A stretch of 64,000 bases of DNA from Saccharothrix sp. ALI-22-I (GTDB lineage Bacteria > Actinomycetota > Actinomycetes > Mycobacteriales > Pseudonocardiaceae), in the NCBI RefSeq assembly GCF_001984175.1, contig NZ_MTQP01000061.1, forward strand, positions 186,001-250,000. The letters run 5' to 3'. Every line of letters begins with the position of its first letter. Position 1 is the stretch's first letter. Both the position numbers and the translations under genes were made by a program. Shown piece by piece: positions 1 to 64,000 of the stretch. The notes under the pieces are model-generated. The model did not search any database. It had not been told where the DNA came from and was given only the letters and a program-made list of their open reading frames with translations.

Positions 1-639
1 GTGCGCCTCGTCCCACAAGGCTTCCGGCACCGGCCCTTGCTCGAACTCGTCGCGACCGTCGGCCCACACCACCGACCGCATGTGCAGCAGATCGACGACG
101 CCGGTGAACCCGTCCTCCTTGCCGATGGGAAGCTGGACCACGAGCGGAACCGGGTGCAGCCGTTCGCGGATCGACGCCACGGCCGTGTCGAGGTCGGCGC
201 CGGCCCGGTCCAGCTTGTTGACGAACGCGATCCGCGGCACCCCGTGCCGGTCTGCCTGTCGCCAGACCGATTCGCTCTGCGGCTCGACCCCCGCGACCCC
301 GTCGAACACCACGACCGCGCCGTCGAGCACCCGCAGCGAGCGTTCGACCTCGCCGGAGAAGTCGACGTGGCCGGGGGTGTCGATCAGGTTGATCCGGTGG
401 TCGTCCCACGTGCAGCTCACGGCCGCGGAGAAGATGGTGATGCCGCGGTCGCGTTCCTGGGGGTCGAAGTCGGTGACGGTCGTCCCGTCGTGGACCTCGC
501 CGCGTTTGTAGGTGGTGCCGGTGGCGTAGAGGATTCGTTCGGTGAGGGTGGTCTTGCCCGCGTCGACGTGAGCCAGGATGCCGAGGTTGCGGACGCCGGT
601 CAGCGGGAGCAGGTGGTCACGGTGCAGGTCGGTGCGCAC
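1..639 (-). CDS. Elongation factor G paralogue, 5' part only (runs off the window)
   Basis: Partial gene, read leftward, with its 3' end outside the window. The N-terminal GTPase domain is visible: G1 loop AHVDAGKT (about residues 21-28), switch I RGITI, G3 [16 protein letters not shown] and G4 NKLD. This is the EF-G/ribosomal-protection translational GTPase signature. The GTG at 639 is chosen because AAGG lies about 10 nt upstream and the reading frame enters the G domain after about 15 residues. [19 protein letters not shown] followed by [17 protein letters not shown] is closer to EF-G than to TetM-type proteins in my judgement. The divergence from housekeeping FusA and the absence of rpsL/rpsG/tuf neighbours suggest a second EF-G. 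The exact role, translocation versus ribosome rescue or protection, cannot be settled from the fragment. Confidence 0.85.
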
Positions 640-1035
640 GGCACAGCGCCTTTCGAGGTGATCGCGGAACGGGTCGGCGCGATGGGACGAACCCCATCCC
701 CAGCGGAACGCGTTGCGGCACAAGGGATACCGACCGGCCGAGTCACGGCCGTGCAGGCGGGGAGGTCAGGCGTTCGTCAGAGGCTCCGGAGCCGGGCGCG
801 CAGCGGGCACCGGACTCCGGGAGACACCAGGATCACCTCGTAACGCGACGAGGGAACGACGACAGCGGTGCGGTGGCGCACGGCCGGCTCCCCTCATCCG
901 TCACGGGCGCGCTGCGGAGATCACGTCAGCGCGCGTAGTCCGGCCGAAGTGTAGGGCCTCGTGTGCGGACGCGGAACCGATTTACTCGAAACCGATTTAC
1001 GCGAAACCGTGCCCGGCCCCGGCTCGGCCCGCTGA
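640..1035. other. Intergenic region with a short 15-bp tandem repeat
   Basis: No gene is supported here. It lies between the start of the leftward EF-G paralogue and the stop of the leftward kinase. Near 977-1007 there are two and a bit copies of a 15-bp unit resembling accgatttacncgaa. No clear intrinsic terminator was seen for the kinase gene; the repeat lies just downstream of its stop codon. Confidence 0.5.
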
Positions 1036-2409
1036 TCAACTGCCGGACGTGCAGGTGACGTCCGGTCGGGGGGTCGTGGGGCCGTTGGCGGTGAAACCGA
1101 AGGTGGTGGAGCCGTTCGCGGGGAGCGGGGCGTTGTAGTCGACGTTGGTGACCCTCGCCGAGCCGGTGTCCACGGTGAGGGTGCCGTCCCACAGGTTGCT
1201 GATCGCGTGACCGGCCGGTTGGAGCCAGGTCACGGTCCACGCGCTGAGCGCGCTGTCGCCCGCGTTGCGCACGGTCACCTGGGCCTGGTAGCCGCCCGGC
1301 CAGGAGTTGGTGATCTCGAAGCGTGCGCTGCAATCGGACGTCGCCGGCGTAGCGGTGATGGTGGTGGTCGTGGTGGTGGTGGTGGTGGTCGTCGTCGTGG
1401 CGGTGGCGGTGGTAGTGGCGGTGGTAGTGGCGGTGGTGTTCGGGGCAGGCAGGGCTGTGTCGGACGGTTCGTCGTCCCGCAGCGAGTTGGCGATCACCAC
1501 GCCACCGGCCACCAGCACTGCGGCACCGACCACCAGCGCGATGCTCCGCCAGGGCGCGCGACACGGCGCTGAGGTCTCATCGGTCGACGGCGTGCCCGGC
1601 AACGGCCGTCCCTCCACGACCGCGCCCAGCAGGGCGTGCAGCTCGGCCATCGTCGGCCGTTCCGCCGGGTCGCGCCGCAGAACGCGCAGCAGCACCTCCC
1701 CCAACGGGCCGGGGAACCGGAGCGGCGCGACCTGCGCTTCCGACACGCGCCGCAACAGCGCGTACGGGTTGTCGGTCGTCCCGAACGGCGGGTGGCCTTC
1801 GAGCGCCGCGTACAGCGTCGCGCCGAGGGAGTACACGTCGGACGCGAACACCGCCCCCTCCCCCGCCGCCACCTCCGGCGCGAGGAACGCGGGCGTGCCG
1901 ACGACGACCCGCGGGTCGGTGACCGTGCCCTCGCCGATCGCCCGGGCGATACCGAAATCGGCGATCTTCGCGGTGCCGTCGTCGGCCAGCAGGATGTTGA
2001 ACGTGGTGACGTCCCGGTGCACGACCCCGGCCGCGTGCGCCGCCGCCAACGCCGACGCCACCTGCCACCCGACGCCCGCCACCAGCTCCTCCGGCAGCGG
2101 CCCGCGCTCGTCGACCAACTCGGCCAACGTCCGCGAAGGCAGGTACTCCATCACCAGGCACGGCTTTCCGCCGTGCTCGACGACGTCGTGCACGGTCACC
2201 GCGTGCGGATGCCGTAACCGGGCGGCGACCCGCCCCTCCCGCACGATCCGCTCCACCGCACCGGGAGAGTCGCCCGCCTTGAGGAGCTTGATCGCGACGG
2301 CCCGCCCCAGCCGCTCGTCCCGCGCCCGCCAGACGACCCCGGCAGCCCCGCTCCCGACCAACGCCACAAGCCGATACCGCCCGGCAATGACCTCGTCACG
2401 TTCCGACAC
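1036..2409 (-). CDS. Membrane Ser/Thr protein kinase with extracellular cellulose-binding module (CBM2)
   Basis: A 457-residue PknB-like receptor kinase. The cytoplasmic kinase domain (about 10-265) shows the Gly loop GSGAAGVVW, the beta3 lysine in AIKLL, HRDVTTFN as catalytic loop, DFG, and an APE-type FLAPE. A single transmembrane helix (about 287-308) follows, then a Thr/Ala-rich linker with a run of more than ten threonines, then about 100 residues with the CBM2 pattern: a Cys at each end (near DCSARF and DVTC), Trp-rich strands and an NLWDG turn. Known PASTA kinases sense cell wall; here the sensor looks like a cellulose/chitin-type carbohydrate binder. The catalytic-loop Lys of HRDxK is replaced by Thr, a variant I recall from actinobacterial kinases, so activity is likely but not certain. 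The linker is coded by a GGT/GGC-like microsatellite at about 1356-1435. Confidence 0.9.
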   Translation of the reverse strand: MSERDEVIAGRYRLVALVGSGAAGVVWRARDERLGRAVAIKLLKAGDSPGAVERIVREGRVAARLRHPHAVTVHDVVEHGGKPCLVMEYLPSRTLAELVDERGPLPEELVAGVGWQVASALAAAHAAGVVHRDVTTFNILLADDGTAKIADFGIARAIGEGTVTDPRVVVGTPAFLAPEVAAGEGAVFASDVYSLGATLYAALEGHPPFGTTDNPYALLRRVSEAQVAPLRFPGPLGEVLLRVLRRDPAERPTMAELHALLGAVVEGRPLPGTPSTDETSAPCRAPWRSIALVVGAAVLVAGGVVIANSLRDDEPSDTALPAPNTTATTTATTTATATTTTTTTTTTTTTITATPATSDCSARFEITNSWPGGYQAQVTVRNAGDSALSAWTVTWLQPAGHAISNLWDGTLTVDTGSARVTNVDYNAPLPANGSTTFGFTANGPTTPRPDVTCTSGS

Positions 2410-2508
2410 ATCCAGACGCTACTTGCCCACCCGCCTGCCCGGCCACCTCCACCCGTCTCGCCGCAGGTCGCCACGCCGCGTGAGGCGAACGGCGGCATCA
2501 CGGGACGG

Positions 2509-3270
2509 TCAGTGGGCGTGCCTGCTGCCGGCGCGGGCGGCCAGCCTGGTCGTGGCGCGTCGAGGCAGGACTCTGCCGAGGCCGATGAGGATTCGGTACG
2601 GCAGGCCGGGCACGCTGACCGCGACGCCCCGCCGGAGATCGCGCAGTGCCCCTGTCACGAGTCGGGTCGCGTCGAGCCACAGGAACCCGGGGATGCCCGC
2701 GGTGTCCATACCGGAACGTTGGTGGAACTCGGTGCGCACCCAGCCGGGGCACAGCGCCATCACGTGCACGCCGCTGCCGTTGATCTGTTGCCGGACGCTG
2801 TCGCTGAAAGTGACCACCCACCCCTTAGACGCGCTGTAGGTGCCGCGAGAGAAGAACGCGGCCACCGAGGCGACGTTGATGACGCCGCCGCTGCCGCGTT
2901 CGAGCATGGGGCCCAGCGCCGCGCGGGTGATCCGCAGCACCGCTTCGCAATGCACCTTCAGCATGGCCAACTCCTCGGCGACGTCCGAGGTGAGGAAGTC
3001 GCCCCGCTGCCCGAAACCCGCGTTGTTGACGACCAGGTCGACGCCCTGGGCCACGCGCCGCTCGACCGCCGCGATCCCGTCGTCGGTCGCCAGGTCCGCC
3101 ACGAGCACCTCCACGGCGACTCCGTGGTCAGTGCGGAGGGCCGCCGCGGTCCGAGCGAGTCGTTCCTCGTCACGGGCCACCAGAACGAGGTCGCAGCCGT
3201 CACCGGCGAGGTGGCGGGTGAACTCCGCGCCGATTCCGGCGGTCGCGCCGGTGACCAGGGCTGTGGGCAT
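2509..3270 (-). CDS. Short-chain dehydrogenase/reductase (classical SDR)
   Basis: A 253-residue NAD(P)-dependent oxidoreductase. The ATG at 3270 gives a protein that begins directly with the Rossmann motif TGATAGIG (about 7-14). An open frame continues upstream to 3543, but the extra N-terminus is Arg/Pro rich and unlike SDRs. NNAGFG marks the conserved NAG element, NVASVAAFFS contains the catalytic Ser, and YSASK supplies catalytic Tyr and Lys. The C-terminal half has GWVRTEFHQRSG, typical of the DltE/YqjQ-like SDR group acting on lipid or small ketone substrates. It is transcribed toward the kinase gene, about 100 bp away, but no shared function is evident. The substrate is unknown. Confidence 0.9.
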   Translation of the reverse strand: MPTALVTGATAGIGAEFTRHLAGDGCDLVLVARDEERLARTAAALRTDHGVAVEVLVADLATDDGIAAVERRVAQGVDLVVNNAGFGQRGDFLTSDVAEELAMLKVHCEAVLRITRAALGPMLERGSGGVINVASVAAFFSRGTYSASKGWVVTFSDSVRQQINGSGVHVMALCPGWVRTEFHQRSGMDTAGIPGFLWLDATRLVTGALRDLRRGVAVSVPGLPYRILIGLGRVLPRRATTRLAARAGSRHAH

Positions 3271-3375
3271 GGGCCGGAGGGTAACGCGGCGGCTCGGCAA
3301 GCAGCGCCTGCCGCTCCGGTCCGGTGCGTGACAGGCCCTCTCGCACCCCTGAACAGCGGTACCCCGTACAGGGCG

Positions 3376-3465
3376 GCCTGGCACGCGCTCGACCTGCGCC
3401 TCACCGACGACGAGATCCGCTCCCTCGAAGACCCCTACGTCCCCCGCCTGCCCACGTACTTCTGA
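3376..3465 (+). pseudogene. Aldo/keto reductase, C-terminal remnant
   Basis: About 29 codons ending in TGA read as the extreme C-terminus of an aldo/keto reductase: LRLTDDEIRSLEDPYVPRL followed by PTYF. The pattern L-x-L-T-x-E/D-E-I-x-x-L-E-x-P-Y-x-P is diagnostic of the last helix of that family. Nothing upstream in the same frame resembles the barrel, and the SDR start lies only about 100 bp to the left on the opposite strand. The body of the gene has therefore been lost. Recognition is from family memory, not a search. Confidence 0.75.
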
Positions 3466-3660
3466 TGTGGCGACGGGAAGCGGTTTGCCCGGTCTCGGGT
3501 GAGGTTGCCAGCGTCGCGGTGGCGATGAAGATCGCCTGGTCACTCACTGGCGCGGGGGTTGATGAATATGGCTGTCACCAGCCGTCATCAGCATGCCTTC
3601 GCCCGGTCCGCGCGAGTCTGAACCCGCGGTCCGGGTCACCCCGATGACCAGGAGTTCCGA

Positions 3661-4176
3661 GTGTCTTCATCTTTCTCTCCCACCGGTGATGAGCTGACCA
3701 CCGACCGGCTTGTGCTGCGGTCGTGGACCCCCGGCGACGTCACCGCCGTCCTGGACGGCGCCCGGCTGCCGCACTGGGCCGGGGACTTCCCCGCCGAGGG
3801 TGATCGCGTCATCGCCGGCCTGTTCGCCGAGCACCCCCAGTGGCTGGGCGGTTATGGCCACCGTCTGATCGTCGAGCGCGACGGCGGCCTGCTGGTCGGC
3901 TCGATCGGCCTGTTCTGGCCGCCCAGCGATGGCACCTTGGAAATCGGGTACGGGATCGTGGCGTCCCGACGGGGGCGCGGCTATGCCTCCGAGGCCACGC
4001 GTGCCCTGACCGAGTTCGCGCTCACCGCACCGGGCGTCCACACGGTCTGCGCCGACGTGGAGCTGTCGAACCCGGCGTCGGTCCGGGTCCTGGAAAAGGC
4101 CGGTTTCCGGCGATCGCGCACCGGCACCGGGCAGGACACCGTCCGGTACGCCGTCACGTCACCGGCCCGGCAGTAA
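3661..4176 (+). CDS. GNAT family N-acetyltransferase (RimJ/RimL type)
   Basis: A 171-residue acetyltransferase. LTTDRLVLRSWTPGD at the N-terminus is the hallmark of the RimJ/RimL (Acetyltransf_3) branch. GYGIVASRRGRGYASEATRAL carries the acetyl-CoA pyrophosphate-binding R/Q-x-x-G-x-G/A loop, and LSNPASVRVLEKAGFR is the conserved C-terminal strand-helix with the N-x-x-S motif. The GTG start at 3661 is preceded by AGGAGTTCCGA. It lies alone between a decayed aldo/keto reductase and a stretch of gene debris. The substrate could be a ribosomal protein N-terminus, an amine or an antibiotic; nothing local narrows it. Confidence 0.88.
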   Translation: MSSSFSPTGDELTTDRLVLRSWTPGDVTAVLDGARLPHWAGDFPAEGDRVIAGLFAEHPQWLGGYGHRLIVERDGGLLVGSIGLFWPPSDGTLEIGYGIVASRRGRGYASEATRALTEFALTAPGVHTVCADVELSNPASVRVLEKAGFRRSRTGTGQDTVRYAVTSPARQ

Positions 4177-4235
4177 CCACCTCTGGTAACCGCCTCCGGG
4201 GTCGGCAGCGGCGTACCGCTGCCGACCCCGCGGGG

Positions 4236-4412
4236 TCAGCGGTAGCGGTCCAGTTCCCAGGGGTCGTGGGCGCTGAAGAGGGCGACCTCGTCACCGTGGT
4301 CGCGGACGAGTTCGCGGAGCCGGGCCTGGGTGCCGAGCCGGAGGTCGCGGTGGACTTCGGAGCGGGTCTGCACGATGTCGAGCACGGGATGCGGCTGCGG
4401 CTCGGGGTCGAG
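4236..4412 (-). pseudogene. MBL-fold metallo-hydrolase, C-terminal remnant
   Basis: Reading leftward, about 58 codons end with DEVALFSAHDPWELDRYR and a TGA at 4236-4238. The string SAHDPxEL is characteristic of the C-terminus of glyoxalase-II-like metallo-beta-lactamase-fold hydrolases, where His and Asp belong to the last metal-binding segment. The upstream part with the HxHxDH motif is absent; the frame dissolves into Arg/Ser-rich sequence. Read as a deletion remnant. Confidence 0.6.
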
Positions 4413-4708
4413 TGCTCGACATCGCCCGCCTGACCCGGATGCGGAACAGCCTGCGCCACGCCTCGACGTGCCGGCACGAGCCGCTCGTGGAGTGCCCCGA
4501 TTTCAAGCGCGAGTTCGAACCGTCCGGGACTCCTGCGGGGCCACCCGAATCCGACGCTCAGGTCGGCGACAGGCGGTCGGCGTCGGCGGCCTGCGGCTCG
4601 TGGTGATCACCGTGGTGAGCCTGGACCACGAGCCGCTGACGGCGGTGTCGAGCAGGAACGCGGCGATGTCGACCCGGATGCGGCCTCACCCACTGCTGCA
4701 CGGCGGCG
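4413..4708. other. Unassigned debris between gene remnants
   Basis: About 300 bp with no supportable intact gene. Short open frames exist on both strands but none shows a recognisable domain. It sits between the MBL-hydrolase and solute-binding remnants and is probably decayed coding DNA. Confidence 0.4.
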
Positions 4709-4780
4709 GAGCTGCCAGTTCAGGTAGAGCTTCGCCGCCGCGAGGTGGTCGGCACCGGCGAGGATCGCCGCGCGTTGCGG
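4709..4780 (-). pseudogene. ABC solute-binding protein, small internal/C-terminal remnant
   Basis: Twenty-four leftward codons read AAILAGADHLAAAKLYLNWQL. This closely resembles the A-I-L-A-x-A-x-H-P-x-A-A-K-L-Y-x-x-W-L segment near the C-terminus of iron- or spermidine-type extracellular solute-binding proteins. No flanking part of the family is present in frame on either side. Confidence is limited because the match is short. Confidence 0.5.
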
Positions 4781-4781
4781 G

Positions 4782-4841
4782 ATGAGCCCGCCGCGAATCC
4801 GAGTGCTCCTGATCGACGACCACAGGATGTTCCGCGCCGGG
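4782..4841 (+). pseudogene. NarL/LuxR-type response regulator, N-terminal remnant
   Basis: Starting at ATG 4782, twenty codons read MSPPRIRVLLIDDHRMFRAG. This is the canonical N-terminus of NarL-family receiver domains: IRVLLxDDHxxxRxG, with the acidic DD pair that binds Mg2+. After residue 20 the frame becomes Arg/Gly-rich sequence antisense to the neighbouring permease. The phospho-acceptor Asp, the Lys and the HTH are all missing, so only a stub remains, next to the solute-binding remnant. Confidence 0.7.
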
Positions 4842-4865
4842 TCCGGACGCCGCGGCCCTTCCTGG

Positions 4866-6242
4866 TCAGGGCGTGTTCGCCGCCGGGGTGGCGGGACTCT
4901 CGTCCGCGACAGCGGGCTTCCGGCGACCGGGTGTGTGGTTGAACAGGAGGTTCAGCAGGAACGCGGTGAGGGTGGCGCTGGTGATGGCGCTGCCGCCGAT
5001 GATCTGCACCCACGTCGGGAAGGCGTGGTAGATCGTCGGCGCCGCGACCGGCAGCATGCCGACGCCGATCGAGACGGCCACGATCAGCAGGTTGTTGGTG
5101 CCCTCGAACTCGACCTTGCGCAGGGTGTTGATGCCGACGGCGGTGACGGTGGCGAACATGACCAGGCCGGCCGCGCCGACCACCGGACCGGGCAGCGCGG
5201 CGACGACTTCACCGAGCTTGGGCACGAGGCCGAGCAGGACGAGGATGCCCCCGGCGACGGCGGCGACGTACCGGCTGCGCACCTTGGTCATGCCGACCAG
5301 GCCGACGTTCTGCGCGAAGACGGTGTCCACGAAGCCGTTCATGATCCCGCCGAAGATCCCGGAGACGCCGTCGCCGGCCAGGCCACGCGCCAGATCGGCC
5401 TTGGTCAGCGGGCGGCCGGTCATATCGCCGACGGCGAGCATGTCGGCGGTCGACTCGGTGAACGTCACCAGCATCACCACGCACATCGAGATCACGGCCG
5501 CGAGCGGGAACTGCGGTGCGCCGAAGTGGAACGGCGCGGCCAGACCCACCCAGTCGGCCTGCCCGACCGAGGAGAAGTCGGTCAGCCCCATCGGGATGGC
5601 GACCAGGGTGCCAGCCGCCAGTCCCAGCAGCACCCCGAGTTGGGACAGGAACCCGCTCGTGAAACGGCTGATGATGACGATCAGCAGCACGATGCCGCCC
5701 GCGAGCGCCAGATTGCTCGGCGCCGCGTAGTCCTCCGCCGTGGGGTCCAGTCCCGCGATCAGGCCGGCGGCGACACCGATCAGCGAGAGCCCGATGACGG
5801 TGATGACCGAGCCGCTGACCAGCGGCGGGAAGAACCGCACCGCCCGCGCGAAGGGAACCGCGACCAGCAGCCCGAAGACACCGGCGGCGATCATGGAGCC
5901 GTAGACCGCCTGCATCCCGTACTCGCCCGCGATGAGGATCATCGGGGTCACGGCCGTGAAGGTCGCGCCCGCGACGACCGGCAACCGCACGCCGAGCACC
6001 TTGCCGATGCCCAGCGCCTGGAGCAGCGTGACCAGACCGGCCACCAGCAGGTCGGCGTTGATCAGCAGGCCGATGGTGGAGGTGTCCAGTTTGGCGACGG
6101 ACCCGAACACCAGGGGGACGGCGACGCAGCCGGTGTACATGACCAGCACGTGCTGAAGACCGAGCAGGCCCAGCCGGCCGGGCGGCAGGACCTGGTCGAC
6201 CGGGTGCCGGCCGGATTCGGGCTGGGCAAGGGCCTGTGACAC
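4866..6242 (-). CDS. NCS2 family nucleobase:cation symporter (xanthine/uric acid/purine permease)
   Basis: A 458-residue integral membrane transporter with about 12-14 hydrophobic segments. QHVLVMYTG in the first helix is the NCS2 QH motif; FTESTADMLAVGD carries the conserved acidic residue of helix 8; AQNVGLVGMTKVRSR matches the family signature Q/E-N-x-G-x-x-x-x-T. These place it in the xanthine/uric-acid branch of purine permeases. The GTG at 6242 is preferred over a longer frame because GGAGG lies 5-6 nt upstream and translation from there starts VSQALAQPESGR, a normal cytoplasmic tail. No purine catabolic genes lie nearby and no riboswitch was recognised in the leader, so regulation is unknown. 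Confidence 0.9.
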   Translation of the reverse strand: MSQALAQPESGRHPVDQVLPPGRLGLLGLQHVLVMYTGCVAVPLVFGSVAKLDTSTIGLLINADLLVAGLVTLLQALGIGKVLGVRLPVVAGATFTAVTPMILIAGEYGMQAVYGSMIAAGVFGLLVAVPFARAVRFFPPLVSGSVITVIGLSLIGVAAGLIAGLDPTAEDYAAPSNLALAGGIVLLIVIISRFTSGFLSQLGVLLGLAAGTLVAIPMGLTDFSSVGQADWVGLAAPFHFGAPQFPLAAVISMCVVMLVTFTESTADMLAVGDMTGRPLTKADLARGLAGDGVSGIFGGIMNGFVDTVFAQNVGLVGMTKVRSRYVAAVAGGILVLLGLVPKLGEVVAALPGPVVGAAGLVMFATVTAVGINTLRKVEFEGTNNLLIVAVSIGVGMLPVAAPTIYHAFPTWVQIIGGSAITSATLTAFLLNLLFNHTPGRRKPAVADESPATPAANTP

Positions 6243-6657
6243 GGAGACCTCCGGAAACGGAGCGGGAACGGGAACGGGCGAGCGGCAGCGGGGCAGCGGG
6301 GCAGCGGGGCGAATCCTTGTCGCGCGCATGCACGACCGGCGGATATCGGCCGGGTTCAGGAACAGTGGACTAACGGATGAGTGTCGAAGGACCACGAGCA
6401 GCGCGCGACATGCTCAGGCGCAAGCGCTCACACGGGTGCATCGCGCACCGTGGGCGACACGGCCACGAGTCCACGCCGACTGGTGGACACGGCACCGGAG
6501 GTCGGCGAGACGGCCGCGTACGAGACTCGTCATGCCACCTCCCCCGTGTCCTGGTTCCCGCGTTCTCGGGAGAGATTCGCGCATGGTCGTGACGCCGCGA
6601 TGTCGCGGTAGTTAAGAGTGCGGCGACACCGACACAGTTGCGACCACCCGATGGCTA
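6243..6657. other. Intergenic region upstream of the permease
   Basis: About 415 bp without a convincing gene. Small rightward frames at 6377-6611 are Arg-rich and show no domain. Close to the permease start there are short GC-rich tandem units (gggcagc repeats around 6290-6312). The permease promoter should lie here but was not identified. Confidence 0.4.
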
Positions 6658-7620
6658 TCAGGGTTGGTCCGCCAAGGCGGCGGCGAAACGCGCCGAGACC
6701 GTGGCAATCGCGGCACGGAGCTCCGGCCCGCCCTCGACGCGGAAGGGGAACGGCACGTTCGGCAACCACTCCTGGGCGTACATCGCCGGGTTGCTCGTGC
6801 TGCCGACGAGCACGCACCCGTCAGCCGATGGTTCAAGCCGTCCCATGGGAGGCCTGATCCACGGGGCCACGTCGGCCGGTGGCGCGTGGAACACGACGCG
6901 CGTGGGGAACTCCCACCCGGTGCCGAGGTTTTCCTCCAGCGCGGCCACCGGGTCGAGCCCTTGGGGCAGCTCGAAGTCGTGCGCGGTCTGCTGGACCGCA
7001 CGGATTCGATCGACCCGGTAGGTGCGGATCGCGGCCGCGCGATGGGAGTGGCACAGGAGGTACCAGCGCCCGTAGCGGACGACGACCGACCAGGGGTCCA
7101 CTTCGGCCGCCCACTCGTTGCCCGACTCGCTCCGGTACGTGATCAGCACGCGCCGTCGGGCCGCGATGGAAGCGACGAGTGCGCTGGTGGTGGCGGGATC
7201 CGGACGGGCCGAGTACCGGTCGGGCGCGGTCGACGCGTGCTCGCGCAGCGCGGCCGCTTGCCTGCCGACGCTCTCGGGCAGTGCCCGGATGACCTTGTTG
7301 AGGGCGGAACCGACCAGGTCGTCGACGTCGGTGGCGGCCGGCTGGCCGTCGAGCACCGCCATGACCAGCCCCAGTGCCTCGGACTGGGTGAAGACGACCG
7401 GGGGCAGCCGCGTCCCGCGCCCGAGCCGGTAGCCCCCGTGGGGACCCCGTGCCGACTCGACGGGGATGCCCGCCTCCCGGAGGATGCCGACGTACCGACG
7501 CGCGGCCCGCTCCGTGACGCCCAACCCGGCGGCGAGTTCACCGGCCGTCGCGCCGGGACGGTTCTGGAGGATCTCCATGGCACGCAGAGCCCGCGCGGTG
7601 GGGCTGAGGTCGGTCGGCAC
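6658..7620 (-). CDS. WYL-domain transcriptional regulator (YafY/DeoR-like)
   Basis: A 320-residue regulator. Residues about 8-60 form a DeoR-type winged helix (MEILQNRPGATAGELAAGLGVTERAARRYVGIL in pattern) followed by the wing HGGYRLGRG. Residues about 140-225 form the WYL domain, with VRYGRWYLLCHSH carrying the W-Y-L triad and YRVDRIRAV next to it. A WCX-like C-terminal extension follows. Members of this family bind ligands or nucleic acids through WYL and often control the adjacent divergent gene. Here that is an alpha/beta hydrolase starting 109 bp away, with an imperfect dyad between them. Confidence 0.9.
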   Translation of the reverse strand: MPTDLSPTARALRAMEILQNRPGATAGELAAGLGVTERAARRYVGILREAGIPVESARGPHGGYRLGRGTRLPPVVFTQSEALGLVMAVLDGQPAATDVDDLVGSALNKVIRALPESVGRQAAALREHASTAPDRYSARPDPATTSALVASIAARRRVLITYRSESGNEWAAEVDPWSVVVRYGRWYLLCHSHRAAAIRTYRVDRIRAVQQTAHDFELPQGLDPVAALEENLGTGWEFPTRVVFHAPPADVAPWIRPPMGRLEPSADGCVLVGSTSNPAMYAQEWLPNVPFPFRVEGGPELRAAIATVSARFAAALADQP

Positions 7621-7647
7621 CGGAGCAGATTAGGCGGTCATCAGAAT

Positions 7648-7672
7648 GAACCGGAAGGAGATCGTCCGGAAC
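7648..7672. promoter_or_regulatory. Imperfect dyad between WYL regulator and hydrolase
   Basis: GAACCGGA, 9 nt spacer, TCCGGAAC lies midway in the 108-bp divergent intergenic region. The inner five bases of each arm are exactly inverted. Its position suits an operator for the WYL regulator acting on itself and on the hydrolase. No binding consensus for this regulator is known to me. Confidence 0.35.
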
Positions 7673-7728
7673 TGGTTCTACCGTGCACCGGAACCCGATC
7701 TGACCTCACTGGAGAAAGAGAACTGATC

Positions 7729-8415
7729 ATGGACATCCTGCTCATCGCCGGCCTCTGGCTCGACGGGTCCGCCTGGGACGATGTCGTGCCCGAACTCAAG
7801 GCGCTCGGCCACCGCCCCGTACCGCTGACACTCCCCGGTCAGGGCGACGAATCCACGTCCGCCACTCTTGCCGACCAGGTGGCGGCGGTACTCGCCGCAG
7901 TGGACTCGGCACCCGGAAAACCCATGGTGGTAGGCCATTCCGCCGCCGCCGGCCTGGCCTGGCTGGCCGCCGACGCACGACCGGGGAAGGTGGCCAAGGT
8001 CGCCCTCATCGGCGGCTTCCCGGCCGCCGACGGCCACCCCTACGCCGACTTCTTCGAGCCGGAGAACGGCGTCATGCCCTTCCCCGGCTGGGACCCGTTC
8101 GAAGGACCGGACTCCGCCGACCTCGACGAAACGGCCAGGCGCAGCTTCGAGGCCGCCGCCATCCCCGTCCCCGAAGGGGTGACCAAGGCCGTGGTCCGGC
8201 TGACGGACGAACGCCGGTTCGACGTCCCGGTCGCGCTCGTCTGCCCCGAATTCTCCCCCGCCCAGGCTCAGCAGTGGATCAGCGCCGGTGACGTGCCCGA
8301 GCTCGCCAAGGCCAAGCACGTCGAGTTCATCGACATCGACTCCGGCCACTGGCCGATGGTCACCAAACCGGCCGAACTCGCCCGACTCCTGGCGTCGGCA
8401 GCTACCGAGGCCTGA
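7729..8415 (+). CDS. Alpha/beta hydrolase
   Basis: A 228-residue cytoplasmic alpha/beta-hydrolase-fold enzyme. It starts MDILLIAGLWLDGSAW, with the oxyanion region near the first strand. The nucleophile elbow is GHSAAAG (about residues 65-71), and the likely catalytic His is in DSGHWPMVTKP near the C-terminus. The ATG at 7729 has GGAGAAAGAG 8-15 nt upstream. The family acts on esters, lactones or amides; this actinobacterial subgroup has no assigned substrate. It is transcribed divergently from the WYL regulator and probably controlled by it. Confidence 0.88.
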   Translation: MDILLIAGLWLDGSAWDDVVPELKALGHRPVPLTLPGQGDESTSATLADQVAAVLAAVDSAPGKPMVVGHSAAAGLAWLAADARPGKVAKVALIGGFPAADGHPYADFFEPENGVMPFPGWDPFEGPDSADLDETARRSFEAAAIPVPEGVTKAVVRLTDERRFDVPVALVCPEFSPAQAQQWISAGDVPELAKAKHVEFIDIDSGHWPMVTKPAELARLLASAATEA

Positions 8416-8431
8416 CATGCGCTCGGCGCGC

Positions 8432-8548
8432 TCACGTCGTGGTCAGCTGCTCGGAGAGATCCCACAACCGGCCGCTCAGATCGTGGTCGTCGAGCAATGG
8501 CGATCCGGGAGCCGGCCGGTCACGCACGAAGTAGGCGCCGTCGATGTC
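8432..8548 (-). pseudogene. SDR oxidoreductase, C-terminal remnant
   Basis: Thirty-eight leftward codons ending in TGA read DIDGAYFVRDRPAPGS and then LLDDHDLSGRLWDLSEQL. This resembles the C-terminus of protochlorophyllide-reductase-like SDRs, where G-x-Y-F is followed by an acidic L-W-x-x-S-x-x-L helix. Neither the Rossmann motif nor the YxxxK motif is present upstream; the frame runs straight into DNA that codes for an AraC remnant on the other strand. Confidence 0.65.
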
Positions 8549-8561
8549 CTGCGTGGGCGTC

Positions 8562-8726
8562 CGCCAGGCCCAGTACCTGCTCGAAGCCACCGACCACCCG
8601 GTCGACCGCATCGCCGGCCAGGTCGGATTCGGCTCACCCACCGCCTTCCGCGACCGCTTCAAGCGAATCGTCGGCACCAACCCGCACACCTACCGGGCCG
8701 CCTTCCGGAGGCTCAGCACCGACTGA
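8562..8726 (+). pseudogene. GlxA/AraC-type transcriptional regulator, C-terminal HTH remnant
   Basis: Fifty-four codons encode QYLLEATDHPVDRIAGQVGF followed by SPTAFRDRFKRIVGTNPHTYRAAF. This is the second helix-turn-helix and terminal helix of an AraC-family protein: IAxxVGFGSxxxFRxxFKRxxGxxPxxYR. The N-terminal DJ-1/PfpI-like sensor of GlxA proteins and the first HTH are missing. It abuts the SDR remnant head to head with less than 15 bp between recognisable segments, so a single deletion probably removed both gene bodies. Confidence 0.8.
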
Positions 8727-8790
8727 GCCCCCGGAACCGAATTTGATCTCGCTCCTTGCATCAATCCCATGTCGGACAACACATGCGGGG

Positions 8791-9954
8791 TCAGGGAGTG
8801 GTGGCGGGGGTGCGCGAGGCCAGCGCGGCCAGGTGGTCGGCGGCGGTGGGTGCGCCGCCTGCCGTGCGGAAGGACCGGCCGACAGCGCGTGCCGCGTCGC
8901 GGTAGCCGGAGGCGGGGTCGAGGAGCACGTCGAGGGCCGCGCCCAGCCCTTCGGCGGTGACCCGGCCGAACCGCACCCGCACCCCCGCGCCCGTCGCGAC
9001 GACCTGGCCCGCTACCACTGGCTGGTCGTCCCGGATCGGCGCGAGGACGAGTGGCACGCCGTGCCACAGGGATTCGCACACGGTGTTGTGCCCGGAGTGG
9101 CACACCACCGCCGCACAGCGGGCGAGTAGTTCCAACTGCGGCACGTGCGGCACGACCAGCGTTCCCTGCACGTCCCCCAGCACACCGCCGGGGTCCACCA
9201 CGACGCCCTGCAACTGTGGGCGCGTGGCCAGTGCCTCCACCGTCACGCGCAGGAACCGCTCGCCCGCGTCCACGTTGGCCGTGCCGAGGCTGACCAGCAC
9301 TGCGCGGCGGTCCGGGTCGAGGCGGTCCCAAGGGAAGGCGGTCGAGGGCCGGGGTGAGACGGCCGGTCCGACCAGCCGCACCCCGTCCGGCAGCGGCACG
9401 TCGCCGACCAGGTCCCTGGTGGTGAACGCGACCACGCCGGCGGGCGGGTAGCGCGGGTCGTGGACGGCGGTCGGGTCACCGATGCGGCCGCGCAGGTCGG
9501 TGAGCAGGTCGGCCACCCAGGCGGCCACCTTGGGCAGCCCGGCCAACGGGTCGACCAGTTCGGCGGACGTGCTGGCCGAGGTGACGCACGGGACGCCCAG
9601 CCGTTCCGCCACCAGCGACCCGGCCACCGCGTGCTGGTCGGCCACAACCAGGTCCGGCCGCACCTGCCCGATCGCGGCGGCCACGCCGGGAGCCATGGCA
9701 TCGGCCAACGGCACGAAGAAGTCCCGCCACAGAAACCGGAACGCGGCCGGGCCGGTCAACTCAGGCGGCCGGTGCACCTGGTCCGGCAGCGCGCAGTCAA
9801 CCACCCGCACGTCCGGCCCGACCAGCCTGCGCAGCAGTTCGGCGTGCCCGGCCCAAGCAACCTCGTGACCGCGCCCGGCCAGATCCGTCGCTACGGCCAC
9901 GAGCGGGTTGAGGTGCCCCACCAACGGCGGCGCCACGAACAGAAAACGGCTCAC
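8791..9954 (-). CDS. UDP-glycosyltransferase-like protein (GT1, MGT type)
   Basis: A 387-residue GT-B glycosyltransferase. It starts VSRFLFVAPPLVGHLNPLVA, the acceptor-side N-terminus with the catalytic-His environment of GT1 enzymes. The donor-binding segment near the C-terminus reads HSGHNTVCESLWHGVPLVLA followed by PIRDDQPVVA, a PSPG-like motif. The GTG at 9954 overlaps the previous stop (GTGA), so it is translationally coupled to the ketosynthase/hydrolase fusion gene upstream. By position it would glycosylate the product of the adjacent polyketide synthase. Since that synthase is broken, the intact glycosyltransferase may be a leftover or act on something else. Confidence 0.88.
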   Translation of the reverse strand: MSRFLFVAPPLVGHLNPLVAVATDLAGRGHEVAWAGHAELLRRLVGPDVRVVDCALPDQVHRPPELTGPAAFRFLWRDFFVPLADAMAPGVAAAIGQVRPDLVVADQHAVAGSLVAERLGVPCVTSASTSAELVDPLAGLPKVAAWVADLLTDLRGRIGDPTAVHDPRYPPAGVVAFTTRDLVGDVPLPDGVRLVGPAVSPRPSTAFPWDRLDPDRRAVLVSLGTANVDAGERFLRVTVEALATRPQLQGVVVDPGGVLGDVQGTLVVPHVPQLELLARCAAVVCHSGHNTVCESLWHGVPLVLAPIRDDQPVVAGQVVATGAGVRVRFGRVTAEGLGAALDVLLDPASGYRDAARAVGRSFRTAGGAPTAADHLAALASRTPATTP

Positions 9955-10968
9955 CGGACCGACCCCGCCACGACGTGGTGCGCGCGTACCCAGTCCAGTA
10001 GCAGTTCGCGCGTCTCGTGCGGTCGTTCCACCAGCACCGAGTGGCCTTGGTTGGGCAGGATGACCGTGCGGCAGTCGGCGAGTGCGGCCTCCAGGCTGGG
10101 GGCCTGCTCGGACAGGCCGGACTCGTCGCCGAAGATCGCCAGCAGCGGGCGGGTGAGGGCGGTCAGGTCGTCGTCGATCACTCGGCTGTGCGGCCGGATG
10201 CGCCCGCTCCGGGACAGCGCCCCGAGCTGGCTGAACACGCTCCACAGCGTGATGTCGTGGCAGTGGTGCACGCCGCCGGCCAGCACCACGTCGCACCGGC
10301 CGCTGTCCAACTCGCGTACCGCGTGGTCCACGGCCACCAGCGACGAGGCGCACGCCGCGTCCACCGTGTAGGCGGGGCCGCGCAGGTCGAGCCGGTTGGC
10401 GACGCGGGACGCGGCGAGGTTGGGCACCAGGCCGATGGCCGACTCGGGGGCCTCAGGCCCCAACTGCTCGGCGAACGCCGTCCGCACCCGTTCCAGCCGG
10501 GCGTCGTCCAACTCGGGCACCAGATCGCGCAGCGTGCGCACGACCTGGTTGGCGGTGCGGACGCGCTGGTCCAGCCGCACCAGGCCGGGCGTGAGGTAGC
10601 CGCCCCGGCCGAGGACCACCCCGGCCCGTCGCCGGGCAGCACGGCGTCACCGCCCGCGTCGGCCACCGCGTCCGCCGCCACCTGCAACGCGATCAGCTGG
10701 TCGGGTTCGGTGCCGGGCACGGACGCGGGCATCACGCCGAACGCGGTCACGTCCACCGCCGCCTCGACGAACCCGCCGCGCCGGGTGTAGACGCGGTCCG
10801 CACGGCGCTCGGCGGGGTCGTGGAAGCCGGCGTCCCAGCGGTCGGCGGGCACGTCGGTGATGGCGTCCACGCCGCCGACGATGTTGCGCCAGAACGCGCC
10901 CAGGTCGGGCGCGCCCGGGGGAACAGCACCGCCATGCCGACGATCGCGACCGGCGTCACCGCGTTCAC
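9951..10968 (-). pseudogene. Second PKS gene: truncated ketosynthase fused to alpha/beta-hydrolase tail, frameshifted
   Basis: The GTG at 10968 overlaps the upstream stop (GTGA). The N-terminus reads VNAVTPVAIVGMAVLFPRA, the start of a PfaA-like ketosynthase, and continues through WRNIVGGVDAITDVP, VVLGRGGYLTPG and the active-site DAACASS. Two single-base losses break the frame: one in the cccc/gggg run at 10914-10922 and one in the C run at 10619-10622. After SRSGRIRP (about 10190) the ketosynthase stops abruptly. The frame continues as the C-terminal third of an alpha/beta hydrolase: LLAIFGDES, then ILPNQGHSVLVERP with the catalytic His. The ketosynthase lacks both active-site histidines and the hydrolase lacks its nucleophile, so neither part can work. 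Confidence 0.85.
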
Positions 10969-13900
10969 CAGCCGGACGCGGAGCTGACGACGGCGTGCAC
11001 GTCGGCCGGGCCCCAGGCCAGTTCCCGCAGCAGGCTCAGCGGACCCTCCTCGGGATCGATCAGCGCAACGCCACGTGCGGCGTAGGAGCGGGCCAGCTCT
11101 GGCGAGACCATGCCACCGCCCGCCCACGGTCCCCAGTGGACGGTCAGACCGCGGCGGCCAGGCCGGGACCAGCGCCGCCCCAACTCCTCCAGCGCGTCGT
11201 TGGCCGCGGCGTAGTCGCACTGGCCGCGGTTCCCCAGGGCGGCCGCGATGCTGCCGAACAGCACCGCGTACCGGGGACCATCGGGCAGCGCGTCGACCGC
11301 GTCGAGCAGGGTTCGCGCACCGTCCACTTTGGTGCCGAACACGCGCCGGAACGACTCGACCGACTTGTCCGCGACCAACTTGTCCTCGATCACACCCGCC
11401 GCGTACACCACCGCGTCCAACCGGCCGTGCTCGTCGTGCACCTGCTTCACGGTGGCACGCACCGCCTCGGCATCGAGCACGTCCACCGCGTGGTAGCGGG
11501 CCAGGTCGCCCAGGTCGGTGAGAGTGGTGCGGACCTCACGCTCGGCCAACGCCGCAGACACCGCCCGCTCGACCTCGGCGGGCCGCGTCATACCCCGGGC
11601 GAGGAACGCCGCGCGCAGCGCGCTCCGGTCAGCTGCGCCGGCAAGATCTCTGTCCTCCGGGCCAAGCGGCGCAGGGGTGCGGCCCAGCAGTTCCAGTCGG
11701 CAACGACCCGCCGCCGCCAGCGTGCGCGCGAACCGCGCGGTGATGCCACGAGCGCCGCCGACGAGCAGCACCACAGCGTCCCGATCCAGCCCCGCGGCCT
11801 CGGCCTCAGCCGCGCCGTCACCTGCCGGCCCGGCACCCGCCGCAGCCACCCGGCCGAGGTCGGTCACGGTCAACCGCAGACCGCGCCGCGTGCCGGGACC
11901 GGCGAGCACCACGGGCTCGTGGTCGGCGGTGGCGAGTTCGGCAAGCAGGGCAGCGGCCACAACCTCCGGCCCGGCGTCTGCCGGAACCTCGACGAGCGTG
12001 GCCGCCAAGTCCGGGACTCCCGGGCCAGAGTGCGGAAGAACCCGCGCAGCCCCGTCACGGCCCCGACTTGACGCCGATCCACCGCCAGCAGCCCGCGCGG
12101 CCCCGCCGCGAGCAGCGACTGGATACGCGGAAACTCCTCCGGCAGCAACGACTCATCGGCCTCAAGCGCACCCAGATGCACCACGACCGCACCCGTCACC
12201 TCACCGCCAACCTCGACCCCGGCCGCCCGCAACGCCCCAGCCACGACGCCATCCCTCGCGCCAACGACCACGACCCGCATGCCACGCGCGTCCAGGTTTG
12301 GCGCGGGGAGCTCATGCTCTTCGAACACCAGGCGCTCCGGCGCGATCACGAGCGGCGCGGCGCCGGCAGACGCAGCGACCGGTTGCAGCGCTGTACCCGC
12401 CGACGCAGGCGCTTCGGAGGTAGCCATGGCCGGTTCCGGGGTGGCCGCAATCGGTTCGGGTGAGGTGTGTTCGGGAGCTTTCCCACTCCGCTCTTCGATG
12501 AGGTCGGCGATGGCGGCGGCGGTTCGGGCGGCGCTGAGGGCTTCGAGGGCTGCGCCCGCGCCGGCGTCGAGGCCCAGGCGGGTGGCGATCTCGCCGGCGA
12601 TCTCGGCTCGTTTGATCGAGTCGACGCTGAGGTCGGCCTCCAGGTCCAGGTCTGGCTCGACCATCTCCACCGGGTAGCCGGTGCGTTCGGCCACCACCTC
12701 CACCACGGTCCGCAGGACGTCCACGGCGACCGGCTCTGGCGGCGCGGTGTGAACGGTCGTGGGGATGGGCACTACTGCCGGTCTGGCGATTGCCTCCAGC
12801 ATCACGGGCGCGGACGGCGCTATGGGGGCCGCCGGTGCGGGCAAAGGCACTCCGGTGGCGCCGAAGTAGGTCATCAGCACGTCGCGTTGTGCGGCGATCA
12901 TCTCCCGGCTGGTGCGCAGGAAGTCGGCTACCAGCGCGTCGGACGACACGGGTGTGGGCTGGTGTTCGGGCACGATCGGCTCCGTGATCCGTTGGGCGGG
13001 GCACAGTGCGCCGGGCTGGATGGTGCCGTCCGCTCGCCGCACCAAGTGGCCGTCGACGGTCCACCCGGGCACGGCAGGCACGGCAGACGGGTCCACGGCG
13101 TCCCGGCCACGCACCAGCGGCCCGGTGCGGACGTCCACGCCGGCGACCGCCAGCCGTGCCAGGGCGGTGAGGAAACCGGGCAGGCCCTCGCCGAGGTGGA
13201 CCACCCGGTGTGGCCTGTCGCCCAGCACCGCCGGCACCAGGCCGCTGAGCACGCGGCCGGGTCCGACCTCGACGAACACGCGCACACCGGCTGCATGCAT
13301 GGCCTCGATCTGTTCGGCGAAGCGGACCGGTGCGCCGATCTGCGCGGCCAGCTCGAAGCGCACCGCGTCGGCCGAACCGGGGTAGGTCCCGGCGGTGCGG
13401 TTGGCCCAGACCGGCAGGGTCGGCGCGCGCAGCGGCATCCCGTCTAGCACCTGCCGGAACACCTCGCCCGCGCCCGCCACCAGCGGACTGTGGAACGCGC
13501 ACGCCACCGGCAGTTGCTTGACCGACCACCCGGCCGCCCGCAGCGCCTCCACCGCCGACACCACCGCGGCGGTCGGCCCGGACACGACGGTCTGCGCAGG
13601 CGAGTTCCGGTTGGCCGCCACCACGGGCACGTCCGCCAGGACCGCCTCGACCTCCTCGGCCGGTGCGGACACGGCGGCCATCGCGCCGGCGTCGCCGTCA
13701 CGGACCTCGCCGAGGATCGCCGACGCACGGGCGGCGCTGGCCACGAGCAGGTCGGCCGGGTCGAACACGCCGGCAGCGGTCAACGCCACCAGCTCGCCGT
13801 AGCTGTGACCGGCCACCGCATCCGGCCGCACGCCGACCGACGCGAGCAGGTCCGTGGCGGCCAGCTCCACCACGCCGAGCGCAGGCTGGGCAACGGCCGT

Positions 13901-16639
13901 GTCGGTGATCCGGGCCTTCTGCGCGGCCTCGGCAGATGAGTCGAACGCGGCGGGCGGGTAGAGCGCGTCGGCCCACTTCGCACCCAACTCCAGGTACCGG
14001 TGCAGCTCGGGGAAGGCCACCAGCAGATCGGCCAGCATCCCCGGCCGCTGGCTGCCCTGGCCGGGGTAGAGGAACGCGACCGAGCCGGTTTCCTCCACGT
14101 CGGCGGTGAACACGCCCTCGCCGGTGCCACCGGCAAGAGCGAGCCGCAACCGGTCCCGCAGCTGGGCCACGTCGGCGGCCACCACCGCAAGCCACACCCG
14201 GTCCCCGCGCAACGCCGCCACGTCCGCCTTGGTCGCCGCACCACGGGCGAAGTCGCGCAGCCGCGCCGCCGGCGTGGCGTCGATCTGGTCGAGCAGCGCG
14301 GAGGCCGCACGGACGGCGGCGTCCGGACTCGCACCGCGGAACAGGAACAGCTCGGCGGGCCAAAGGTCCAGCGCGTGCGCGGCAGGCGCCTGGTCGTGGG
14401 TGCGCAGCACCACGTGGAAGTTCGTGCCGCCGAACCCGAACGCGCTCACCCCGGCGATCCGCGAAGCGGGCGGCGCGGCCCAAGGCCGGGCGGCGGTGTG
14501 GAAGGCGAACGGGCTGTGCTCGGCCTCCCACGCCGCGTTGGGCGAGCGCAGGTGCAGCGTCGGCGGCCGCACCCCGTGGTGCACGGCCAGTGCCGCCTTG
14601 ATCAGCCCGGCCAGCCCCGCCGCGCACTTGGTGTGCCCGATCTGGGACTTCACCGACCCCAGCGCACACGACCCGACCTCCGCGCCCGCCTCGGTGAACA
14701 CCTCGGTCAGGGTGCGCAGCTCGGTCCGGTCACCGACCACCGTGCCGGTGCCGTGCGCCTCGACCAGCCCCACGCGGGCGGGCGACACACCGGCCATGCC
14801 GTACGCACGGGTGAGCGCAGCGCGCTGTCCCTCGGGACGCGGCGCGGTCAGGCCGAGGGCCCGGCCGTCGCTGGCACTGCCGACGCCGTCGATCACCGCG
14901 TACACCCGGTCACCGTCGCGGACCGCGTCGTCGAGGCGCTTGAGCACCACGCACGCCACGCCCTCACCGAGCGCGATGCCGTCGGCGGACCGGTCGAACG
15001 TCGCCGAGCGCCCACTCGGGGAAAGCGCGTGCACGGACGAGAACAGCAGGTAGTCGTTGATGCCGTTGTGCAAGTCCGCGCCGCCGGCCAGCACCAGATC
15101 GCTGGTGCCGGCGACAAGCTCCTTGCACGCCACGTCGACCGCGGTCAGCGACGACGCGCACGCCGCGTCCACGGTGTAGTTCGCGCCGCCGAGGTCGAGC
15201 CGGTTGGCCACCCGGCCCGCGATGACGTTGGCCAGCATCCCGGGGAACGAGTCCTCGGTGAGCCGGGGCAGTTGCGCGTCCAGCGCCGGGGGCACCGGTG
15301 TAGGCGGGCAGGGCGGTGCGCAGCGTGGTGGCGTTGGACAGATCGCTGCCGGACTCCGCGCCGAACACCACGGACGTGCGACGGTGGTCGGCGGCCGTGT
15401 GCGGGTAGCCCGCGTCCTCCAGGGCCCGGCGGGCGGTCTCCAACGCCAGCAGTTGCACGGGTTCGATCGCGCCCAGGGACGCGGGCGGGATGCCGTAGGC
15501 GAGCGGGTCGAACGGGATGCGCGGCAGGAACCCGCCCCAGCGCGACGGGGTGCGCTCGCCGGTGCCGTCGGGGTCGTAGTACAACTCCGCGTCCCACCGC
15601 TCCGCCGGGACCTCGGTGACGCTGTCGGTCCCGGACAGCACGTTGGCCCAGCCGGACAGGGCCAGCGCCAGGAACGGCAGGCCGCCGTCGGCGGCAACGG
15701 CCGCGGCGAACTCGGGCCGGTCGCTGACGCGGGTCATCGGCCCTTGCACCACCGGTAACGCCGTGCCCAGGTGCCGCGCGCCGGTCGAACCGGGCCCCAG
15801 CACGCGCACGGCCGCGTCGTCGGCCACCGCAGCGATCAAGGCGTCCCGCACACCGCGCACCGCCGCGCCCGCCGTGCGCCAACGGCGGGCGAACACGGAG
15901 GCGAGCGCCACGTCCTGGCCGACCGGGGCGAACTGGGTCCGCAAGTCGGGGCCCAGGAGGTCCGCGACACCGTCGGCGGGCAGTTCGAGCACACCCGCCC
16001 GCGTCGCCGCAGCACCCGGTGCCCTTGGTGCAGCACGGTTTCCGAGCCGTCGAGGCCGTCCAGCGTGGCGGTCAGCTCCACCGGCAGCCCGGCGTCGGGG
16101 AACAGCGCGAGCTGGGTGTCCAGCACGACGCCCGTCGCGCCGCCCGCGACGGCCGCCGCCGCGGTGTGCGGGCCGATGCCGCCCGCCGCCCACACCGGCA
16201 CCGACACGGCGGCGAGAACCTGTTGCAGCAGCACGAACGTGCTCAGCTCGCCGACCCGGCCGCCCGCCTCCCGACCGCGCACGACCAGGCCCGCCGCGCC
16301 GGCAGCCACTGCCGCGCGGGCTTCGGCGAGGTCGACCACCTCGACCAGCACCCGCCGGCCGGGGAACTCGGCCGCGCTGCGCGCCGGGTCGGCCAGCAGC
16401 ACGGTGTCGACGGCGTCGGGCAGGTCGGGGACCACGCAGCCGGGCCGCACCCGTACGCCGAACCGCCCGGTGGTCCACCGCGCGGCACGGTCCAGCACGT
16501 CGGCCGCGGCACGCGCGTCGCCTGTGGGCAGCTCCAGCACACCCAGCGCGCCCGCGCGGGCCACGGCGGCGGTCAGCCGGGGCGCCGGGTGGTGCACGGG
16601 GTTGACCGCGACGACCAGTTCGGAGGGATCCATCCGCAT
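10965..16639 (-). pseudogene. Secondary-lipid/PUFA-type iterative polyketide synthase (NMO-KS-AT-ACP-KR), decayed
   Basis: Domains in order: nitronate-monooxygenase/FabK-like domain (16639 to about 15660), ketosynthase (about 15655-14400; Cys codon at 15158-15160 in DAACASS; His in EAHGTGT and IGHTKCAAG), acyltransferase (GQGSQ, Ser in GHSYGE, about 14050-13100), one acyl carrier protein (phosphopantetheine Ser codon 12617-12619 in SVDSIKRAEI), and ketoreductase (about 11800-10965, TNGG-like GGARGIT and YAAAN). The ACP and KS motifs are those of PUFA/heterocyst-glycolipid-type synthases. Frames shift at 15998-16000 (one base lost), 15288-15292 (one extra G) and about 12011 (one base lost). 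At about 15655 the oxidoreductase domain jumps from FLALAL straight into the KS sequence WANVLSG, so several hundred residues are missing. The start ATG 16639 has GGGAG upstream. Confidence 0.85.
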
Positions 16640-17029
16640 CCGCCACTCCCAAATCGGCACGAATCAGCAGCCGATGACATCGGGTAGTCAAGAGCTAGCG
16701 GTCGGTTGCGTCAACGCCCCGAACCCGACTCGCCGGTCGTGTGAACGGACTGTCGGGTATTTGATGTTGCTTTTCGCACAACCGCGCCCATCTGCGCAGT
16801 TCCGCGCTCACATGCGAAATCACTTCGGGCTACGACACTGACGCGCCACAACGACGACATCGAACTATCACGCAAAACACAAAAACCGTAACCGAGAATG
16901 AGTCCGTTCGGCGGCCCGGTCGCTGACCCGTCCCACTTTCCCGCGTCCACCGGATGGACCCGCTACCTTCGACGGGTGGACAGTCACCCTACTCACCAGT
17001 AATGCCGGTCTCCGTGGGCGGACCGAGCG
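16640..17029. other. Intergenic region, relatively AT-rich, upstream of the PKS
   Basis: About 390 bp without a supported gene. The part at 16740-16890 is visibly richer in A/T than its surroundings, as expected for promoter DNA of the leftward polyketide synthase operon. Several near-copies of ncgcacan/tgcgcag occur around 16770-16830, but I could not define an operator. The leftward dehydrogenase gene ends at its right edge. Confidence 0.4.
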
Positions 17030-18058
17030 TCACGCGATGTACGGGAGGTGCTCCGGCTCCACCCGTCCGAGCAACGGCGCGCCCTTGAGGAACCGACCCA
17101 CTTCGGCCACGGCGAACTCGCCGAGACGACGCAGTTCGCGACCCTGGGCTCCCGCCAGGTGCGGGGTGATGAGGACGTTGGGCAAGGCGAAGAGCGGATG
17201 CCCGGACGGCAGCGGCTCCGGGTCGGTCACGTCGAGGATGGTGGAGATCGCACCGGTGACGCACAACCGGGTCAGCGCCTCGGTGTCGATCAGCGATCCG
17301 CGGGCGGTGTTGACCACGACCGCACCCTCCGGCAGGAGGTCCAGCCTGCGGGCGTCGAGCAGGTGGTGGGTCTCGGGCAGGGCGGGGGCGTGCACGGTGA
17401 CGAGATCGCTGCGCCGGCAGAGGTCGTCCATGCCCACCGGTTCGGCGCCGAGGCGCGCGGCTTCGGCGGCGGTCACGTACGGGTCGTAGAGCAGGACCTC
17501 GACGTCGAACGACCGGAGCCGGTGCAGCACCAGGCGACCGATCCGGGAGGCGCCGACGACCCCGACCGTGCAGCGGTGCAGACCGGTGTCATCCCCGGGC
17601 AACCAATCCCTCGGCGTGCCCTCGACGGCGGTCGCGTACCGCCTGGCGCGACTGAACGCCCGCTTCGCGCCCAGGACGAGCATCGCCATGGTGTAGTCGG
17701 CCACCGGGACCGCGTTGACCTCGGCGGCGGAGGACACGACCAGACCGTGCTCGAACACGACGGGGTCGAGGCGGGCCTTGACCGTGCCGGCTGCGTGGAC
17801 GAGAGCGCGCAACCTCGGCGCGGCGGCCAGCACGTCCGCATCGATGCGCGGGCATCCCCACCCGGTGAGCAGGATGTCCGCTTCCGCCAAGGCCGCGGCG
17901 GCAACCGGTCCTTCGAACGAGGTGAACGTCGTCTCCGAGGCGACGTCGACGAGTTGCCGCAACCGGGTGACGAGGTCGGGCGGGAAGACGTCGCCGAACG
18001 CCCAGGGGGCGAGCGCGAAGACCGCTACGGATCGCCGTGACGATGTAAACGTTTCCAC
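17030..18058 (-). CDS. D-isomer-specific 2-hydroxyacid dehydrogenase of the rhamnogalacturonan locus
   Basis: A 342-residue NAD-dependent dehydrogenase of the phosphoglycerate-dehydrogenase family. The nucleotide-binding turn is VGVVGASRIGRLVLHRL; the catalytic Arg sits in VNTARGSLIDTEAL, the Glu in DVTDPEPLP and the His in ITPHLAGA. The GTG at 18058 is chosen because protein from there starts just before the first conserved strand, but no strong ribosome binding site precedes it, so translation may be leaderless. Its start codon overlaps a LacI-type operator. It is divergent from the sugar ABC transporter genes and probably belongs to the same regulon. A role in reducing or oxidising a keto/hydroxy acid from pectin breakdown is an inference. 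Confidence 0.87.
   Translation of the reverse strand: METFTSSRRSVAVFALAPWAFGDVFPPDLVTRLRQLVDVASETTFTSFEGPVAAAALAEADILLTGWGCPRIDADVLAAAPRLRALVHAAGTVKARLDPVVFEHGLVVSSAAEVNAVPVADYTMAMLVLGAKRAFSRARRYATAVEGTPRDWLPGDDTGLHRCTVGVVGASRIGRLVLHRLRSFDVEVLLYDPYVTAAEAARLGAEPVGMDDLCRRSDLVTVHAPALPETHHLLDARRLDLLPEGAVVVNTARGSLIDTEALTRLCVTGAISTILDVTDPEPLPSGHPLFALPNVLITPHLAGAQGRELRRLGEFAVAEVGRFLKGAPLLGRVEPEHLPYIA
18044..18057. promoter_or_regulatory. LacI-family operator overlapping the dehydrogenase start
   Basis: TGTAAACGTTTCCA, a near-perfect palindrome centred on AAACGTTT. It matches the other copies in this locus and lies across codons 1-5 of the leftward dehydrogenase, where a bound repressor would block a short-leader or leaderless transcript. 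Confidence 0.7.
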
Positions 18059-18163
18059 ACAAGGCCACTCTACGCAGAAGCGCTCCACACCCACAACGGT
18101 TCTCACGCGGCCTTGCCAGCGTGATGACGTGCCGCTAGAGCGCCGTTGTCCGCCAGCGAGCGG

Positions 18164-18193
18164 TTGACGAACGTCATGTAACCGTTTTAGCTT
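18164..18193 (+). promoter_or_regulatory. Promoter with LacI operator for the ABC importer operon
   Basis: TTGACG at 18164-18169 and TAGCTT at 18188-18193 form a -35/-10 pair with an 18-nt spacer. The operator TGTAACCGTTTTAG (18177-18190) sits in the spacer and overlaps the -10. A transcript starting near 18200 would have a leader of about 40 nt before the GTG at 18240. Repressor binding would exclude RNA polymerase. Confidence 0.6.
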
Positions 18194-18239
18194 GGTGAAC
18201 ATTCTGTTTCGGCTCGGCACCGCGAGAGAGGCGTTCGAC

Positions 18240-19235
18240 GTGAGCATGACGCGGGTCCGCGGCGGCGCTGGTGGAACCAGCCCTCCGGCCGAGAAGCCAC
18301 CCACCCAGCCCGGGGACGAGCGCCCGCGCACCTGGCGCCTGCGCCGCATCCGGGCCGACGGGGTGCTGCTGATCATCGCGGTGCCGGGTCTGGTGTACTT
18401 CCTGTTCTTCCACTACGGCGCGCTGTTCGGGAACGTGCTGGCCTTCCAGGACTTCGTCCCGTTCCTCGGCATCTCGGGCAGCGAGTGGGTGGGCCTGGCG
18501 CACTTCGAGCGCATGTTCGGCGATCCGGAGTTCTGGAACGCGGTCAAGAACACGCTGCTCATCGCCGCGTTACAGCTGGTGTTCTTCTTCCCCGCACCGC
18601 TGGCCCTCGCACTGCTGCTCAACAGCATCGTCGGCGACACCGTCCGGCGGTTCGTGCAGAGCGTGGTCTACCTGCCGCACTTCCTGTCGTGGGTGATCGT
18701 CGTCGCGCTGTTCCAGCAGATGCTGGGTGGCGCGGGGGTCGTGAACGGGTGGCTGTCGGACCTGGGCATGGGCGGCATCTCGATCATCGGCAACCCCGAC
18801 GCGTACGGACCGCTGGTGATCGCGCAGCTGATCTGGAAGGAGTGCGGGTGGGCCACGATCATCTTCCTGGCCGCGTTGTCGCAGGTCGACGAGCAGCAGT
18901 ACGAGGCCGCGGCCCTGGACGGTGCGGGCTGGGGACGGCGGCTGTGGCACGTGACGCTGCCCGCGATCAGGCCGGTCATCGCGTTGCTGCTGGTGCTGAG
19001 GCTGGGCGAGTTCCTGTCGATCGGGTTCGAGCAGTTCTTCCTCCAGCGCCAGTCGGTGGGGCCGGAGACCGGTGAGGTGCTGGAGACGTTCGTCTACTTC
19101 ACCGGCTTCGCCAGCGGCGACTTCGGTTACGCCGCGGCGGTCGGACTGTTCAAGGGCGTGATCGGCGTGCTGCTCATCTACACCGCCAACAAGGTCGCGC
19201 ACCGGCTCGGCGAGCAGGGGGTTTACCAAAAGTGA
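18240..19235 (+). CDS. ABC sugar transporter permease, LplB type
   Basis: A 331-residue inner-membrane permease with about six transmembrane helices after a basic cytoplasmic tail. It matches the LplB/YtcP-type importers for oligosaccharides from pectin and related polymers: VLAFQDFVPFLGI near the N-terminus and the EAA loop EQQYEAAALDGAGWGRRLWHV, where the ATPase docks. GTG 18240 is chosen (GAGAGAGG 8-12 nt upstream); TTG/GTG codons further upstream overlap the promoter. It is first in a three-gene operon with a second permease and a lipoprotein. No ATPase gene is present, as is common for this transporter class, which borrows an MsmK-like ATPase. Confidence 0.9.
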   Translation: MSMTRVRGGAGGTSPPAEKPPTQPGDERPRTWRLRRIRADGVLLIIAVPGLVYFLFFHYGALFGNVLAFQDFVPFLGISGSEWVGLAHFERMFGDPEFWNAVKNTLLIAALQLVFFFPAPLALALLLNSIVGDTVRRFVQSVVYLPHFLSWVIVVALFQQMLGGAGVVNGWLSDLGMGGISIIGNPDAYGPLVIAQLIWKECGWATIIFLAALSQVDEQQYEAAALDGAGWGRRLWHVTLPAIRPVIALLLVLRLGEFLSIGFEQFFLQRQSVGPETGEVLETFVYFTGFASGDFGYAAAVGLFKGVIGVLLIYTANKVAHRLGEQGVYQK

Positions 19236-20119
19236 GCAGGGTAGGAACGCCGGCCTGGATGGGCCGCCCCACGCCCGCGGTGCGCGCCGCCAAGGCGGTG
19301 GCGTTGACCGTGGTGGTCCTGCTGGTGGTCTTTCCACTGTGGACTGTCCTGGCGACGAGCCTGGCCAGCCCGCAGAACGTCATCTCCAACGGCGGCTGGG
19401 TGATCTGGCCGGAGGACTTCTCGTTCGGCGCGTACACCGAGATCCTGCAAGGCGGGATCATCACCCGCGCGCTGCTGGTCAGCGCGGGCGTCACGGTCAT
19501 CGGCACGGCACTGAGCCTGACCTGCACCATCGGTCTGGCCTACACGCTGAGCAGGCCGAAGGTCTACGGCGGCAAACCGCTCCTGCTGCTGGTGCTGTTC
19601 ACGTTCCTGTTCCCGCCGGGGATGGTGCCGCTGTTCCTGGTGGTGCAGAGCGCCGGGCTGTTCGACCAGTACGCCGCGCTGATCCTGCCGTTCCTGGTCA
19701 ACGTGTTCAACCTGGTCGTGATGCGCGGCTTCTTCCAGTCCATCCCGTCGGAGCTGATCGACGCCGCGCGGATCGACGGCGCCGGTGAGCCGGCGATCCT
19801 GCGCAAGATCGTGCTGCCGCTGTCCAAGGCGGTCATCGCGGTGATCGGCCTGTTCTACGCGGTCGCGTACTGGAACCGCTTCTTCGAGGCGATCATCTAC
19901 TTCAACGACCAGACCAAGTGGCCGATCGGCACCGTCCTGCGGCAGTACGTCACCGGCGGCGCCTCCCTCGCCGAGACCTCGGGCGAGATGGCGACGACCT
20001 CGCCGCAATCCGTGCAGATGGCCGTCGTCATGCTCGCGACGCTGCCCATCGTGTGCGTGTACCCGTTCGTGCAGCGGTACTTCGTCAAGGGTGTCGTCAC
20101 CGGGGCCTTGAAGGCCTGA
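19232..20119 (+). CDS. ABC sugar transporter permease, YtcP/LplC type
   Basis: A 295-residue second permease with six predicted helices. GTG 19232 overlaps the stop of the first permease by 4 nt (GTGA), indicating translational coupling and heterodimer assembly. The EAA loop reads SELIDAARIDGAGEPAILRK. FPPGMVPLFLVVQSAGL and NVFNLVVMRGFFQSIP are typical of LplC/YtcP importers. Together with the LplB-type partner it forms the pore for an oligosaccharide, probably unsaturated rhamnogalacturonan fragments given the lyases encoded next door. Confidence 0.9.
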   Translation: MSRVGTPAWMGRPTPAVRAAKAVALTVVVLLVVFPLWTVLATSLASPQNVISNGGWVIWPEDFSFGAYTEILQGGIITRALLVSAGVTVIGTALSLTCTIGLAYTLSRPKVYGGKPLLLLVLFTFLFPPGMVPLFLVVQSAGLFDQYAALILPFLVNVFNLVVMRGFFQSIPSELIDAARIDGAGEPAILRKIVLPLSKAVIAVIGLFYAVAYWNRFFEAIIYFNDQTKWPIGTVLRQYVTGGASLAETSGEMATTSPQSVQMAVVMLATLPIVCVYPFVQRYFVKGVVTGALKA

Positions 20120-20173
20120 GTCCTCCCACCGGAACCACTCCTTTCGGCGCCACGCCGGGAGAGGAATCTCTTC

Positions 20174-21820
20174 ATGGACCACCGCATCGACCGCCGTTCC
20201 CTGCTGCGGCTCGCGGGTACCGGCGTGCTCGGCCTGGCCGCCGCGCCCCTCCTCACGGCGTGCGGAGGCGGGAGCCCGGCGGGCGACGGCGTCTCCAACG
20301 CCGGCAAGAACCTCACCCCCTGGCCCGCCTACGTGCCGTTCAGCGGGCCGACCCCGGACTCCCCCGGCGACGCGTCCGGCGTGCAGCCGCTCTACCTGAA
20401 GTACCCCGAGAAGCTCGTGCGGTCGGTGAACAACCCCGTGGGGGACGGCTCGGACGTCACGGTGATGGTCGTGTCGTTCGGCGCGCCGCCGAAGCCGGTC
20501 GGCGAGAACCAGTACTGGCAGGCGATCAACAAGGCGCTCAACGTCAACCTGAAGGTCACCGTCGTGCCCGATCCGGAGTACGGGCAGAAGATGGCCACGC
20601 TGATGGCCTCCGGCGACGACCTGCCGGACATGATCATGTTCACCAACCTGGCGCTGCCGCACGGGGCCGAGTTCATCCAGGCCCGCGGCGCCGACCTGTC
20701 GGAGTTCCTCGGCGGGGACGCGGTCAAGGAGTTCCCGAACCTGGCCAACATCCCGACCTACGCCTGGCAGGGCATGGGCCGGATCGGGGGCAAGATCTAC
20801 GGGGTCCCGCTGGAACGGCCGATGCCGGGCAACAGCCTGTTCGTCAACCGCTCGGCCATGGACGCGGCCGGCATCCCCGAGGACTGGACGGTCGAGCAGT
20901 ACCTGGAGGCCATGAAAGGGCTGACCGGCGACCGCAAGTGGGGCGTGGGCTGGTTCAAGACGCTGTTCACCGGGCTGGCCGCCGCCACCTTCCACGCCGG
21001 TTCGTTGGGCGCGCCCAACACGTGGTCGGCGGAGGGCGGCACGTTCACGCACACCATCGCCACGCCGCAGTTCGAGCAGGCCTTGGAGGTCATGCGCAAA
21101 CTGGTCGAGGCCGGGAACCACTACCCCGACAGCCTCACCGTCAGCTCCACCGACATGCAGAGCTACTTCCACAACGGCACGGTCGCGTCGATCAGCGACG
21201 GCTTCGGCTCGGTGAACCTGTCCACCCTGACCAAGATCAACGGACGGTTCGCGCTCGACCTCGGCCGGCCGTACGGGCCGCAGGCCACGCCCTGGCAGAG
21301 CTTCGGCATCTTCGGCTACGTCGCCATGAAGAAGGCCGAGTCCGCCCGGATCAAACTGCTGCTGCGCATCTGCGACTACCTCAGCGCGCCGTTCGGCACC
21401 GAGGAGTACGAGCTGGCCAACTACGGCGTGGAGGGCAAGCACTTCACCAAGGACGCCGACGGCATCAAGACCACCGAGCTGTACAGCCAGGAGAACAACT
21501 CGCTGCTGCCGACCAGGTTCATCGGCGCGGCCCCGTCGGTCCTCTACCTGCCCGGCCACGCCGACGTGGCCAAGTCCGTCCACGAGTGGCAGAAGGCGAC
21601 CCTGCCCAAGAGCGTGCGCAACCCCGCCACCGGGCTTCGCTCGGCCACGGAGGCGAGCAAGGGCGCCCAGCTCAACCAGATCATCGGGGACGGCATCGCG
21701 GCGATCACGTTCGGCCGCAAGCCGCCGTCGGCGTGGAAGGACGTCGTCACCCAGTGGAAGCAGGCCGGCGGTGACAAGGTCGCCACGGAACTCGCCACGG
21801 AGTACGCGGCGAACAAGTGA
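20174..21820 (+). CDS. Extracellular solute-binding lipoprotein of the rhamnogalacturonan importer
   Basis: A 548-residue lipoprotein. The N-terminus DRRSLLRLAGTGVLGLAA combines a twin-Arg and a hydrophobic stretch and ends in the lipobox LLTAC, so Cys about 35 is the lipid anchor. The large size and features such as ASGDDLPDMIMF fit the LplA/YtcQ family, which serves oligosaccharide importers without a dedicated ATPase gene. ATG 20174 is preceded by GGAGAGGA. The gene ends one base before the stop of the convergent DUF2264 gene (21820 versus 21822), leaving no room for a terminator between them. Confidence 0.92.
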   Translation: MDHRIDRRSLLRLAGTGVLGLAAAPLLTACGGGSPAGDGVSNAGKNLTPWPAYVPFSGPTPDSPGDASGVQPLYLKYPEKLVRSVNNPVGDGSDVTVMVVSFGAPPKPVGENQYWQAINKALNVNLKVTVVPDPEYGQKMATLMASGDDLPDMIMFTNLALPHGAEFIQARGADLSEFLGGDAVKEFPNLANIPTYAWQGMGRIGGKIYGVPLERPMPGNSLFVNRSAMDAAGIPEDWTVEQYLEAMKGLTGDRKWGVGWFKTLFTGLAAATFHAGSLGAPNTWSAEGGTFTHTIATPQFEQALEVMRKLVEAGNHYPDSLTVSSTDMQSYFHNGTVASISDGFGSVNLSTLTKINGRFALDLGRPYGPQATPWQSFGIFGYVAMKKAESARIKLLLRICDYLSAPFGTEEYELANYGVEGKHFTKDADGIKTTELYSQENNSLLPTRFIGAAPSVLYLPGHADVAKSVHEWQKATLPKSVRNPATGLRSATEASKGAQLNQIIGDGIAAITFGRKPPSAWKDVVTQWKQAGGDKVATELATEYAANK

Positions 21821-21821
21821 A

Positions 21822-23702
21822 TCAGCCCGTGACGGCATCTCGCCGTTCGCAGGTGGGGATTTCGCCCAGGTAGACGGTCACCGTCTCCGCGCCCGGCAGG
21901 TCCAGGACGACCACGTCGTCCTCGACGCTCACGCCGGGCGCGGGCGGCCCCGTCACCGCGAGTTGTACGAGGCTGACGTAGACGGCGGTGCCACCGGGAT
22001 GCGCGTCGGCGATCACGTACGGCGTGGCCGAGTGCGGGCCGAAAGCGTTGGCGCCCTCCGCCGTCACCAGGCCCGTGCTGGTGTAGCCGTGCAGGGCGCG
22101 CACGGCAGTGCTCAGCCCGTCCGCACGCCGGGCCAGCGCCACGCCGTCCGCTTCACGTAGTTCGAGCGGGACCGGCGCGGCCAGGGCGTGGCCTCCGTCC
22201 CTGACCTGGTGCCCGGCCGGGGCGGTGACCTGGTGGATTCTGATCTCCGCCGCGCCGTGGACCACCGAGGCCGTCACCACGCGGACGGGGCCGTCGCGGT
22301 AGGCCGAGGCGGCGAAGCGGTCGGACACGCTCAGGGGCTCGATGCGGCGCCTGGCGGAGGCCGTCCCGTCGGGCGCGATGACGGCCAGGTCGTTGTCCAC
22401 GCCCGCGGTCCCCACCTCGGGTCCGGTGTGGCTGGTGTAGCCGAACTTGAGGTAGTGCGGGTCGGGCACACCGTTCGGGTCCTGGACGCGGTCGCGGTCG
22501 CTGCCGTGGTTGACCAGCCGCACGACGCCGTCCGAGCGGGTGGCGTGCAGCAACCAGCCGGGCGCGGGCATCGCCACGACCTGGTCCGCCAGGTCGACCG
22601 GCGCCGCCTCCTCCGCGTCGGTCCAGACCGGGTGGTCGGGCGGCAGCAGCAGGCCGAGGAACGCCTTGCTGGCCCAGTACGGCGACGCCGGGCCCGAGTA
22701 GTCCTGCGTGGTGGGCAGGAACTCGTCGTACCAGCCCAGGGTGAGCAGCCCGCGCTCGTCCGGCACGCCCCGTTCGGCGAAGTGGCGCAGGACGCCACTC
22801 GCGATGCGCCGGGTCCGGCCGGGCGGGAGGGGTGACGCACCGGTCAGCGCGCCCAGCCACAGCGGCGCCACCGACGCGAACCGGTAGGTCAGTGAGCGGC
22901 CTTGGTGCACCGGCCCGCCGTCGGCGGCGAAGAAGTGCTGGTACTGCTCCAGGAAACGGCTCAGCCGCGCCGCGTAGAGCTCCCGACGTCCGGTGTCGCC
23001 GGCCATCCGCGCCCACAGCGACGTGTACAGGTGCATCGCCCAGCCGCAGTAGTAGTCGAAGTTCTTGCCCTTGCCGTCGGAGTACCAGCCGTCGCCGACG
23101 TACCAGTCCTCGACCCGCTCCAGGCCGCCCGCGATCTCGCCGGGGTCGTGCGGCCCGCCCACCTCGGCCAGGAACTGCTCGACGACCACCCGGAACAGCA
23201 CCCAGTTGTTGTCCGGTGTGCGCCGCCCGATGAACCCGGCCAGCCACGTCACCACCCGTTCCTGCTGGGCGGGTGGCAGCCGGTCGAACAGCCAGGGCCG
23301 GGTCTCGTGCAGCGCCAGCGCCACCGAGGCCGCCTCGACGAGCTGCTGGGACATGTCGGTCAGCGCCGGCCAGGCGTACGGGTGCGCCGGGTCCGTCCCC
23401 GCGACCAGGCCGCTCGCATAACGCTCCAACAACGCGGTCGGGACGGCTTCGCCCGCACCGGCGATCCTGCTGCCGGCGATCCTGAAGGAGGCCAACAGGA
23501 ACGTGCGGGCGAAGCCCTCCAGACCGTCGCTCACCGGCCCCGCCCGACCGGTCCTGCCGGGCAGGCGGAACTGGGCGAAGTCGTCCGTCGCGTACGGCAC
23601 CACGGACGCCAGCAGGTGATCCGCCACGGCCTCCCAGTGCGCCCGGGTCCAGCCGGTGTGGCCGGACAGTCGTTCATCGGGCGATGGCAGGCTCAGCGGC
23701 AT
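21822..23702 (-). CDS. DUF2264 domain protein (predicted six-hairpin-type enzyme of pectin breakdown)
   Basis: A 626-residue cytoplasmic protein without signal peptide. The N-terminal 350 residues match DUF2264: LSGHTGWTRAHWEAVADHLL, SDGLEGFARTFLLASFRIAG, then KNFDYYCGWAMHLYTSLWARMAG. The alternating helical pattern suggests an alpha/alpha barrel as in unsaturated glucuronyl/rhamnogalacturonyl hydrolases. The C-terminal half is beta-rich. ATG 23702 has AGGAG 7 nt upstream. It is last in a leftward operon after the PL26 and PL11 lyase genes, with 57 bp to the PL11 gene. A role in removing terminal residues from imported fragments is inferred from location and fold pattern; no activity is established to my knowledge. 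Confidence 0.85.
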   Translation of the reverse strand: MPLSLPSPDERLSGHTGWTRAHWEAVADHLLASVVPYATDDFAQFRLPGRTGRAGPVSDGLEGFARTFLLASFRIAGSRIAGAGEAVPTALLERYASGLVAGTDPAHPYAWPALTDMSQQLVEAASVALALHETRPWLFDRLPPAQQERVVTWLAGFIGRRTPDNNWVLFRVVVEQFLAEVGGPHDPGEIAGGLERVEDWYVGDGWYSDGKGKNFDYYCGWAMHLYTSLWARMAGDTGRRELYAARLSRFLEQYQHFFAADGGPVHQGRSLTYRFASVAPLWLGALTGASPLPPGRTRRIASGVLRHFAERGVPDERGLLTLGWYDEFLPTTQDYSGPASPYWASKAFLGLLLPPDHPVWTDAEEAAPVDLADQVVAMPAPGWLLHATRSDGVVRLVNHGSDRDRVQDPNGVPDPHYLKFGYTSHTGPEVGTAGVDNDLAVIAPDGTASARRRIEPLSVSDRFAASAYRDGPVRVVTASVVHGAAEIRIHQVTAPAGHQVRDGGHALAAPVPLELREADGVALARRADGLSTAVRALHGYTSTGLVTAEGANAFGPHSATPYVIADAHPGGTAVYVSLVQLAVTGPPAPGVSVEDDVVVLDLPGAETVTVYLGEIPTCERRDAVTG

Positions 23703-23759
23703 GGAGCGGCTCCTGGACCGTGTCGGTTATCGGAACGGCGGGTGTCGGCGGGTAGGCGT

Positions 23760-25622
23760 TCAGCCGCCCGCGTAGGTGATGTTCGGCCGGGGAGGCGTCG
23801 ACATGCCGGCGCCGAGGAAGTAGTCGACGTGGTGGGACTGCATGTACCCCTTGAGGGTCATGGCGTTGCGGTAGGCGGGATTGTGCGCCAACGTGTACAG
23901 CCTGGTGCTGGACGGCTGGTTCGTGGTGAAGATGATCAGCTGGTTGAAGTTCGCGTTGGTGTACACGGCCTCCTCGCGCCAGTCGCCGAGGATGTCACCG
24001 TAGAACGTGGGTTGGACGTTCTGGCTCGCGTCGACCGCGCCGTAGTTCGAGGTGGTGACCAGCCGCGGCACGCTGTTGGTGGTGGTCGGGCTGGTCGGGT
24101 TCCACTTCTCGATCTTGCCGTCGTTGAGCAGCTCCATGGTGATGTCGCCGTCCCACCACATGCCGAGCTGGGGCCAGGGCTGCAGCGAGGTGCTCGACTG
24201 GGTGAGCCGGTTGGTGGGCGCGTTGTACAGGCCGGAGAACGCCCAGGCCTCCATGCCGGGGTGGCGCGGGTCGACGTCGCCCACCATGCCGCGTCCCACG
24301 TCGGCGGTGCCGGACTGGGTGTGCTTCCAGATCATCCTGCCGGTCGCGGCGTCGTAGTAGTAGTCCCGCAGGCCGCTGGGGTTGTCCTGTTGCACGCCGT
24401 ACCCCTCCAGCCCCGGACGGCTGGGGTCCATGTCGGCGATGTGGAAGCGGTCGCCGTGGATGACGCCCTGGGGCGCGAGCGAGTAGCGCAGGGTGCCGTT
24501 GCCGTTGAGCACGAACCCGATCTCGGCGATCTCGTCCTTGCCGTCGCCGTCGACGTCGATGATGCGGGTGTTGTGCCCGTCGGGCAGGTTCTGGTTGCCG
24601 CGCAGGAACTTCCACTGCATGGTCAGCGCGTTGCCGGTGAACCGCCAGGCGGCGAACATGAGGTTGAAGCCGCCGTTGCCGATGCGGTTCTTCATGAACG
24701 CCACGAGGCTCGGCGTGGCGCCGTCGAGGTAGCCCACGCCGAAGCGCGCGTACATCGGACCGTCGGACAGGTAGTCGGTCGGCACCGGAGCCGTGGCGCG
24801 GGCCGCGCCGGTCATGCCGTCGAGGATGGCGATCGCCTGACGGGTGTTGTCGCTCAGGCCGTTGTACCTGGTCCCGTTGCCGAAGGTGACGCCGTTGGCG
24901 ATCCGCACGGCGACCTCGGCGCGGCCGTCGCCGTCGAGGTCCTGGACGGTGACACCGTCGTTGTGGCCGACGTTGATCGTCGCCGAGCCGCCCTCGATGT
25001 TGTTCTGGTTCGTGCTGTTCGGCCCCATGTCGACCTGCCAGAGGAACTGCCCGTTGCTCCGGTAGGCCTCCAGCTTCTGGGGCGAGGTCTGGCGGTCCAG
25101 CACGTAGTCGTACTCGCCGTCGCCGTCGAGGTCGCCGACCCAGACGAACTTCACCGCACCCCCGGCCCGCAGCGGCAGGCGGACCACCGGCTCGGTGGCG
25201 TGGTTGGCGGTCAACGTGAACGCCCCGCTCGGCGCCTGCTCCACGCCGCCGACCACCGGTCGGACCCGGTAGCTGTTGGACTGCGACAGGTTGGCCGTGG
25301 AGTCCACGAAGTTGGTCCCGCCGGTCAGCACGTTCGGGTTGAGCTTGACCTCGGCACCGCCTGCCGTGGACCGGTACACGTTGAAGCCGATGCCGTCCGG
25401 GTCGAGCCCGAGCAGGCGCCAGGTGACCAGGACGCTGCTGCTGCCGGAGCGCACGGCCACAACCCCGCGGCCCAGACGCTCCATCACCCGTGAAGCCGCG
25501 ATCGCCGGCTCGTCGGACGACGCTGTGCTCGCGGACGTGGAGCCGGTCAACGGTGTCGTGCTGACGGCCAGGACGGCGGCGGCGATGACAGCCCCGCGAC
25601 GTACGGCGCGCTTGACTTCCAT
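23760..25622 (-). CDS. Rhamnogalacturonan lyase, PL11 family, secreted
   Basis: A 620-residue secreted enzyme. Basic residues MEVKRAVRRG, a hydrophobic core and an STTPLTGSTSAS region form the signal peptide. ASRVMERLGRGVVAVRSG followed by WRLLGLDPDGIGFNVYRS is the PL11 N-terminal signature. The body is an eight-bladed propeller with repeated Asp-rich calcium loops (DLDGDGEYDYV, DLDGDGRAEVAV, DVDGDGKDEIAEI). The reaction is beta-elimination of rhamnogalacturonan I between rhamnose and galacturonate. The start has AAGGAGG 5 nt upstream. It sits between a PL26-type gene and DUF2264, 45 and 57 bp away, in one operon under LacI control. Confidence 0.93.
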   Translation of the reverse strand: MEVKRAVRRGAVIAAAVLAVSTTPLTGSTSASTASSDEPAIAASRVMERLGRGVVAVRSGSSSVLVTWRLLGLDPDGIGFNVYRSTAGGAEVKLNPNVLTGGTNFVDSTANLSQSNSYRVRPVVGGVEQAPSGAFTLTANHATEPVVRLPLRAGGAVKFVWVGDLDGDGEYDYVLDRQTSPQKLEAYRSNGQFLWQVDMGPNSTNQNNIEGGSATINVGHNDGVTVQDLDGDGRAEVAVRIANGVTFGNGTRYNGLSDNTRQAIAILDGMTGAARATAPVPTDYLSDGPMYARFGVGYLDGATPSLVAFMKNRIGNGGFNLMFAAWRFTGNALTMQWKFLRGNQNLPDGHNTRIIDVDGDGKDEIAEIGFVLNGNGTLRYSLAPQGVIHGDRFHIADMDPSRPGLEGYGVQQDNPSGLRDYYYDAATGRMIWKHTQSGTADVGRGMVGDVDPRHPGMEAWAFSGLYNAPTNRLTQSSTSLQPWPQLGMWWDGDITMELLNDGKIEKWNPTSPTTTNSVPRLVTTSNYGAVDASQNVQPTFYGDILGDWREEAVYTNANFNQLIIFTTNQPSSTRLYTLAHNPAYRNAMTLKGYMQSHHVDYFLGAGMSTPPRPNITYAGG

Positions 25623-25667
25623 GAAGTCCTCCTTGACTTCTTGAGGCAGGCGGCGGCGTTACAAGGG

Positions 25668-28400
25668 CTAGGAGGGGATGCGGTCCCCCACCAGGGCGAG
25701 GCACTGGATGGCGGCCAGGCCGTATTGCGCGGATGCGTTGGCGGAGGCGAAGACGGCCTCGTCGACCGGCTTGAGCACCTGCGGGCCGTCCAGCCGCACG
25801 GACTTGAACTCCAGGGTCCGCGCGTATCCCGCGTGGCCGGTGTCGAACTCCTTCCACGCCCGCGCGGCCAGGGTGGCGTCGCCGAGCTTGGCGGCGGCGT
25901 AGGCGGTGAGCCTGGAGTGGGCCTGACGCAGGTTGAGGTTGCCCCAGGACTGCCCCGTCTCCGCCTGCTGCTCGGCAGCGGTGCCGTTGTACAGCCGGCA
26001 GTACTGGAGCCACGCCCTGGTGAACGCCTCGTCGCCGGTCAGGGAGACCAGTTCGCTGCACAGCTCGACCAGGCCGAACACCGCGCCCAGCGAGCCGACG
26101 CTGACCGCCGGTCCGGTGGGCTTGAACGTGCCGTCGTCGAGGTCGTACAGGCCGCTGCCGCGCGCGAACCCGTTGGGCATCGCGGCGATGGTGCGCATGC
26201 TGTTCAGCAGCTTCTCGCGGGCGGTCGGCGCGCCGCCGCGCTCCCACTCGGTCAGCCAGGCCAGCGCGAGGCCGCTCCAGTCGGTGCCGGTGCTGACGCC
26301 GAGGGCGTGCGGATCGGGCTCGTACGGTCCCGTGCGGATCTTGCGGATGGGGTCCAGGACCAGGAACGTCCGGTCCGCGTCCACGAGATCGCGCAGCAGG
26401 TCGCCGGTGCGCTCGTCGGCGGTGAGGAAGTAGAGGAAGCGCCGGTAACCGGCGTTGCTGATGCGGACCTGCTTGGCGCTGTCGGCCCAGTGCTGCACGC
26501 CGTGCCGCGTGCCCAGGTCCTGCCACTTCCCCAGGTGGTAGACGTCGACCTCGCCGGTGTGGCGGGTCATCGCCTCGGCGAAGCGGAACGCCTCGGCCTG
26601 GCCGGTGCGCAGGTAGTGGTACCAGAGCCACAGGTCGGTGGACAGCTCGGAGTTGTCCCACGCGTAGCCGCCGACGTCGTAGCGCCAGACGTGCCGGTCG
26701 GGGTCGTAGCTGTGCATGATGTCGCCGTAGTCCCAGAAGCCGTACCAGGACCGCTGTTCGACCTGCGCGCTGTGGTGGTCGAACAGGAAGTCCAGCCGGT
26801 CTTCGATGCGCGCCTTCGCCGGGGTCGAGCGGTCTACCGGCGACCAGTCGCCGAACACGCCGGCCGCGTGCAGGTGCGCGGGCGGCGCGACGATCAGTGG
26901 CGGCGTCCGCACGGCTTGGGCCAGCTCGGCCACCCGGTCCGCGGCCGGGGTCGAGTCCAGCGCCCAGAACATCAGCTCGGTCGTGCGTGCGATCCCGTAC
27001 GGGGTGCCGAAACCCGGCTCGTAGTCCTCGTAGGTGATCTCCAGGCCTTCGAGCTGCTCGGGGTAGGTGTCCTGGCCGAGACCGTCGTGGTAGAAGCGCA
27101 GGTCCATCGGCCCGGCGTCGGGCGACCACAGCCAGACCGTCACCTCGGCCTTGTCGCCCGCCGCGCCGCGGATGTCGAGCTGGGTGGGGTGCAGCTGCCA
27201 GAAGTTGCGCATGCCGAAGGCGAACCCCCCGCCGGGGCCGCCGACGTACCCGAGCCCGCCCGCCCGGCCGCCGGCGTCGACCGGGATCCAGCCGTGGCCC
27301 GCCTTGGTGCGCTTGCGGATCTGGAAGCCGTCGGCGGTGAGCTGGCGCAGGGAGTAGTCGCCGAAGGTGGGGATGAGGTGCAGCCGTGAGCTGACGCGGG
27401 TGTCCCAGGTTTCCACCGGTGGGGTGGCCTGCCCGGCGACCTGCGCCCGGCGGACCGCCGCGCCGGGATCGCGGCGCAGTCCGGTGATGCCGCGCACCGC
27501 CTCGGACAGCACGCCGTCGTCCGGCCCGGCGAAGCGCACGTGCCGGTTGTGCGGCTCGTCGCGCATCGGCACCTCGAACCGGATGCCGAGGCCGCGGACG
27601 AAGTCCTTCTTCTCGTTGCCGTCGAACACGAAGCTGTGCACCGCGCGGATGCCGTCGCTGCCCGCGTAGAAGTACAGGCGCACGGTGAACGGCAGCCAGG
27701 ACCGCCGGTCGCGCCGGTGCCCGCCCTCGATCTTGACCACCGCTCGGACCGGGCCGGACGACTCGACCGTCACCTTCTCCGTGCGGCCGGTGAACCTCTC
27801 CGGCTTCGCCGAGCCGGTCTCGTCGTCGCCCGGTTCGTCCTGGCGCAGGCAGATCAGCTCGCCGTTCCGGGCGATCTCGCGGTCGCCCCGGAGGATGGCG
27901 CGCACCAGCCGGTCTCCCTTCTTCGGGATCACGCACCTGATGACGCCGGTGTTCACCTCGATCTCGTCGCGGCCGTCCTTGACCGTCACGGCCGCCGCCG
28001 GCGCGGCGGGCACTCCCCCGGCGAGCACGTACTGCTCGGCCGGTGGCACCTCGGTGCCGATGGCGTGCGCGGTCCACTTCAGCGACCCGTCCGGCCAGTA
28101 CGCGGTGGCCCACGTCTGCACGGGCACCTGCTGCCCTGCGGTGGTGCGCAACGCGAAGGGCTGGTCCTCGGGCACCGCACCCTTCGGCCACGGGACGCCC
28201 CACGTGCACCCGGCCGCCTGCTGCCGGGGCGTGCCGCCCTCCAGCCACCTGAGCTGGACGCCGTCTTCGAGCACGCCGCCCGCCTGTAACGCGACCACGG
28301 CCGGGTCGGCACGCGCCGACCCGCTGCCCGGACCGAGCTGTCCGACTGCGCCGACCGCCGCCGCGCTGAGGAGCAGGTCACGTCGCGAGATCATCGCCAT
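25668..28400 (-). CDS. Exo-rhamnogalacturonan lyase-like protein (PL26/YetA family), Tat-exported
   Basis: A 910-residue protein with a twin-arginine signal (ISRRDLLLSAAAVGAVGQL). The order of beta-rich N-terminal part (LRWLEGGTPRQQAAGCTWGV, GCTWGVPWPKG) and alpha/alpha-barrel C-terminal part matches YetA/PL26-type exolyases and the 'Tat pathway signal sequence domain' proteins of actinomycetes. Internal WYGFWDYGDIMHSYD and RYDVGGYAWDNSEL lie in the barrel. ATG 28400 is chosen because GGAG lies 6 nt upstream; a GTG at 28412 is possible. It is first in the leftward lyase operon, preceded by two LacI-type operators. It probably trims rhamnogalacturonan from an end. Confidence 0.85.
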   Translation of the reverse strand: MAMISRRDLLLSAAAVGAVGQLGPGSGSARADPAVVALQAGGVLEDGVQLRWLEGGTPRQQAAGCTWGVPWPKGAVPEDQPFALRTTAGQQVPVQTWATAYWPDGSLKWTAHAIGTEVPPAEQYVLAGGVPAAPAAAVTVKDGRDEIEVNTGVIRCVIPKKGDRLVRAILRGDREIARNGELICLRQDEPGDDETGSAKPERFTGRTEKVTVESSGPVRAVVKIEGGHRRDRRSWLPFTVRLYFYAGSDGIRAVHSFVFDGNEKKDFVRGLGIRFEVPMRDEPHNRHVRFAGPDDGVLSEAVRGITGLRRDPGAAVRRAQVAGQATPPVETWDTRVSSRLHLIPTFGDYSLRQLTADGFQIRKRTKAGHGWIPVDAGGRAGGLGYVGGPGGGFAFGMRNFWQLHPTQLDIRGAAGDKAEVTVWLWSPDAGPMDLRFYHDGLGQDTYPEQLEGLEITYEDYEPGFGTPYGIARTTELMFWALDSTPAADRVAELAQAVRTPPLIVAPPAHLHAAGVFGDWSPVDRSTPAKARIEDRLDFLFDHHSAQVEQRSWYGFWDYGDIMHSYDPDRHVWRYDVGGYAWDNSELSTDLWLWYHYLRTGQAEAFRFAEAMTRHTGEVDVYHLGKWQDLGTRHGVQHWADSAKQVRISNAGYRRFLYFLTADERTGDLLRDLVDADRTFLVLDPIRKIRTGPYEPDPHALGVSTGTDWSGLALAWLTEWERGGAPTAREKLLNSMRTIAAMPNGFARGSGLYDLDDGTFKPTGPAVSVGSLGAVFGLVELCSELVSLTGDEAFTRAWLQYCRLYNGTAAEQQAETGQSWGNLNLRQAHSRLTAYAAAKLGDATLAARAWKEFDTGHAGYARTLEFKSVRLDGPQVLKPVDEAVFASANASAQYGLAAIQCLALVGDRIPS

Positions 28401-28445
28401 GGGGGGCTCCACTCAGGTGGGCGTAACTCCGACGAGATGGCGTTG

Positions 28446-28459
28446 TTTAAACGTTTACT
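28446..28459. promoter_or_regulatory. LacI-family operator upstream of the lyase operon
   Basis: TTTAAACGTTTACT, sharing the AAACGTTTAC core with the other sites, 46 bp before the start of the PL26-type gene. Position fits repression of the leftward lyase promoter. Confidence 0.65.
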
Positions 28460-28513
28460 ACAGTCGAATCGCAGCATGGGACCCAGTGCCTGTCAAGCAT
28501 GGAGGTCTCAGGT

Positions 28514-28527
28514 GGTATACGTTTACA
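28514..28527. promoter_or_regulatory. LacI-family operator in the divergent lyase/regulator region
   Basis: GGTATACGTTTACA. Its right half is a perfect ACGTTTACA half-site. It lies between the two divergent transcription units, so one bound repressor could act on both, or DNA looping with the site 55 bp to the left is possible. Confidence 0.65.
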
Positions 28528-28623
28528 CGTGGACTCGGTGGCACCAGGCCGGCGCGTGCCGACCGCGGCGAACCGGTGCAGCGTGGTGATTTGACACCGT
28601 GTTCGCCTGGCGGAACCATCGCG

Positions 28624-28638
28624 TGTAAGCGGTTTACC
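28624..28638. promoter_or_regulatory. Degenerate LacI-type site just upstream of the regulator gene
   Basis: TGTAAGCGGTTTACC, with GTAA and TTTAC half-sites spaced one base wider than in the other copies. It ends 29 bp before the regulator's ATG, the usual place for autoregulation. Confidence 0.45.
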
Positions 28639-28667
28639 AGCAGGTTTCACGGCCAGGTGGAGGTGGG

Positions 28668-29756
28668 ATGGTCCGGCGTGCGGCGTCCGACAGCGAGGGG
28701 CGGCGTCCGACGACGATCCGTGACGTGGCCGCGCACGCGGGCGTGTCCGTCGCCACCGTCTCCCGCATCCTGTCCGGCACCTACCCCAGCGCACCCGCCA
28801 CCCGCAGCAAGGTCATGCGAGCGGTCCGCGAGTTGGACTACGTGGCCAACGCCAACGCGCGCGGGCTGGCCGGCGCGAGCAGCCGCAGCGTGGCCATCAT
28901 CGTCAACTCCGTCATCTCACCCCACTACGCCCACGTCGCCCAGGGCGTGCAGACCCAGGCCGCGATCGAGGGCAAGCTCTGCATCGTCGGCACCACCGGC
29001 GGCGACCCCGAGCGCGAGTTCGCCACGGTCCAGCTCATGCGCGAGGAGCACGCCGAGTGCGTGATCCTCGTCGGCAACGTCGTGGCGGACGACGCCTACC
29101 GCCAACGCATGGCCGACTACGCCCGCGCCCTGGCGCTGGCGGGCTCGCAGCTCGTCCTGTGCGGGCGCCCGGCGCTGGGCCCCGACGTGCCCGCCCTCGT
29201 CGTCGAGTACGACAACATCGGCGGCGCCTACGCCATCACCAGCCACCTGCTGTCGACGGGCCACCGGCGCATCCTGTTCCTCGGCCGCCGCGACAACTAC
29301 ACCACTCCGGAAAGCCGCATCGCGGGCTACCGCAAGGCCCTGGCCGACTACCGCGTGCCGCACGACCCCGGTCTGGAGGTCGAGGGCAGCATGGAGCGGC
29401 GCGAGGGCTACCGGATGATCCGGGAACGACTCGCCGCCGGACCACCCGACTTCACCGCCGTCTTCGCCGGCAACGACCTCCTCGCGGCAGGCGCCCGCCA
29501 GGCGTTGCGGGAGCACGGGCTGCGCGTCCCCGACGACATCTCGCTGGTCGGCTTCGACGACCTGCCCCCGGCCGCCGACATCGACCTCACCACCGTCCAC
29601 GTGCCGCACGAGGAGCTGGGCCGCACCGCGGTGCGCATGGCCCTCGAACGCGTGCGGGACAAGTCGGACATGGCCGAGCACGTCATGCTCGGCACCCACA
29701 TCGTCATGCGCGACTCGGTGCGCCCCGTCATCCGCGCCGGCGCACCGACCCAGTAG
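28668..29756 (+). CDS. LacI family repressor of the rhamnogalacturonan locus
   Basis: A 362-residue LacI/GalR protein. The HTH begins TTIRDVAAHAGVSVATVSRI (about residues 15-34), followed by the hinge region RELDYVANANARGLAG. The rest is a periplasmic-binding-protein-like sensor with DISLVGFDDLPPAADIDLTT and the C-terminal VPHEELGRTAVRM that LacI proteins share. ATG 28668 has GGAGGTGGG directly upstream. It is divergent from the lyase operon, with three operator-like palindromes in the gap. The same palindrome occurs 10 kb away at the transporter and dehydrogenase promoters, so it is the likely pathway repressor, induced by a rhamnogalacturonan breakdown product. Confidence 0.92.
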   Translation: MVRRAASDSEGRRPTTIRDVAAHAGVSVATVSRILSGTYPSAPATRSKVMRAVRELDYVANANARGLAGASSRSVAIIVNSVISPHYAHVAQGVQTQAAIEGKLCIVGTTGGDPEREFATVQLMREEHAECVILVGNVVADDAYRQRMADYARALALAGSQLVLCGRPALGPDVPALVVEYDNIGGAYAITSHLLSTGHRRILFLGRRDNYTTPESRIAGYRKALADYRVPHDPGLEVEGSMERREGYRMIRERLAAGPPDFTAVFAGNDLLAAGARQALREHGLRVPDDISLVGFDDLPPAADIDLTTVHVPHEELGRTAVRMALERVRDKSDMAEHVMLGTHIVMRDSVRPVIRAGAPTQ

Positions 29757-29761
29757 CTCGG

Positions 29762-30481
29762 TCAGGCCAGGCCCAGGCCGCCGCTGAGGGTGATCACCTC
29801 GCCGGTCAGCGAGTCGCCCGCGCGCAGGACGAGGAACGCCACCGTCTCGGCCACCTCATCCACGCCGACCAACCGGCCCAGCGGCACCCTGGAGCGGTAG
29901 GCCGCCAGCGCGTCCTCCGGTGAGGACGACACCGTCGCCAGCACCTCGTCACGCAGCCCCGCGTCCACGAGGGCCGGCGCGACGGCGTTGCACCGCACCG
30001 GCACGCCGGTCCGCGCGCAGTGCAGGGCGACGGATTTCGTCAGGTGCAGCACGGCCGCCTTGGCCGCGCCGTAGGCCACCATGCCGGGGGTGGCGAGCTG
30101 TCCCGCCGTGGAGGCGAGGTTGACGATCGACACCGGGTGGCCGAACCCGCGGCCGACGACCTCGCGGCAGCCCAGCCACGTGCCGACGACATGGGTTTCC
30201 ATGATGGACAGGAACTGTTCAGGGCGGGCGGTCAGCACGCCCTGCTCGGTGCCGCCGAGGTCGCCCGCGGCGTTCACCAGCGCGTCGAGCCGGCCGTGCC
30301 GCTCCAGCACCTCGTCGACCGCGCGGGTCCAGTCCTCGGCCTTCGTCACGTCCAGCGCGATGCCGTCCGGCGCGGGCTTGCGCGAGGCGGCCACGGCGAT
30401 CGCACCCGCCGCCGCCAGCGTGTCCACGACCGCGGACCCGATGCCGCCACCCCCACCGGTGACCAGGACGACGGGGCTCAT
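29762..30481 (-). CDS. SDR family oxidoreductase, last gene of the SAM-riboswitch operon
   Basis: A 239-residue classical SDR: TGGGGGIG nucleotide loop (about 8-15), NAAGD, catalytic Ser in NLASTAGQ, and YGAAK with Tyr and Lys. The C-terminal GEVITLSGGLGLA is the usual substrate-loop end. ATG 30481 overlaps the aminotransferase stop (ATGA), so it is translationally coupled to it. The gene ends 5 bp from the stop of the convergent LacI gene. The protein probably reduces or oxidises an intermediate of the pathway encoded upstream; the substrate is unknown. Confidence 0.88.
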   Translation of the reverse strand: MSPVVLVTGGGGGIGSAVVDTLAAAGAIAVAASRKPAPDGIALDVTKAEDWTRAVDEVLERHGRLDALVNAAGDLGGTEQGVLTARPEQFLSIMETHVVGTWLGCREVVGRGFGHPVSIVNLASTAGQLATPGMVAYGAAKAAVLHLTKSVALHCARTGVPVRCNAVAPALVDAGLRDEVLATVSSSPEDALAAYRSRVPLGRLVGVDEVAETVAFLVLRAGDSLTGEVITLSGGLGLA

Positions 30482-31587
30482 GACAGCCGCTCCGCGAGCC
30501 GCCGCGCCGCTGTCTCGAGGGTGCTCTGCCGCTTGCACACGGCGAACCGCACTAACGTGTCCACAGTGGACACCGGGGCCGAGTAGAACACCGACAGGGG
30601 CAACGCGGCCACGCCCTCGTCGACCACCATCCGGTCGCACCACGCGTCCGCCGCCATACCGACGTCGGCCACCAGGTAGAACGGGGAGGCCGCCACACTG
30701 GTGGACAAACCGACCTGAGTGAGCCGTTCGGCGAACCAGGTCGCGCGCTCCCGCAGGCCGTCCGCGACCTCGCCGACGACCTGGAAATCGTCGGCCAGCA
30801 CGTCGGCGACGGCGTGCTGGAGCGGCACGGCCGGGCAGAACGTGACGTACTGGTGCACCGCCCTGATCCGCTTGGTCAGCTCGGGCCCGGCGACGGCCCA
30901 CCCGACCCGCCACCCGGTCACGGCGAACGACTTGGACACCGACGACACCTTGACCCGCAGCTCCGGCTCCGGGATGGCGTCCAGGACACCCCGGTGTTCT
31001 CCGGGGACCAGGTGCTCGTAGGTCTCGTCGGACACCACGACGATCCCCCGCTGCCGCGCGAGTTCCGCGAGCGCGGCCCACTCGTCGGACGTCAGCGCGC
31101 GCCCCAGCGGGTTCCACGGGCTGTTGACCACGACCACCTTGGTCCGCTCGGTGCACACCGCCGCGAGCAGGTCGGCGAACGACCCGTCGACGTCGGTGAG
31201 CCGGATCGGCACGACGGTCCCGCCGGCCGACCGGATCGCGGGCGCGTACTGCTCGTAGGCCGGTTCCACGACGATCGCCTCGTCACCGGGCTGGAGCAGT
31301 GCGAACAGCGCGCAGTGCAACGCTTCCGTGGCGCCCGCCGTGATCGTGACCTCGGTGTCCGGGTCGGGTGAGTTCGCGGTGCGGAGCGCGACCGCCTGCC
31401 GCAACCGTGGCAGACCGGCGCTGGGCGCGTACTGGTGCGCGCCCTCGTTCTGCCCCGCGGCGACGAGGGCGCGCAGCAGCGCGGCGGGTGGACCGTGGTC
31501 GAAGACCCCCTGCGCCAGGTTCACCGCCCCGTGCCGGGCGGCGAGCGCCGGGATGCGGACGAACATCGACTCCGCGACCAAGACCAC
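30478..31587 (-). CDS. PLP-dependent aminotransferase, class I/II
   Basis: A 369-residue fold-type I aminotransferase: NLAQGVFDHG at the N-terminus, the PLP-phosphate loop AGATEAL, NSPWNPLGRALTS (the N-P-x-N/G region), SDETYEHL with the PLP pyridine Asp and Tyr, the Schiff-base lysine in SVSKSFAVTGWRVGW, and the terminal Arg in VRFAVCK. The pattern is that of kynurenine/methionine/aromatic aminotransferases (KAT/YbdL-like). GTG 31587 has AAGGGAG 7 nt upstream; 13 bp separate it from the permease. It would interconvert a 2-keto acid and an amino acid beside the dehydrogenases of this operon. Confidence 0.9.
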   Translation of the reverse strand: MVLVAESMFVRIPALAARHGAVNLAQGVFDHGPPAALLRALVAAGQNEGAHQYAPSAGLPRLRQAVALRTANSPDPDTEVTITAGATEALHCALFALLQPGDEAIVVEPAYEQYAPAIRSAGGTVVPIRLTDVDGSFADLLAAVCTERTKVVVVNSPWNPLGRALTSDEWAALAELARQRGIVVVSDETYEHLVPGEHRGVLDAIPEPELRVKVSSVSKSFAVTGWRVGWAVAGPELTKRIRAVHQYVTFCPAVPLQHAVADVLADDFQVVGEVADGLRERATWFAERLTQVGLSTSVAASPFYLVADVGMAADAWCDRMVVDEGVAALPLSVFYSAPVSTVDTLVRFAVCKRQSTLETAARRLAERLS

Positions 31588-31600
31588 GGGTCACTCCCTT

Positions 31601-32872
31601 TCAGGCGGATGTGCGGCGGCTCTGGACGACCTGCACGACCAGGGCGACGGCGAGCACCACGACGGCGTAGATCGAGCGCCACCCCGACTGCACCAGGCTC
31701 ACGCCGAGCACGCCGAGCAGCAGCAGGTTGAGCACCGAACGCACGGTGAATCCACGCACGCGCGCGTAGGAGATGATGCTGAGCAGGTACAGGACGATGA
31801 AGATCGCGCTGGCGGTCGCCACCGCGTCCACGATCACGTCGGGCCACGTCACCAGCACCACACCGACGAGCGCGAACAGGCCGGACAGCAGGAAGATCGC
31901 CCGCCGCGGCACGCCGTTGGCGGTGGTGACGGACAGGCCGCGCGGGAGGATGCCGCTGGTCGCGGCGCCCTGGACCAGCCGGGACACGCCCCACACCCAC
32001 GCCACCGCGTTGAGCACCATCGCGCCGAACGCGATCACGGTCACCACGAGCACGACGAGTTGGCGGGGCTGGATGGTCTGCGCCAACTGGAGCAGCCCGG
32101 TGACCTCGTCCACTTCAGACCGGGGGATGCGCACCGCGATGGCGACGGTGAGCAGGATGGTGAACACGCCGTAGACGCCCAGCGCGGTCGCGCTCACCGG
32201 CAGGAAGTCGCGGCGCGGATCGCGGAACTCCTTGCTGAGGAAGGTGAGGTTCTCGAACCCGGCGAACGCCCAGAACGCCAGCACCACGCCCGGCAGCAGC
32301 ACGCCGAGCTCGGTCAGGTCCGGCGTGACGGCGGGCAACCCGGTCCGCATGCCCGGGATCGCCGCGACGATCAGCACCGCCGCCATGAGCACCAACGCCC
32401 AGGTGCCCGCGTTCTGCACCCTGGTGCTGGTCTTGACCCCGGCGAGGTTCGACGCCACGGCGGCCACCAGGACGGCCACGGCGGCGAGCACCGCGACCAG
32501 GCCACCCGCGCCCACCGCCTGCGCCACGTAACGCCCGGCGACCATCGCGCCGGACGGCAGGCCGACGATGACCAGCGACAAGAACATCAGCGGGACGCAG
32601 CGCCCGAACGCCCGGCCCAGTCCCGTGCGGATGAACGCCTCGATACCGTCGCCGTCCGGGTTCGCGCGCACCATGTCCTCGAACATCAGGAGCATCGGTA
32701 AGCACACGACGGTGGACAGCAGCCACACCAGCAAGCTGTTGCTGCCGGTCTCGGCGTAGACGGCCGAGGGCAGGAACAGGATGCCGGAGCCGGCCACCGA
32801 CCCGATCGCCAGCGGAATCGCCTGTCGCCTGCTCAGCCCGGTCCGGGCCGCGTCGACCTGCCTGTCGGTCAT
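31601..32872 (-). CDS. APC-superfamily amino acid permease
   Basis: A 423-residue membrane transporter with about 11-12 helices. The first helix contains AIGSVAGSGILFLPSAV, the APC substrate/Na+-site G-S-G-I unwound segment, and VLAFWAFAGFENLTFLSKE is the conserved helix-6 region with F/G-x-E. The C-terminus is short and basic. ATG 32872 follows the TAA of the upstream oxidase directly (TAAATG), with GGGAG inside that gene's last codons. It is an operon member, so it may import a precursor or export the pathway product. Closest in feel to YjeH/YhjE-like amino acid exporters, but direction cannot be read from sequence. Confidence 0.87.
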   Translation of the reverse strand: MTDRQVDAARTGLSRRQAIPLAIGSVAGSGILFLPSAVYAETGSNSLLVWLLSTVVCLPMLLMFEDMVRANPDGDGIEAFIRTGLGRAFGRCVPLMFLSLVIVGLPSGAMVAGRYVAQAVGAGGLVAVLAAVAVLVAAVASNLAGVKTSTRVQNAGTWALVLMAAVLIVAAIPGMRTGLPAVTPDLTELGVLLPGVVLAFWAFAGFENLTFLSKEFRDPRRDFLPVSATALGVYGVFTILLTVAIAVRIPRSEVDEVTGLLQLAQTIQPRQLVVLVVTVIAFGAMVLNAVAWVWGVSRLVQGAATSGILPRGLSVTTANGVPRRAIFLLSGLFALVGVVLVTWPDVIVDAVATASAIFIVLYLLSIISYARVRGFTVRSVLNLLLLGVLGVSLVQSGWRSIYAVVVLAVALVVQVVQSRRTSA

Positions 32873-34282
32873 TTAGTAGGGCTCCCCACGCCAATGGATC
32901 ATGCGATCCCGGTTGAGGATGCCGTGCGGGTCGAGCAGCGCCTTGAGTCGCGCCATCAGGTCGATCTCGCCCTCGGATCTGGTGTAGCCGAGGTAGGACC
33001 GCTTCTCGAATCCGACGCCGTGCTCAGCCGAGATTGATCCGCCACTGTTAGTGACCAGACGATACACAATGTGTTCGACCTCGGGTTTGCGGTCCCTCGT
33101 GGTCTCCCCCGTCACGACGGCGATGTGCACGTTGTCGTCACCCAGGTGGCCGAACACCAGCAACTTCACCGCCGGCCACAACTCGGTCAGCTCCGCCCGC
33201 ATCCGGTGCAGGCACTCGGCGAGCTGCCCGGCGGGCACGCTCACGTCGAACCCGAACAGCGGCTGCATCCGCAGGATCTCGCCGGGGATGCGCTCCCGCG
33301 CGGCCCAGAAGACCGCCAACTCCTTGGCGTTGGACGCCACGGCCGCGGCCAGCAGGTCGTCCTCCACCTCGGCCACGCACTCGGCCAGGCGGACCGCGTC
33401 GCCCTCCGGGTCGGCGCCCCGGCACTCCACCAGCACGTAGATCGGGTGGCCCACGGGCAGCGGCAGCCGGATACCGGTCGGCTCCAGCACCCGGTACGCG
33501 TCGTCCCAGATCACCTCGAACGCGGTGACGGCGCCGGGCAGCTTGCGCTGCAACGTGCCCAGCAGCCGCAGCGCCGAGTCCACGTCCGCCACCGCGCAGA
33601 ACGCGCCGTTGCGCGTGATCGCGCCCGGCTGGAGGCCGAACGTGGCGCGGGTGACCACGCCGAGAATGCCCTCGCTGCCGATGAAGAGGTGCTTGAGGTC
33701 GATGCCCGCGTTGTCCTTCACCAAGGACGTGGACAGGGTCAGCACCTGCCCGTCGGCCAACGCCACCTCCAGCGACCGCACGTGCTGCCGGGTCATGCCG
33801 AAGCCGACGACGTTGACGCCGCCCGCGTTGGTGGCCACGCAGCCTCCGATCGTGGCACTGCCCTTGGACGCCAGGTCGATCGGCAGCAGCAGCCCGTGTC
33901 TCGCGGCGGCGTCCTGCACGTCGGCGAGCGTCGCACCCGCGCCCGCGGTGACCGTGCGGCCGGCGAGGTCGACCGGCTCGATCTCGCCGAGCAGTTCGGT
34001 GGACAGCACGATCTCGCCCGCGTCCGGCACGGCGCCGGAGACCAGTCCCGTCATGCCGCCCTGCACCACCACCGGCTGCCGGTCCTCGTGGCAGTACTTG
34101 AGGATCTGGGCCACCTCGGCGGCGGTGCGCGGCCGCACCACGATCTCCGCCTGGCCGACGCGGTCACTGCCCCACAGGTCCTGCACGTGCTTGGCGGGCA
34201 CCGCGTCCCCGGTCAGCACGTTCGCCGCACCGACGATCGCCGCCAGCTCGTCGTGGTGGCGCAGGATCACTTCACTGGTCAC
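32873..34282 (-). CDS. FAD-linked oxidase (D-lactate/D-2-hydroxyglutarate dehydrogenase family)
   Basis: A 469-residue flavoenzyme of the FAD_binding_4/FAD-oxidase_C type. The PCMH-type FAD domain spans about 45-220 (VVVQGGMTGLVSGAVPD and GSATIGGCVATNAGGVNVVG, the adenine- and pyrophosphate-binding loops). The C-terminal catalytic domain has FGHLGDDNVHIAV and SAEHGVGFEKRSYLG, which hold the His/Glu/Arg residues of the D-2-hydroxyacid site. GTG 34282 is preferred (AAGGA 8 nt upstream, overlapping the previous stop). It would oxidise a D-2-hydroxy acid to a 2-keto acid. The operon also has a 2-hydroxyacid dehydrogenase that could run the opposite half. Confidence 0.9.
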   Translation of the reverse strand: MTSEVILRHHDELAAIVGAANVLTGDAVPAKHVQDLWGSDRVGQAEIVVRPRTAAEVAQILKYCHEDRQPVVVQGGMTGLVSGAVPDAGEIVLSTELLGEIEPVDLAGRTVTAGAGATLADVQDAAARHGLLLPIDLASKGSATIGGCVATNAGGVNVVGFGMTRQHVRSLEVALADGQVLTLSTSLVKDNAGIDLKHLFIGSEGILGVVTRATFGLQPGAITRNGAFCAVADVDSALRLLGTLQRKLPGAVTAFEVIWDDAYRVLEPTGIRLPLPVGHPIYVLVECRGADPEGDAVRLAECVAEVEDDLLAAAVASNAKELAVFWAARERIPGEILRMQPLFGFDVSVPAGQLAECLHRMRAELTELWPAVKLLVFGHLGDDNVHIAVVTGETTRDRKPEVEHIVYRLVTNSGGSISAEHGVGFEKRSYLGYTRSEGEIDLMARLKALLDPHGILNRDRMIHWRGEPY

Positions 34283-34292
34283 GGATTCGTCC

Positions 34293-35900
34293 TTAGTGCT
34301 CGATGTTCGCGTGGCCCGCCCGCAGGCTGGCGTGCACGTGCAGCAGGTATCCGGTGCGGCCCGACGCCAGCGCGCGGCGGACGGCGTCGCGCACCTCGTG
34401 CGGGTCGCGGACCGTTTCACCGGGTATTCCGAACGCGGCGGCCCACGCGACCAGGTCGGGCGTGACGAGGTTCGTGCCGCAGTAGCGGCCCGGGAACTGG
34501 CGGCGGGCGTGCTGGTCGATGGTGCCGTAGCCGCCGTTGTCGGCGACCACGACGATCGGGCACCGGCCGTGCGCCATGGCCGTCGCCAGCTCGTCGCCGG
34601 TCATCAGCAGGCCGCCGTCGCCGACAACGGACACCACCGTGCGATCCCGGTACCGGTCGGCCGCCGCGACGGCCGCCGGCACGCCGAACCCCATCGCGCC
34701 GTTGCCCAGCGCGAGCATCAGCCGGTCCGGGCCCACGTGCACGTAGCGGTGCACCCAGCTGGAGAAGTTGCCCGCGTCGAAGGTGATCACCGAGCCGTCG
34801 GGCAGCTCGGCGTCCAACGCGGCGGCGACGTGGGTCAGGTCGAGCCCGTCGTCGAAGGGCCGGGGGTTCGGCGTGGCGAGCCGGTCGGCCAGCTCCCGCC
34901 ACCCCCGCACCCAGTCGAGCCGTTCCGGTGTCGGTGCCGCCCAGTGCGCGGTGACCAGCGCGTCCAGCACCGCCCTCGGGTGCGCCGACGGCTTCTCCGG
35001 GTACACGACGTGGACCCGCGGCCCGCTCCAGCCCGCCAGGTGCACCTCGTCGGGCGCCTCGCCGAGCAGCACGACCAGATCGGCCTCGGCCAGCCGTGCC
35101 CGCACTTCGCGGGGCGTGCCCAGGTGCAGGTGACCCGCGTAGTGCGAGTGCCGGTTGTCCACCAGGTCCTGCAACTTGTTGCCCACCAGCACCGGCAGCC
35201 CGGCCGCCGTCGCCAGAGACACGAGCGCCTCACCGGCCGAACGGTCGGTGTGCCGCGTGCGCAACAACCTGCCAGCCACCAGGACGGGCCGGTGCGCCGA
35301 TGCCAACGCGGCCCGCAGGTCGGCGACATCCGCCTCCAGCATGTCCCCCTCCTCCCGGCCCGCCTGCACCGAGTTCGCCTCCGTGCTCAGCACCTCGCCG
35401 GGGACGGAGGCGGTCCACAGGTCCTCGGGTACCAGGAGCACCACCGGCTGCGGTACTGGTCCGTGCAGCACGGCGGACGCGCGGGTCAGCTGCGCTGCCA
35501 GGTCGGCCGCAGACAGGGTGATCACCTCGGCCAACGCGCCGAACATGCCCGCCAGGTCGGCGCCCTGGAACGCGGTGGCCCGATCGGCGGTGGACGGGAT
35601 GTCGCCCACCAGCACCAACAGCGGGGTCGGGTCGGCAGCTGCCGCGTCGACCGCGATGGCGGCGTTGCAGCTGCCGGGAGATCGGTTCACCGCGACCACG
35701 CCGGGCTTGCCGGTCAGCCGCGCCGACGCGATCGCCATGAAGCCGGCGCCACTCTCGTGCCGCGTGGTGACCGTGCGGATGCCGAAGTCCTCCGCCGTGG
35801 CGAGCAGCGGCAGGAACGCCTCACCGGGCACGGTGCACAGCTCGTCGGAACCGAGGTCCACCGCCATCCACCGGCACAGCAGCTCGACGACCGTCGTCAT
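34293..35900 (-). CDS. Thiamine diphosphate-dependent enzyme (acetolactate synthase/2-keto acid decarboxylase family)
   Basis: A 535-residue single-chain ThDP enzyme. The N-terminal Pyr domain has TTRHESGAGFMAIASARLTG with the glutamate that activates the cofactor. The middle domain is about 190-320. The C-terminal PP domain has VVGDGGLLMTGDELATAMAH and DNGGYG, the GDG...N Mg2+/diphosphate motif, with G-Y-G in place of the more common N-x-x-Y/W-G spacing. Family members carboligate or decarboxylate 2-keto acids. ATG 35900 shares one base with the upstream stop (TGATG). Between an aminotransferase and a D-hydroxyacid oxidase it probably acts on a 2-keto acid made in the operon. A decarboxylase of the benzoylformate/sulfopyruvate kind is one possibility, not shown. 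Confidence 0.88.
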   Translation of the reverse strand: MTTVVELLCRWMAVDLGSDELCTVPGEAFLPLLATAEDFGIRTVTTRHESGAGFMAIASARLTGKPGVVAVNRSPGSCNAAIAVDAAAADPTPLLVLVGDIPSTADRATAFQGADLAGMFGALAEVITLSAADLAAQLTRASAVLHGPVPQPVVLLVPEDLWTASVPGEVLSTEANSVQAGREEGDMLEADVADLRAALASAHRPVLVAGRLLRTRHTDRSAGEALVSLATAAGLPVLVGNKLQDLVDNRHSHYAGHLHLGTPREVRARLAEADLVVLLGEAPDEVHLAGWSGPRVHVVYPEKPSAHPRAVLDALVTAHWAAPTPERLDWVRGWRELADRLATPNPRPFDDGLDLTHVAAALDAELPDGSVITFDAGNFSSWVHRYVHVGPDRLMLALGNGAMGFGVPAAVAAADRYRDRTVVSVVGDGGLLMTGDELATAMAHGRCPIVVVADNGGYGTIDQHARRQFPGRYCGTNLVTPDLVAWAAAFGIPGETVRDPHEVRDAVRRALASGRTGYLLHVHASLRAGHANIEH

Positions 35901-37117
35901 CAGCGCTCGACCGACGGGTGCCGGAACTCGCCGGTCACCGACTCCTCCGGCCACACCACGACGGCCTTGTCCGCCGAGTCGCCGACCTCTTGGTAGTGCA
36001 TGAGCACGATCTCCGGCGGCTGGTGGTGGTCGGTGTCGCCGAACCGCACCGTCCCGCGCCATGTGCGGAAGCTCCCCGACTCCAACGCGTTGCGCAGCGA
36101 CGCCCGGTCGTGCGCACCTGCCAGCGCCGCCGCCTGGGCGAGGATCACCACGTCGGTGAACGAGTTGAGCGTGTTGTCCGGCGGGTAGCTGCCGAACTCG
36201 GCGTAGTACGTGTCCACGAACCAGCGGCCGCTCGGCGTGAGACCGGTCCACTCCGGGCTGAACCGGGTCGCCGGCCACACCACGCCCGCACCGGCGGGCC
36301 CGGCGAACTTCCAGTAGTCCTGCGCGCGCATCGGGAACGGGAAGCAGGCCATCATCGGCACCTTCGGCAGCAGACCGGTCTCCGCCGCCGCCTCGACGAT
36401 CATGTAGTTGGTGCGCACCACACCCGCGTTCACCAGCAGCTGCGGGCCGAACTCGGTGGCCCGGCGCAGCGGCTCCTTCAGGTCCTGCACGCCATCCTGG
36501 GCGAAGTCCTCCCGGAACAGCTCCAGGTCCGGGATGGCCTCGCGCAGCGCGTCGCACACGGTGTCGGCCAGCATCTGCCCGAACACCGTGTCGGCCGCGA
36601 CCACCGCGACCCGCTTCCAGCCCTGCTTCGCGGCGAACGACGCCATCAGCGGCGCCCGGTCGGCGATGGAGAAGTAGGTGCGGAACAGGTTGCGGCGTCC
36701 GTACGTGATCGTGTTGTGCCCGTTCTCGATGAACGTCGGCACGCCCCACCGCTCGGCCAGGTCCGCGACCACCGGGCTGGTACGCAGGTGCCACTGCCCG
36801 ACGACCGCGCTCACCTCGTCCAGCATGACCAGCTTCGCCATGCCGCCCGCCGCCGAACGCGACATGTGCTCCTGGTCCGCGGTCCGCTGGTCGTTCTCCA
36901 GGAACAGCCGCACCGACCGGCCGGAGAAGTCACCGGGGTGCTCGGCCACGTAGCGGGCGCCCAGCACCGCGCCGCGCACCACCAGCTCACCGGCGACGGG
37001 GTCACCGGGCAGGCTCAGCGGCGTGAGGACACCGACCGGCACGGCCGCGCCGGTGACCGTGGCGTTGTAGGCCTTGACGAGCTCGCGGGCCCTGGTCTCG
37101 TTTTCGCTCAGCATCAC
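35900..37117 (-). CDS. LivK/AmiC-like substrate-binding protein lacking a signal peptide
   Basis: A 405-residue type-1 periplasmic-binding-fold protein of the branched-chain amino acid/amide/urea group: PVGVLTPLSLPGDPVAGELV at about residue 26, AVVGQWHLRTSPVVADLAE, GWKRVAVVAADTVFGQMLAD. The N-terminus MMLSENETRARELVKAYNAT is charged and amphipathic, with no hydrophobic core, Tat motif or lipobox. No ABC permease or ATPase gene lies nearby. It therefore looks cytoplasmic, as in AmiC-type sensors, and may sense a pathway metabolite. GTG 37117 or ATG 37114 follows GGGGGAAAC. A rare GTG further upstream giving an export signal was not seen. Confidence 0.85.
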   Translation of the reverse strand: MMLSENETRARELVKAYNATVTGAAVPVGVLTPLSLPGDPVAGELVVRGAVLGARYVAEHPGDFSGRSVRLFLENDQRTADQEHMSRSAAGGMAKLVMLDEVSAVVGQWHLRTSPVVADLAERWGVPTFIENGHNTITYGRRNLFRTYFSIADRAPLMASFAAKQGWKRVAVVAADTVFGQMLADTVCDALREAIPDLELFREDFAQDGVQDLKEPLRRATEFGPQLLVNAGVVRTNYMIVEAAAETGLLPKVPMMACFPFPMRAQDYWKFAGPAGAGVVWPATRFSPEWTGLTPSGRWFVDTYYAEFGSYPPDNTLNSFTDVVILAQAAALAGAHDRASLRNALESGSFRTWRGTVRFGDTDHHQPPEIVLMHYQEVGDSADKAVVVWPEESVTGEFRHPSVER

Positions 37118-37130
37118 GTTTCCCCCGGGT

Positions 37131-38243
37131 TCAGACGTCGAATCGCTTGCGGTACTGGGCGGTATCGGTGCGCAGCGCCTCGGCGTCGAGCCCGAACTCT
37201 GCCGGCGAGTAGCGGTGCGCGCCGTGACTGCGCTGCCCGTTGGTGACTAAGTACTCGCGGACCTCCGCCAGGAACCGGTCGGTGACGGGCAGGTCGAGGA
37301 AGCCCAGAACGCGGCGCAACGTCCCCTCCGTATCGCCGACGAGTTCGGCGTAACGCAGGTCCAGCACCGGCCGGTGGTCCACCAACTCGTCGCGCGCCTG
37401 TGCCAGCCGGTCGGTCAACGGCACGATCCGCTCCCGCCAGAACGCGCCGATCTCCGGCAGGTCCAGGTCGTCGCTGCGGGCGCCGCGCACCGCCCGGCAC
37501 AGGCTCGCCGTCGACGAGATCGCCGCGGCCGGGTCGCGGTGCAGGTGCACGAACCGCGCGTTCGGGTAGGCACGCACCAGCTCCGGCAGGAACCAGGTGT
37601 GGAACGGGCACTTGAGCACCGGTGTCAACGGCACCCCGTCGTCGGCCGACCGCTTGCTCATCAGCACTTCCAGCTGGGCCCGGTGCCACCGGTACGGCAT
37701 CGTCATGTCCTGCTGGTGCAGCCACTCCCCGTAGGAAGGCACCCGGTAACGCATCTCCAGGACCATGCTGTGGAAGGTGTTGATGAGCAGCCGGTGGCAC
37801 TCGTCGGGCCGATCGGCCCGCAGCAGGTGGATGCCGGGCAGTTCGGGGGCCTTGGCGTTGTACTCGTCCACGTACCGTTGCGCCCGGTCGCGGACCTCGG
37901 CGTAGTTCACCGGGTCGCCCGCCGCCGCGACCGGGTCCGCCAACTCCCACAGCTTCGGGCCGTGCAGCCGCTCGTGCAGCGCCAGGAGGTTGTGCAGCAA
38001 CGTCGTCCCGGTGCGCAACAGCCCGATCACGACCACGGGCGCGTCGACCGGGGCGGGCGGCTGGGCGGCGCGCAGCGCGATCACGTCCGAGACGACCTTC
38101 CGGCTCGCCTCGACCGAGCCCAGCACGACGGGCTCGTCCTCCGCGCGCAGCCGTGCCTCGGCGGCCAGTGCCTTGCGGAAACGGTCCTCGCCGACCTCGA
38201 ACGCGGGCTCCGGCCGCACGTCCGGCGGTGACGTTGTGGTCAC
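37131..38243 (-). CDS. PAPS-dependent sulfotransferase family protein
   Basis: A 370-residue Sulfotransfer_3-type enzyme. VIGLLRTGTTLLHNLLALH is the 5'-phosphosulfate loop (P-loop-like, about residues 72-90), and ARFVHLHRDPAAAISSTASL is the 3'-phosphate-binding segment with the conserved Arg and Ser. KCPFHTWFLPEL and the C-terminal HRYSPAEFGLD are shared with actinobacterial Stf-like proteins. GTG 38243 has GGAGGA upstream and overlaps the previous stop (GTGA). It would transfer sulfate from PAPS to a hydroxyl or amine of the operon's product. It is the only tailoring-type transferase here, hinting that the product is sulfated. Confidence 0.9.
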   Translation of the reverse strand: MTTTSPPDVRPEPAFEVGEDRFRKALAAEARLRAEDEPVVLGSVEASRKVVSDVIALRAAQPPAPVDAPVVVIGLLRTGTTLLHNLLALHERLHGPKLWELADPVAAAGDPVNYAEVRDRAQRYVDEYNAKAPELPGIHLLRADRPDECHRLLINTFHSMVLEMRYRVPSYGEWLHQQDMTMPYRWHRAQLEVLMSKRSADDGVPLTPVLKCPFHTWFLPELVRAYPNARFVHLHRDPAAAISSTASLCRAVRGARSDDLDLPEIGAFWRERIVPLTDRLAQARDELVDHRPVLDLRYAELVGDTEGTLRRVLGFLDLPVTDRFLAEVREYLVTNGQRSHGAHRYSPAEFGLDAEALRTDTAQYRKRFDV

Positions 38244-39202
38244 GGCTCCTCCAAATCGGCGACGACGGCGTCGCGCGGTGTCCGGCCCGCACGCAGGTCG
38301 GACAGGTTGTCCAGGAACGCCCGGCCGACCTCGGCAGGTTCACCGGGGAAGGCGAAGGCGCAATGCGGTGACACCACCAGGTTCGGCACCGCCCACACCG
38401 GGTCGTCCGCCGGCAGCGGCTCCACGCGGTGCACGTCGAGGAAAGCGCCGCGCAGCGCACCGGCCACCAGCGCCTCGCGCAGCGCGGTGTCGTCCACAGT
38501 GGACGCCCGGCCGACGTTGACCAGGACGGCGTGCGGTTTCAGCAGGCCCAGCAGGTCCTTGTCGACCAGGTTCGCGGTGTCCTCGGTGCCCGGCAGGCAG
38601 CACACGACGTGGTCGGCGGTCGCGGCGGCGGCGAGCAGCCCATCGACGCCGATCGTCCGCTCGGCGCCCGGCACCGGCGTCGCGCCGGTCCGGGTCACCG
38701 CGACACACCGTGCACCGAGGGCGTCGAGCCGCAGCACGACCGCCCGACCGATCCGCCCGGCGCCCAGCACCAGCACCGTGGCGCCGTGCAGCATCAGCGC
38801 CGTGGACGAGTACCACGGCCGGCGCTGCGGACGCTCGGCCAGCGCCGGGAAGTCCTTGAGCAGCATGAGCAACGCGGACACCGCGTACTCGGCCACGGAC
38901 TCCACCGGCACTCGCGCCGAGTTGGTCACCAGCACGTCCGGCGCGAGTCCCGCCGCACGCAGGTGGTCGGTGCCGGTGCCGGTGAGGTGCAGCCACCGCA
39001 AGGCGGGCAACTGCGCCAGCACACCGGGCGTGAACTGGTAGCCAACCAGCACGTCCACGCCGGCCCGCACATCCTCGGGCAGGTCGGCGATCGACTCCGC
39101 GCGCAGCACCGGGACTTCGTCCTCGATCCGGGGAATCAGCTTCGGCGCCATCTTGGAGTGCGCGACCAGCACGGTCGGGCGCTCCCAGGCGGACGCCGTC
39201 AC
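38240..39202 (-). CDS. NAD(P)-dependent D-2-hydroxyacid dehydrogenase
   Basis: A 320-residue member of the phosphoglycerate-dehydrogenase-like family, GhrA/GRHPR-type. TVLVLGAGRIGRAVVLRLDA is the Rossmann turn; the catalytic triad residues are Arg in VNVGRASTVDDTALREAL, Glu in DVHRVEPLPADDP and His in VVSPHCAF. LHLTGTGTDHL contacts substrate carboxylate. GTG 39202 overlaps the amino acid dehydrogenase stop by 4 nt. Reduction of a 2-keto acid to a D-2-hydroxy acid is the family reaction. In this operon it faces a FAD-linked D-2-hydroxyacid oxidase, so the two may set a keto/hydroxy balance or serve successive steps. Confidence 0.9.
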   Translation of the reverse strand: MTASAWERPTVLVAHSKMAPKLIPRIEDEVPVLRAESIADLPEDVRAGVDVLVGYQFTPGVLAQLPALRWLHLTGTGTDHLRAAGLAPDVLVTNSARVPVESVAEYAVSALLMLLKDFPALAERPQRRPWYSSTALMLHGATVLVLGAGRIGRAVVLRLDALGARCVAVTRTGATPVPGAERTIGVDGLLAAAATADHVVCCLPGTEDTANLVDKDLLGLLKPHAVLVNVGRASTVDDTALREALVAGALRGAFLDVHRVEPLPADDPVWAVPNLVVSPHCAFAFPGEPAEVGRAFLDNLSDLRAGRTPRDAVVADLEEP

Positions 39203-40341
39203 AGCGCGATGTTCCGGCCCGCGAGCAGCTCGGCGACCGGGTCGGGACTGCCTGCCGCGCTGAGCTCCTGGATCAGCTCGCAGTTCTTGGTGATCTTCGC
39301 CGAGATCCATTCGCGCAGCCACGCCGACACCTGCGGCACGGTCAGCCCGGAGGGCACGACCCCCGCGATGATCGAGCCGGTGACCGCCGCCGCGCCGACG
39401 TTCACCACCACGTCGGGCAGCACGGTGTGGCCGGCCAGGCGCAGCATGCCCCGCGCCGCCCGGCTGCAGCTCATGTTGCCGCCCTCGACCACGATGCCCG
39501 CGCGGACCGACGACGCGGCCGACTCGTCGACCGCGTCCGCGCCCGCCGCGAGCACGAGCACGTCCGCGTCGACCTTGAGCCACGCGCGGTCGCCGTCGTG
39601 CACGCGGACCGAGGCCGGCAGCTGCCGTCGGTCGATCGTGCCGTCGCTGCTGGTGCACTCGATCAGCTTGTCCACCGGCAGGCCCGCCGGGTCCTCGATC
39701 GTGCCGTGCACGTCGGCGACGGCGACGAGCCGGTGGCCCGCCGCCACCATGTGCTGGGCGGCGCCTCGGCCGACCGTGCCGAACCCTTGCAGCACCACGC
39801 GTTGCGGCGCCTTCGCACCCGCCGCGCTCAGGGTGCTCAACGCGGCGGTGGCCACGCCGAACCCGGTGATGTCCGACATCGTGCGCCAGAACTCGGCCCA
39901 GTCGACGCTGAGCCTGGTGGCGCCGGGCCGGGAGGCGATGTCGTAGTCCGCGGCGGCGAAGAACACGTCCCGGTCCGGGTGGGTCGTGCCCTGGTCGCAG
40001 CCGAGGTACACGCCGCCGTGCAGCAACGGGCGGGTCACCTGGCCGAAGGTGCGCATCAGCGCCGCGCGGTCGCGGACCGGGCCGTTCGGGCGGATGCCCG
40101 CCTTCGCACCGCCGATGGGCAGGTCGACAAGGGCGAGCTTGTGCGTCATGGCCCTGGCCAACCCCGCTAGCTCGGCCTCGTCCACGGTCGCGGTCATCCG
40201 CGTGCCGCCCATGGCCAGACCGTCGACCATGCTGTCGACCACGACCCACCCCTCCGCGTCGCAGCCCGGCAACGACAGGGTCGTCGAGAACAGGGGCGAG
40301 GACGCGTGCTGGGCATCGCTGTGCAGGAGCATCTGGCTCAT
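39199..40341 (-). CDS. Glu/Leu/Phe/Val dehydrogenase family protein
   Basis: A 380-residue amino acid dehydrogenase. MGGTRM, the substrate-carboxylate Lys in AMTHKLAL and the catalytic Lys in LPIGGAKAGIRPN match the leucine/valine/glutamate dehydrogenase dimerisation-catalytic domain. QRVVLQGFGTVGRGAAQHM begins the NAD domain. GVYLGCDQGTTHPD replaces the usual D-x-G/N-T region and may change substrate choice. ATG 40341 overlaps the thrC stop (ATGA) with AAGGA upstream. It catalyses reductive amination of a 2-keto acid or the reverse. Close coupling to thrC suggests a short-chain substrate such as 2-oxobutyrate or a threonine-derived acid, which is inference. Confidence 0.88.
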   Translation of the reverse strand: MSQMLLHSDAQHASSPLFSTTLSLPGCDAEGWVVVDSMVDGLAMGGTRMTATVDEAELAGLARAMTHKLALVDLPIGGAKAGIRPNGPVRDRAALMRTFGQVTRPLLHGGVYLGCDQGTTHPDRDVFFAAADYDIASRPGATRLSVDWAEFWRTMSDITGFGVATAALSTLSAAGAKAPQRVVLQGFGTVGRGAAQHMVAAGHRLVAVADVHGTIEDPAGLPVDKLIECTSSDGTIDRRQLPASVRVHDGDRAWLKVDADVLVLAAGADAVDESAASSVRAGIVVEGGNMSCSRAARGMLRLAGHTVLPDVVVNVGAAAVTGSIIAGVVPSGLTVPQVSAWLREWISAKITKNCELIQELSAAGSPDPVAELLAGRNIAL

Positions 40342-41615
40342 GGCGCTGTCCTTAGGTCCGAAAGGGCGGTGAGCACGGCGTCTGCCGAGGGTGGGACGTT
40401 GGCCTTCGGGCCGACCCGGTTGCCGAGGGCGTCGAGGGTTTTGAGGCCGTCGCCGGTGATGAGCAGGACGGTTTCGGCGTCGGGGTCGAGTTGGCCGGTG
40501 TCGATGAGTTTCTTGGCGGTGGCGACGGTGACGCCGCCGGCGGTTTCGGCGAAGATGCCCTCGGTCCGGGCGAGCAGGCGGATGCCCTCGACGACCTCGT
40601 CGTCGGTGACGTCCTCGATGGCGCCGTGGGTGCGGCGGACGGCGTCGAGGACGTAGGGGCCGTCGGCGGGGGCGCCGATGGCCAGGGAGCGGGCGATGGT
40701 GTCGGGGCGGACCGGGGTGACCACGTCGAGGCCGGCCTTGTAGGCGGCGGAGACGGGGGAGCAGCCGGTGGCCTGGGCGCCGAAGACGCGGTAGGGGGTC
40801 TGTTCGACCAGGCCGAGGGTGCCGAGTTCGCGGAAGGCCTTGTCGACCTTGGTCAGCTGGGAGCCCGACGCGATGGGCACGACGATCTGGTCGGGCAGGC
40901 GCCAGCCGAGTTGTTCGGCGACCTCGTAGCCCAGGGTCTTGGAGCCCTCGGCGTAGTAGGGGCGGACGTTGACGTTGACGAACGCCCAGTCCTCGTGTTC
41001 GGCGGCCAGTTCCTGGGCCAGCCGGTTCACGTCGTCGTAGTTGCCGTCGACGGTGATCAGGTTGCCGCCGTAGACGGCGGTCATGAGGATCTTGGCCTGT
41101 TCCAGGGAGGAGGGCACCAGCACCACCGACTGCCAGCCCGCGCGGGCCGCCGCGGCGGCCACGGCGTTGGCCAGGTTGCCGGTGGACGGACACGCCAGCA
41201 CCTTGAAGCCCAGTTCGCGGGCGGCGGCCAGGGCGACGGCGACCACGCGGTCCTTGAACGAGTGGGTGGGGTTGCCGGTGTCGTCCTTCACCCACACCTT
41301 GCGCAGGCCCAGGGCCTTGGCCAGGTTGTCGGCCTGGACCAGGCGGGTCATGCCGGGGTCGGTGTTGGGGTGCGACCGGACGTCCGAGGGCACGGGCAGC
41401 AGGCCGCGGTAGCGCCAGATCGACCCGGGGCCGGCCTCGATGTCCTCGCGGCGGATCTTGCCGAAGTCGTAGGCCACTTCCAGCGGCCCGAAACACTCCA
41501 TACAGGCGTATTCGGGGGCGAGCGGCGTCTGGTGCCCGCATTCACGACAGGACAGCGCCCGGGCAGGACCGAGGTCGAAGGAGGTGGTGGCCGGGGGCGC
41601 ACTGACAGCAGTCAT
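40338..41615 (-). CDS. thrC: Threonine synthase (PLP), head of a ten-gene operon under a SAM-I riboswitch
   Basis: A 425-residue fold-type II PLP enzyme. The N-terminus holds a zinc-ribbon-like pair, SCRECGHQTPL and ACMECFGPLEVAYDF (about residues 20-48), typical of the actinobacterial single-gene threonine synthase. The PLP lysine is in GNPTHSFKDRV; the phosphate loop is CPSTGNLANAVAA. The reaction is O-phosphohomoserine to threonine plus phosphate. ATG 41615 is chosen because GAGGAG lies 11 nt upstream; an ATG at 41633 lies inside the riboswitch closing helix and is less likely. The gene is translationally coupled to the amino acid dehydrogenase. Because it heads an accessory operon, a modified substrate, as in the related cysteate synthase, should be considered. 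Confidence 0.9.
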   Translation of the reverse strand: MTAVSAPPATTSFDLGPARALSCRECGHQTPLAPEYACMECFGPLEVAYDFGKIRREDIEAGPGSIWRYRGLLPVPSDVRSHPNTDPGMTRLVQADNLAKALGLRKVWVKDDTGNPTHSFKDRVVAVALAAARELGFKVLACPSTGNLANAVAAAAARAGWQSVVLVPSSLEQAKILMTAVYGGNLITVDGNYDDVNRLAQELAAEHEDWAFVNVNVRPYYAEGSKTLGYEVAEQLGWRLPDQIVVPIASGSQLTKVDKAFRELGTLGLVEQTPYRVFGAQATGCSPVSAAYKAGLDVVTPVRPDTIARSLAIGAPADGPYVLDAVRRTHGAIEDVTDDEVVEGIRLLARTEGIFAETAGGVTVATAKKLIDTGQLDPDAETVLLITGDGLKTLDALGNRVGPKANVPPSADAVLTALSDLRTAP

Positions 41616-41628
41616 CGCGAGGTAACTC

Positions 41629-41751
41629 CTCATCTTTCCCACGCGTCGCGGGTCGGAATTGGCACCGTGATCGCCGGCGCACGGTGGACGCGCGCTGAAC
41701 GACGGGTTGCCGGGGCTTCTTCGGGCCGATCCCTCTGCCCCTCTGGATGAG
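41629..41751 (-). ncRNA. SAM-I (S-box) riboswitch controlling thrC and its operon
   Basis: Reading leftward, the leader begins CTCATC (41751-41746) and ends GATGAG (41634-41629), a perfect six-base-pair P1. Between them are the S-box landmarks: cagAGGGATCGGCCC, then GAAGAAGCCCCGGCAACC, and on the 3' side CGGTGCCAATTCCGACCC, matching the conserved core of SAM-I aptamers. The thrC ribosome binding site GAGGAG (41631-41626) overlaps the 3' strand of P1. SAM binding should therefore hide it and switch translation off. No T-run terminator follows, which agrees with translational control as is usual in high-GC Gram-positives. Confidence 0.93.
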
Positions 41752-41851
41752 CGGTATTCAGTTGTTGTCGCCTCAAAGTACGGCACGATCCCGACCCTCG
41801 GCCACAGACGTCCACCATACGGACGTCTGTCGCCCGTGGGAGGATCGCGCC

Positions 41852-42835
41852 GTGAGTGCGCACGCTGACACGCCCGACGCAGTGCACCTGATCGTCGGCG
41901 AGGAGGAGTTGCTGGTCGAGCGCGCGGTGCGCGGCACGCTGGACGCGGCGCGGAAAGCCGATCCGCAGGCCGACCTGACCCGCGTTCGCGTGACCGATCT
42001 CACCGTGCCTGAGCTGGCTGAACTGGTGAGCCCGTCGCTGTTCGCCGAGGGCCGGGTGGTCGCGCTGGAGGCGGCGCAGGAGATCGGCAAGGAGATCGCC
42101 GACGCGGTCGTCGCCTACGCCAAGGCCCCGGCCGACGGCGTGACGCTGGTGGTCGTGCACACCGGTGGCGGGCGCAGCAAGGTGGCCAAGGACCTGCCCG
42201 GAGCGCTGCGCAAGGCCGGTGCGCGGGTGACCGAGTGCCCCAAGATCACCAAGGCCGCGGACCGCGAGGCGTTCGTCCGCAACGAGATCCGCTCGGCGGG
42301 CGGCGGCAAGGCCGATCCGGAGGCCGTGGCGGCGCTGATCGAGGCGGTCGGGTCGGACCTGCGCGAGTTGGCCGCGGCGGCGTCGCAGCTCGTCGCGGAC
42401 ACCGACGGCAAGGTCGACGCCGCGGCGGTCCACCGCTACCACCGCGGCCGGGCCGAGGTGACCGGGTTCGTGGTCGCGGAGAAGGCCGTGATGGGTGACC
42501 GGGCCGGTGCGCTGGAGGCGCTGCGGTGGGCGATCCAGCTCGGCGTGCCGCACGTGCTGGTCGCCGACGCGCTGGCCGACGCGGTGCGCACGGTCGCGCG
42601 GGTGTCCGCGGTGGGCCGGGGTGACCCGAACCGGCTGGCGGGCGAGTTGGGCATGCCGCCGTGGAAGATCAGGAAGGCCCAGGGGCAGACGCGGGGCTGG
42701 GACGATCGGGGGCTCGCGGCGGCGATGACCGTGGTCGCCGATCTGAACGCCGACGTGAAGGGTGTCGCGGCGGACTCGGGCTACGCCCTGGAGCGCGCGG
42801 TGCTGAAGATCGTCGCGGCGCACGGGCGGCGCTGA
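41852..42835 (+). CDS. holA: DNA polymerase III subunit delta
   Basis: A 327-residue clamp-loader subunit. VHLIVGEEELLVERAVRGTL at the N-terminus is the HolA family start, followed by the AAA+-like but catalytically inactive fold. DPEAVAALIEAVGSDLRELA and the C-terminal collar segment RWAIQLGVPHVLVADALADAV followed by the PPWKIRKA element identify it. GTG 41852 has GGGAGG 8-14 nt upstream. It is divergent from the thrC operon and convergent with rpsT, the normal actinobacterial neighbourhood. It binds the beta clamp and opens it during loading. Confidence 0.93.
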   Translation: MSAHADTPDAVHLIVGEEELLVERAVRGTLDAARKADPQADLTRVRVTDLTVPELAELVSPSLFAEGRVVALEAAQEIGKEIADAVVAYAKAPADGVTLVVVHTGGGRSKVAKDLPGALRKAGARVTECPKITKAADREAFVRNEIRSAGGGKADPEAVAALIEAVGSDLRELAAAASQLVADTDGKVDAAAVHRYHRGRAEVTGFVVAEKAVMGDRAGALEALRWAIQLGVPHVLVADALADAVRTVARVSAVGRGDPNRLAGELGMPPWKIRKAQGQTRGWDDRGLAAAMTVVADLNADVKGVAADSGYALERAVLKIVAAHGRR

Positions 42836-42902
42836 CTCGGGCGGCGTTGGCTCGGGCGGCGCTGAGCGCAGGTGGCGTTGGCTCGGGTGGCGCTGAGCAG
42901 AG
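42822..42902. repeat. Degenerate short tandem repeat after holA
   Basis: About five imperfect copies of a 14-17 bp unit of the form gggYggcgYtgRctc, starting in the last codons of holA and ending at the holA/rpsT terminator. No coding role is evident beyond the holA stop. Confidence 0.6.
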
Positions 42903-42912
42903 GTGACACGCG

Positions 42913-42949
42913 AAAGGGCCGCTCACCCCGTGAGGGGGAGCGGCCCTTC
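42913..42949. terminator. Bidirectional terminator between holA and rpsT
   Basis: AAGGGCCGCTC and GAGCGGCCCTT form an 11-bp perfect stem, extended inward by cccc/gggg, between two convergent genes. The flanking AA and TT runs are short but symmetric, fitting termination on both strands. Confidence 0.8.
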
Positions 42950-42982
42950 TGCGTGCTGAAGATCGCGTGCCGGAGAACCAGA

Positions 42983-43243
42983 TCAGATCTGGTTGGCGCG
43001 CCGGGCGAGCGCCGACTTCTTGTTGGCGGCCTGGTTGGCGTGGATGACGCCCTTGGAGACGGCCTTGTCGAGCTTGCGGGAAGCCTCCTGCACCAGCAAG
43101 GTGGCCTTCTCCTTGTCACCGGCCTCGGCGGCCTCACGGAACTTGCGGATCGCGGTCTTGAGCGACGACTTGACGGCCTTGTTGCGCAGGCGCGCCTTCT
43201 CGTTGGTCTTGATCCGCTTCAGCTGGGACTTGATGTTCGCCAC
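42983..43243 (-). CDS. rpsT: 30S ribosomal protein S20
   Basis: An 86-residue basic helical protein: [20 protein letters not shown] at the N-terminus, then [15 protein letters not shown] and [18 protein letters not shown], all S20 hallmarks. It binds 16S rRNA helices 6, 9 and 44. GTG 43243 is preceded by AAAGGTGG 7 nt away. It converges with holA across a strong terminator. In many actinobacteria lepA follows directly; here about 12 kb of other genes separate the two. Confidence 0.96.
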
Positions 43244-43299
43244 GCGAAAGCCACCTTTTCCTCGGTCTGGGAGTCGTACCGCGCTTGTCACCGGCTCCG

Positions 43300-43325
43300 C
43301 CCCCCGGAAGGGGCGGTTTTCCTCC
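43300..43325. other. GC-rich hairpin in the rpsT leader
   Basis: CCGCCCC and GGGGCGG with a short loop form a strong stem just upstream of rpsT and downstream of the GH3 stop. On the plus strand it is followed by TTTT, so it could terminate rightward transcription. On the minus strand it lies in the rpsT 5' leader, where S20 feedback control could act. Which role applies is unclear. Confidence 0.4.
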
Positions 43326-43372
43326 ACAGCGGAATGCCGCGCGGGTACGGCAAAGAAGGATATCAGGGCAGC

Positions 43373-45655
43373 TCACCGCACTGTGAATCGAGCCCTCCCG
43401 TCGCCGACCACGACCTCGTAGGCGCCCTTCGCCACCTCCGGCTTCCCCGAGCCGTCCATGTCACCCGCGGTCACCGCCAGGCGCTTCACGTCGAACGCCA
43501 CCTCGACCGCCCGCTGCTCGCCCGCCTTCAACGCGACGCGGGTGAAACCGACCAGGCGCTGCGGCGGCGTCAGCACCTGGCTCACGGGCTGGTGCACGTA
43601 CACCGGCACCACGAGCGTCCCGTCCCGCGTGCCGGTGTTGGCCACGGTCACCGACACCTTCACCTGCTCGTCCCGCCGCACCTCCGCCGACTTCACGGTC
43701 GGCGCCGACGTGGTGAACGTGGTGTACGAGAGGCCGTGCCCGAACGCGAACGCCGGGTCGTACCCCGAGCCCGGAGCCGCGTTCGCGCCGCGCACCTGGT
43801 CGTACGAGAACGGCTGGTCGCCGATCTCCTTCGGCCACGACACCGGCAGCTTCCCGCTCGGGTTCACCGTGCCGAACAGCACGTCGGCGATCGCGCTACC
43901 GCCCTCGGAACCCGGCAACCAGCCCGCGACCAGCGCCGGAGCGTTCGCCGCCGTGCCGAGCACCTGCGGTCGGCCGGTCAGCAGCACCACCACGACCGGC
44001 TTGCCGGTCGCCCGCACCGCGTCCACCAGACCCTGCTGTTCGGCGGTCAACGCGGGCGACTCGGTGTCCGCCTCGCCCTCCGCGCCGGGGTCCTCACCGA
44101 GCACCACGACCACCGCGTCGGCGTCACCGGCCTGCGCGACGGCGTCGGCCTGCGTGGGTGCGCTCACCACGTTCGTCGACGGCGCGGCGGCCCGGATGCC
44201 CTGCAACACCGTCACCGTCGGCGGCAACGGTGACCCGTCCGGCACGCCCTGCCAGCCGACCGTCCAGCCGCCGAGCTGCCTGGTCACCGAGTCGGCCGCG
44301 TCACCGGTCACGACGAGCTTGCCCGCGCTCGAAGACAGCGGCAGCACACCGCCGTCGTTGCGCAGCAGCACCGCGCTCTCCGCCGCGGCCTGGCGGGCCA
44401 GCGTGCGGTCGGCGCCGTTCACGATCGCGTCGGCCCGCTCCGGGTCGACGAACGGCTTCTCGAACAGCCCGAGCTCGAACTTGAGCTTCAGGATGCGCCG
44501 CACGGCCTGGTCGATCCGCTTGCCGCTGATCGCGCCGCCGCGCACACCGGCCAACAGCCCGGCGGTGAACTCCGCCGCGTTGGACGGCTCCATCGCCATG
44601 TCCACCCCGGCGTTGACGGCCATCGCGATGGCCTCCCGGTAGTCCGCCGCCACGTGGTAGCGGTCCACCAGGTACCGGATGTCCTCCCAGTCGGTGATCG
44701 CCACGCCGCGGAACCCCATCCGGTCGCGCAACTGCGTGGTCAGCAGGTACTTCGACGCGTGCGCGGGCACGCCGTTCACCGCACCCGAATTGACCATCAC
44801 GGTGCCGACGCCGGCGTCGAACTGCGGTTGGAACGCGGGCAGCACGGTGTCCTGGAGGTACCGGATCGGCAGCTGGGCGGGCGCGCGGTCGTGGCCGTTG
44901 AACGGCTCCGAGTACCCCGCGAAGTGCTTGGCGGTCGCGGTGAGCTTCGCGGTGCCGTCGGTCGGGTCGCCCTGCTGCCCGCGCACGTTCGCCGCCGCCA
45001 ACGCGCCGGCCAGCACCGGGTCCTCGCTGTAGGTCTCGTAGTAGCGGCCCCACCGGGTGTCACGCGCGATGTCGGACACCGGCGCGAAGTTCCAGAAGAC
45101 GCCAGTGGCGCGCATGGCCCGCCCGGTCGACGCGCCCAGCTGCTCCTGCAACTGCGGGTTCCACGTCGCGCCGAGGCCGATCTGGTGCGGGAACATGGTG
45201 GCGCTGAGCACGTTCGAGTGGCCGTGCACGCCGTCCGCGCCGTAGATCAGCGGAATCCGCAGCCTGCTGTGGTCCAGCGCGTACTTCTGGATGGCGTTGG
45301 TCATCTCGGCCCAGGCCCGTGGCGTGTTCGGGATCGGCGCGTCACCGCCACCGGACAGGATCGAGCCGACCTTCGCGTCCTCCAGCACGGTCTTCATGCA
45401 GTCCTCGCGCAGCGGACCGGGGTTCCACTCGCAGTTGCCGCGCAGCTTGCCCAGCCTGATCTGGGTCATCTGGCCGACCTTCTCCTCCAGCGTCATGCGC
45501 CTGAGGAGGTCGTCCACCCGTCGGTCGACCGGCGCGCGGGAGTCGGTGTAGGTCTCTCCTCGCGGTTCGACGACTCCGCTGGCCTGTGCTCCTGTCGCCA
45601 GCAGCGCCAGTGCGGCCAGCGCGGCGACGGCAGTGCGCTTGCGGGATCTCGGCAT
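43373..45655 (-). CDS. Secreted beta-glucosidase, glycoside hydrolase family 3
   Basis: A 760-residue exported GH3 enzyme. The signal peptide is MPRSRKRTAVAALAALALLA with cleavage near GAQAS. The TIM-barrel domain (about 40-390) has KHFAGYSEP with the conserved KH, RGVAITDWEDI with the nucleophile Asp, and IPLIYGADGVHGHSNV. The alpha/beta-sandwich domain follows, then a fibronectin-III-like C-terminus (about 660-760) after FGHGLSYTTF. ATG 45655 has GGAGG 6 nt upstream. It probably releases glucose from cello-oligosaccharides or beta-glucans outside the cell. A CebR-type operator lies about 85 bp upstream, so induction by cellobiose is likely. Confidence 0.93.
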   Translation of the reverse strand: MPRSRKRTAVAALAALALLATGAQASGVVEPRGETYTDSRAPVDRRVDDLLRRMTLEEKVGQMTQIRLGKLRGNCEWNPGPLREDCMKTVLEDAKVGSILSGGGDAPIPNTPRAWAEMTNAIQKYALDHSRLRIPLIYGADGVHGHSNVLSATMFPHQIGLGATWNPQLQEQLGASTGRAMRATGVFWNFAPVSDIARDTRWGRYYETYSEDPVLAGALAAANVRGQQGDPTDGTAKLTATAKHFAGYSEPFNGHDRAPAQLPIRYLQDTVLPAFQPQFDAGVGTVMVNSGAVNGVPAHASKYLLTTQLRDRMGFRGVAITDWEDIRYLVDRYHVAADYREAIAMAVNAGVDMAMEPSNAAEFTAGLLAGVRGGAISGKRIDQAVRRILKLKFELGLFEKPFVDPERADAIVNGADRTLARQAAAESAVLLRNDGGVLPLSSSAGKLVVTGDAADSVTRQLGGWTVGWQGVPDGSPLPPTVTVLQGIRAAAPSTNVVSAPTQADAVAQAGDADAVVVVLGEDPGAEGEADTESPALTAEQQGLVDAVRATGKPVVVVLLTGRPQVLGTAANAPALVAGWLPGSEGGSAIADVLFGTVNPSGKLPVSWPKEIGDQPFSYDQVRGANAAPGSGYDPAFAFGHGLSYTTFTTSAPTVKSAEVRRDEQVKVSVTVANTGTRDGTLVVPVYVHQPVSQVLTPPQRLVGFTRVALKAGEQRAVEVAFDVKRLAVTAGDMDGSGKPEVAKGAYEVVVGDGRARFTVR

Positions 45656-45738
45656 CGAGAACCTCCACAGTGGTCGGGACACCCGGCATCACCCTTCCCG
45701 TGTGATCCAGGGCACGACAGGGCTGAATGGCGGATTCC

Positions 45739-45750
45739 GGGAGCGCTCCC
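45739..45750. promoter_or_regulatory. CebR-type operator upstream of the beta-glucosidase gene
   Basis: A perfect 12-bp palindrome GGGAGCGCTCCC, flanked by A on the right. It matches 13 of 14 positions of the CebR box TGGGAGCGCTCCCA that controls cellulose/cellobiose genes in Streptomyces and relatives. It lies between the divergent GH3 and TSUP genes. Confidence 0.8.
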
Positions 45751-45790
45751 ACTATGTAAGGGGTGAAATGCAGTACGCCCGTCTTGTTTG

Positions 45791-46603
45791 ATGGGCGACG
45801 TGACCGCCGCTCTCGATTGGCCCGGCTTCGGGCAGATCTCCCTCGCCGCCCTGTTGTTCCTCTGCCTGGCCGCCACCCTCGCGGGCACGGTCGACGCCGT
45901 GGTGGGCGGCGGCGGGTTGATCAACGTGCCCGCCCTGCTGTTGGTCGCGCCCGGCGGCGAGCCGCTGTTCGCGCTGGCCACCAACAAGATCGCGTCGGTG
46001 GTGGGCACGTCCGCCGCCCTGCACACGTACGCACGGCAGACCACGATCGACTGGCCGTCGGCGCTGCCGATGGCGTCGGCCGCGTTCGCCGGCGCGGTGG
46101 GTGGTGCGGCGGTCGCGGGCGCGCTGGCCCCCGGTGTGCTCAACGGTGTGGTGCTCGTCGCGCTGGTCGGCGTCGGCCTGTACACGTGGCGCAAGCCCGC
46201 GTTGGGCGAGGCGGAGACGCCGAAGTTGACCCGTTCGACGCAGATCGCCGTGATGGCCTCGGGTGGCGCGCTGATCGGCTTCTACGACGGGTTGGCCGGA
46301 CCGGGCGCGGGCACGTTCCTGGTGTTCCTGCTCGTCGGCCTGGTCGGGTTCGCGTTCCTGCGCGCCTCGGCCACGGCCAAGCTGGTGAACGTCTCGATGA
46401 ACCTGGGTGCCCTGCTGTACTTCATCCCGGCCGGGAAAGTGTTGTGGGGCTTGGGTTTGGTGCTCGCGCTGTGCAACGTCACCGGTGCGGTGTTCGGGGC
46501 GCGGATGGCGGTGCGGCGGGGATCGGCGTTCGTGCGCCGCGTGTTCCTCACCGTCGTGGTGGCGCTGGTGGTCAGTCTGGGGTGGAAGGCGGCGATTGGA
46601 TGA
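45791..46603 (+). CDS. TSUP family transporter (TauE/SafE-like)
   Basis: A 270-residue membrane protein with about eight helices in two related halves. TVDAVVGGGGLINVPALLL and GFYDGLAGPGAGTFLVFLLV are the two TSUP repeat motifs (G-x-G-G-G and G-P-G). Relatives export sulfite, sulfoacetate or other organosulfur anions or move small carboxylates. ATG 45791 has no clear ribosome binding site; a GTG nine bases downstream is an alternative. It is divergent from the GH3 gene and its 3' end overlaps the convergent VOC gene by 32 bp. A link to the sulfotransferase operon 4 kb away is possible but unsupported. Confidence 0.85.
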   Translation: MGDVTAALDWPGFGQISLAALLFLCLAATLAGTVDAVVGGGGLINVPALLLVAPGGEPLFALATNKIASVVGTSAALHTYARQTTIDWPSALPMASAAFAGAVGGAAVAGALAPGVLNGVVLVALVGVGLYTWRKPALGEAETPKLTRSTQIAVMASGGALIGFYDGLAGPGAGTFLVFLLVGLVGFAFLRASATAKLVNVSMNLGALLYFIPAGKVLWGLGLVLALCNVTGAVFGARMAVRRGSAFVRRVFLTVVVALVVSLGWKAAIG

Positions 46604-47351
46604 GCCGGAACGTCGCGCCCATCGGGTCGCCGACCGTGGTGAACCGGCCGAACCGCGACTCGACCACGTCGCCGACCGTGACGCCGCCGAGTTTGCGCAC
46701 CCGGTCGGCCGCCGCGTCGGCGTCGGACACCGCGAAGTAGGTCATCCAGTGCGGCGGGATCTCGGCGGGGATCTCGTTGGACATCCCGAACACACCCGCC
46801 ACCGCACGGCCGTCCACCTGGAGCTGCGTGTACGGGAAGTCCGGCAACGGGTCCAGGTCCACGCCGAACACCTGCTGGTAGAACTCGGCCGCGCCGAACG
46901 CGTCGCGGGTGGCCAGCTCGTTCCACACCACCGAACCGGGCTCGTTGACCACGTATGCGCCGATGTGCGTGCCCGCCTCCCACAGCCCGAACGCCGCGCC
47001 GAACGGGTCCACCGCGATCGCACCGCGCCCCGGCCCGCCGGTGTCGAACTCCGGTACGAGCACCTTGCCGCCGTTGGCGTTCAGCACTTCCAGGGACTCG
47101 TCGAGGTCGTCGGTGGCCAGGTACGTCGTCCACACCACGGGGAACATCACGTCCGGCGGCATCTCGCCGAACCCGGCCACGGGCAGCCCGCGCACCAACC
47201 CCATCGTGTAGTGCCCGGTCTCCGGACCGCCGATCTCGAAGTCCCAGCCGAACAGGCCGCCGTAGAAGTCCATGGTGGCCTGGCGGTCGGTGGTCATCAT
47301 GTCCACCCACGCCGGCGTGCCGGGCGCGTACGGGGAGTTCAGCTCGCTCAC
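46572..47351 (-). CDS. VOC superfamily protein with two glyoxalase-like domains
   Basis: A 259-residue protein made of two vicinal-oxygen-chelate modules: PAWVDMMTTDRQATMDFYGG through AFGLWEAG (about 13-125), and VVWNELATRDAFGAAEFYQQ through GATFRLIQ (about 140-252). Such tandem VOC proteins of actinomycetes include hydroxylase-like and resistance-like members, but most have no known substrate. The GTG at 47351 starts SELNSPYAPGTPAWVD, a common family beginning. Its 3' end overlaps the convergent transporter gene by 32 bp. Confidence 0.88.
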   Translation of the reverse strand: MSELNSPYAPGTPAWVDMMTTDRQATMDFYGGLFGWDFEIGGPETGHYTMGLVRGLPVAGFGEMPPDVMFPVVWTTYLATDDLDESLEVLNANGGKVLVPEFDTGGPGRGAIAVDPFGAAFGLWEAGTHIGAYVVNEPGSVVWNELATRDAFGAAEFYQQVFGVDLDPLPDFPYTQLQVDGRAVAGVFGMSNEIPAEIPPHWMTYFAVSDADAAADRVRKLGGVTVGDVVESRFGRFTTVGDPMGATFRLIQSPPSTPD

Positions 47352-47472
47352 CTAGCCAACGGTCGCACCGCCCGCCGCGCTCCGCGAGTTGATCAACGCC
47401 GGATTCGGTCGACGCCGGGCTGATCGAACGCCGGACGCCGTCGGTGAGGTGATCCGCACCGACGGCGTCGGG

Positions 47473-47688
47473 TTACTCGGCTTCGCCGTCCCCGTCGCTC
47501 TTGCGGGGTCGGCCGCGCCTGGGTTGGTCGGCGGCCCCGGAGGGCGCCCGACCGGCTTCGGCGAGCGCGCGGCGCAGCAGGAACTCGATCTGCGCGTTCG
47601 TGCTGCGCAACTCGTCGTTCGCCCACCTCGTCAGCGCGTCGTGCACCGCCGGGTCGAGGCGCAGCAGGACGCTCTTGCGCTCGGCCAC
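47473..47688 (-). CDS. Small basic protein (ribbon-helix-helix-like) coupled to the SPFH gene
   Basis: A 71-residue protein. The first half, [20 protein letters not shown] then [16 protein letters not shown], has the beta-strand/helix/helix pattern of Arc/MetJ-type DNA-binding proteins, where RLDP-x-x-H-x-x-L begins the first helix and S-x-N-x-x-I-E the second. The tail is basic and Pro/Gly-rich (PRRGRPRKS). GTG 47688 lies one base past the SPFH stop. The family pairing SPFH-protein plus this small partner is common in actinomycetes as I recall; its function is unknown. Confidence 0.7.
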
Positions 47689-47689
47689 G

Positions 47690-48613
47690 TCAGGTGTACA
47701 ACGACCCGGCGTTGACCACGGGTTGGGTGGATCGGTCGCCGCACAGCACGACCAGCAGGTTCGACACCATCGCCGCCTTGCGCTCCTCGTCCAGTTCCAC
47801 CACGTCCTCCTCGGCGAGCTTGGCCAGCGCGAGCTGGACCATGCCGACCGCGCCCTCCACGATCCGCGTCCGCGCCGCGACGACCGCACCCGCCTGCTGG
47901 CGTTGCAGCATCGCCTGCGCGATCTCCGGAGCGTAGGCCAGGTGCGTGAGCCGCGATTCGATCACCTTCACCCCGGCCGCCTGCACCCGTGCCGCGATCT
48001 CCACCGACAGCGTCTCGGTGATTTCGTCCGCGTTCTCCCGCAGTGACAGCCCGGTTTCGTCGTGGTTGTCGTACGGGTAGCTGGTGGCGATGTGCCGCAC
48101 CGCGGTCTCGGTCTGGATGCCGACGAACCGGACGAAGTCGTCCACCTCGAACATCGCCCGCGCGGTGTCGTCCACCTGCCACACCACCACGGCGGCGATC
48201 TCGATCGGGTTGCCGTCGGCGTCGTTGACCTTCAACGTCGCGGTCTCGTGGTTGCGGATGCGGGTGGAGACCTTGACCCGGGTGCTGAACGGGTTCGCCC
48301 AGCGCAGGCCGTCCTTGCGGACCGTGCCGGTGTAGCTGCCGAGGAACTGCAGCACCCGCGCCTCACCCGGCGCCACGGTGAACAGCCCCCGCATCCCGAT
48401 GCCGCCGCCGGTGAGCACCACCAGACCGGTGATCCCCACCGGCACGTTGGGGCCCTCGACTTCCGGCGCCAGGGCCACGACCACCAGCAGCGCGCCGATC
48501 GCGAGCGTCAGCAGGCCGATGAAGAACGCCATGAGCCCCGACAGGCCGATGGCCTCCTTCTCCCGTACCACGGGAGCGGGCATCCGCACCGCCACGTCCG
48601 TCGTCGCGTCCAT
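47690..48613 (-). CDS. SPFH/Band 7 domain membrane protein
   Basis: A 307-residue membrane-anchored protein. Two hydrophobic segments (about 25-47 and 53-72) precede a stomatin/prohibitin-like SPFH domain: [76 protein letters not shown]. The C-terminus is helical. SPFH proteins scaffold membrane microdomains. ATG 48613 is preceded by AAGGGGTGG. It is followed one base later by a small ribbon-helix-helix-like gene, an unusual pairing of a membrane scaffold with a probable DNA binder. Confidence 0.9.
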
Positions 48614-48734
48614 GTTCCACCCCTTGACGTCATATCGTGTGCTTAGCAAAGTGATATCACTTTTTCGGCCGGAGGGGCAACTCGCACCTGATACGAGGAC
48701 CGAAGTTGTCCGCGATGGGTCCTACCGTGGGCGC

Positions 48735-49856
48735 ATGACCCCGGTATTGACCCGTCGCGCCCTCGGTCGAGCCACCTTGGCCCGCCAGTTCCTGCTGGCC
48801 CGCACGGACCGGACCGTGCCCGAGGTCGTCACGCACCTGGTCGGGTTGCAGGCCCAGACCCCGCACACCTGGTACACCGGCCTGTGGTCGCGGATCGCCG
48901 GGTTCACCCCCGACCAGGCCGCCGACCTGCTCGTGGACCGCGAACTCGTGCGCATCGCCGTGATGCGCTCCACGATCCACCTGGTCACCGCCGAAGACGC
49001 CCGCAAGCTGCGCCCGGTGGTCCAGCCCGTGCTCGAACGGGACCTGTTCCGCAACTTCACCCACGGCCGCGACATGCGCGGTCTGGACGTGGACGCCGTC
49101 GTGGACGCCGGGCGCGCGCTGCTGGCCGAGAAGCCGCGCACGAACAAGGAGCTGGGCGCGCTGCTGCACGAGCAGTGGCCGGACCGCACGCCCGCCGCGC
49201 TGGCCTACGCGATCCGCTGCCTGGTGCCGTTGGTGCAGGTCCCGCCGCGTGGCGTGTGGGGGCGGAGCGGGGCCATCGCGCACACGAGCGTCGAGACGTG
49301 GCTGGGCGCGTCAGTGGTGGACAAGCCGTCCGTGGACGATCTGGTGCTGCGCTACCTGGCCGCGTTCGGTCCGGCGACGGTGAAGGACGTCCAGACCTGG
49401 TCCGGTCTCACCAGGCTGCGCGAGGTGGTCGAACGGCTGCCCTTGCTGCGGCTGCGCGACGAGGACGGCCAGGAGTTGTTCGACCTGCCCGACGCACCCC
49501 GGCCGGACGAGGACGTGCCCGCGCCGGCGCGGTTCCTCTACGACTTCGACAACCTCCTGCTGTCGCACGCCGACCGCCGCCGGGTCGTCACCGACGACGT
49601 GCGCGCGCAGGAGTACGACCGGCACGGCCCCGTGCCGCAGTTCTTCCTGGTGGACGGCGTCACGGCGGGCGACTGGAAACTCCACCGCACCAAGGAGCTG
49701 GCCACGCTGGAACTGCGGCCGTTCCACCGGCCGTTCCACCACCTGTCCACAGTGGACGAGCTGGAACGGGAAGGTGAGCGGCTGTTGGCGTTCCTCGCGC
49801 CGGACGTGCCGAAGCACGAAGTGCGGACAACCTCCCCGGCGGTGTCACGTCCCTGA
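48735..49856 (+). CDS. AlkZ-like winged-helix DNA glycosylase family protein
   Basis: A 373-residue protein of the HTH_42/AlkZ superfamily. VVTHLVGLQAQTPHTWYTGL contains the QxQ motif (QAQ) that forms the catalytic residues of AlkZ/YcaQ glycosylases. Winged-helix repeats follow (VRIAVMRSTIHLVTAEDARK; RYLAAFGPATVKDVQTWSGL) and the C-terminal domain has FLYDFDNLLLSHADR. Streptomyces AlkZ unhooks DNA crosslinks and protects producers of azinomycin-like agents; most homologues are general repair candidates. ATG 48735 gives the usual start TPVLTRRALGRATLARQ. It is followed 3 bp later by a GNAT gene. Confidence 0.88.
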   Translation: MTPVLTRRALGRATLARQFLLARTDRTVPEVVTHLVGLQAQTPHTWYTGLWSRIAGFTPDQAADLLVDRELVRIAVMRSTIHLVTAEDARKLRPVVQPVLERDLFRNFTHGRDMRGLDVDAVVDAGRALLAEKPRTNKELGALLHEQWPDRTPAALAYAIRCLVPLVQVPPRGVWGRSGAIAHTSVETWLGASVVDKPSVDDLVLRYLAAFGPATVKDVQTWSGLTRLREVVERLPLLRLRDEDGQELFDLPDAPRPDEDVPAPARFLYDFDNLLLSHADRRRVVTDDVRAQEYDRHGPVPQFFLVDGVTAGDWKLHRTKELATLELRPFHRPFHHLSTVDELEREGERLLAFLAPDVPKHEVRTTSPAVSRP

Positions 49857-49859
49857 GAC

Positions 49860-50327
49860 ATGGGGACGATCACCGTGCGGCCGCCGCGAGCAGAGGACAA
49901 GGGCCCGCTCATCGACGTGTACGTCAAGGCCCGGCGCACCTACTACGAAGGGCACCTACCCGAGTCGGAGCTGGCTGAGTGGGAGCACTCGGTGCGGACC
50001 ACCGACATCGACTTCGACAAGCCGGACCGGGTGTGGCTGTGCGCCGACCTGGACGGCCAGTTCGCCGGGTTCGCGCAGGTCAGAGCAGGTGGTGAGCTGG
50101 GGCTGCTGCACGTGGACCCGGCGCGTTGGGGCAATGGCGTCGGCTTCGCGCTGCACGCCGCAGCCATGGACAGCCTGCGTGATCTCGGCGTCACCACCGC
50201 GCACCTCGACGTGTTCGCGGAGAACCACCGCGCGCGGCGGTTCTACACCGCCCGGGGCTGGCGTGAGATCAGCCGCGACGACGAGCCGCCGGCCCACGTG
50301 CGAATGGCGTTGGAACTGAACGTGTGA
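49860..50327 (+). CDS. GNAT family N-acetyltransferase
   Basis: A 155-residue acetyltransferase: ITVRPPRAEDKGPLIDVYVK at the start, LGLLHVDPARWGNGVGFALH with the acetyl-CoA loop (R-W-G-x-G-V/I-G), and AENHRARRFYTARGWRE at the end. ATG 49860 lies 3 bp after the AlkZ-like gene's stop, and a VOC gene follows 13 bp later, so the three are probably co-transcribed. The substrate is unknown. Confidence 0.88.
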   Translation: MGTITVRPPRAEDKGPLIDVYVKARRTYYEGHLPESELAEWEHSVRTTDIDFDKPDRVWLCADLDGQFAGFAQVRAGGELGLLHVDPARWGNGVGFALHAAAMDSLRDLGVTTAHLDVFAENHRARRFYTARGWREISRDDEPPAHVRMALELNV

Positions 50328-50340
50328 TCCGCTGGATCGC

Positions 50341-50709
50341 GTGGAGATCCTGAGCAGCCGCGTCCTCGTCCGCTCCCCAGATCCCGAGCGCATCCGGGCG
50401 TTCTACCGCGACGTGCTGGGCCTGGCCGTGTACCGGGAGTTCCCCAGCGGCACGGTGTTCTTCCTCGGCCAGGGGTTCCTGGAGGTCTCCGGGATTTCGA
50501 CGGAGCACCCCACCGACGCCACGCAGCTGTGGGTGCAGGTGCGCGATCTCACCCGGGCCGCCGAAGAACTCGCCGAGCACGTCGTCCGGCCCGCCCGGCG
50601 CGAGTCGTGGGGCCTGGACGAGATGTGGATCGCCGACCCGGACGGCCGGCGGATCGTGCTGGTCGAGATCCCGGCCGACCACCCGCTACGCCGGGACGTC
50701 CGCGAGTAG
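50341..50709 (+). CDS. Single-domain VOC (glyoxalase/bleomycin-resistance-like) protein
   Basis: A 122-residue VOC-fold protein: SSRVLVRSPDPERIRAFYRD at the start, FFLGQGFLEVSG in the middle and MWIADPDGRRIVLVEIP at the end, the conserved D-P-x-G-x-x-I/V-x-L-x-E. It starts with GTG 50341 behind the GNAT gene. The last 24 bp overlap the convergent methyltransferase gene. The function could be metal-dependent isomerisation, dioxygenation or drug sequestration; nothing distinguishes these. Confidence 0.85.
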   Translation: MEILSSRVLVRSPDPERIRAFYRDVLGLAVYREFPSGTVFFLGQGFLEVSGISTEHPTDATQLWVQVRDLTRAAEELAEHVVRPARRESWGLDEMWIADPDGRRIVLVEIPADHPLRRDVRE

Positions 50710-51282
50710 CTGCACCGACGGTCCGACCACCCCGCCGTACTGGTGCAACGACGTGCGCACCCCGGTGAAGCCCGCCGCCTCGGCTTCCCGCATCAGGTCG
50801 TACTCGGAGGTGTCGAGCACCCGCCGGTGCACCGACACGACCAGCCGCCCGCCGGGCCGCAGCACCCGGAACAGCTCGTGGAACGCGGCCGGCCGGTTGC
50901 CCCACAGCTGGAGGTTGTTGACCGAGATGACCACGTCCACCGAGTCCTCGGGCTGCCCGGTCCGCGTCGCCGCGCCCTCGCGCAGCTCGACCCGACCGGC
51001 CACGATCAGCTCCGCGCACCGGTCGCGCGCCTCGTCCAGCATGACCCGTGACGGGTCGACGCCGATCGCCTTGAGCGCGCGTTCACCGGCCAGCTTGAGG
51101 CCCACGCCCGGCCCGGGGCCGAGCACCAGCACGACCTCCTCGGCCGTCGGCGCGGCGACCTCGGTCACGTGTTCCTCCACCTTCGCGTTGAGCACGGCCA
51201 TCACCCGGCCGCCCAGCTCGCCGACCTTGCCGCGCGGGTGCCCGAACGCCGCGTCCAACGCCTTCATCAGGTTGTTCGCCAT
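50686..51282 (-). CDS. Class I SAM-dependent methyltransferase
   Basis: A 198-residue methyltransferase of the UbiE/Methyltransf_11 type. EEVVLVLGPGPGVGLKLA is motif I (GxGxG), GVDPSRVMLDEAR supplies the acidic ribose contact, VDVVISVNNLQLW is motif II and VLRPGGRLVVSVHR is motif III. ATG 51282 is chosen because the protein then starts MANNLMKALDAAFGHPRG, a common family beginning; the ribosome binding site is weak and an upstream GTG is possible. It converges with and overlaps the VOC gene. The substrate is unknown. Confidence 0.87.
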   Translation of the reverse strand: MANNLMKALDAAFGHPRGKVGELGGRVMAVLNAKVEEHVTEVAAPTAEEVVLVLGPGPGVGLKLAGERALKAIGVDPSRVMLDEARDRCAELIVAGRVELREGAATRTGQPEDSVDVVISVNNLQLWGNRPAAFHELFRVLRPGGRLVVSVHRRVLDTSEYDLMREAEAAGFTGVRTSLHQYGGVVGPSVQLLADVPA

Positions 51283-51438
51283 GCGTCCAGGGTCATCGGG
51301 GCCCACTCCGAACGCATCCGGGATCGCCCCGAGGAGGGTCGGGGAATCCTCCCCCAGATGTTTCCGGGGTGTTTCTGTCCTGGTTTTCCGTTCGCCGGGG
51401 TGGTGCGCTTTGGGCATTCGCACAGTCAAGATGTGGCC

Positions 51439-53103
51439 ATGACGCACAGCCGAGCCCGCACGTCAGGACTGCGCCGAACGCCGGCCCGCGCCGTCGCACG
51501 CCTCGGTGAGCTGTTCGACGGCTATCTGGACCCGGACCGGCCGCACGCCGACGCCTACGACGAGATGTTCGAAGAGGACTCCTCGGTCCGCGCCGCGTAC
51601 CGGACGTTGTACGACTCGATCGCGCCGTCCAGGGTGGCCGAGCTGACCGCCAGGTCCGAGGCGCTGGACCGGGCGTTCGTGGACCAAGGCATCACGTTCT
51701 CGCTGTCCGGCCAGGAACGGCCGTTCCCGCTGGACCTGATCCCGAGGGTGCTCGCCGCCTCGGAGTGGTCGAAGCTGGAACGCGGCATCGTGCAGCGGGT
51801 CCGGGCGCTGGAGATGTTCCTGGCGGACATCTACGGCGACGCCCAGATCGTTCGCGACGGCGTGCTGCCGCGCCGGCTGATCACCTCCTGCGAGCACTTC
51901 CACCGCGAGGCCGCGCTGATCAACCCGCCCAACGGCGTGCGGCTGCACGTCTCGGGCGTGGACCTGGTGCGTGACGAGGCGGGCACGTTCCGCGTGCTGG
52001 AGGACAACCTGCGCTGCCCGTCCGGCGTGTCGTACGTGATGGAGAACCGGCGCACGATGGCGCGGGTGTTCCCGGACCTGTTCGCCCGGCACCGGGTGCG
52101 GTCCGTCGGCGACTACGCCGTGCACCTGCTGCGCGCGCTGCGCAACGCCGCCGCGCCCAACGCCGCCGACCCGACCGTGGTCGTGCTCACGCCCGGCGTG
52201 GCCAACTCGGCCTACTTCGAGCACTCGCTGCTGGCCAGGCAGATGGGCGTGGAGCTGGTCGAGGGCCGTGACCTGTTCTGCCGCGACAACCTCGTCTACC
52301 TGCGCACCACCGAGGGCGAACGGCAGGTCGACGTCATCTACCGGCGCATCGACGACGACTTCCTCGACCCGGTGCACTTCCGCCCGGACTCGGTGCTCGG
52401 CGTGGCCGGCCTGATCAACGCGGCCCGCGCGGGCAACGTCGTGATCGCCAACGCGGTCGGCAACGGCCTGGCCGACGACAAGCTCGTCTACACCTACATG
52501 CCCGAGATCGTGCAGTACTACCTCGGCGAGAAGCAGCTGCTGCCCAACGTGGACACGTTCCGCTGCTGGCTGCCCGAGGAGTGCGCGCACGTCCTGGACC
52601 ACCTGGACGAGCTGGTGGTCAAGCCGGTGGAGGGCTCCGGCGGCTACGGCATCGTGTTCGGCCCGCAGGCCTCCGTGCGCGAGTTGAACGGGCTGCGCCG
52701 CACCATCAGGGCCAACCCGCGCGGCTGGATCGCGCAGCCGGTCGTGCAGCTGTCCACCGTGCCGACCAAGATCGGCGACCGGCTCGCGCCCCGGCACGTC
52801 GACCTGCGACCGTTCGCGGTCAACGACGGCAACTCGATCTTCGTGCTGCCCGGCGGCCTGACCCGGGTCGCGCTGCCCGAGGGCAGCCTGGTCGTCAACT
52901 CCTCGCAGGGCGGCGGCTCCAAGGACACGTGGGTCCTCGCGCCCCGGTCGTCCACGGTGGACCGTGAGCTGGCCGAACCGGGTCTGGCGACGATGTCCCC
53001 GGTGGAGTCGCCCGCCGCCGAACAGGGCCCCGAACTGACCACGTCCCAACAGCAACAACAGCAGCAACAACAGCAGCAACAACAGGCTGGGAAGGGGGCT
53101 TGA
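51439..53103 (+). CDS. Circularly permuted ATP-grasp protein with polyglutamine tail
   Basis: A 554-residue ATP-grasp enzyme of the COG2308 type. EHFHREAALINPPNGVRLHV, VDLVRDEAGTFRVLEDNLRC, PSGVSYVMENRR and VVKPVEGSGGYGIVFGPQAS hold the nucleotide and metal-binding residues in the permuted order. The C-terminus ends in 13 consecutive Gln and AGKGA, a low-complexity tail I do not associate with the family. It is the first gene of a triad with an alpha-E protein and a transglutaminase, with TGATG overlap to the next gene. Comparative work on amidoligases proposed that such triads make or ligate peptides; the substrate is not known. Confidence 0.9.
   Translation: MTHSRARTSGLRRTPARAVARLGELFDGYLDPDRPHADAYDEMFEEDSSVRAAYRTLYDSIAPSRVAELTARSEALDRAFVDQGITFSLSGQERPFPLDLIPRVLAASEWSKLERGIVQRVRALEMFLADIYGDAQIVRDGVLPRRLITSCEHFHREAALINPPNGVRLHVSGVDLVRDEAGTFRVLEDNLRCPSGVSYVMENRRTMARVFPDLFARHRVRSVGDYAVHLLRALRNAAAPNAADPTVVVLTPGVANSAYFEHSLLARQMGVELVEGRDLFCRDNLVYLRTTEGERQVDVIYRRIDDDFLDPVHFRPDSVLGVAGLINAARAGNVVIANAVGNGLADDKLVYTYMPEIVQYYLGEKQLLPNVDTFRCWLPEECAHVLDHLDELVVKPVEGSGGYGIVFGPQASVRELNGLRRTIRANPRGWIAQPVVQLSTVPTKIGDRLAPRHVDLRPFAVNDGNSIFVLPGGLTRVALPEGSLVVNSSQGGGSKDTWVLAPRSSTVDRELAEPGLATMSPVESPAAEQGPELTTSQQQQQQQQQQQQQAGKGA
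53047..53085 (+). repeat. CAA/CAG microsatellite encoding 13 glutamines
   Basis: Thirteen Gln codons in mixed CAA/CAG order at the 3' end of the ATP-grasp gene. A run this long is prone to slippage; because all units are triplets, length changes would stay in frame. Confidence 0.95.
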
Positions 53104-54047
53104 TGCTGGCTCGCAACGCGGAGTCGCTGTACTGGATCGGCCGGTACGTCGAACGTGCCGACGACACGGCGCGCATCCTCGACGTCTCGGTGCACCAACT
53201 GCTGGAGGACGCCACGGTCAACCCGGACGCCACCAGTCGCCAACTGCTCGCCGTGCTCGGCATCGACGCCCCGAAGGACGCCGCGTTCGACGTGTGGTCG
53301 CTGACCGAACTCGTCGCGTACTCGTCCGACCACTCAGGGTCGATCGTCGCGTCGATCAACAGCGCGCGCGAGAACACGCGTGGCGCACGCGAGGTCGTCT
53401 CCACCGAGATGTGGGAGTGCCTCAACGCGATGTACAACGCGGTGGAGGAACGGCAGGCCTACGCCCGCGCCATGGGCCCGCACGCGTTCTTCACGTTCGT
53501 GGAGGAGCGGGCGGCGATGTTCGCCGGGCTCGCCGACTCCACCATGAGCCGGGACGACGGCTGGCGGTTCCTGGTGCTCGGCCGATCGGTCGAGCGGGTG
53601 GACATGATCGTGCGGCTGCTGCTGTCCCGCGTGGGCGACAAGGCGTCGTCGCCGGGTTGGGTGACCGTGCTCCGGTCGGCCGGCGCGCACGACACGTACC
53701 TGCGCACGTACCGGGGCGCGATGGACGCCTCGCGGGTGGTGCAGTTCCTGCTGCTCGACCGGCTGTTCCCGCGCTCGGTGTTCCACGCGCTGCGGCAGGC
53801 CGAGGCCTGCCTGGAGCAGCTGGACCACCAGCCGCACGTGCGCGTCGGCGCCCGTGCCGAGGCGCTGCGCCTGCTCGGCCGGGCCCGCAGCGACCTGGAG
53901 TTCCTGCGCCCGCACGACCTGCTGGACGACCTGCCACGTCGGCTCAAGGCGTTGCAGGCCACCGTGCGCGACGTCGGCGAGGCCGTGTCCCAGCAGTACT
54001 TCCACACCGCGCCCTGGGTCGCTTGGACGAACGCCGAGGTGATCTGA
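53103..54047 (+). CDS. Alpha-E domain protein (COG2307)
   Basis: A 314-residue all-helical protein. MLARNAESLYWIGRYVERAD at the start is the alpha-E signature, with SINSARENTRGAREVVSTEM and WRFLVLGRSVERVDMIVRLL further on. The ATG shares one base with the ATP-grasp stop (TGATG), and the transglutaminase start follows the stop after one base, so the three products are made in fixed ratio. The domain is thought to partner the permuted ATP-grasp in a peptide-bond-forming or peptide-tagging system; no direct activity is established. Confidence 0.92.
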   Translation: MLARNAESLYWIGRYVERADDTARILDVSVHQLLEDATVNPDATSRQLLAVLGIDAPKDAAFDVWSLTELVAYSSDHSGSIVASINSARENTRGAREVVSTEMWECLNAMYNAVEERQAYARAMGPHAFFTFVEERAAMFAGLADSTMSRDDGWRFLVLGRSVERVDMIVRLLLSRVGDKASSPGWVTVLRSAGAHDTYLRTYRGAMDASRVVQFLLLDRLFPRSVFHALRQAEACLEQLDHQPHVRVGARAEALRLLGRARSDLEFLRPHDLLDDLPRRLKALQATVRDVGEAVSQQYFHTAPWVAWTNAEVI

Positions 54048-54048
54048 C

Positions 54049-54891
54049 ATGTCGTGGCGGGTGCGGATCGTGCACACCACCGGGTACCGGTACGAGCTGC
54101 CGGTGACCCAGTCCTACAACGAGGCGCGGATGACGCCGCGCGCCGACCGGCGGCAGAACGTCGTGGTCAGCCGGGTGGAGACGACGCCCGCGACGCGCGC
54201 CTACCGGTACACCGACTACTGGGGCACCGAGGTCACGTCGTTCGACCTGCACGCGCCGCACGTGGAGCTGAAGGTCGTGGCGTCGTCGGTGGTGGAGACC
54301 GGCGCCGAGGAGGAGCCGGTGCGCACGGCGTCGTGGACCGACCTGCGGGCGGACGCGCTGCTCGACCGGTACACCGAGTTCCTGGACTGGACCGGGTACG
54401 TGCCGCGGGATCGTGAGCTGGCCGCGGTGGCGCGCGGGCTGAAGCGGGGACTGGGCCCGGCGGACGCCGTGCTGGCCGCGTCGAACTGGGTGCACGACCA
54501 GCTGACCTACCAGTCCGGCACCACCGGCGTGCACAGCTCGGCCACCGACGCGTGGCAGGCCCGTGAGGGCGTCTGCCAGGACTTCGCGCACGTCACGCTG
54601 GTGTTGCTGCGCGCGATGGGCATCCCGGCCCGGTACGTGTCCGGGTACCTGCACACCAAGCCGAACGGCGAGATCCGGGAGACCGTGCGCGGCGAGAGCC
54701 ACGCGTGGATCGAGGCGTGGACCGGCGGCTGGTGGGGGTACGACCCGACCAACGCGGTGCCGGTCGGGCCCCGGCACATCTGGGTGGCGCACGGCCGTGA
54801 CTACGCCGACGTCGCGCCGTTGAAGGGCATCTACTCGGGTGGCGCGTCGGCCGCGCTGGACGTCACCGTGGAGGTGACCCGGCTCGCTTAG
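54049..54891 (+). CDS. Transglutaminase-like cysteine protease/ligase
   Basis: A 280-residue protein with a Transglut_N domain (VRIVHTTGYRYELPVTQSYN) and a transglutaminase core. The catalytic Cys is in AREGVCQDFAHV, the His in GESHAWIEAWTG and the Asp in WGYDPTNAVPVG. It has no signal peptide, so it acts in the cytoplasm. In this triad such proteins are expected to cleave or ligate the amide product of the ATP-grasp partner. A 22-bp inverted repeat follows the stop codon. Confidence 0.92.
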   Translation: MSWRVRIVHTTGYRYELPVTQSYNEARMTPRADRRQNVVVSRVETTPATRAYRYTDYWGTEVTSFDLHAPHVELKVVASSVVETGAEEEPVRTASWTDLRADALLDRYTEFLDWTGYVPRDRELAAVARGLKRGLGPADAVLAASNWVHDQLTYQSGTTGVHSSATDAWQAREGVCQDFAHVTLVLLRAMGIPARYVSGYLHTKPNGEIRETVRGESHAWIEAWTGGWWGYDPTNAVPVGPRHIWVAHGRDYADVAPLKGIYSGGASAALDVTVEVTRLA

Positions 54892-54924
54892 CCCGTCGGC
54901 GTGGCGGTGGCCAGGGACCTGAAG

Positions 54925-54972
54925 CCCTCCAGGAGTGCTACTCGGACGAGTCCGAGTAGCACTCCTGGAGGG
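54925..54972. terminator. Perfect 22-bp inverted repeat between transglutaminase and PemK-like genes
   Basis: Arms 54925-54946 and 54951-54972 are exact inverses, with a CGAG loop; the arm starts CCCTCCAGGAGTGCTACTCG. It lies between two convergent genes, so bidirectional termination is the simple reading. There is no T tract, and the stem is longer than a usual terminator. Confidence 0.8.
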
Positions 54973-54979
54973 CCACCTC

Positions 54980-55414
54980 TCAGCGCCAGCCGAGCCGCCG
55001 CAGCGCGTCCACGACCAGCGAGAACCGCTCCGGCTCCAGCACCGAGCCCTCACGTCGGATGTCGTCCTCGTCCAGCTCGAAGACGCGGTCCAGTCGCAGG
55101 TAGGAGCGCCGGCCGTCGCGGTCCCAGCGGCCCGCGCCCAGGTCGAGGCAGTAGTCCTCCTCGTGCCGGTCGGGCGTCTTGCTGGTCAGCATCAGGCCGA
55201 GCAGCGCCCGCCGGTACCGGCCGACGACCAGCAGCGGGCGGTCCTTGCCGCGGTCGGGGTCCTCCTCGAAGGGCACCCAGGCCCACACCACCTCGCCCGG
55301 ATCGGCCAGGCCGTCCAGGTCGGGGGAGTACTCCAGCGTGGCCGCCACCGCAGCCGTGTGGACCTCGCGCACCGCGCCTCTTACCGGGCGGGCATCCTCA
55401 CCGTTCGCGTACAC
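54980..55414 (-). CDS. PemK/MazF-like protein
   Basis: A 144-residue protein. GEVVWAWVPFEEDPDRGKDR followed by PLLVVGRYRRALLGLMLTSK matches the first strands of PemK/MazF-type RNases (G-x-V/I-x-x-x-x-x-P-x-x-x-G-x-x-R-P-x-L-V/I-V). RRSYLRLDRVFELDEDDIRR is the later W/Y-x-x-x-D/R segment. No antitoxin gene lies beside it; homologues near actinobacterial lepA are usually solitary as I recall, so it may not be a toxin. GTG 55414 is the likeliest start, with weak ribosome binding. It converges with the transglutaminase gene and is divergent from lepA. Confidence 0.75.
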   Translation of the reverse strand: MYANGEDARPVRGAVREVHTAAVAATLEYSPDLDGLADPGEVVWAWVPFEEDPDRGKDRPLLVVGRYRRALLGLMLTSKTPDRHEEDYCLDLGAGRWDRDGRRSYLRLDRVFELDEDDIRREGSVLEPERFSLVVDALRRLGWR

Positions 55415-55532
55415 GGCGGGCAGCTTATGGCCTCGGTCACGCCCGCGTGGAACGCCACGACGGCATGACGTGAGATGCTGTGTGTAGTTGAAATGGGCAG
55501 ATCCCCCCATCCTTCCTGTGCGAGGAACCTGA

Positions 55533-57377
55533 GTGACCACGTTCGCCGACCAGACGTTCACGCCTCCGGAGCTCATCCGGAACTTCTGCATCATCGCGCA
55601 CATCGACCACGGCAAGTCGACCCTGGCCGACCGCATGTTGCAGCTCACCGGCGTCGTCGATGCGCGGGCGATGCGCGCGCAGTACCTCGACCGCATGGAC
55701 ATCGAGCGCGAACGCGGCATCACGATCAAGGCGCAGAACGTGCGGCTGCCGTGGCAGGTCAACGGCCAGGACCACGTGCTGCACATGATCGACACGCCCG
55801 GTCACGTTGACTTCACCTACGAGGTCTCACGGGCGCTGGAGGCGTGCGAGGGCACCGTGCTGCTGGTCGACGCCGCGCAGGGCATCGAGGCGCAGACCCT
55901 GGCCAACCTGTACCTGGCGATGGAGAACGACCTCACCATCATCCCGGTGCTGAACAAGATCGACCTGCCCGCCGCGGACCCGGACAAGTACGCCAAGGAA
56001 CTCGCGCACATCGTCGGCTGCGAGCCCGAGGAGGTGCTGCGCGTCTCGGCCAAGACCGGCCTGGGCGTCGGCGCGCTGCTGGACGAGGTCGTCAAGCGCG
56101 TGCCCGCACCGGTCGGCGACGCCGACGCGCCGCCCCGCGCGATGATCTTCGACTCGGTGTACGACACCTACCGCGGCGTGGTCACCTACATCCGGGTGGT
56201 GGACGGCAAGATCACCCCGCGCCAGCGCATCCGGATGATGTCCACCAACGCGACCCACGAGCTGCTGGAAGTCGGCATCATCTCGCCCGAGCCGAAGGTC
56301 AGCGTCGGCCTGGGCGTCGGCGAGGTCGGCTACCTCATCACCGGCGTGAAGGACGTGCGCCAGTCGAAGGTCGGCGACACGGTGACCGCCGAGAAGCACG
56401 GCGCCACCCAGCCGCTGGCCGGGTACCGCGAGCCGCGGCCGATGGTCTACTCCGGCCTGTACCCGGTGGACGGCTCCGACTACCCGATCCTGCGCGAGGC
56501 GCTGGAGAAGCTCCAGCTCAACGACGCCGCGCTGACGTTCGAGCCGGAGACGTCGGCCGCCCTGGGCTTCGGTTTCCGCTGCGGCTTCCTCGGCCTGCTG
56601 CACCTGGAGATCACCCGCGACCGGCTGGAACGCGAGTTCGGCCTCGACCTCATCTCGACCGCGCCCAACGTGGTGTACCGGGTGGTCATGGAGGACGGCA
56701 CCGAGCACGTGGTGACCAACCCGTCCGACTGGCCCGACGGCAAGCGCGCCGAGGTGTACGAGCCGATCACCAAGTGCACGATCATCGCGCCCAGCGACTA
56801 CATCGGCGCCATCATGGAGCTGTGCCAGTCCAAGCGCGGCCAGCTGGGCGGCATGGACTACCTGTCCGAGGACCGCGTCGAGCTGCGCTACACCATGCCG
56901 CTCGGTGAGATCATCTTCGACTTCTTCGACGCCCTGAAGTCGCGCACGCGCGGCTACGCGTCGCTGGACTACGAGGAGTCGGGCGAGCAGGACGCCGAGC
57001 TGGTGAAGGTCGACATCCTGTTGCAGGGCGAGCCGGTGGACGCGTTCAGCGCGATCGTGCACAAGGACTACGCCTACGCCTACGGCACCAGGATGGCCTC
57101 CAAGCTGCGCGAGCTGATCCCGCGCCAGCAGTTCGAGGTGCCGATCCAGGCCGCCGTCGGCGCCCGCGTGATCGCCCGCGAGACGATCCGCGCCATCCGC
57201 AAGGACGTGCTGGCCAAGTGCTACGGCGGTGACATCACCCGTAAGCGCAAGCTGCTGGAGAAGCAGAAGGAAGGCAAGAAGCGGATGAAGATGGTGGGCC
57301 GGGTCGAGGTCCCCCAGGAAGCCTTCGTCGCCGCTCTGTCCACCGACGACACGGGCAAGGACAAGGGCAAGAAGTAG
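55533..57377 (+). CDS. lepA: Elongation factor 4 (LepA)
   Basis: A 614-residue translational GTPase: G1 AHIDHGKS, switch RGITIKAQ, G3 DTPGHVDF, G4 NKID, then EF-G-like domains and the LepA-specific C-terminal domain ([38 protein letters not shown]). It back-translocates or remodels stalled ribosomes at the membrane. GTG 55533 is preceded by GAGGAACC. The C-terminus is slightly extended by a charged [10 protein letters not shown] tail. A strong intrinsic terminator follows 6 bp after the stop. Confidence 0.97.
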
Positions 57378-57382
57378 GACCA

Positions 57383-57445
57383 CCGGCCAAATCCGCGCCG
57401 ACCGGCACATCTTCGGGTGACCGGTCGGCGCGGAGGCCGGTTTTT
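57383..57445 (+). terminator. Rho-independent terminator of lepA
   Basis: CCGCGCCGACCGG (57393-57405) pairs with CCGGTCGGCGCGG (57421-57433). An outer CCGGCC/GGCCGG pair extends the stem, and TTTTT follows at 57441-57445. Confidence 0.9.
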
Positions 57446-57493
57446 GTCGAACCCCTCCGGGACAGTTGGCGAACCAACTGAAAGGAGGGGACT

Positions 57494-58068
57494 ATGACAG
57501 CCATGACGCCGGAGGCTTACGGACGTCCCTACACGGTCGATGACCTGGAGGGAATGCCCGATGACGGCCGTCGTTACGAGCTCATCGACGGGATGCTGCT
57601 CGTGAGTCCCGCGCCGGTTCCGCGGCATCAGAAGATCGTGCTGAAGCTCGCTGCGCACTTGGACGCAGAGTGCCCGGACGACCTGCATGCCTTCACGGCG
57701 CCGTTCACGGTGCGGTCGTCGGACTCAACCGAGTTGCAACCCGATGTCCTTGTGACCCGGGATGCGGATCTGACCGACGAACTGCTGCCTGTTGCACCGC
57801 TACTGGCTGTGGAGGTGCTGTCGCCGAGTACGGCGCTGAACGACCTCAACACCAAAAGGCGGCCTACGAGCGCATGGGGGTGCGTAGCTACTGGGTCATC
57901 GACCCGCCGGACCCCAAGCTGACCGTGTTCGAGCTGGACGCCGAAGGCCGCTACGAGTTGGTGGCAGAGGTGAAAGGGGAGGACCCGTTCGACGCGACCC
58001 TGCCGTACCCGGTGCGGATCGTGCCCGCGGAACTGCTCGGCACCATGTGGCAAGGGGGCCTGAAATGA
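57494..58068 (+). pseudogene. Uma2 family (DUF820) putative endonuclease, interrupted by one frameshift
   Basis: ATG 57494 is preceded by AAAGGAGGGG. The first frame encodes YTVDDLEGMPDDGRRYELID, the nuclease-like strand ELQPDVLVTRD and LLAVEVLSPST, then loses phase at NDLNTK. In the +1 frame the gene continues AAYERMGVRSYWVIDPPDPK to a TGA at 58068. One more A in the AAAA run at about 57854-57857 would restore N-T-K-K-A-A-Y-E-R, the normal Uma2 sequence with the catalytic Lys. The family has the PD-(D/E)xK fold; its function is unknown. It is either a real single-base pseudogene or a base-calling error in the run. Confidence 0.85.
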
Positions 58069-58072
58069 CGGA

Positions 58073-58106
58073 AGGGCCCTCAGGACGTCCATGTCCTGAA
58101 GGCCCT
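58073..58106. terminator. Hairpin terminator between Uma2 and a small hypothetical gene
   Basis: GGGCCCTCAGGAC and GTCCTGAAGGCCC form a 13-bp stem with one mismatch around a six-base loop, between convergent genes. Confidence 0.75.
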
Positions 58107-58123
58107 CGAAGGGGTGCGGCGGC

Positions 58124-58345
58124 TCAGCTGTAGTTGCGGAGCATGCCGTTCACGGCGTGGCGGCGGAGGATCGCTTCGATCTCACGCGCCTCGTGGCTGG
58201 AGTGGCGAGCGAGGATCGCTTCCATGTCCATCCGAGCGCTCGGGGTGTTGTAGTCGGCCAGTTCGCGGTTGAGGTCCGCTTCCCGCTTGCGGATCTGCCG
58301 CCGGGTGGCGAGGTACGTGCGAACGGTCTTCAGAGGGTTGGTCAT
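58124..58345 (-). CDS. Small charged helical protein, function unknown
   Basis: A 73-residue protein, MTNPLKTVRTYLATRRQIRK at the start, then READLNRELADYNTPSARMD and repeated R/H-rich helices (EAILARHSSHEAREIEAILRRH). It looks fully helical, with a repeated motif E-A-I-L-x-R-H occurring twice. No signal or membrane segment is present. ATG 58345 has AAAGGCG 6-12 nt upstream. I do not recognise the family; the codon bias and ribosome binding site support a real gene. Confidence 0.7.
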   Translation of the reverse strand: MTNPLKTVRTYLATRRQIRKREADLNRELADYNTPSARMDMEAILARHSSHEAREIEAILRRHAVNGMLRNYS

Positions 58346-58518
58346 GTCGCCTTTCGATGGTCTCTCTGTATCGGTTCACCTACTATGATGCCGCACGTCA
58401 GAGGCTTGAGACGCCAAATCGGGCGTGATCTCCGCCGCAACTGTTACGACCGCGTCCGCAGCCGACCGGGGCACCCCGCCGCAGACGTCGGCCCGGTAAC
58501 GACCAGGCGAAAGTGGTC

Positions 58519-58944
58519 TCACCGCCCGAGGATGTCCAGCGCCCGCGCGTACTTCGCCCGCAGCCGGTCCTGGGTCGCCAGGTCGAGCATCGCCAGCCGC
58601 GCCGGGGACGTGTTGTCGGCGATGTCCGCCCGCTTGACCTCCACCGCGACCGGGTCGGCCCGCACCCGCGCCAGGTAGTCCTCCTGCGCCTCGCCGTCCC
58701 GGTGGCTCAACGCGAGCACCGTCGCCACCACCTCCGGCGGGCACCCGGCGGCCAGCAGGTCGTCACCCGTGACGGAAGTGTCCTCGACCACGTCGTGCAG
58801 CACTGCCGCCATGCGCGCGTGCTCACCGGTCACCCGGCCCATCACCCGCAGCGGATGTCCGATGTACGGCTTGCCGGACTTGTCGACCTGTCCGTCGTGG
58901 GCCGCACGCGCGATCCGGATCGCATCATCAACGGTGAACGTCAT
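58519..58944 (-). CDS. HD-domain phosphohydrolase (MESH1/SpoT hydrolase-like)
   Basis: A 141-residue single-domain HD protein: FTVDDAIRIARAAHDGQVDK at the start, SGKPYIGHPLRVM, then AAVLHDVVEDTSV with the HD metal pair and ED, and VKRADIADNTSPARL with the later D-x-x-x-N. The spacing is that of the RelA/SpoT hydrolase domain without synthetase, so it may degrade (p)ppGpp or act on other nucleotides (MESH1 family). ATG 58944 is the first codon of the conserved segment. It is flanked by a small hypothetical gene and a chitinase remnant. Confidence 0.85.
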   Translation of the reverse strand: MTFTVDDAIRIARAAHDGQVDKSGKPYIGHPLRVMGRVTGEHARMAAVLHDVVEDTSVTGDDLLAAGCPPEVVATVLALSHRDGEAQEDYLARVRADPVAVEVKRADIADNTSPARLAMLDLATQDRLRAKYARALDILGR

Positions 58945-59051
58945 CCGCCCATGGTCACACCCCTTGACAAGCCGCAGTGGTCTAGCCCATTTTCGAGTGG
59001 TCCACGTCACTCGTGCTGGGCTTGGCCGCCGAGGACAACGTGGAGGTGGAC

Positions 59052-59310
59052 GTGGCTTCGAGGACGAGACGAGCATTAGGCGCGGCGCTGGCGGGCCTGC
59101 CGGCGATCGCGGGCCTGACCCTGGTGGTCGCCCGCCAACGTCAACGCGGCGCTGAACTGCCTGGCCAAGGGCACGAACTGCGGTTCGTTCAAGCCCACGC
59201 AGACCTGGCCCGGTATCCGCGGCGTGATGACCTGGTCGATCAACTGGGACGCGTCCAACAACTGGCAGTTCGCCAACACGGTGGCACCCCACCTGGCCAC
59301 GCTGCCGTAG
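59052..59310 (+). pseudogene. GH18 chitinase reduced to signal peptide plus C-terminus
   Basis: GTG 59052, with GGAGGT upstream, begins a signal peptide VASRTRRALGAALAGLPAIA followed by GLTLVVA. About 80 bp later, in another frame from about 59134, the C-terminus of a family 18 chitinase appears: NVNAALNCLAKGTNCGSFKP, then GIRGVMTWSINWDASNNW and a TAG at 59310. GVMTWSINWD is the last barrel strand of GH18, with the conserved Trp. The catalytic DxxDxDxE motif and most of the enzyme are gone, so the gene has suffered a large internal deletion. Confidence 0.85.
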
Positions 59311-59320
59311 CGCGGCGAAA

Positions 59321-59354
59321 GCCGTCCCTCCGGTCGCGCGGCCGGAGGGGCGGC
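59321..59354. terminator. Terminator hairpin between chitinase remnant and PhoD-like gene
   Basis: GCCGTCCCTCCGG pairs with CCGGAGGGGCGGC (one G-T wobble) around an eight-base loop, five bases before the stop of the convergent phosphatase gene. Confidence 0.75.
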
Positions 59355-59359
59355 CCTCT

Positions 59360-60925
59360 CTAACCGATCCGCTGCGTTCCGGACACCACCGTCACCGTCT
59401 TCGCCAACGCGGCGGCCGAGTTCGGATCGGTCCGCTCGGCGAGGAAGTACCAGTTCATCCGCACGTGCTCGCGCCGCACGTCCAGCACGGTGTAGCCGTG
59501 CGAGTCCAGCTCCACCCACTTCAGGTGCCGGTTGAGCCCGACCAGCGCGGCCTCCAGCGCCAACGACGTGGTGCGCGGCGGCGAGCCGGTCAGCTCGTCG
59601 ATGTTGTCCGACGTGACCGACGGGACCACCAACTCGGTGGCGACGACCTTCGTCAACGGGTACAGCGCCTCGTCCACCGGCACCTCGAACGCCCACGAGC
59701 TGTGCACGTCACCGGTGAGGAACACGGTGTCGCGCACGTCGTGCTCGTCCAGCAGCCTGATCAGCGCGTCGCGGTCGTGCGGGTAGCCGTCCCACTGGTC
59801 GTTGTTGATCGTGGGTCCGACGAGCTGGCTCACCGCGCCCGCCTGCGGCAGCTGCGGGACCAGCAGCGGCGAGAAGATCACCGGGTTGCCGATCAGCTTC
59901 CACTGCGCGCCGCTGTTCAGCAGGCCGTCGCGCAGGAACGCCATCTGGTCCGGCCCGGTGAGGGTGCGGCCGGGTTGGTCCACTTGAGCCGGGTCGACTT
60001 GCCGGCTGCGGTACGTGCGCAGGTCGAGCATGGTCAGCTCGGCGAGCGTGCCGAAGCGGAGGCGGCGGTAGACGCGGTCGCCGTCCAGGCGCACGGGCAT
60101 CCACTCGTGGTAAGCGCGCATCGCGGCGGCACGGCGTTGCGCCCACGTGCCCTCGGTGGTCTCGTCGTGGCTGGGCGAGCCGTCGGCCCAGGCGTTGTCC
60201 GCCCACTCGTGGTCGTCCCAGGTGATGATCCACGGGTAGGTGGCGTGCAGGCGTTGGAGGTCCGGGTCGGTCTTGTACTGGGCGTGGCGAATCCGGTAGT
60301 CGGTCAGCGACACCGTCTCACCGGGCGGTTGGTGCGTGCGGAACTGCGTGCCGATGTAGTCCTCGTACAGGTAGTCGCCCAGGTGCACGACGGCGTCGAG
60401 GTCGGCGCGCTCGGCGAGGTGCCGGTAGGCGGCGAAGTGGCCCGCGACCCAGCTGGAGCACGAGACGACGCCGAACCGCAGCTGGTCGACGTCGGCGTGG
60501 TGGGCGGGCGCGGTGCGGGTGCGGCCGACGGGGGAGTGCCGCCCGTCGAAGGTGAAGCGGTAGAAGTACCAGCGGCCGGGCCGCAATCCGCCGACGTCGA
60601 GCTTGACGGTGTGGTCGCGGTCCGGGCCGGTGGTGACGTCACCGCGTCGGACGACCTGGCGGAACTGGGCGTCCTTGGCCACCTCGTAGGTGACCACGAC
60701 GGTCGGGCCCACCCCGGAACCCGGCGCGCTGTCCTCGGTGGGCGTGACGCGGGTCCACAGGACGACACGCTCGGGCAACGGGTCACCGGACGCGACGCCG
60801 TGCCGGAAGTGCGTGGTGGAGGCTTCCGCGTTCGAAACCTCGGCGGACAACGCGGGCGCCAGCAGCGCGACGCCGGCGAACGCGCCGAGGCGTAACGCGT
60901 CCCGCCGCGGGTGGGTGTTGGGCAT
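59360..60925 (-). CDS. Alkaline phosphatase D family phosphodiesterase, Tat-exported
   Basis: A 521-residue secreted metallophosphatase. The N-terminus HPRRDALRLGAFAGVALLAP is a twin-arginine signal. A PhoD N-terminal beta domain (HGVASGDPLPERVVLWTRVT) precedes the catalytic domain, with metal ligands in VVHLGDYLYEDY, IITWDDHEWADN and FLTGDVHSSW and the C-terminal Cys/His-type loop VVSCSSW. PhoD enzymes use Fe3+/Ca2+ and hydrolyse phosphomono- and diesters, including teichoic acid, to scavenge phosphate. A PHO box was not identified upstream. The gene is divergent from a nitronate monooxygenase gene. Confidence 0.93.
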   Translation of the reverse strand: MPNTHPRRDALRLGAFAGVALLAPALSAEVSNAEASTTHFRHGVASGDPLPERVVLWTRVTPTEDSAPGSGVGPTVVVTYEVAKDAQFRQVVRRGDVTTGPDRDHTVKLDVGGLRPGRWYFYRFTFDGRHSPVGRTRTAPAHHADVDQLRFGVVSCSSWVAGHFAAYRHLAERADLDAVVHLGDYLYEDYIGTQFRTHQPPGETVSLTDYRIRHAQYKTDPDLQRLHATYPWIITWDDHEWADNAWADGSPSHDETTEGTWAQRRAAAMRAYHEWMPVRLDGDRVYRRLRFGTLAELTMLDLRTYRSRQVDPAQVDQPGRTLTGPDQMAFLRDGLLNSGAQWKLIGNPVIFSPLLVPQLPQAGAVSQLVGPTINNDQWDGYPHDRDALIRLLDEHDVRDTVFLTGDVHSSWAFEVPVDEALYPLTKVVATELVVPSVTSDNIDELTGSPPRTTSLALEAALVGLNRHLKWVELDSHGYTVLDVRREHVRMNWYFLAERTDPNSAAALAKTVTVVSGTQRIG

Positions 60926-61038
60926 ATCGGTAGATACGGTGCGGGTCCGGCCGGCGTTGCACGGTGTCCCGCCGGGCGGGCGGATGATCGGGCGGGTCGG
61001 ACTGAGCCGTTCGGCGGTGGCGCGGGTTAGGCTCGCTC

Positions 61039-62076
61039 ATGCTCGACCGACTCGAAGTGCCCGTCATCGCCGCGCCGATGGCCGGTGGGGCGTCCACCCC
61101 CGAACTCGTGGCCGAAGTCGGCCGCGCGGGCGGCCTCGGGTTCCTGGCCGCCGGCTACCTCTCCGTCGAGGCCGTCGTCGCGCAGATCACCGCCACCACC
61201 GCTCTCACCGACCGGCCCTTCGGCGTCAACCTGTTCGTGCCCGGTCCCCGTTCCACGGCCGACCTGTCCCGTTACCGCGACCGGGTCAGGGCGCAATCGC
61301 CGACCGAGCCGGGCGAACCGCGGTGGGACGACGACTCGTACGCGGCCAAGCTGGAACTGGTCATGGCGATGCGCGTCCCGGTCGTCTCCTTCACCTTCGG
61401 CCTGCCCAGCGTGCAGGACGTGCACCGCCTGCACGCCGCCGGTTCCACTGTGGTCGTCACCGTCACCACCTCGCAGGAAGCCGCGCAGGCGGCGCAGATC
61501 GGCGCCGACGCGCTGTGCGTGCAGGGCTGCGACGCGGGCGGGCACCGCGGCACGTTCGCCGACGACGGTGTTTCACCCGGTGGCGGCGAGCTGTTCGGCG
61601 TACTGGCCGCGCTCCGTCTGGTCCGCGCCCGGGTGGACCTGCCGCTGATCGCCACCGGCGGCCTGGTGCACGGCGCGGACGTCGCCGCCGTCATCACCGC
61701 CGGCGCGGTCGCGGCGCAGCTCGGCACCGCGTTCCTGGCCACTCCCGAGGCCGGCACGTCCGCCGCACACCGGCAAGCGCTTGCCGAAGGCACCCGCCGC
61801 ACCGCGTTGACCAGGGCGTTCAGCGGACGTCCGGCGCGTGGCCTGGTGAACCGGTTCCTGGTCGAGAACCAGGAACAGGCGCCCGCCGCGTACCCGGAGG
61901 TGCACCACCTGACCAAACCGGTGCGCGCGGCCGGCGACCCGGAGCTGATGTCGTTGTGGGCCGGGCAGACCTACGCGCTGGTCCGACCGGCCCCCGCGGC
62001 GGAAGTCGTGGCACGGCTGCATGCCGAGGCGCGCCAAGCACTTTCCGTAGCGATCACGCGCATTTCACCGGTGTAG
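61039..62076 (+). CDS. Nitronate monooxygenase (2-nitropropane dioxygenase family)
   Basis: A 345-residue FMN-dependent TIM-barrel enzyme: EVPVIAAPMAGGASTPELVA at the start, FGVNLFVPGP, then QGCDAGGHRGTF with the catalytic His, LIATGGLVHGADVAAVITAG and AAQLGTAFLATPEAGTS, which bind FMN phosphate. It matches class I NMOs that oxidise propionate-3-nitronate or related nitronates. ATG 61039 has no strong ribosome binding site. It is followed 17 bp later by the DUF885 gene, possibly one transcript. Confidence 0.92.
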   Translation: MLDRLEVPVIAAPMAGGASTPELVAEVGRAGGLGFLAAGYLSVEAVVAQITATTALTDRPFGVNLFVPGPRSTADLSRYRDRVRAQSPTEPGEPRWDDDSYAAKLELVMAMRVPVVSFTFGLPSVQDVHRLHAAGSTVVVTVTTSQEAAQAAQIGADALCVQGCDAGGHRGTFADDGVSPGGGELFGVLAALRLVRARVDLPLIATGGLVHGADVAAVITAGAVAAQLGTAFLATPEAGTSAAHRQALAEGTRRTALTRAFSGRPARGLVNRFLVENQEQAPAAYPEVHHLTKPVRAAGDPELMSLWAGQTYALVRPAPAAEVVARLHAEARQALSVAITRISPV

Positions 62077-62093
62077 CACCACAGAATGGCGGC

Positions 62094-63734
62094 GTGACCA
62101 CCGCGCGCGAGCTCGCCGACGAGTTGCTGACCCTGGTGCTGGACGCCGATCCCGTGATGGCGACCCTGTTCGGCATCCCCGGCTGGGACGACCGGCTGCC
62201 CGATCCGAGCGTCGACGGGGAACGCGTGCTGCGTGCCCGTGCCGAGGACTTGGCGCGACGCGCGCGCGTCGGGGGCGACGACCCGGTGACCCGTGCGGTC
62301 GTCGTGCAGCAGGCGTGGAGCCTGGTGCACCGGCTCGACGCGAACCTGGTCGAGCACACCCACGCCGAAGGCCTCAACGCGCCGGTGGTCGTGTTGCTCG
62401 GCGCGTTACCGCTGATCCGCCCCGCCGACGACCGCGCCGGCCACGCCTACCTGACCCGGCTGTCGCTGCTGCCCGGCTACCTGGCCGCGCTCACCCAGCG
62501 ACAACGCGAGTCCGCCCGGTGTCCGCTGAGACACCTGGTGGAAGCCGCCATCGACCGCCTCGACCGCTACCTGGCCGAGGACGACGACCCGCTGTGCACG
62601 CCGCTGCACGGCACCCGTTTCACCACCGTGTGCGCCCGACTGCTGCACGAGACCGTGCGCCCGGCCGTCGTCCGCTACCGCGACTTCCTGCGCGCCGAGG
62701 TGGTCGGCCGCGGTCGCGGTGAGGACCGGCCCGGCCTGTGCTGGCTGCCCGACGGCGACCTGATCTACGCCGACCTGGTCCGCATGTACACCACCACCGG
62801 CCACACAGCCGAAGAACTGCACCGGATCGGCCTGAACCTCATCGAGGCGCTGGACCGGGAGTACGAGGAGATCGGCGGGCGGGTGTTCGGCCCGACCACG
62901 GCCGCCGGCGTGCGGGCCCGGCTGCTCGCCGACCCGGCGCTGCGCTGGACCAGCGCAGACGACATGCTCACGCTGGCCACGGAATCCATCGCCCGCGCCG
63001 AGGAAGTCGCCGGCGACTGGTTCAGCGCGGTCCCGGCGGCGCGGTGCGTGGTCGAGGCGGTACCGGAGGCGGAGGCCCCGAACGCGCCGCTGGCGTACTA
63101 CATGGACCCGGCGATGGACGGCTCCCGGCCGGGCACCTACTTCGTCAACACCCACCGGGCGGAGCTGCGCGAGCGGTTCAGCGCCGAGTCCACCGCGTTC
63201 CACGAGGGCGTGCCGGGGCACCACTTCCAGATCGCGTCGGCCCAACAGCTGACCGATCTGCCGCTGATACGCCGGTTCGCCTCCATCGAGGCCTACCTGG
63301 AGGGTTGGGCGCTCTACGCCGAACGGCTGGCCGACGAGATGGGCCTCTACAGCGACGACGTGGCACGGCTGGGCATGCTGTCGGGCGACTCGCTGCGCGC
63401 CGCGCGCCTGGTGGTGGACACCGGTCTGCACGCGATGCGGTGGACGCGGCAGCAGGCCGTGGACTACTTGCGCGCCAACGCTGTCATGCCGGACGTGGAC
63501 ATCTTCTCCGAAGTGGACCGGTACATCGAGAACCCCGCGCAGGCGCTGGCGTACATGGTGGGGCGACTGGAGATCCAGCGCCTGCGCGGTGAGTCGGAGC
63601 GGAGGCTGGGCGACCGCTTCGACATCAAGGCCTTCCACGACCTCGTGCTGTGCGGCGGACCGCTGCCGATGGCCGTGCTCGCCGACGTGGTCGACGACTG
63701 GTGCGGCTCAGTCCTCGGTGTTCGACGCCGATGA
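62094..63734 (+). CDS. DUF885 family predicted zinc metallopeptidase
   Basis: A 546-residue cytoplasmic protein of the DUF885 family. STAFHEGVPGHHFQIASAQQ contains the HExxxHH zinc motif, and FASIEAYLEGWALYAERLAD supplies the downstream Glu, as in M32-like and related gluzincin folds. YYMDPAMDGSRPGTYFVNTH is the substrate-loop hallmark. GTG 62094 gives the usual start TTARELADELLTLVLDADP. It probably acts as a peptidase on short substrates, but none is established. The last 27 bp overlap the stop region of the convergent permease gene. Confidence 0.9.
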   Translation: MTTARELADELLTLVLDADPVMATLFGIPGWDDRLPDPSVDGERVLRARAEDLARRARVGGDDPVTRAVVVQQAWSLVHRLDANLVEHTHAEGLNAPVVVLLGALPLIRPADDRAGHAYLTRLSLLPGYLAALTQRQRESARCPLRHLVEAAIDRLDRYLAEDDDPLCTPLHGTRFTTVCARLLHETVRPAVVRYRDFLRAEVVGRGRGEDRPGLCWLPDGDLIYADLVRMYTTTGHTAEELHRIGLNLIEALDREYEEIGGRVFGPTTAAGVRARLLADPALRWTSADDMLTLATESIARAEEVAGDWFSAVPAARCVVEAVPEAEAPNAPLAYYMDPAMDGSRPGTYFVNTHRAELRERFSAESTAFHEGVPGHHFQIASAQQLTDLPLIRRFASIEAYLEGWALYAERLADEMGLYSDDVARLGMLSGDSLRAARLVVDTGLHAMRWTRQQAVDYLRANAVMPDVDIFSEVDRYIENPAQALAYMVGRLEIQRLRGESERRLGDRFDIKAFHDLVLCGGPLPMAVLADVVDDWCGSVLGVRRR

Positions 63735-64000
63735 GTCGATCGTCGGTGAGTTCGGCCCCGATGAGTTGAGCACGGACCTCCGCCTGCTGTAGGCGAAGTA
63801 GACCACCAGGCCGATGGCGAACCAGACGGCGAAGCGGAACCACGTCTCCGGCGCCAGGAAGGTGATCAGCCACAGCGAGAACACCACACCGACGATCGGC
63901 ACGACCGGCATACCGGGCGTCTTGAACGTGCGCGGCAGGTCGGGCTGCTTGTACCGCAGCACGATCACCGCGACGCAGACCACCACGAACGCCAGCAGGA
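63708..64000 (-). CDS. APC-family cationic amino acid permease, C-terminal part only
   Basis: Read leftward from outside the window. The last 97 codons contain the final helices: VVVCVAVIVLRYKQPDLPRT then FKTPGMPVVPIVGVVFSLWL and FAVWFAIGLVVYFAYSRRRS. The phrase R-x-P-D-L-P-R-x-F-x-x-P-x-x-P is typical of YfnA/CAT-type transporters. The 3' end overlaps the DUF885 gene tail to tail by 27 bp. The start lies beyond position 64000. Confidence 0.9.
   Translation of the reverse strand, partial: LLAFVVVCVAVIVLRYKQPDLPRTFKTPGMPVVPIVGVVFSLWLITFLAPETWFRFAVWFAIGLVVYFAYSRRRSVLNSSGPNSPTIDSSASNTED

Follow-up and report, generated by a model that had tools for sequence, protein, structure and literature searches.

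The window analysed here, a stretch of 64,000 nucleotides from Saccharothrix sp. ALI-22-I (contig NZ_MTQP01000061.1), contains ten genes on the reverse strand (29762–41615), which are tightly packed in the contig as assembled. Beginning at the thrC-like gene, the spacings are −4, −4, −4, +13, −1, +10, 0, +13 and −4 bp, and a SAM-I riboswitch precedes the run. A first-pass annotation, made from the DNA alone, had described a SAM-riboswitch-led operon of ten genes with overlaps or gaps of at most 13 bp. The coordinates of the assembled sequence agree with these distances, the gene families it had named were matched by Pfam, and core genes of the PKS, NRPS, terpene or RiPP classes are, as it had stated, absent from the ten genes according to Pfam. 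The riboswitch and the gene run are present in the assembly, but a riboswitch leading all ten genes is not supported.

Features of the assembled gene run, listed in the direction of transcription
Feature	Position	Strand	Basis
SAM-I (S-box) riboswitch	41627..41753	-	Rfam RF00162
thrC-like PLP enzyme, probably MetM-type (the second member of the ThrC family)	40338..41615	-	
GDH, ELFV-type amino acid dehydrogenase	39199..40341	-	Pfam
2HDH, D-2-hydroxyacid dehydrogenase	38240..39202	-	Pfam and motifs
ST, PAPS-type sulfotransferase, Sulfotransfer_3	37131..38243	-	Pfam and GLLRTGTT loop
SBP, Peripla_BP_6 binding protein without signal peptide	35900..37117	-	Pfam
ThDP-dependent enzyme, acetolactate synthase-like group	34293..35900	-	Pfam
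FAD D-2-hydroxyacid dehydrogenase, D2HGDH/GlcD family	32873..34282	-	Pfam
APC permease	31601..32872	-	Pfam; nearest NCBIfam model below cut-off
AT, PLP aminotransferase, kynurenine/methionine aminotransferase-like	30478..31587	-	Pfam
SDR oxidoreductase, accessory	29762..30481	-	Pfam

The RF00162 covariance model recognised the riboswitch with 80.2 bits (gathering score 44.4). Its 3' end overlaps the GAGGAG ribosome site ahead of the thrC start codon (ATG at 41615), and translation of thrC would be blocked at high SAM concentration. The thrC-like protein scores 271.2 on TIGR00260 (curated cut-off 167.1); a cysteate synthase, and with it a sulfonate route, was rejected, as the TIGR03844 score is only 76.7 at a cut-off of 324.9. 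The canonical hom-thrC-thrB operon lies on contig C65, and the riboswitch-led gene is additional to it. In PMC12172450, MetM is presented, with reference to Hasebe et al., as a ThrC homolog of Streptomyces that has a SAM riboswitch ahead of it, and metM of S. albulus is described in the same way. The thrC-like gene of the window shares this combination and, by analogy, probably encodes a MetM-type homocysteine synthase. According to the same source, a ThrC from Microcystis that is 51.6% identical to MetM fell short of full MetM function. The likeness covers only thrC and leaves the other genes unexplained.

A second copy of thrC is present in the same genome, split over the ends of two contigs. 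The 5' part (C67:1–198) corresponds to residues 6–71 with 83% identity and the 3' part (C62:410979–411125; C62 has 411126 bp) to residues 376–424 with 88% identity. Identity to the window thrC is complete over bases 2–108 of C67 and over the final 122 bases of C62, and the intervening 911 bp (40492–41402) occur once in the assembly. Base 1 of C67 differs from the matching window base, so the two copies are not necessarily identical throughout. On C67, the 5' part is divergent from cysC-cysD-cysN; C62 runs on from the 3' part to genes for ComEC, a ComEA-like protein and DegV.

The thrC search matched 60 genomes, and 30 loci, from 29 relatives and ALI-22-I itself, were examined. In all 30, thrC adjoins holA, which is named by NCBIfam; its Pfam match, to a polymerase delta domain, stays below threshold. 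A riboswitch was found at thrC in each of the 20 relatives' loci scanned out of 29. Downstream of thrC, the comEC side of C62 matches in 23 of the 29 relatives, and the remaining six match in thrC only. In none of the 29 do the flanks of 1.5 kb contain a gene of the cassette, and in genomes G348 and G352 thrC lies megabases away from the cassette described below. In the relatives, riboswitch, thrC and holA form a chromosomal locus of their own, with comEC mostly coming next. The divergent pair of holA and riboswitch-thrC is an ordinary locus of the family Pseudonocardiaceae, and the claim that riboswitch and thrC belong to the operon fails in the relatives examined.

The eight genes following thrC, from GDH to AT, constitute a cassette that is present in five of 25 genomes of the genus and in five of 390 of the family; the collections searched yielded one further copy outside the genus, in Solihabitans (locus L012). 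The locus search gave four loci: L010 and L011, which apparently equal C85 of G347 and C7 of G342, were counted once, and L013 (Lachnospiraceae, 27% identity) was left out. From GDH to AT, gene order and strand are kept in the relatives with protein identities of 69–94%, except that the APC gene is missing in the Solihabitans copy. The binding protein is among the most conserved members (85–91%). Differences between the copies are concentrated at third codon positions, and the aligned stretches contain no stops; to judge from these sequences, the conservation from GDH to AT exceeds chance. The thrC gene is outside the conserved set, and SDR is shared with the G348 copy only. Conserved synteny of all ten families had been proposed as a check, with scattered homologs counting against the operon: the eight-gene core shows conserved linkage, and thrC and the riboswitch show none. 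No Rfam match reached the gathering threshold in L010–L012, L045, L053 or L067–L069. A plasmid search with the binding protein yielded three weak partial matches, and none of the literature matches listed describes the cassette.

In all four other holders in the genus and in Solihabitans, the cassette starts divergently beside cysC, and in the four genus holders without thrC or riboswitch. The gene cysD adjoins in these four, two of which are cut by contig ends, and cysN was seen in the two with enough DNA. The intergenic region between cysC and the second thrC copy on C67 matches the cysC-GDH intergenic regions with up to 48.1 bits (at most 30.2 bits in 500 shuffles), and the riboswitch leader gave no match to them. 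This common upstream sequence was matched by BLAST in G348 and Solihabitans only; in the three remaining copies it becomes apparent only through a multiple alignment. The neighbouring genes and the conserved PAPS-loop residues described below strengthen the first-pass idea of a sulfated product. CysDNC is also able to serve general sulfate assimilation.

In all six copies, GDH contains the motif GLAMGGTR where aligned GDHs have KGG, with Met in place of Lys. This Lys presumably binds the side-chain carboxylate of glutamate; its absence disfavours a glutamate dehydrogenase, and the exchange for Met makes a neutral amino acid the likely substrate. Similarly, the FAD enzyme has FGFDVSVP instead of the YKYDLSLP of D2HGDH in six of six copies. 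The Lys replaced here by Gly lies, as we assume, near the distal carboxylate of D-2-hydroxyglutarate, and a D-2-hydroxyglutarate dehydrogenase is disfavoured, whereas the motifs GHLGD..H and SAEHG are retained. The substrate proposals are drawn from family membership and from these two exchanges. In 2HDH, the VNVGR, EPLP and SPH motifs are conserved. The sulfotransferase combines the PF13469 domain (149.9 bits) with a G(L/M)LRTGTT loop found in all six copies, which we take to be the phosphosulfate-binding loop; domain and conserved loop together mark it as a sulfotransferase of the PAPS-dependent type. Two solved relatives were found, PDB 2zq5 and 2z6v, presumably mycobacterial Stf proteins, and both are distant (95 and 88 bits). 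The nearest NCBIfam model of the APC permease is that of YjeH-type L-methionine/branched-chain amino acid transporters, below cut-off. Inspection by eye revealed no signal-peptide-like start in the aligned copies of the binding protein, as originally noted. Structure models calculated from six-row alignments were too weak (mean pLDDT of 42 for the binding protein and 67.5 for the ThDP enzyme).

Because the ends of thrC occur twice and its 911-bp middle only once, the window contig has most likely crossed a collapsed thrC repeat wrongly, which would make the link between riboswitch and cassette false. The true order is probably cysNDC divergent from the second thrC copy and the cassette at one place, and holA-riboswitch-thrC-comEC at another. 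The true upstream end of the cassette is then most likely on C67, and the riboswitch is probably not physically linked to it. In relatives assembled as one contig, the places matched by either half of the window contig are separated by 4.7 Mb (G337), 2.0 Mb (G351) and, if the chromosome is circular, about 1.4 Mb (G340). Flank synteny gives no proof of a join between C67 and the cassette. Homology of the left flank stops at the stop of the LacI gene in five relatives. The stretches beyond it match neither the first 68 kb of C67 nor the compared end of C62, except for a 956-bp piece in G337; that of G336 maps to C58 (131–140 kb) and to scattered places of the window genome. In G336, the katG of the C67 side and the LacI flank are both on contig C11 with about 68 kb between them, and a simple insertion would have left them in a different order and orientation. 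The cassette flanks of G348, G352, G342 and L012 gave no blastn match to the left flank of the window, to C67 (3.2–28.8 kb) or to C62. Alternatively, the contig could be correct, crossing-over of the thrC copies having placed the cassette under the riboswitch as a SAM-repressed sulfation operon. This agrees with the assembly and with the 4-bp overlap of thrC and GDH; judging from their matching ends, the thrC copies seem to be near-identical in the middle too, which would permit crossing-over. However, a single strain would then have broken both the thrC-comEC order and the cysC-cassette pairing of its relatives, the other product (cysC-thrC'-comEC) would leave the cassette without the sequence that normally lies upstream of it, and two contig ends inside thrC point to a repeat that the assembler left unresolved. 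We judge such a recombination to be quite improbable, and consider it reasonably probable that the window contains an ordinary riboswitch-thrC locus and an unrelated, rare PAPS-dependent sulfation cassette, joined inside a repeated gene.

With regard to function, the gene content is best explained by a cassette, apparently not described before, for the PAPS-dependent sulfation of a 2-oxo or 2-hydroxy acid derived from a neutral amino acid, and the product is probably a sulfated amino-acid-derived small molecule. The gene order would be cysN-cysD-cysC, and divergently thrC'-GDH-2HDH-ST-SBP-ThDP-FAD-APC-AT-SDR. The dehydrogenase and the aminotransferase would convert a neutral L-amino acid to the 2-oxo acid, and the NAD- and FAD-linked D-2-hydroxyacid dehydrogenases would set the balance between 2-oxo and D-2-hydroxy acid. 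The ThDP enzyme could decarboxylate or ligate the 2-oxo acid, the sulfotransferase would sulfate the product with PAPS supplied by CysDNC, the APC permease would move product or substrate, and the cytosolic binding protein may sense or hold a pathway ligand. An operon that breaks down or detoxifies a 2-hydroxy or amino acid of exogenous origin, with sulfation as a step of disposal or export, would likewise accommodate the hydroxyacid and amino acid dehydrogenases, the aminotransferase and the permease, as these fit uptake and breakdown. It appears unlikely, as the sulfotransferase is found in every copy, cysC adjoins in the relatives, and the narrow distribution and the NRPS genes near three copies resemble specialised metabolism. 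These NRPS genes suggest a further possibility compatible with a sulfation cassette, namely that it makes a sulfated non-protein residue for a nonribosomal peptide assembled by neighbouring synthetases. In G348, a three-module NRPS is located 4.3 kb from SDR, and beyond cysN an AMP-binding protein and an NRPS follow at 4.1 and 11.9 kb; the Solihabitans copy has an NRPS 3.2 kb from AT, and G352 has AMP-binding and C-PCP-TE proteins 9–11 kb beyond cysN. In contrast, five large frames scanned in G342 (27 kb, the one side available) include none. For the window, the nearest assembly-line gene found lies at a distance of 14 kb and encodes a KS-AT protein, with the C67 side scarcely scanned, and all these distances are raw values. 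This role is conceivable, albeit rather less than probable, and the cassette may be a sub-cluster of nonribosomal peptide clusters. A more speculative and rather unlikely reading goes further. A sulfated unit of specialised metabolism, of a new type, would be made through PAPS sulfation and an acyloin-type ThDP step, starting from a neutral 2-oxo acid that perhaps derives from methionine or homocysteine, and the cytosolic binding protein would carry or sense a ligand. In this strain, a duplicated MetM-like enzyme would have been taken up as the operon's first gene to supply the pathway, and nonribosomal peptide clusters would exchange the cassette among themselves as a module.

Scytonemin ScyA and ScyB are a ThDP enzyme and an ELFV amino acid dehydrogenase, and the cassette combines the same two kinds of enzyme, its ThDP enzyme being acetolactate synthase-like. 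A scytonemin-type system was nevertheless rejected, as the dehydrogenase reaches 31.4 bits on the ScyB tryptophan dehydrogenase model (cut-off 600); the sulfotransferase, the hydroxyacid enzymes and cysCDN are additional in the cassette. Natural-product sulfotransferases with PAPS genes alongside are known, and the cassette shares with them a PAPS-type sulfotransferase and, in the relatives, cysC-cysD(-cysN) beside the operon. In contrast to their clusters, it has no core synthase and adds enzymes for 2-oxo, 2-hydroxy and 2-amino acids and a signal-less binding protein.

For the reading of assemblies, the locus is a warning that a near-identical duplicate of a riboswitch-controlled gene can create a false regulatory story. 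The cassette itself is a clear, testable gene set that is conserved and lacks a core enzyme of the kind sought by cluster finders. Its combination of amino-acid chemistry and activated-sulfate genes suggests a sulfated compound that has apparently not been described so far.

In the assembled window, a SAM-I riboswitch is followed by ten minus-strand genes that extend from 41615 down to 29762 with spacings of -4 to +13 bp. Because the 3' end of the aptamer leads to a GAGGAG ribosome-binding site before the ATG at 41615, control at the level of translation is suggested. The first-pass annotation had described this run as one riboswitch-led operon; its tight packing holds in the assembled sequence, and Pfam concurs with the named gene families. 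The operon as described, however, is probably an assembly chimera, the riboswitch and thrC being a separate locus in relatives.

Features of the window
Feature	Position	Strand	Remarks
SAM-I riboswitch	41627-41753	-	80.2 bits
thrC	40338-41615	-	behind the riboswitch
Rhamnogalacturonan (pectin) utilisation locus	18192-29756		two ABC permease genes, solute-binding protein, DUF2264, RGL11-type lyase, PcRGLX-type protein, LacI regulator; ends 5 bp before the SDR stop
KS-AT polyketide-type protein	11870-15697		best NCBIfam model PfaA, below cut-off
Protein kinase with C-terminal cellulose-binding domain (CBM_2)	1036-2409		single open frame

The gene thrC was present in all 60 family genomes drawn and in 25 of 25 genus genomes. 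A divergent holA (TIGR01128, 140.4 bits versus a cut-off of 80) lies beside it in each of the 30 loci read, our own included, and the riboswitch was found in all 20 relatives' thrC loci scanned. No cassette gene occurs within the 1.5 kb flanks of thrC in 29 relatives' loci, and in the cassette-bearing genomes G348 and G352 millions of bases separate thrC from the cassette. Since contig C65 carries hom and thrC in a canonical operon that also includes a GHMP kinase (thrB-like) gene, the riboswitch-led gene is a second family member; it passes the TIGR00260 threonine synthase cut-off. According to PMC12172450, which cites Hasebe et al., the ThrC homolog MetM is preceded by a SAM riboswitch and serves as a homocysteine synthase in Streptomyces; the same paper describes a Microcystis homolog as not fully MetM-like in behaviour. 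By analogy, the MetM role would fit the riboswitch better than threonine synthesis does.

Contig C67 starts inside a second thrC copy (thrC'), located divergently upstream of cysC; the split copy comprises C67:1-480 and C62:410979-411126. Bases 1-198 of C67 encode thrC residues 6-71 (83% identity), bases 2-108 being identical to the window thrC. The end of C62 (411126) likewise falls inside thrC: 410979-411125 encode residues 376-424 (88%), and the last 122 bases agree exactly with the window. The assembly has the 911 bases that separate the two ends in a single copy, inside the window; thus the thrC ends are present twice and the middle once. Beyond the identical stretch, C62 continues with a 3' end resembling thrC of genus relatives and then comEC, and this side matches the sequence downstream of thrC in 23 of the 29 relatives' loci (six match in thrC only). 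The thrC-like 3' end that overlaps GDH, the amino acid dehydrogenase gene, by 4 bp differs from that on C62. This overlap is genuine in the contig, and the doubt is limited to the 5' half of the window thrC. A collapsed thrC repeat therefore probably misjoins the window contig, and the simplest reading is two loci, cysNDC divergent from thrC'-GDH and the following genes, and holA-riboswitch-thrC-comEC.

The intergenic regions were compared as well. The cysC-thrC' intergenic of C67 has sequence in common with the stretches between cysC and GDH in G348 and Solihabitans (best 48.1 bits; maximum of 500 shuffles, 30.2 bits), and the riboswitch leader gave no match. In a multiple alignment, the remaining three intergenics share the same-place blocks GTCAA, GTCCAC, TTCAC or TCAC, and CCGATGCT, a similarity that BLAST did not report. 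The shared block between divergent cysC and cassette was seen in the intergenics of loci L010, L012 and L067-L069 and at L045:199-481. An inverted repeat, TCCAC-CCT-GTGGA, occurs in three of six intergenics (own, L067, L012) and is a possible operator.

Flank synteny is less telling. In cassette-free relatives assembled as one contig, the LacI flank (the window side beyond the SDR gene) is distant from thrC, at 4.2 and 8.95 Mb in G337, 1.85 and 3.83 Mb in G351, and 1.03 and 8.05 of 8.38 Mb in G340. In G336 a single contig carries the LacI flank and, 68 kb from it, the katG of the C67 side, in an order unlike that expected of a simple insertion, with thrC on another contig. The sequence after LacI in five relatives, compared with C67 pieces and the C62 end, gave no match except a 956-bp match to C67 in G337; flank synteny is therefore at most mildly supportive of the proposed join.

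In relatives, sulfate-activation genes adjoin the cassette. A divergent cysC lies at its GDH end in G342, G347, G348, G352 and Solihabitans. In the former four cysD follows, truncated at a contig end in two of them; cysN is present in G348 and G352, where the sequence extends far enough. In Solihabitans cysC is more divergent (57%), and L012 showed no neighbouring cysD. Our own genome has its sole apsK-family match at C67:481-981, followed by cysD and cysN. The relatives' cassette loci scanned contained no Rfam match at the gathering threshold.

The cassette itself is genuine and rare. The ThDP protein as query retrieved L010 (a Saccharothrix MAG), L011 (Saccharothrix obliqua) and L012 (Solihabitans fulvus), and in an order-level draw only our own among 298 genomes (E <= 1e-100). 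The binding protein (SBP) was positive in 5 of 25 genus genomes (E <= 1e-80) and, at E <= 1e-50, in 5 of 390 family genomes, all Saccharothrix, and in 1 of 396 drawn from the phylum, our own. Of the synteny expected for the ten genes, the order and strand of GDH-2HDH-ST-SBP-ThDP-FAD-APC-AT are retained across copies (L012 lacks APC; the G347 contig stops inside it); thrC and riboswitch are not linked to it in the relatives examined, and the SDR gene was found only in our genome and G348 among the copies compared. Differences between copies are mostly at third codon positions, without stops, and catalytic motifs are kept. In the literature searched, this sulfation cassette has no earlier description.

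The amino acid dehydrogenase contains a Met at the position of a Lys in aligned glutamate dehydrogenases, and the FAD enzyme a Gly at that of a Lys in human D-2-hydroxyglutarate dehydrogenase. With the functional roles that we presume for both Lys positions, these replacements would point to a substrate with a neutral side chain. The aminotransferase has YbdL as closest PDB relative, and its 303 bits against a methionine aminotransferase model fall short of the cut-off of 420; the best permease model, YjeH, is likewise below cut-off. Both proteins may hint, short of proof, at methionine or branched-chain substrates. The ThDP enzyme groups with acetolactate synthase-like proteins.

In the window, the closest assembly-line gene found encodes the KS-AT protein, and in G342 five large frames scanned on a single side contained no NRPS. 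G348 harbors a three-module NRPS 4.3 kb from the SDR gene and, on the far side, an AMP-binding protein and an NRPS that lie 4.1 kb and 11.9 kb past cysN, respectively. In the same genome, adjacent ornithine cyclodeaminase-like and PALP genes (L108:13429-15439), near NRPS and carbamoyl-phosphate synthase genes, resemble a diaminopropionate pair. In Solihabitans an NRPS lies 3.2 kb from the aminotransferase gene, and in G352 AMP-binding and C-PCP-TE proteins start 9-11 kb past cysN, with another NRPS up to 29 kb. Because NRPS-type genes are located near these three copies, it is possible that the cassette serves as an NRPS sub-cluster.
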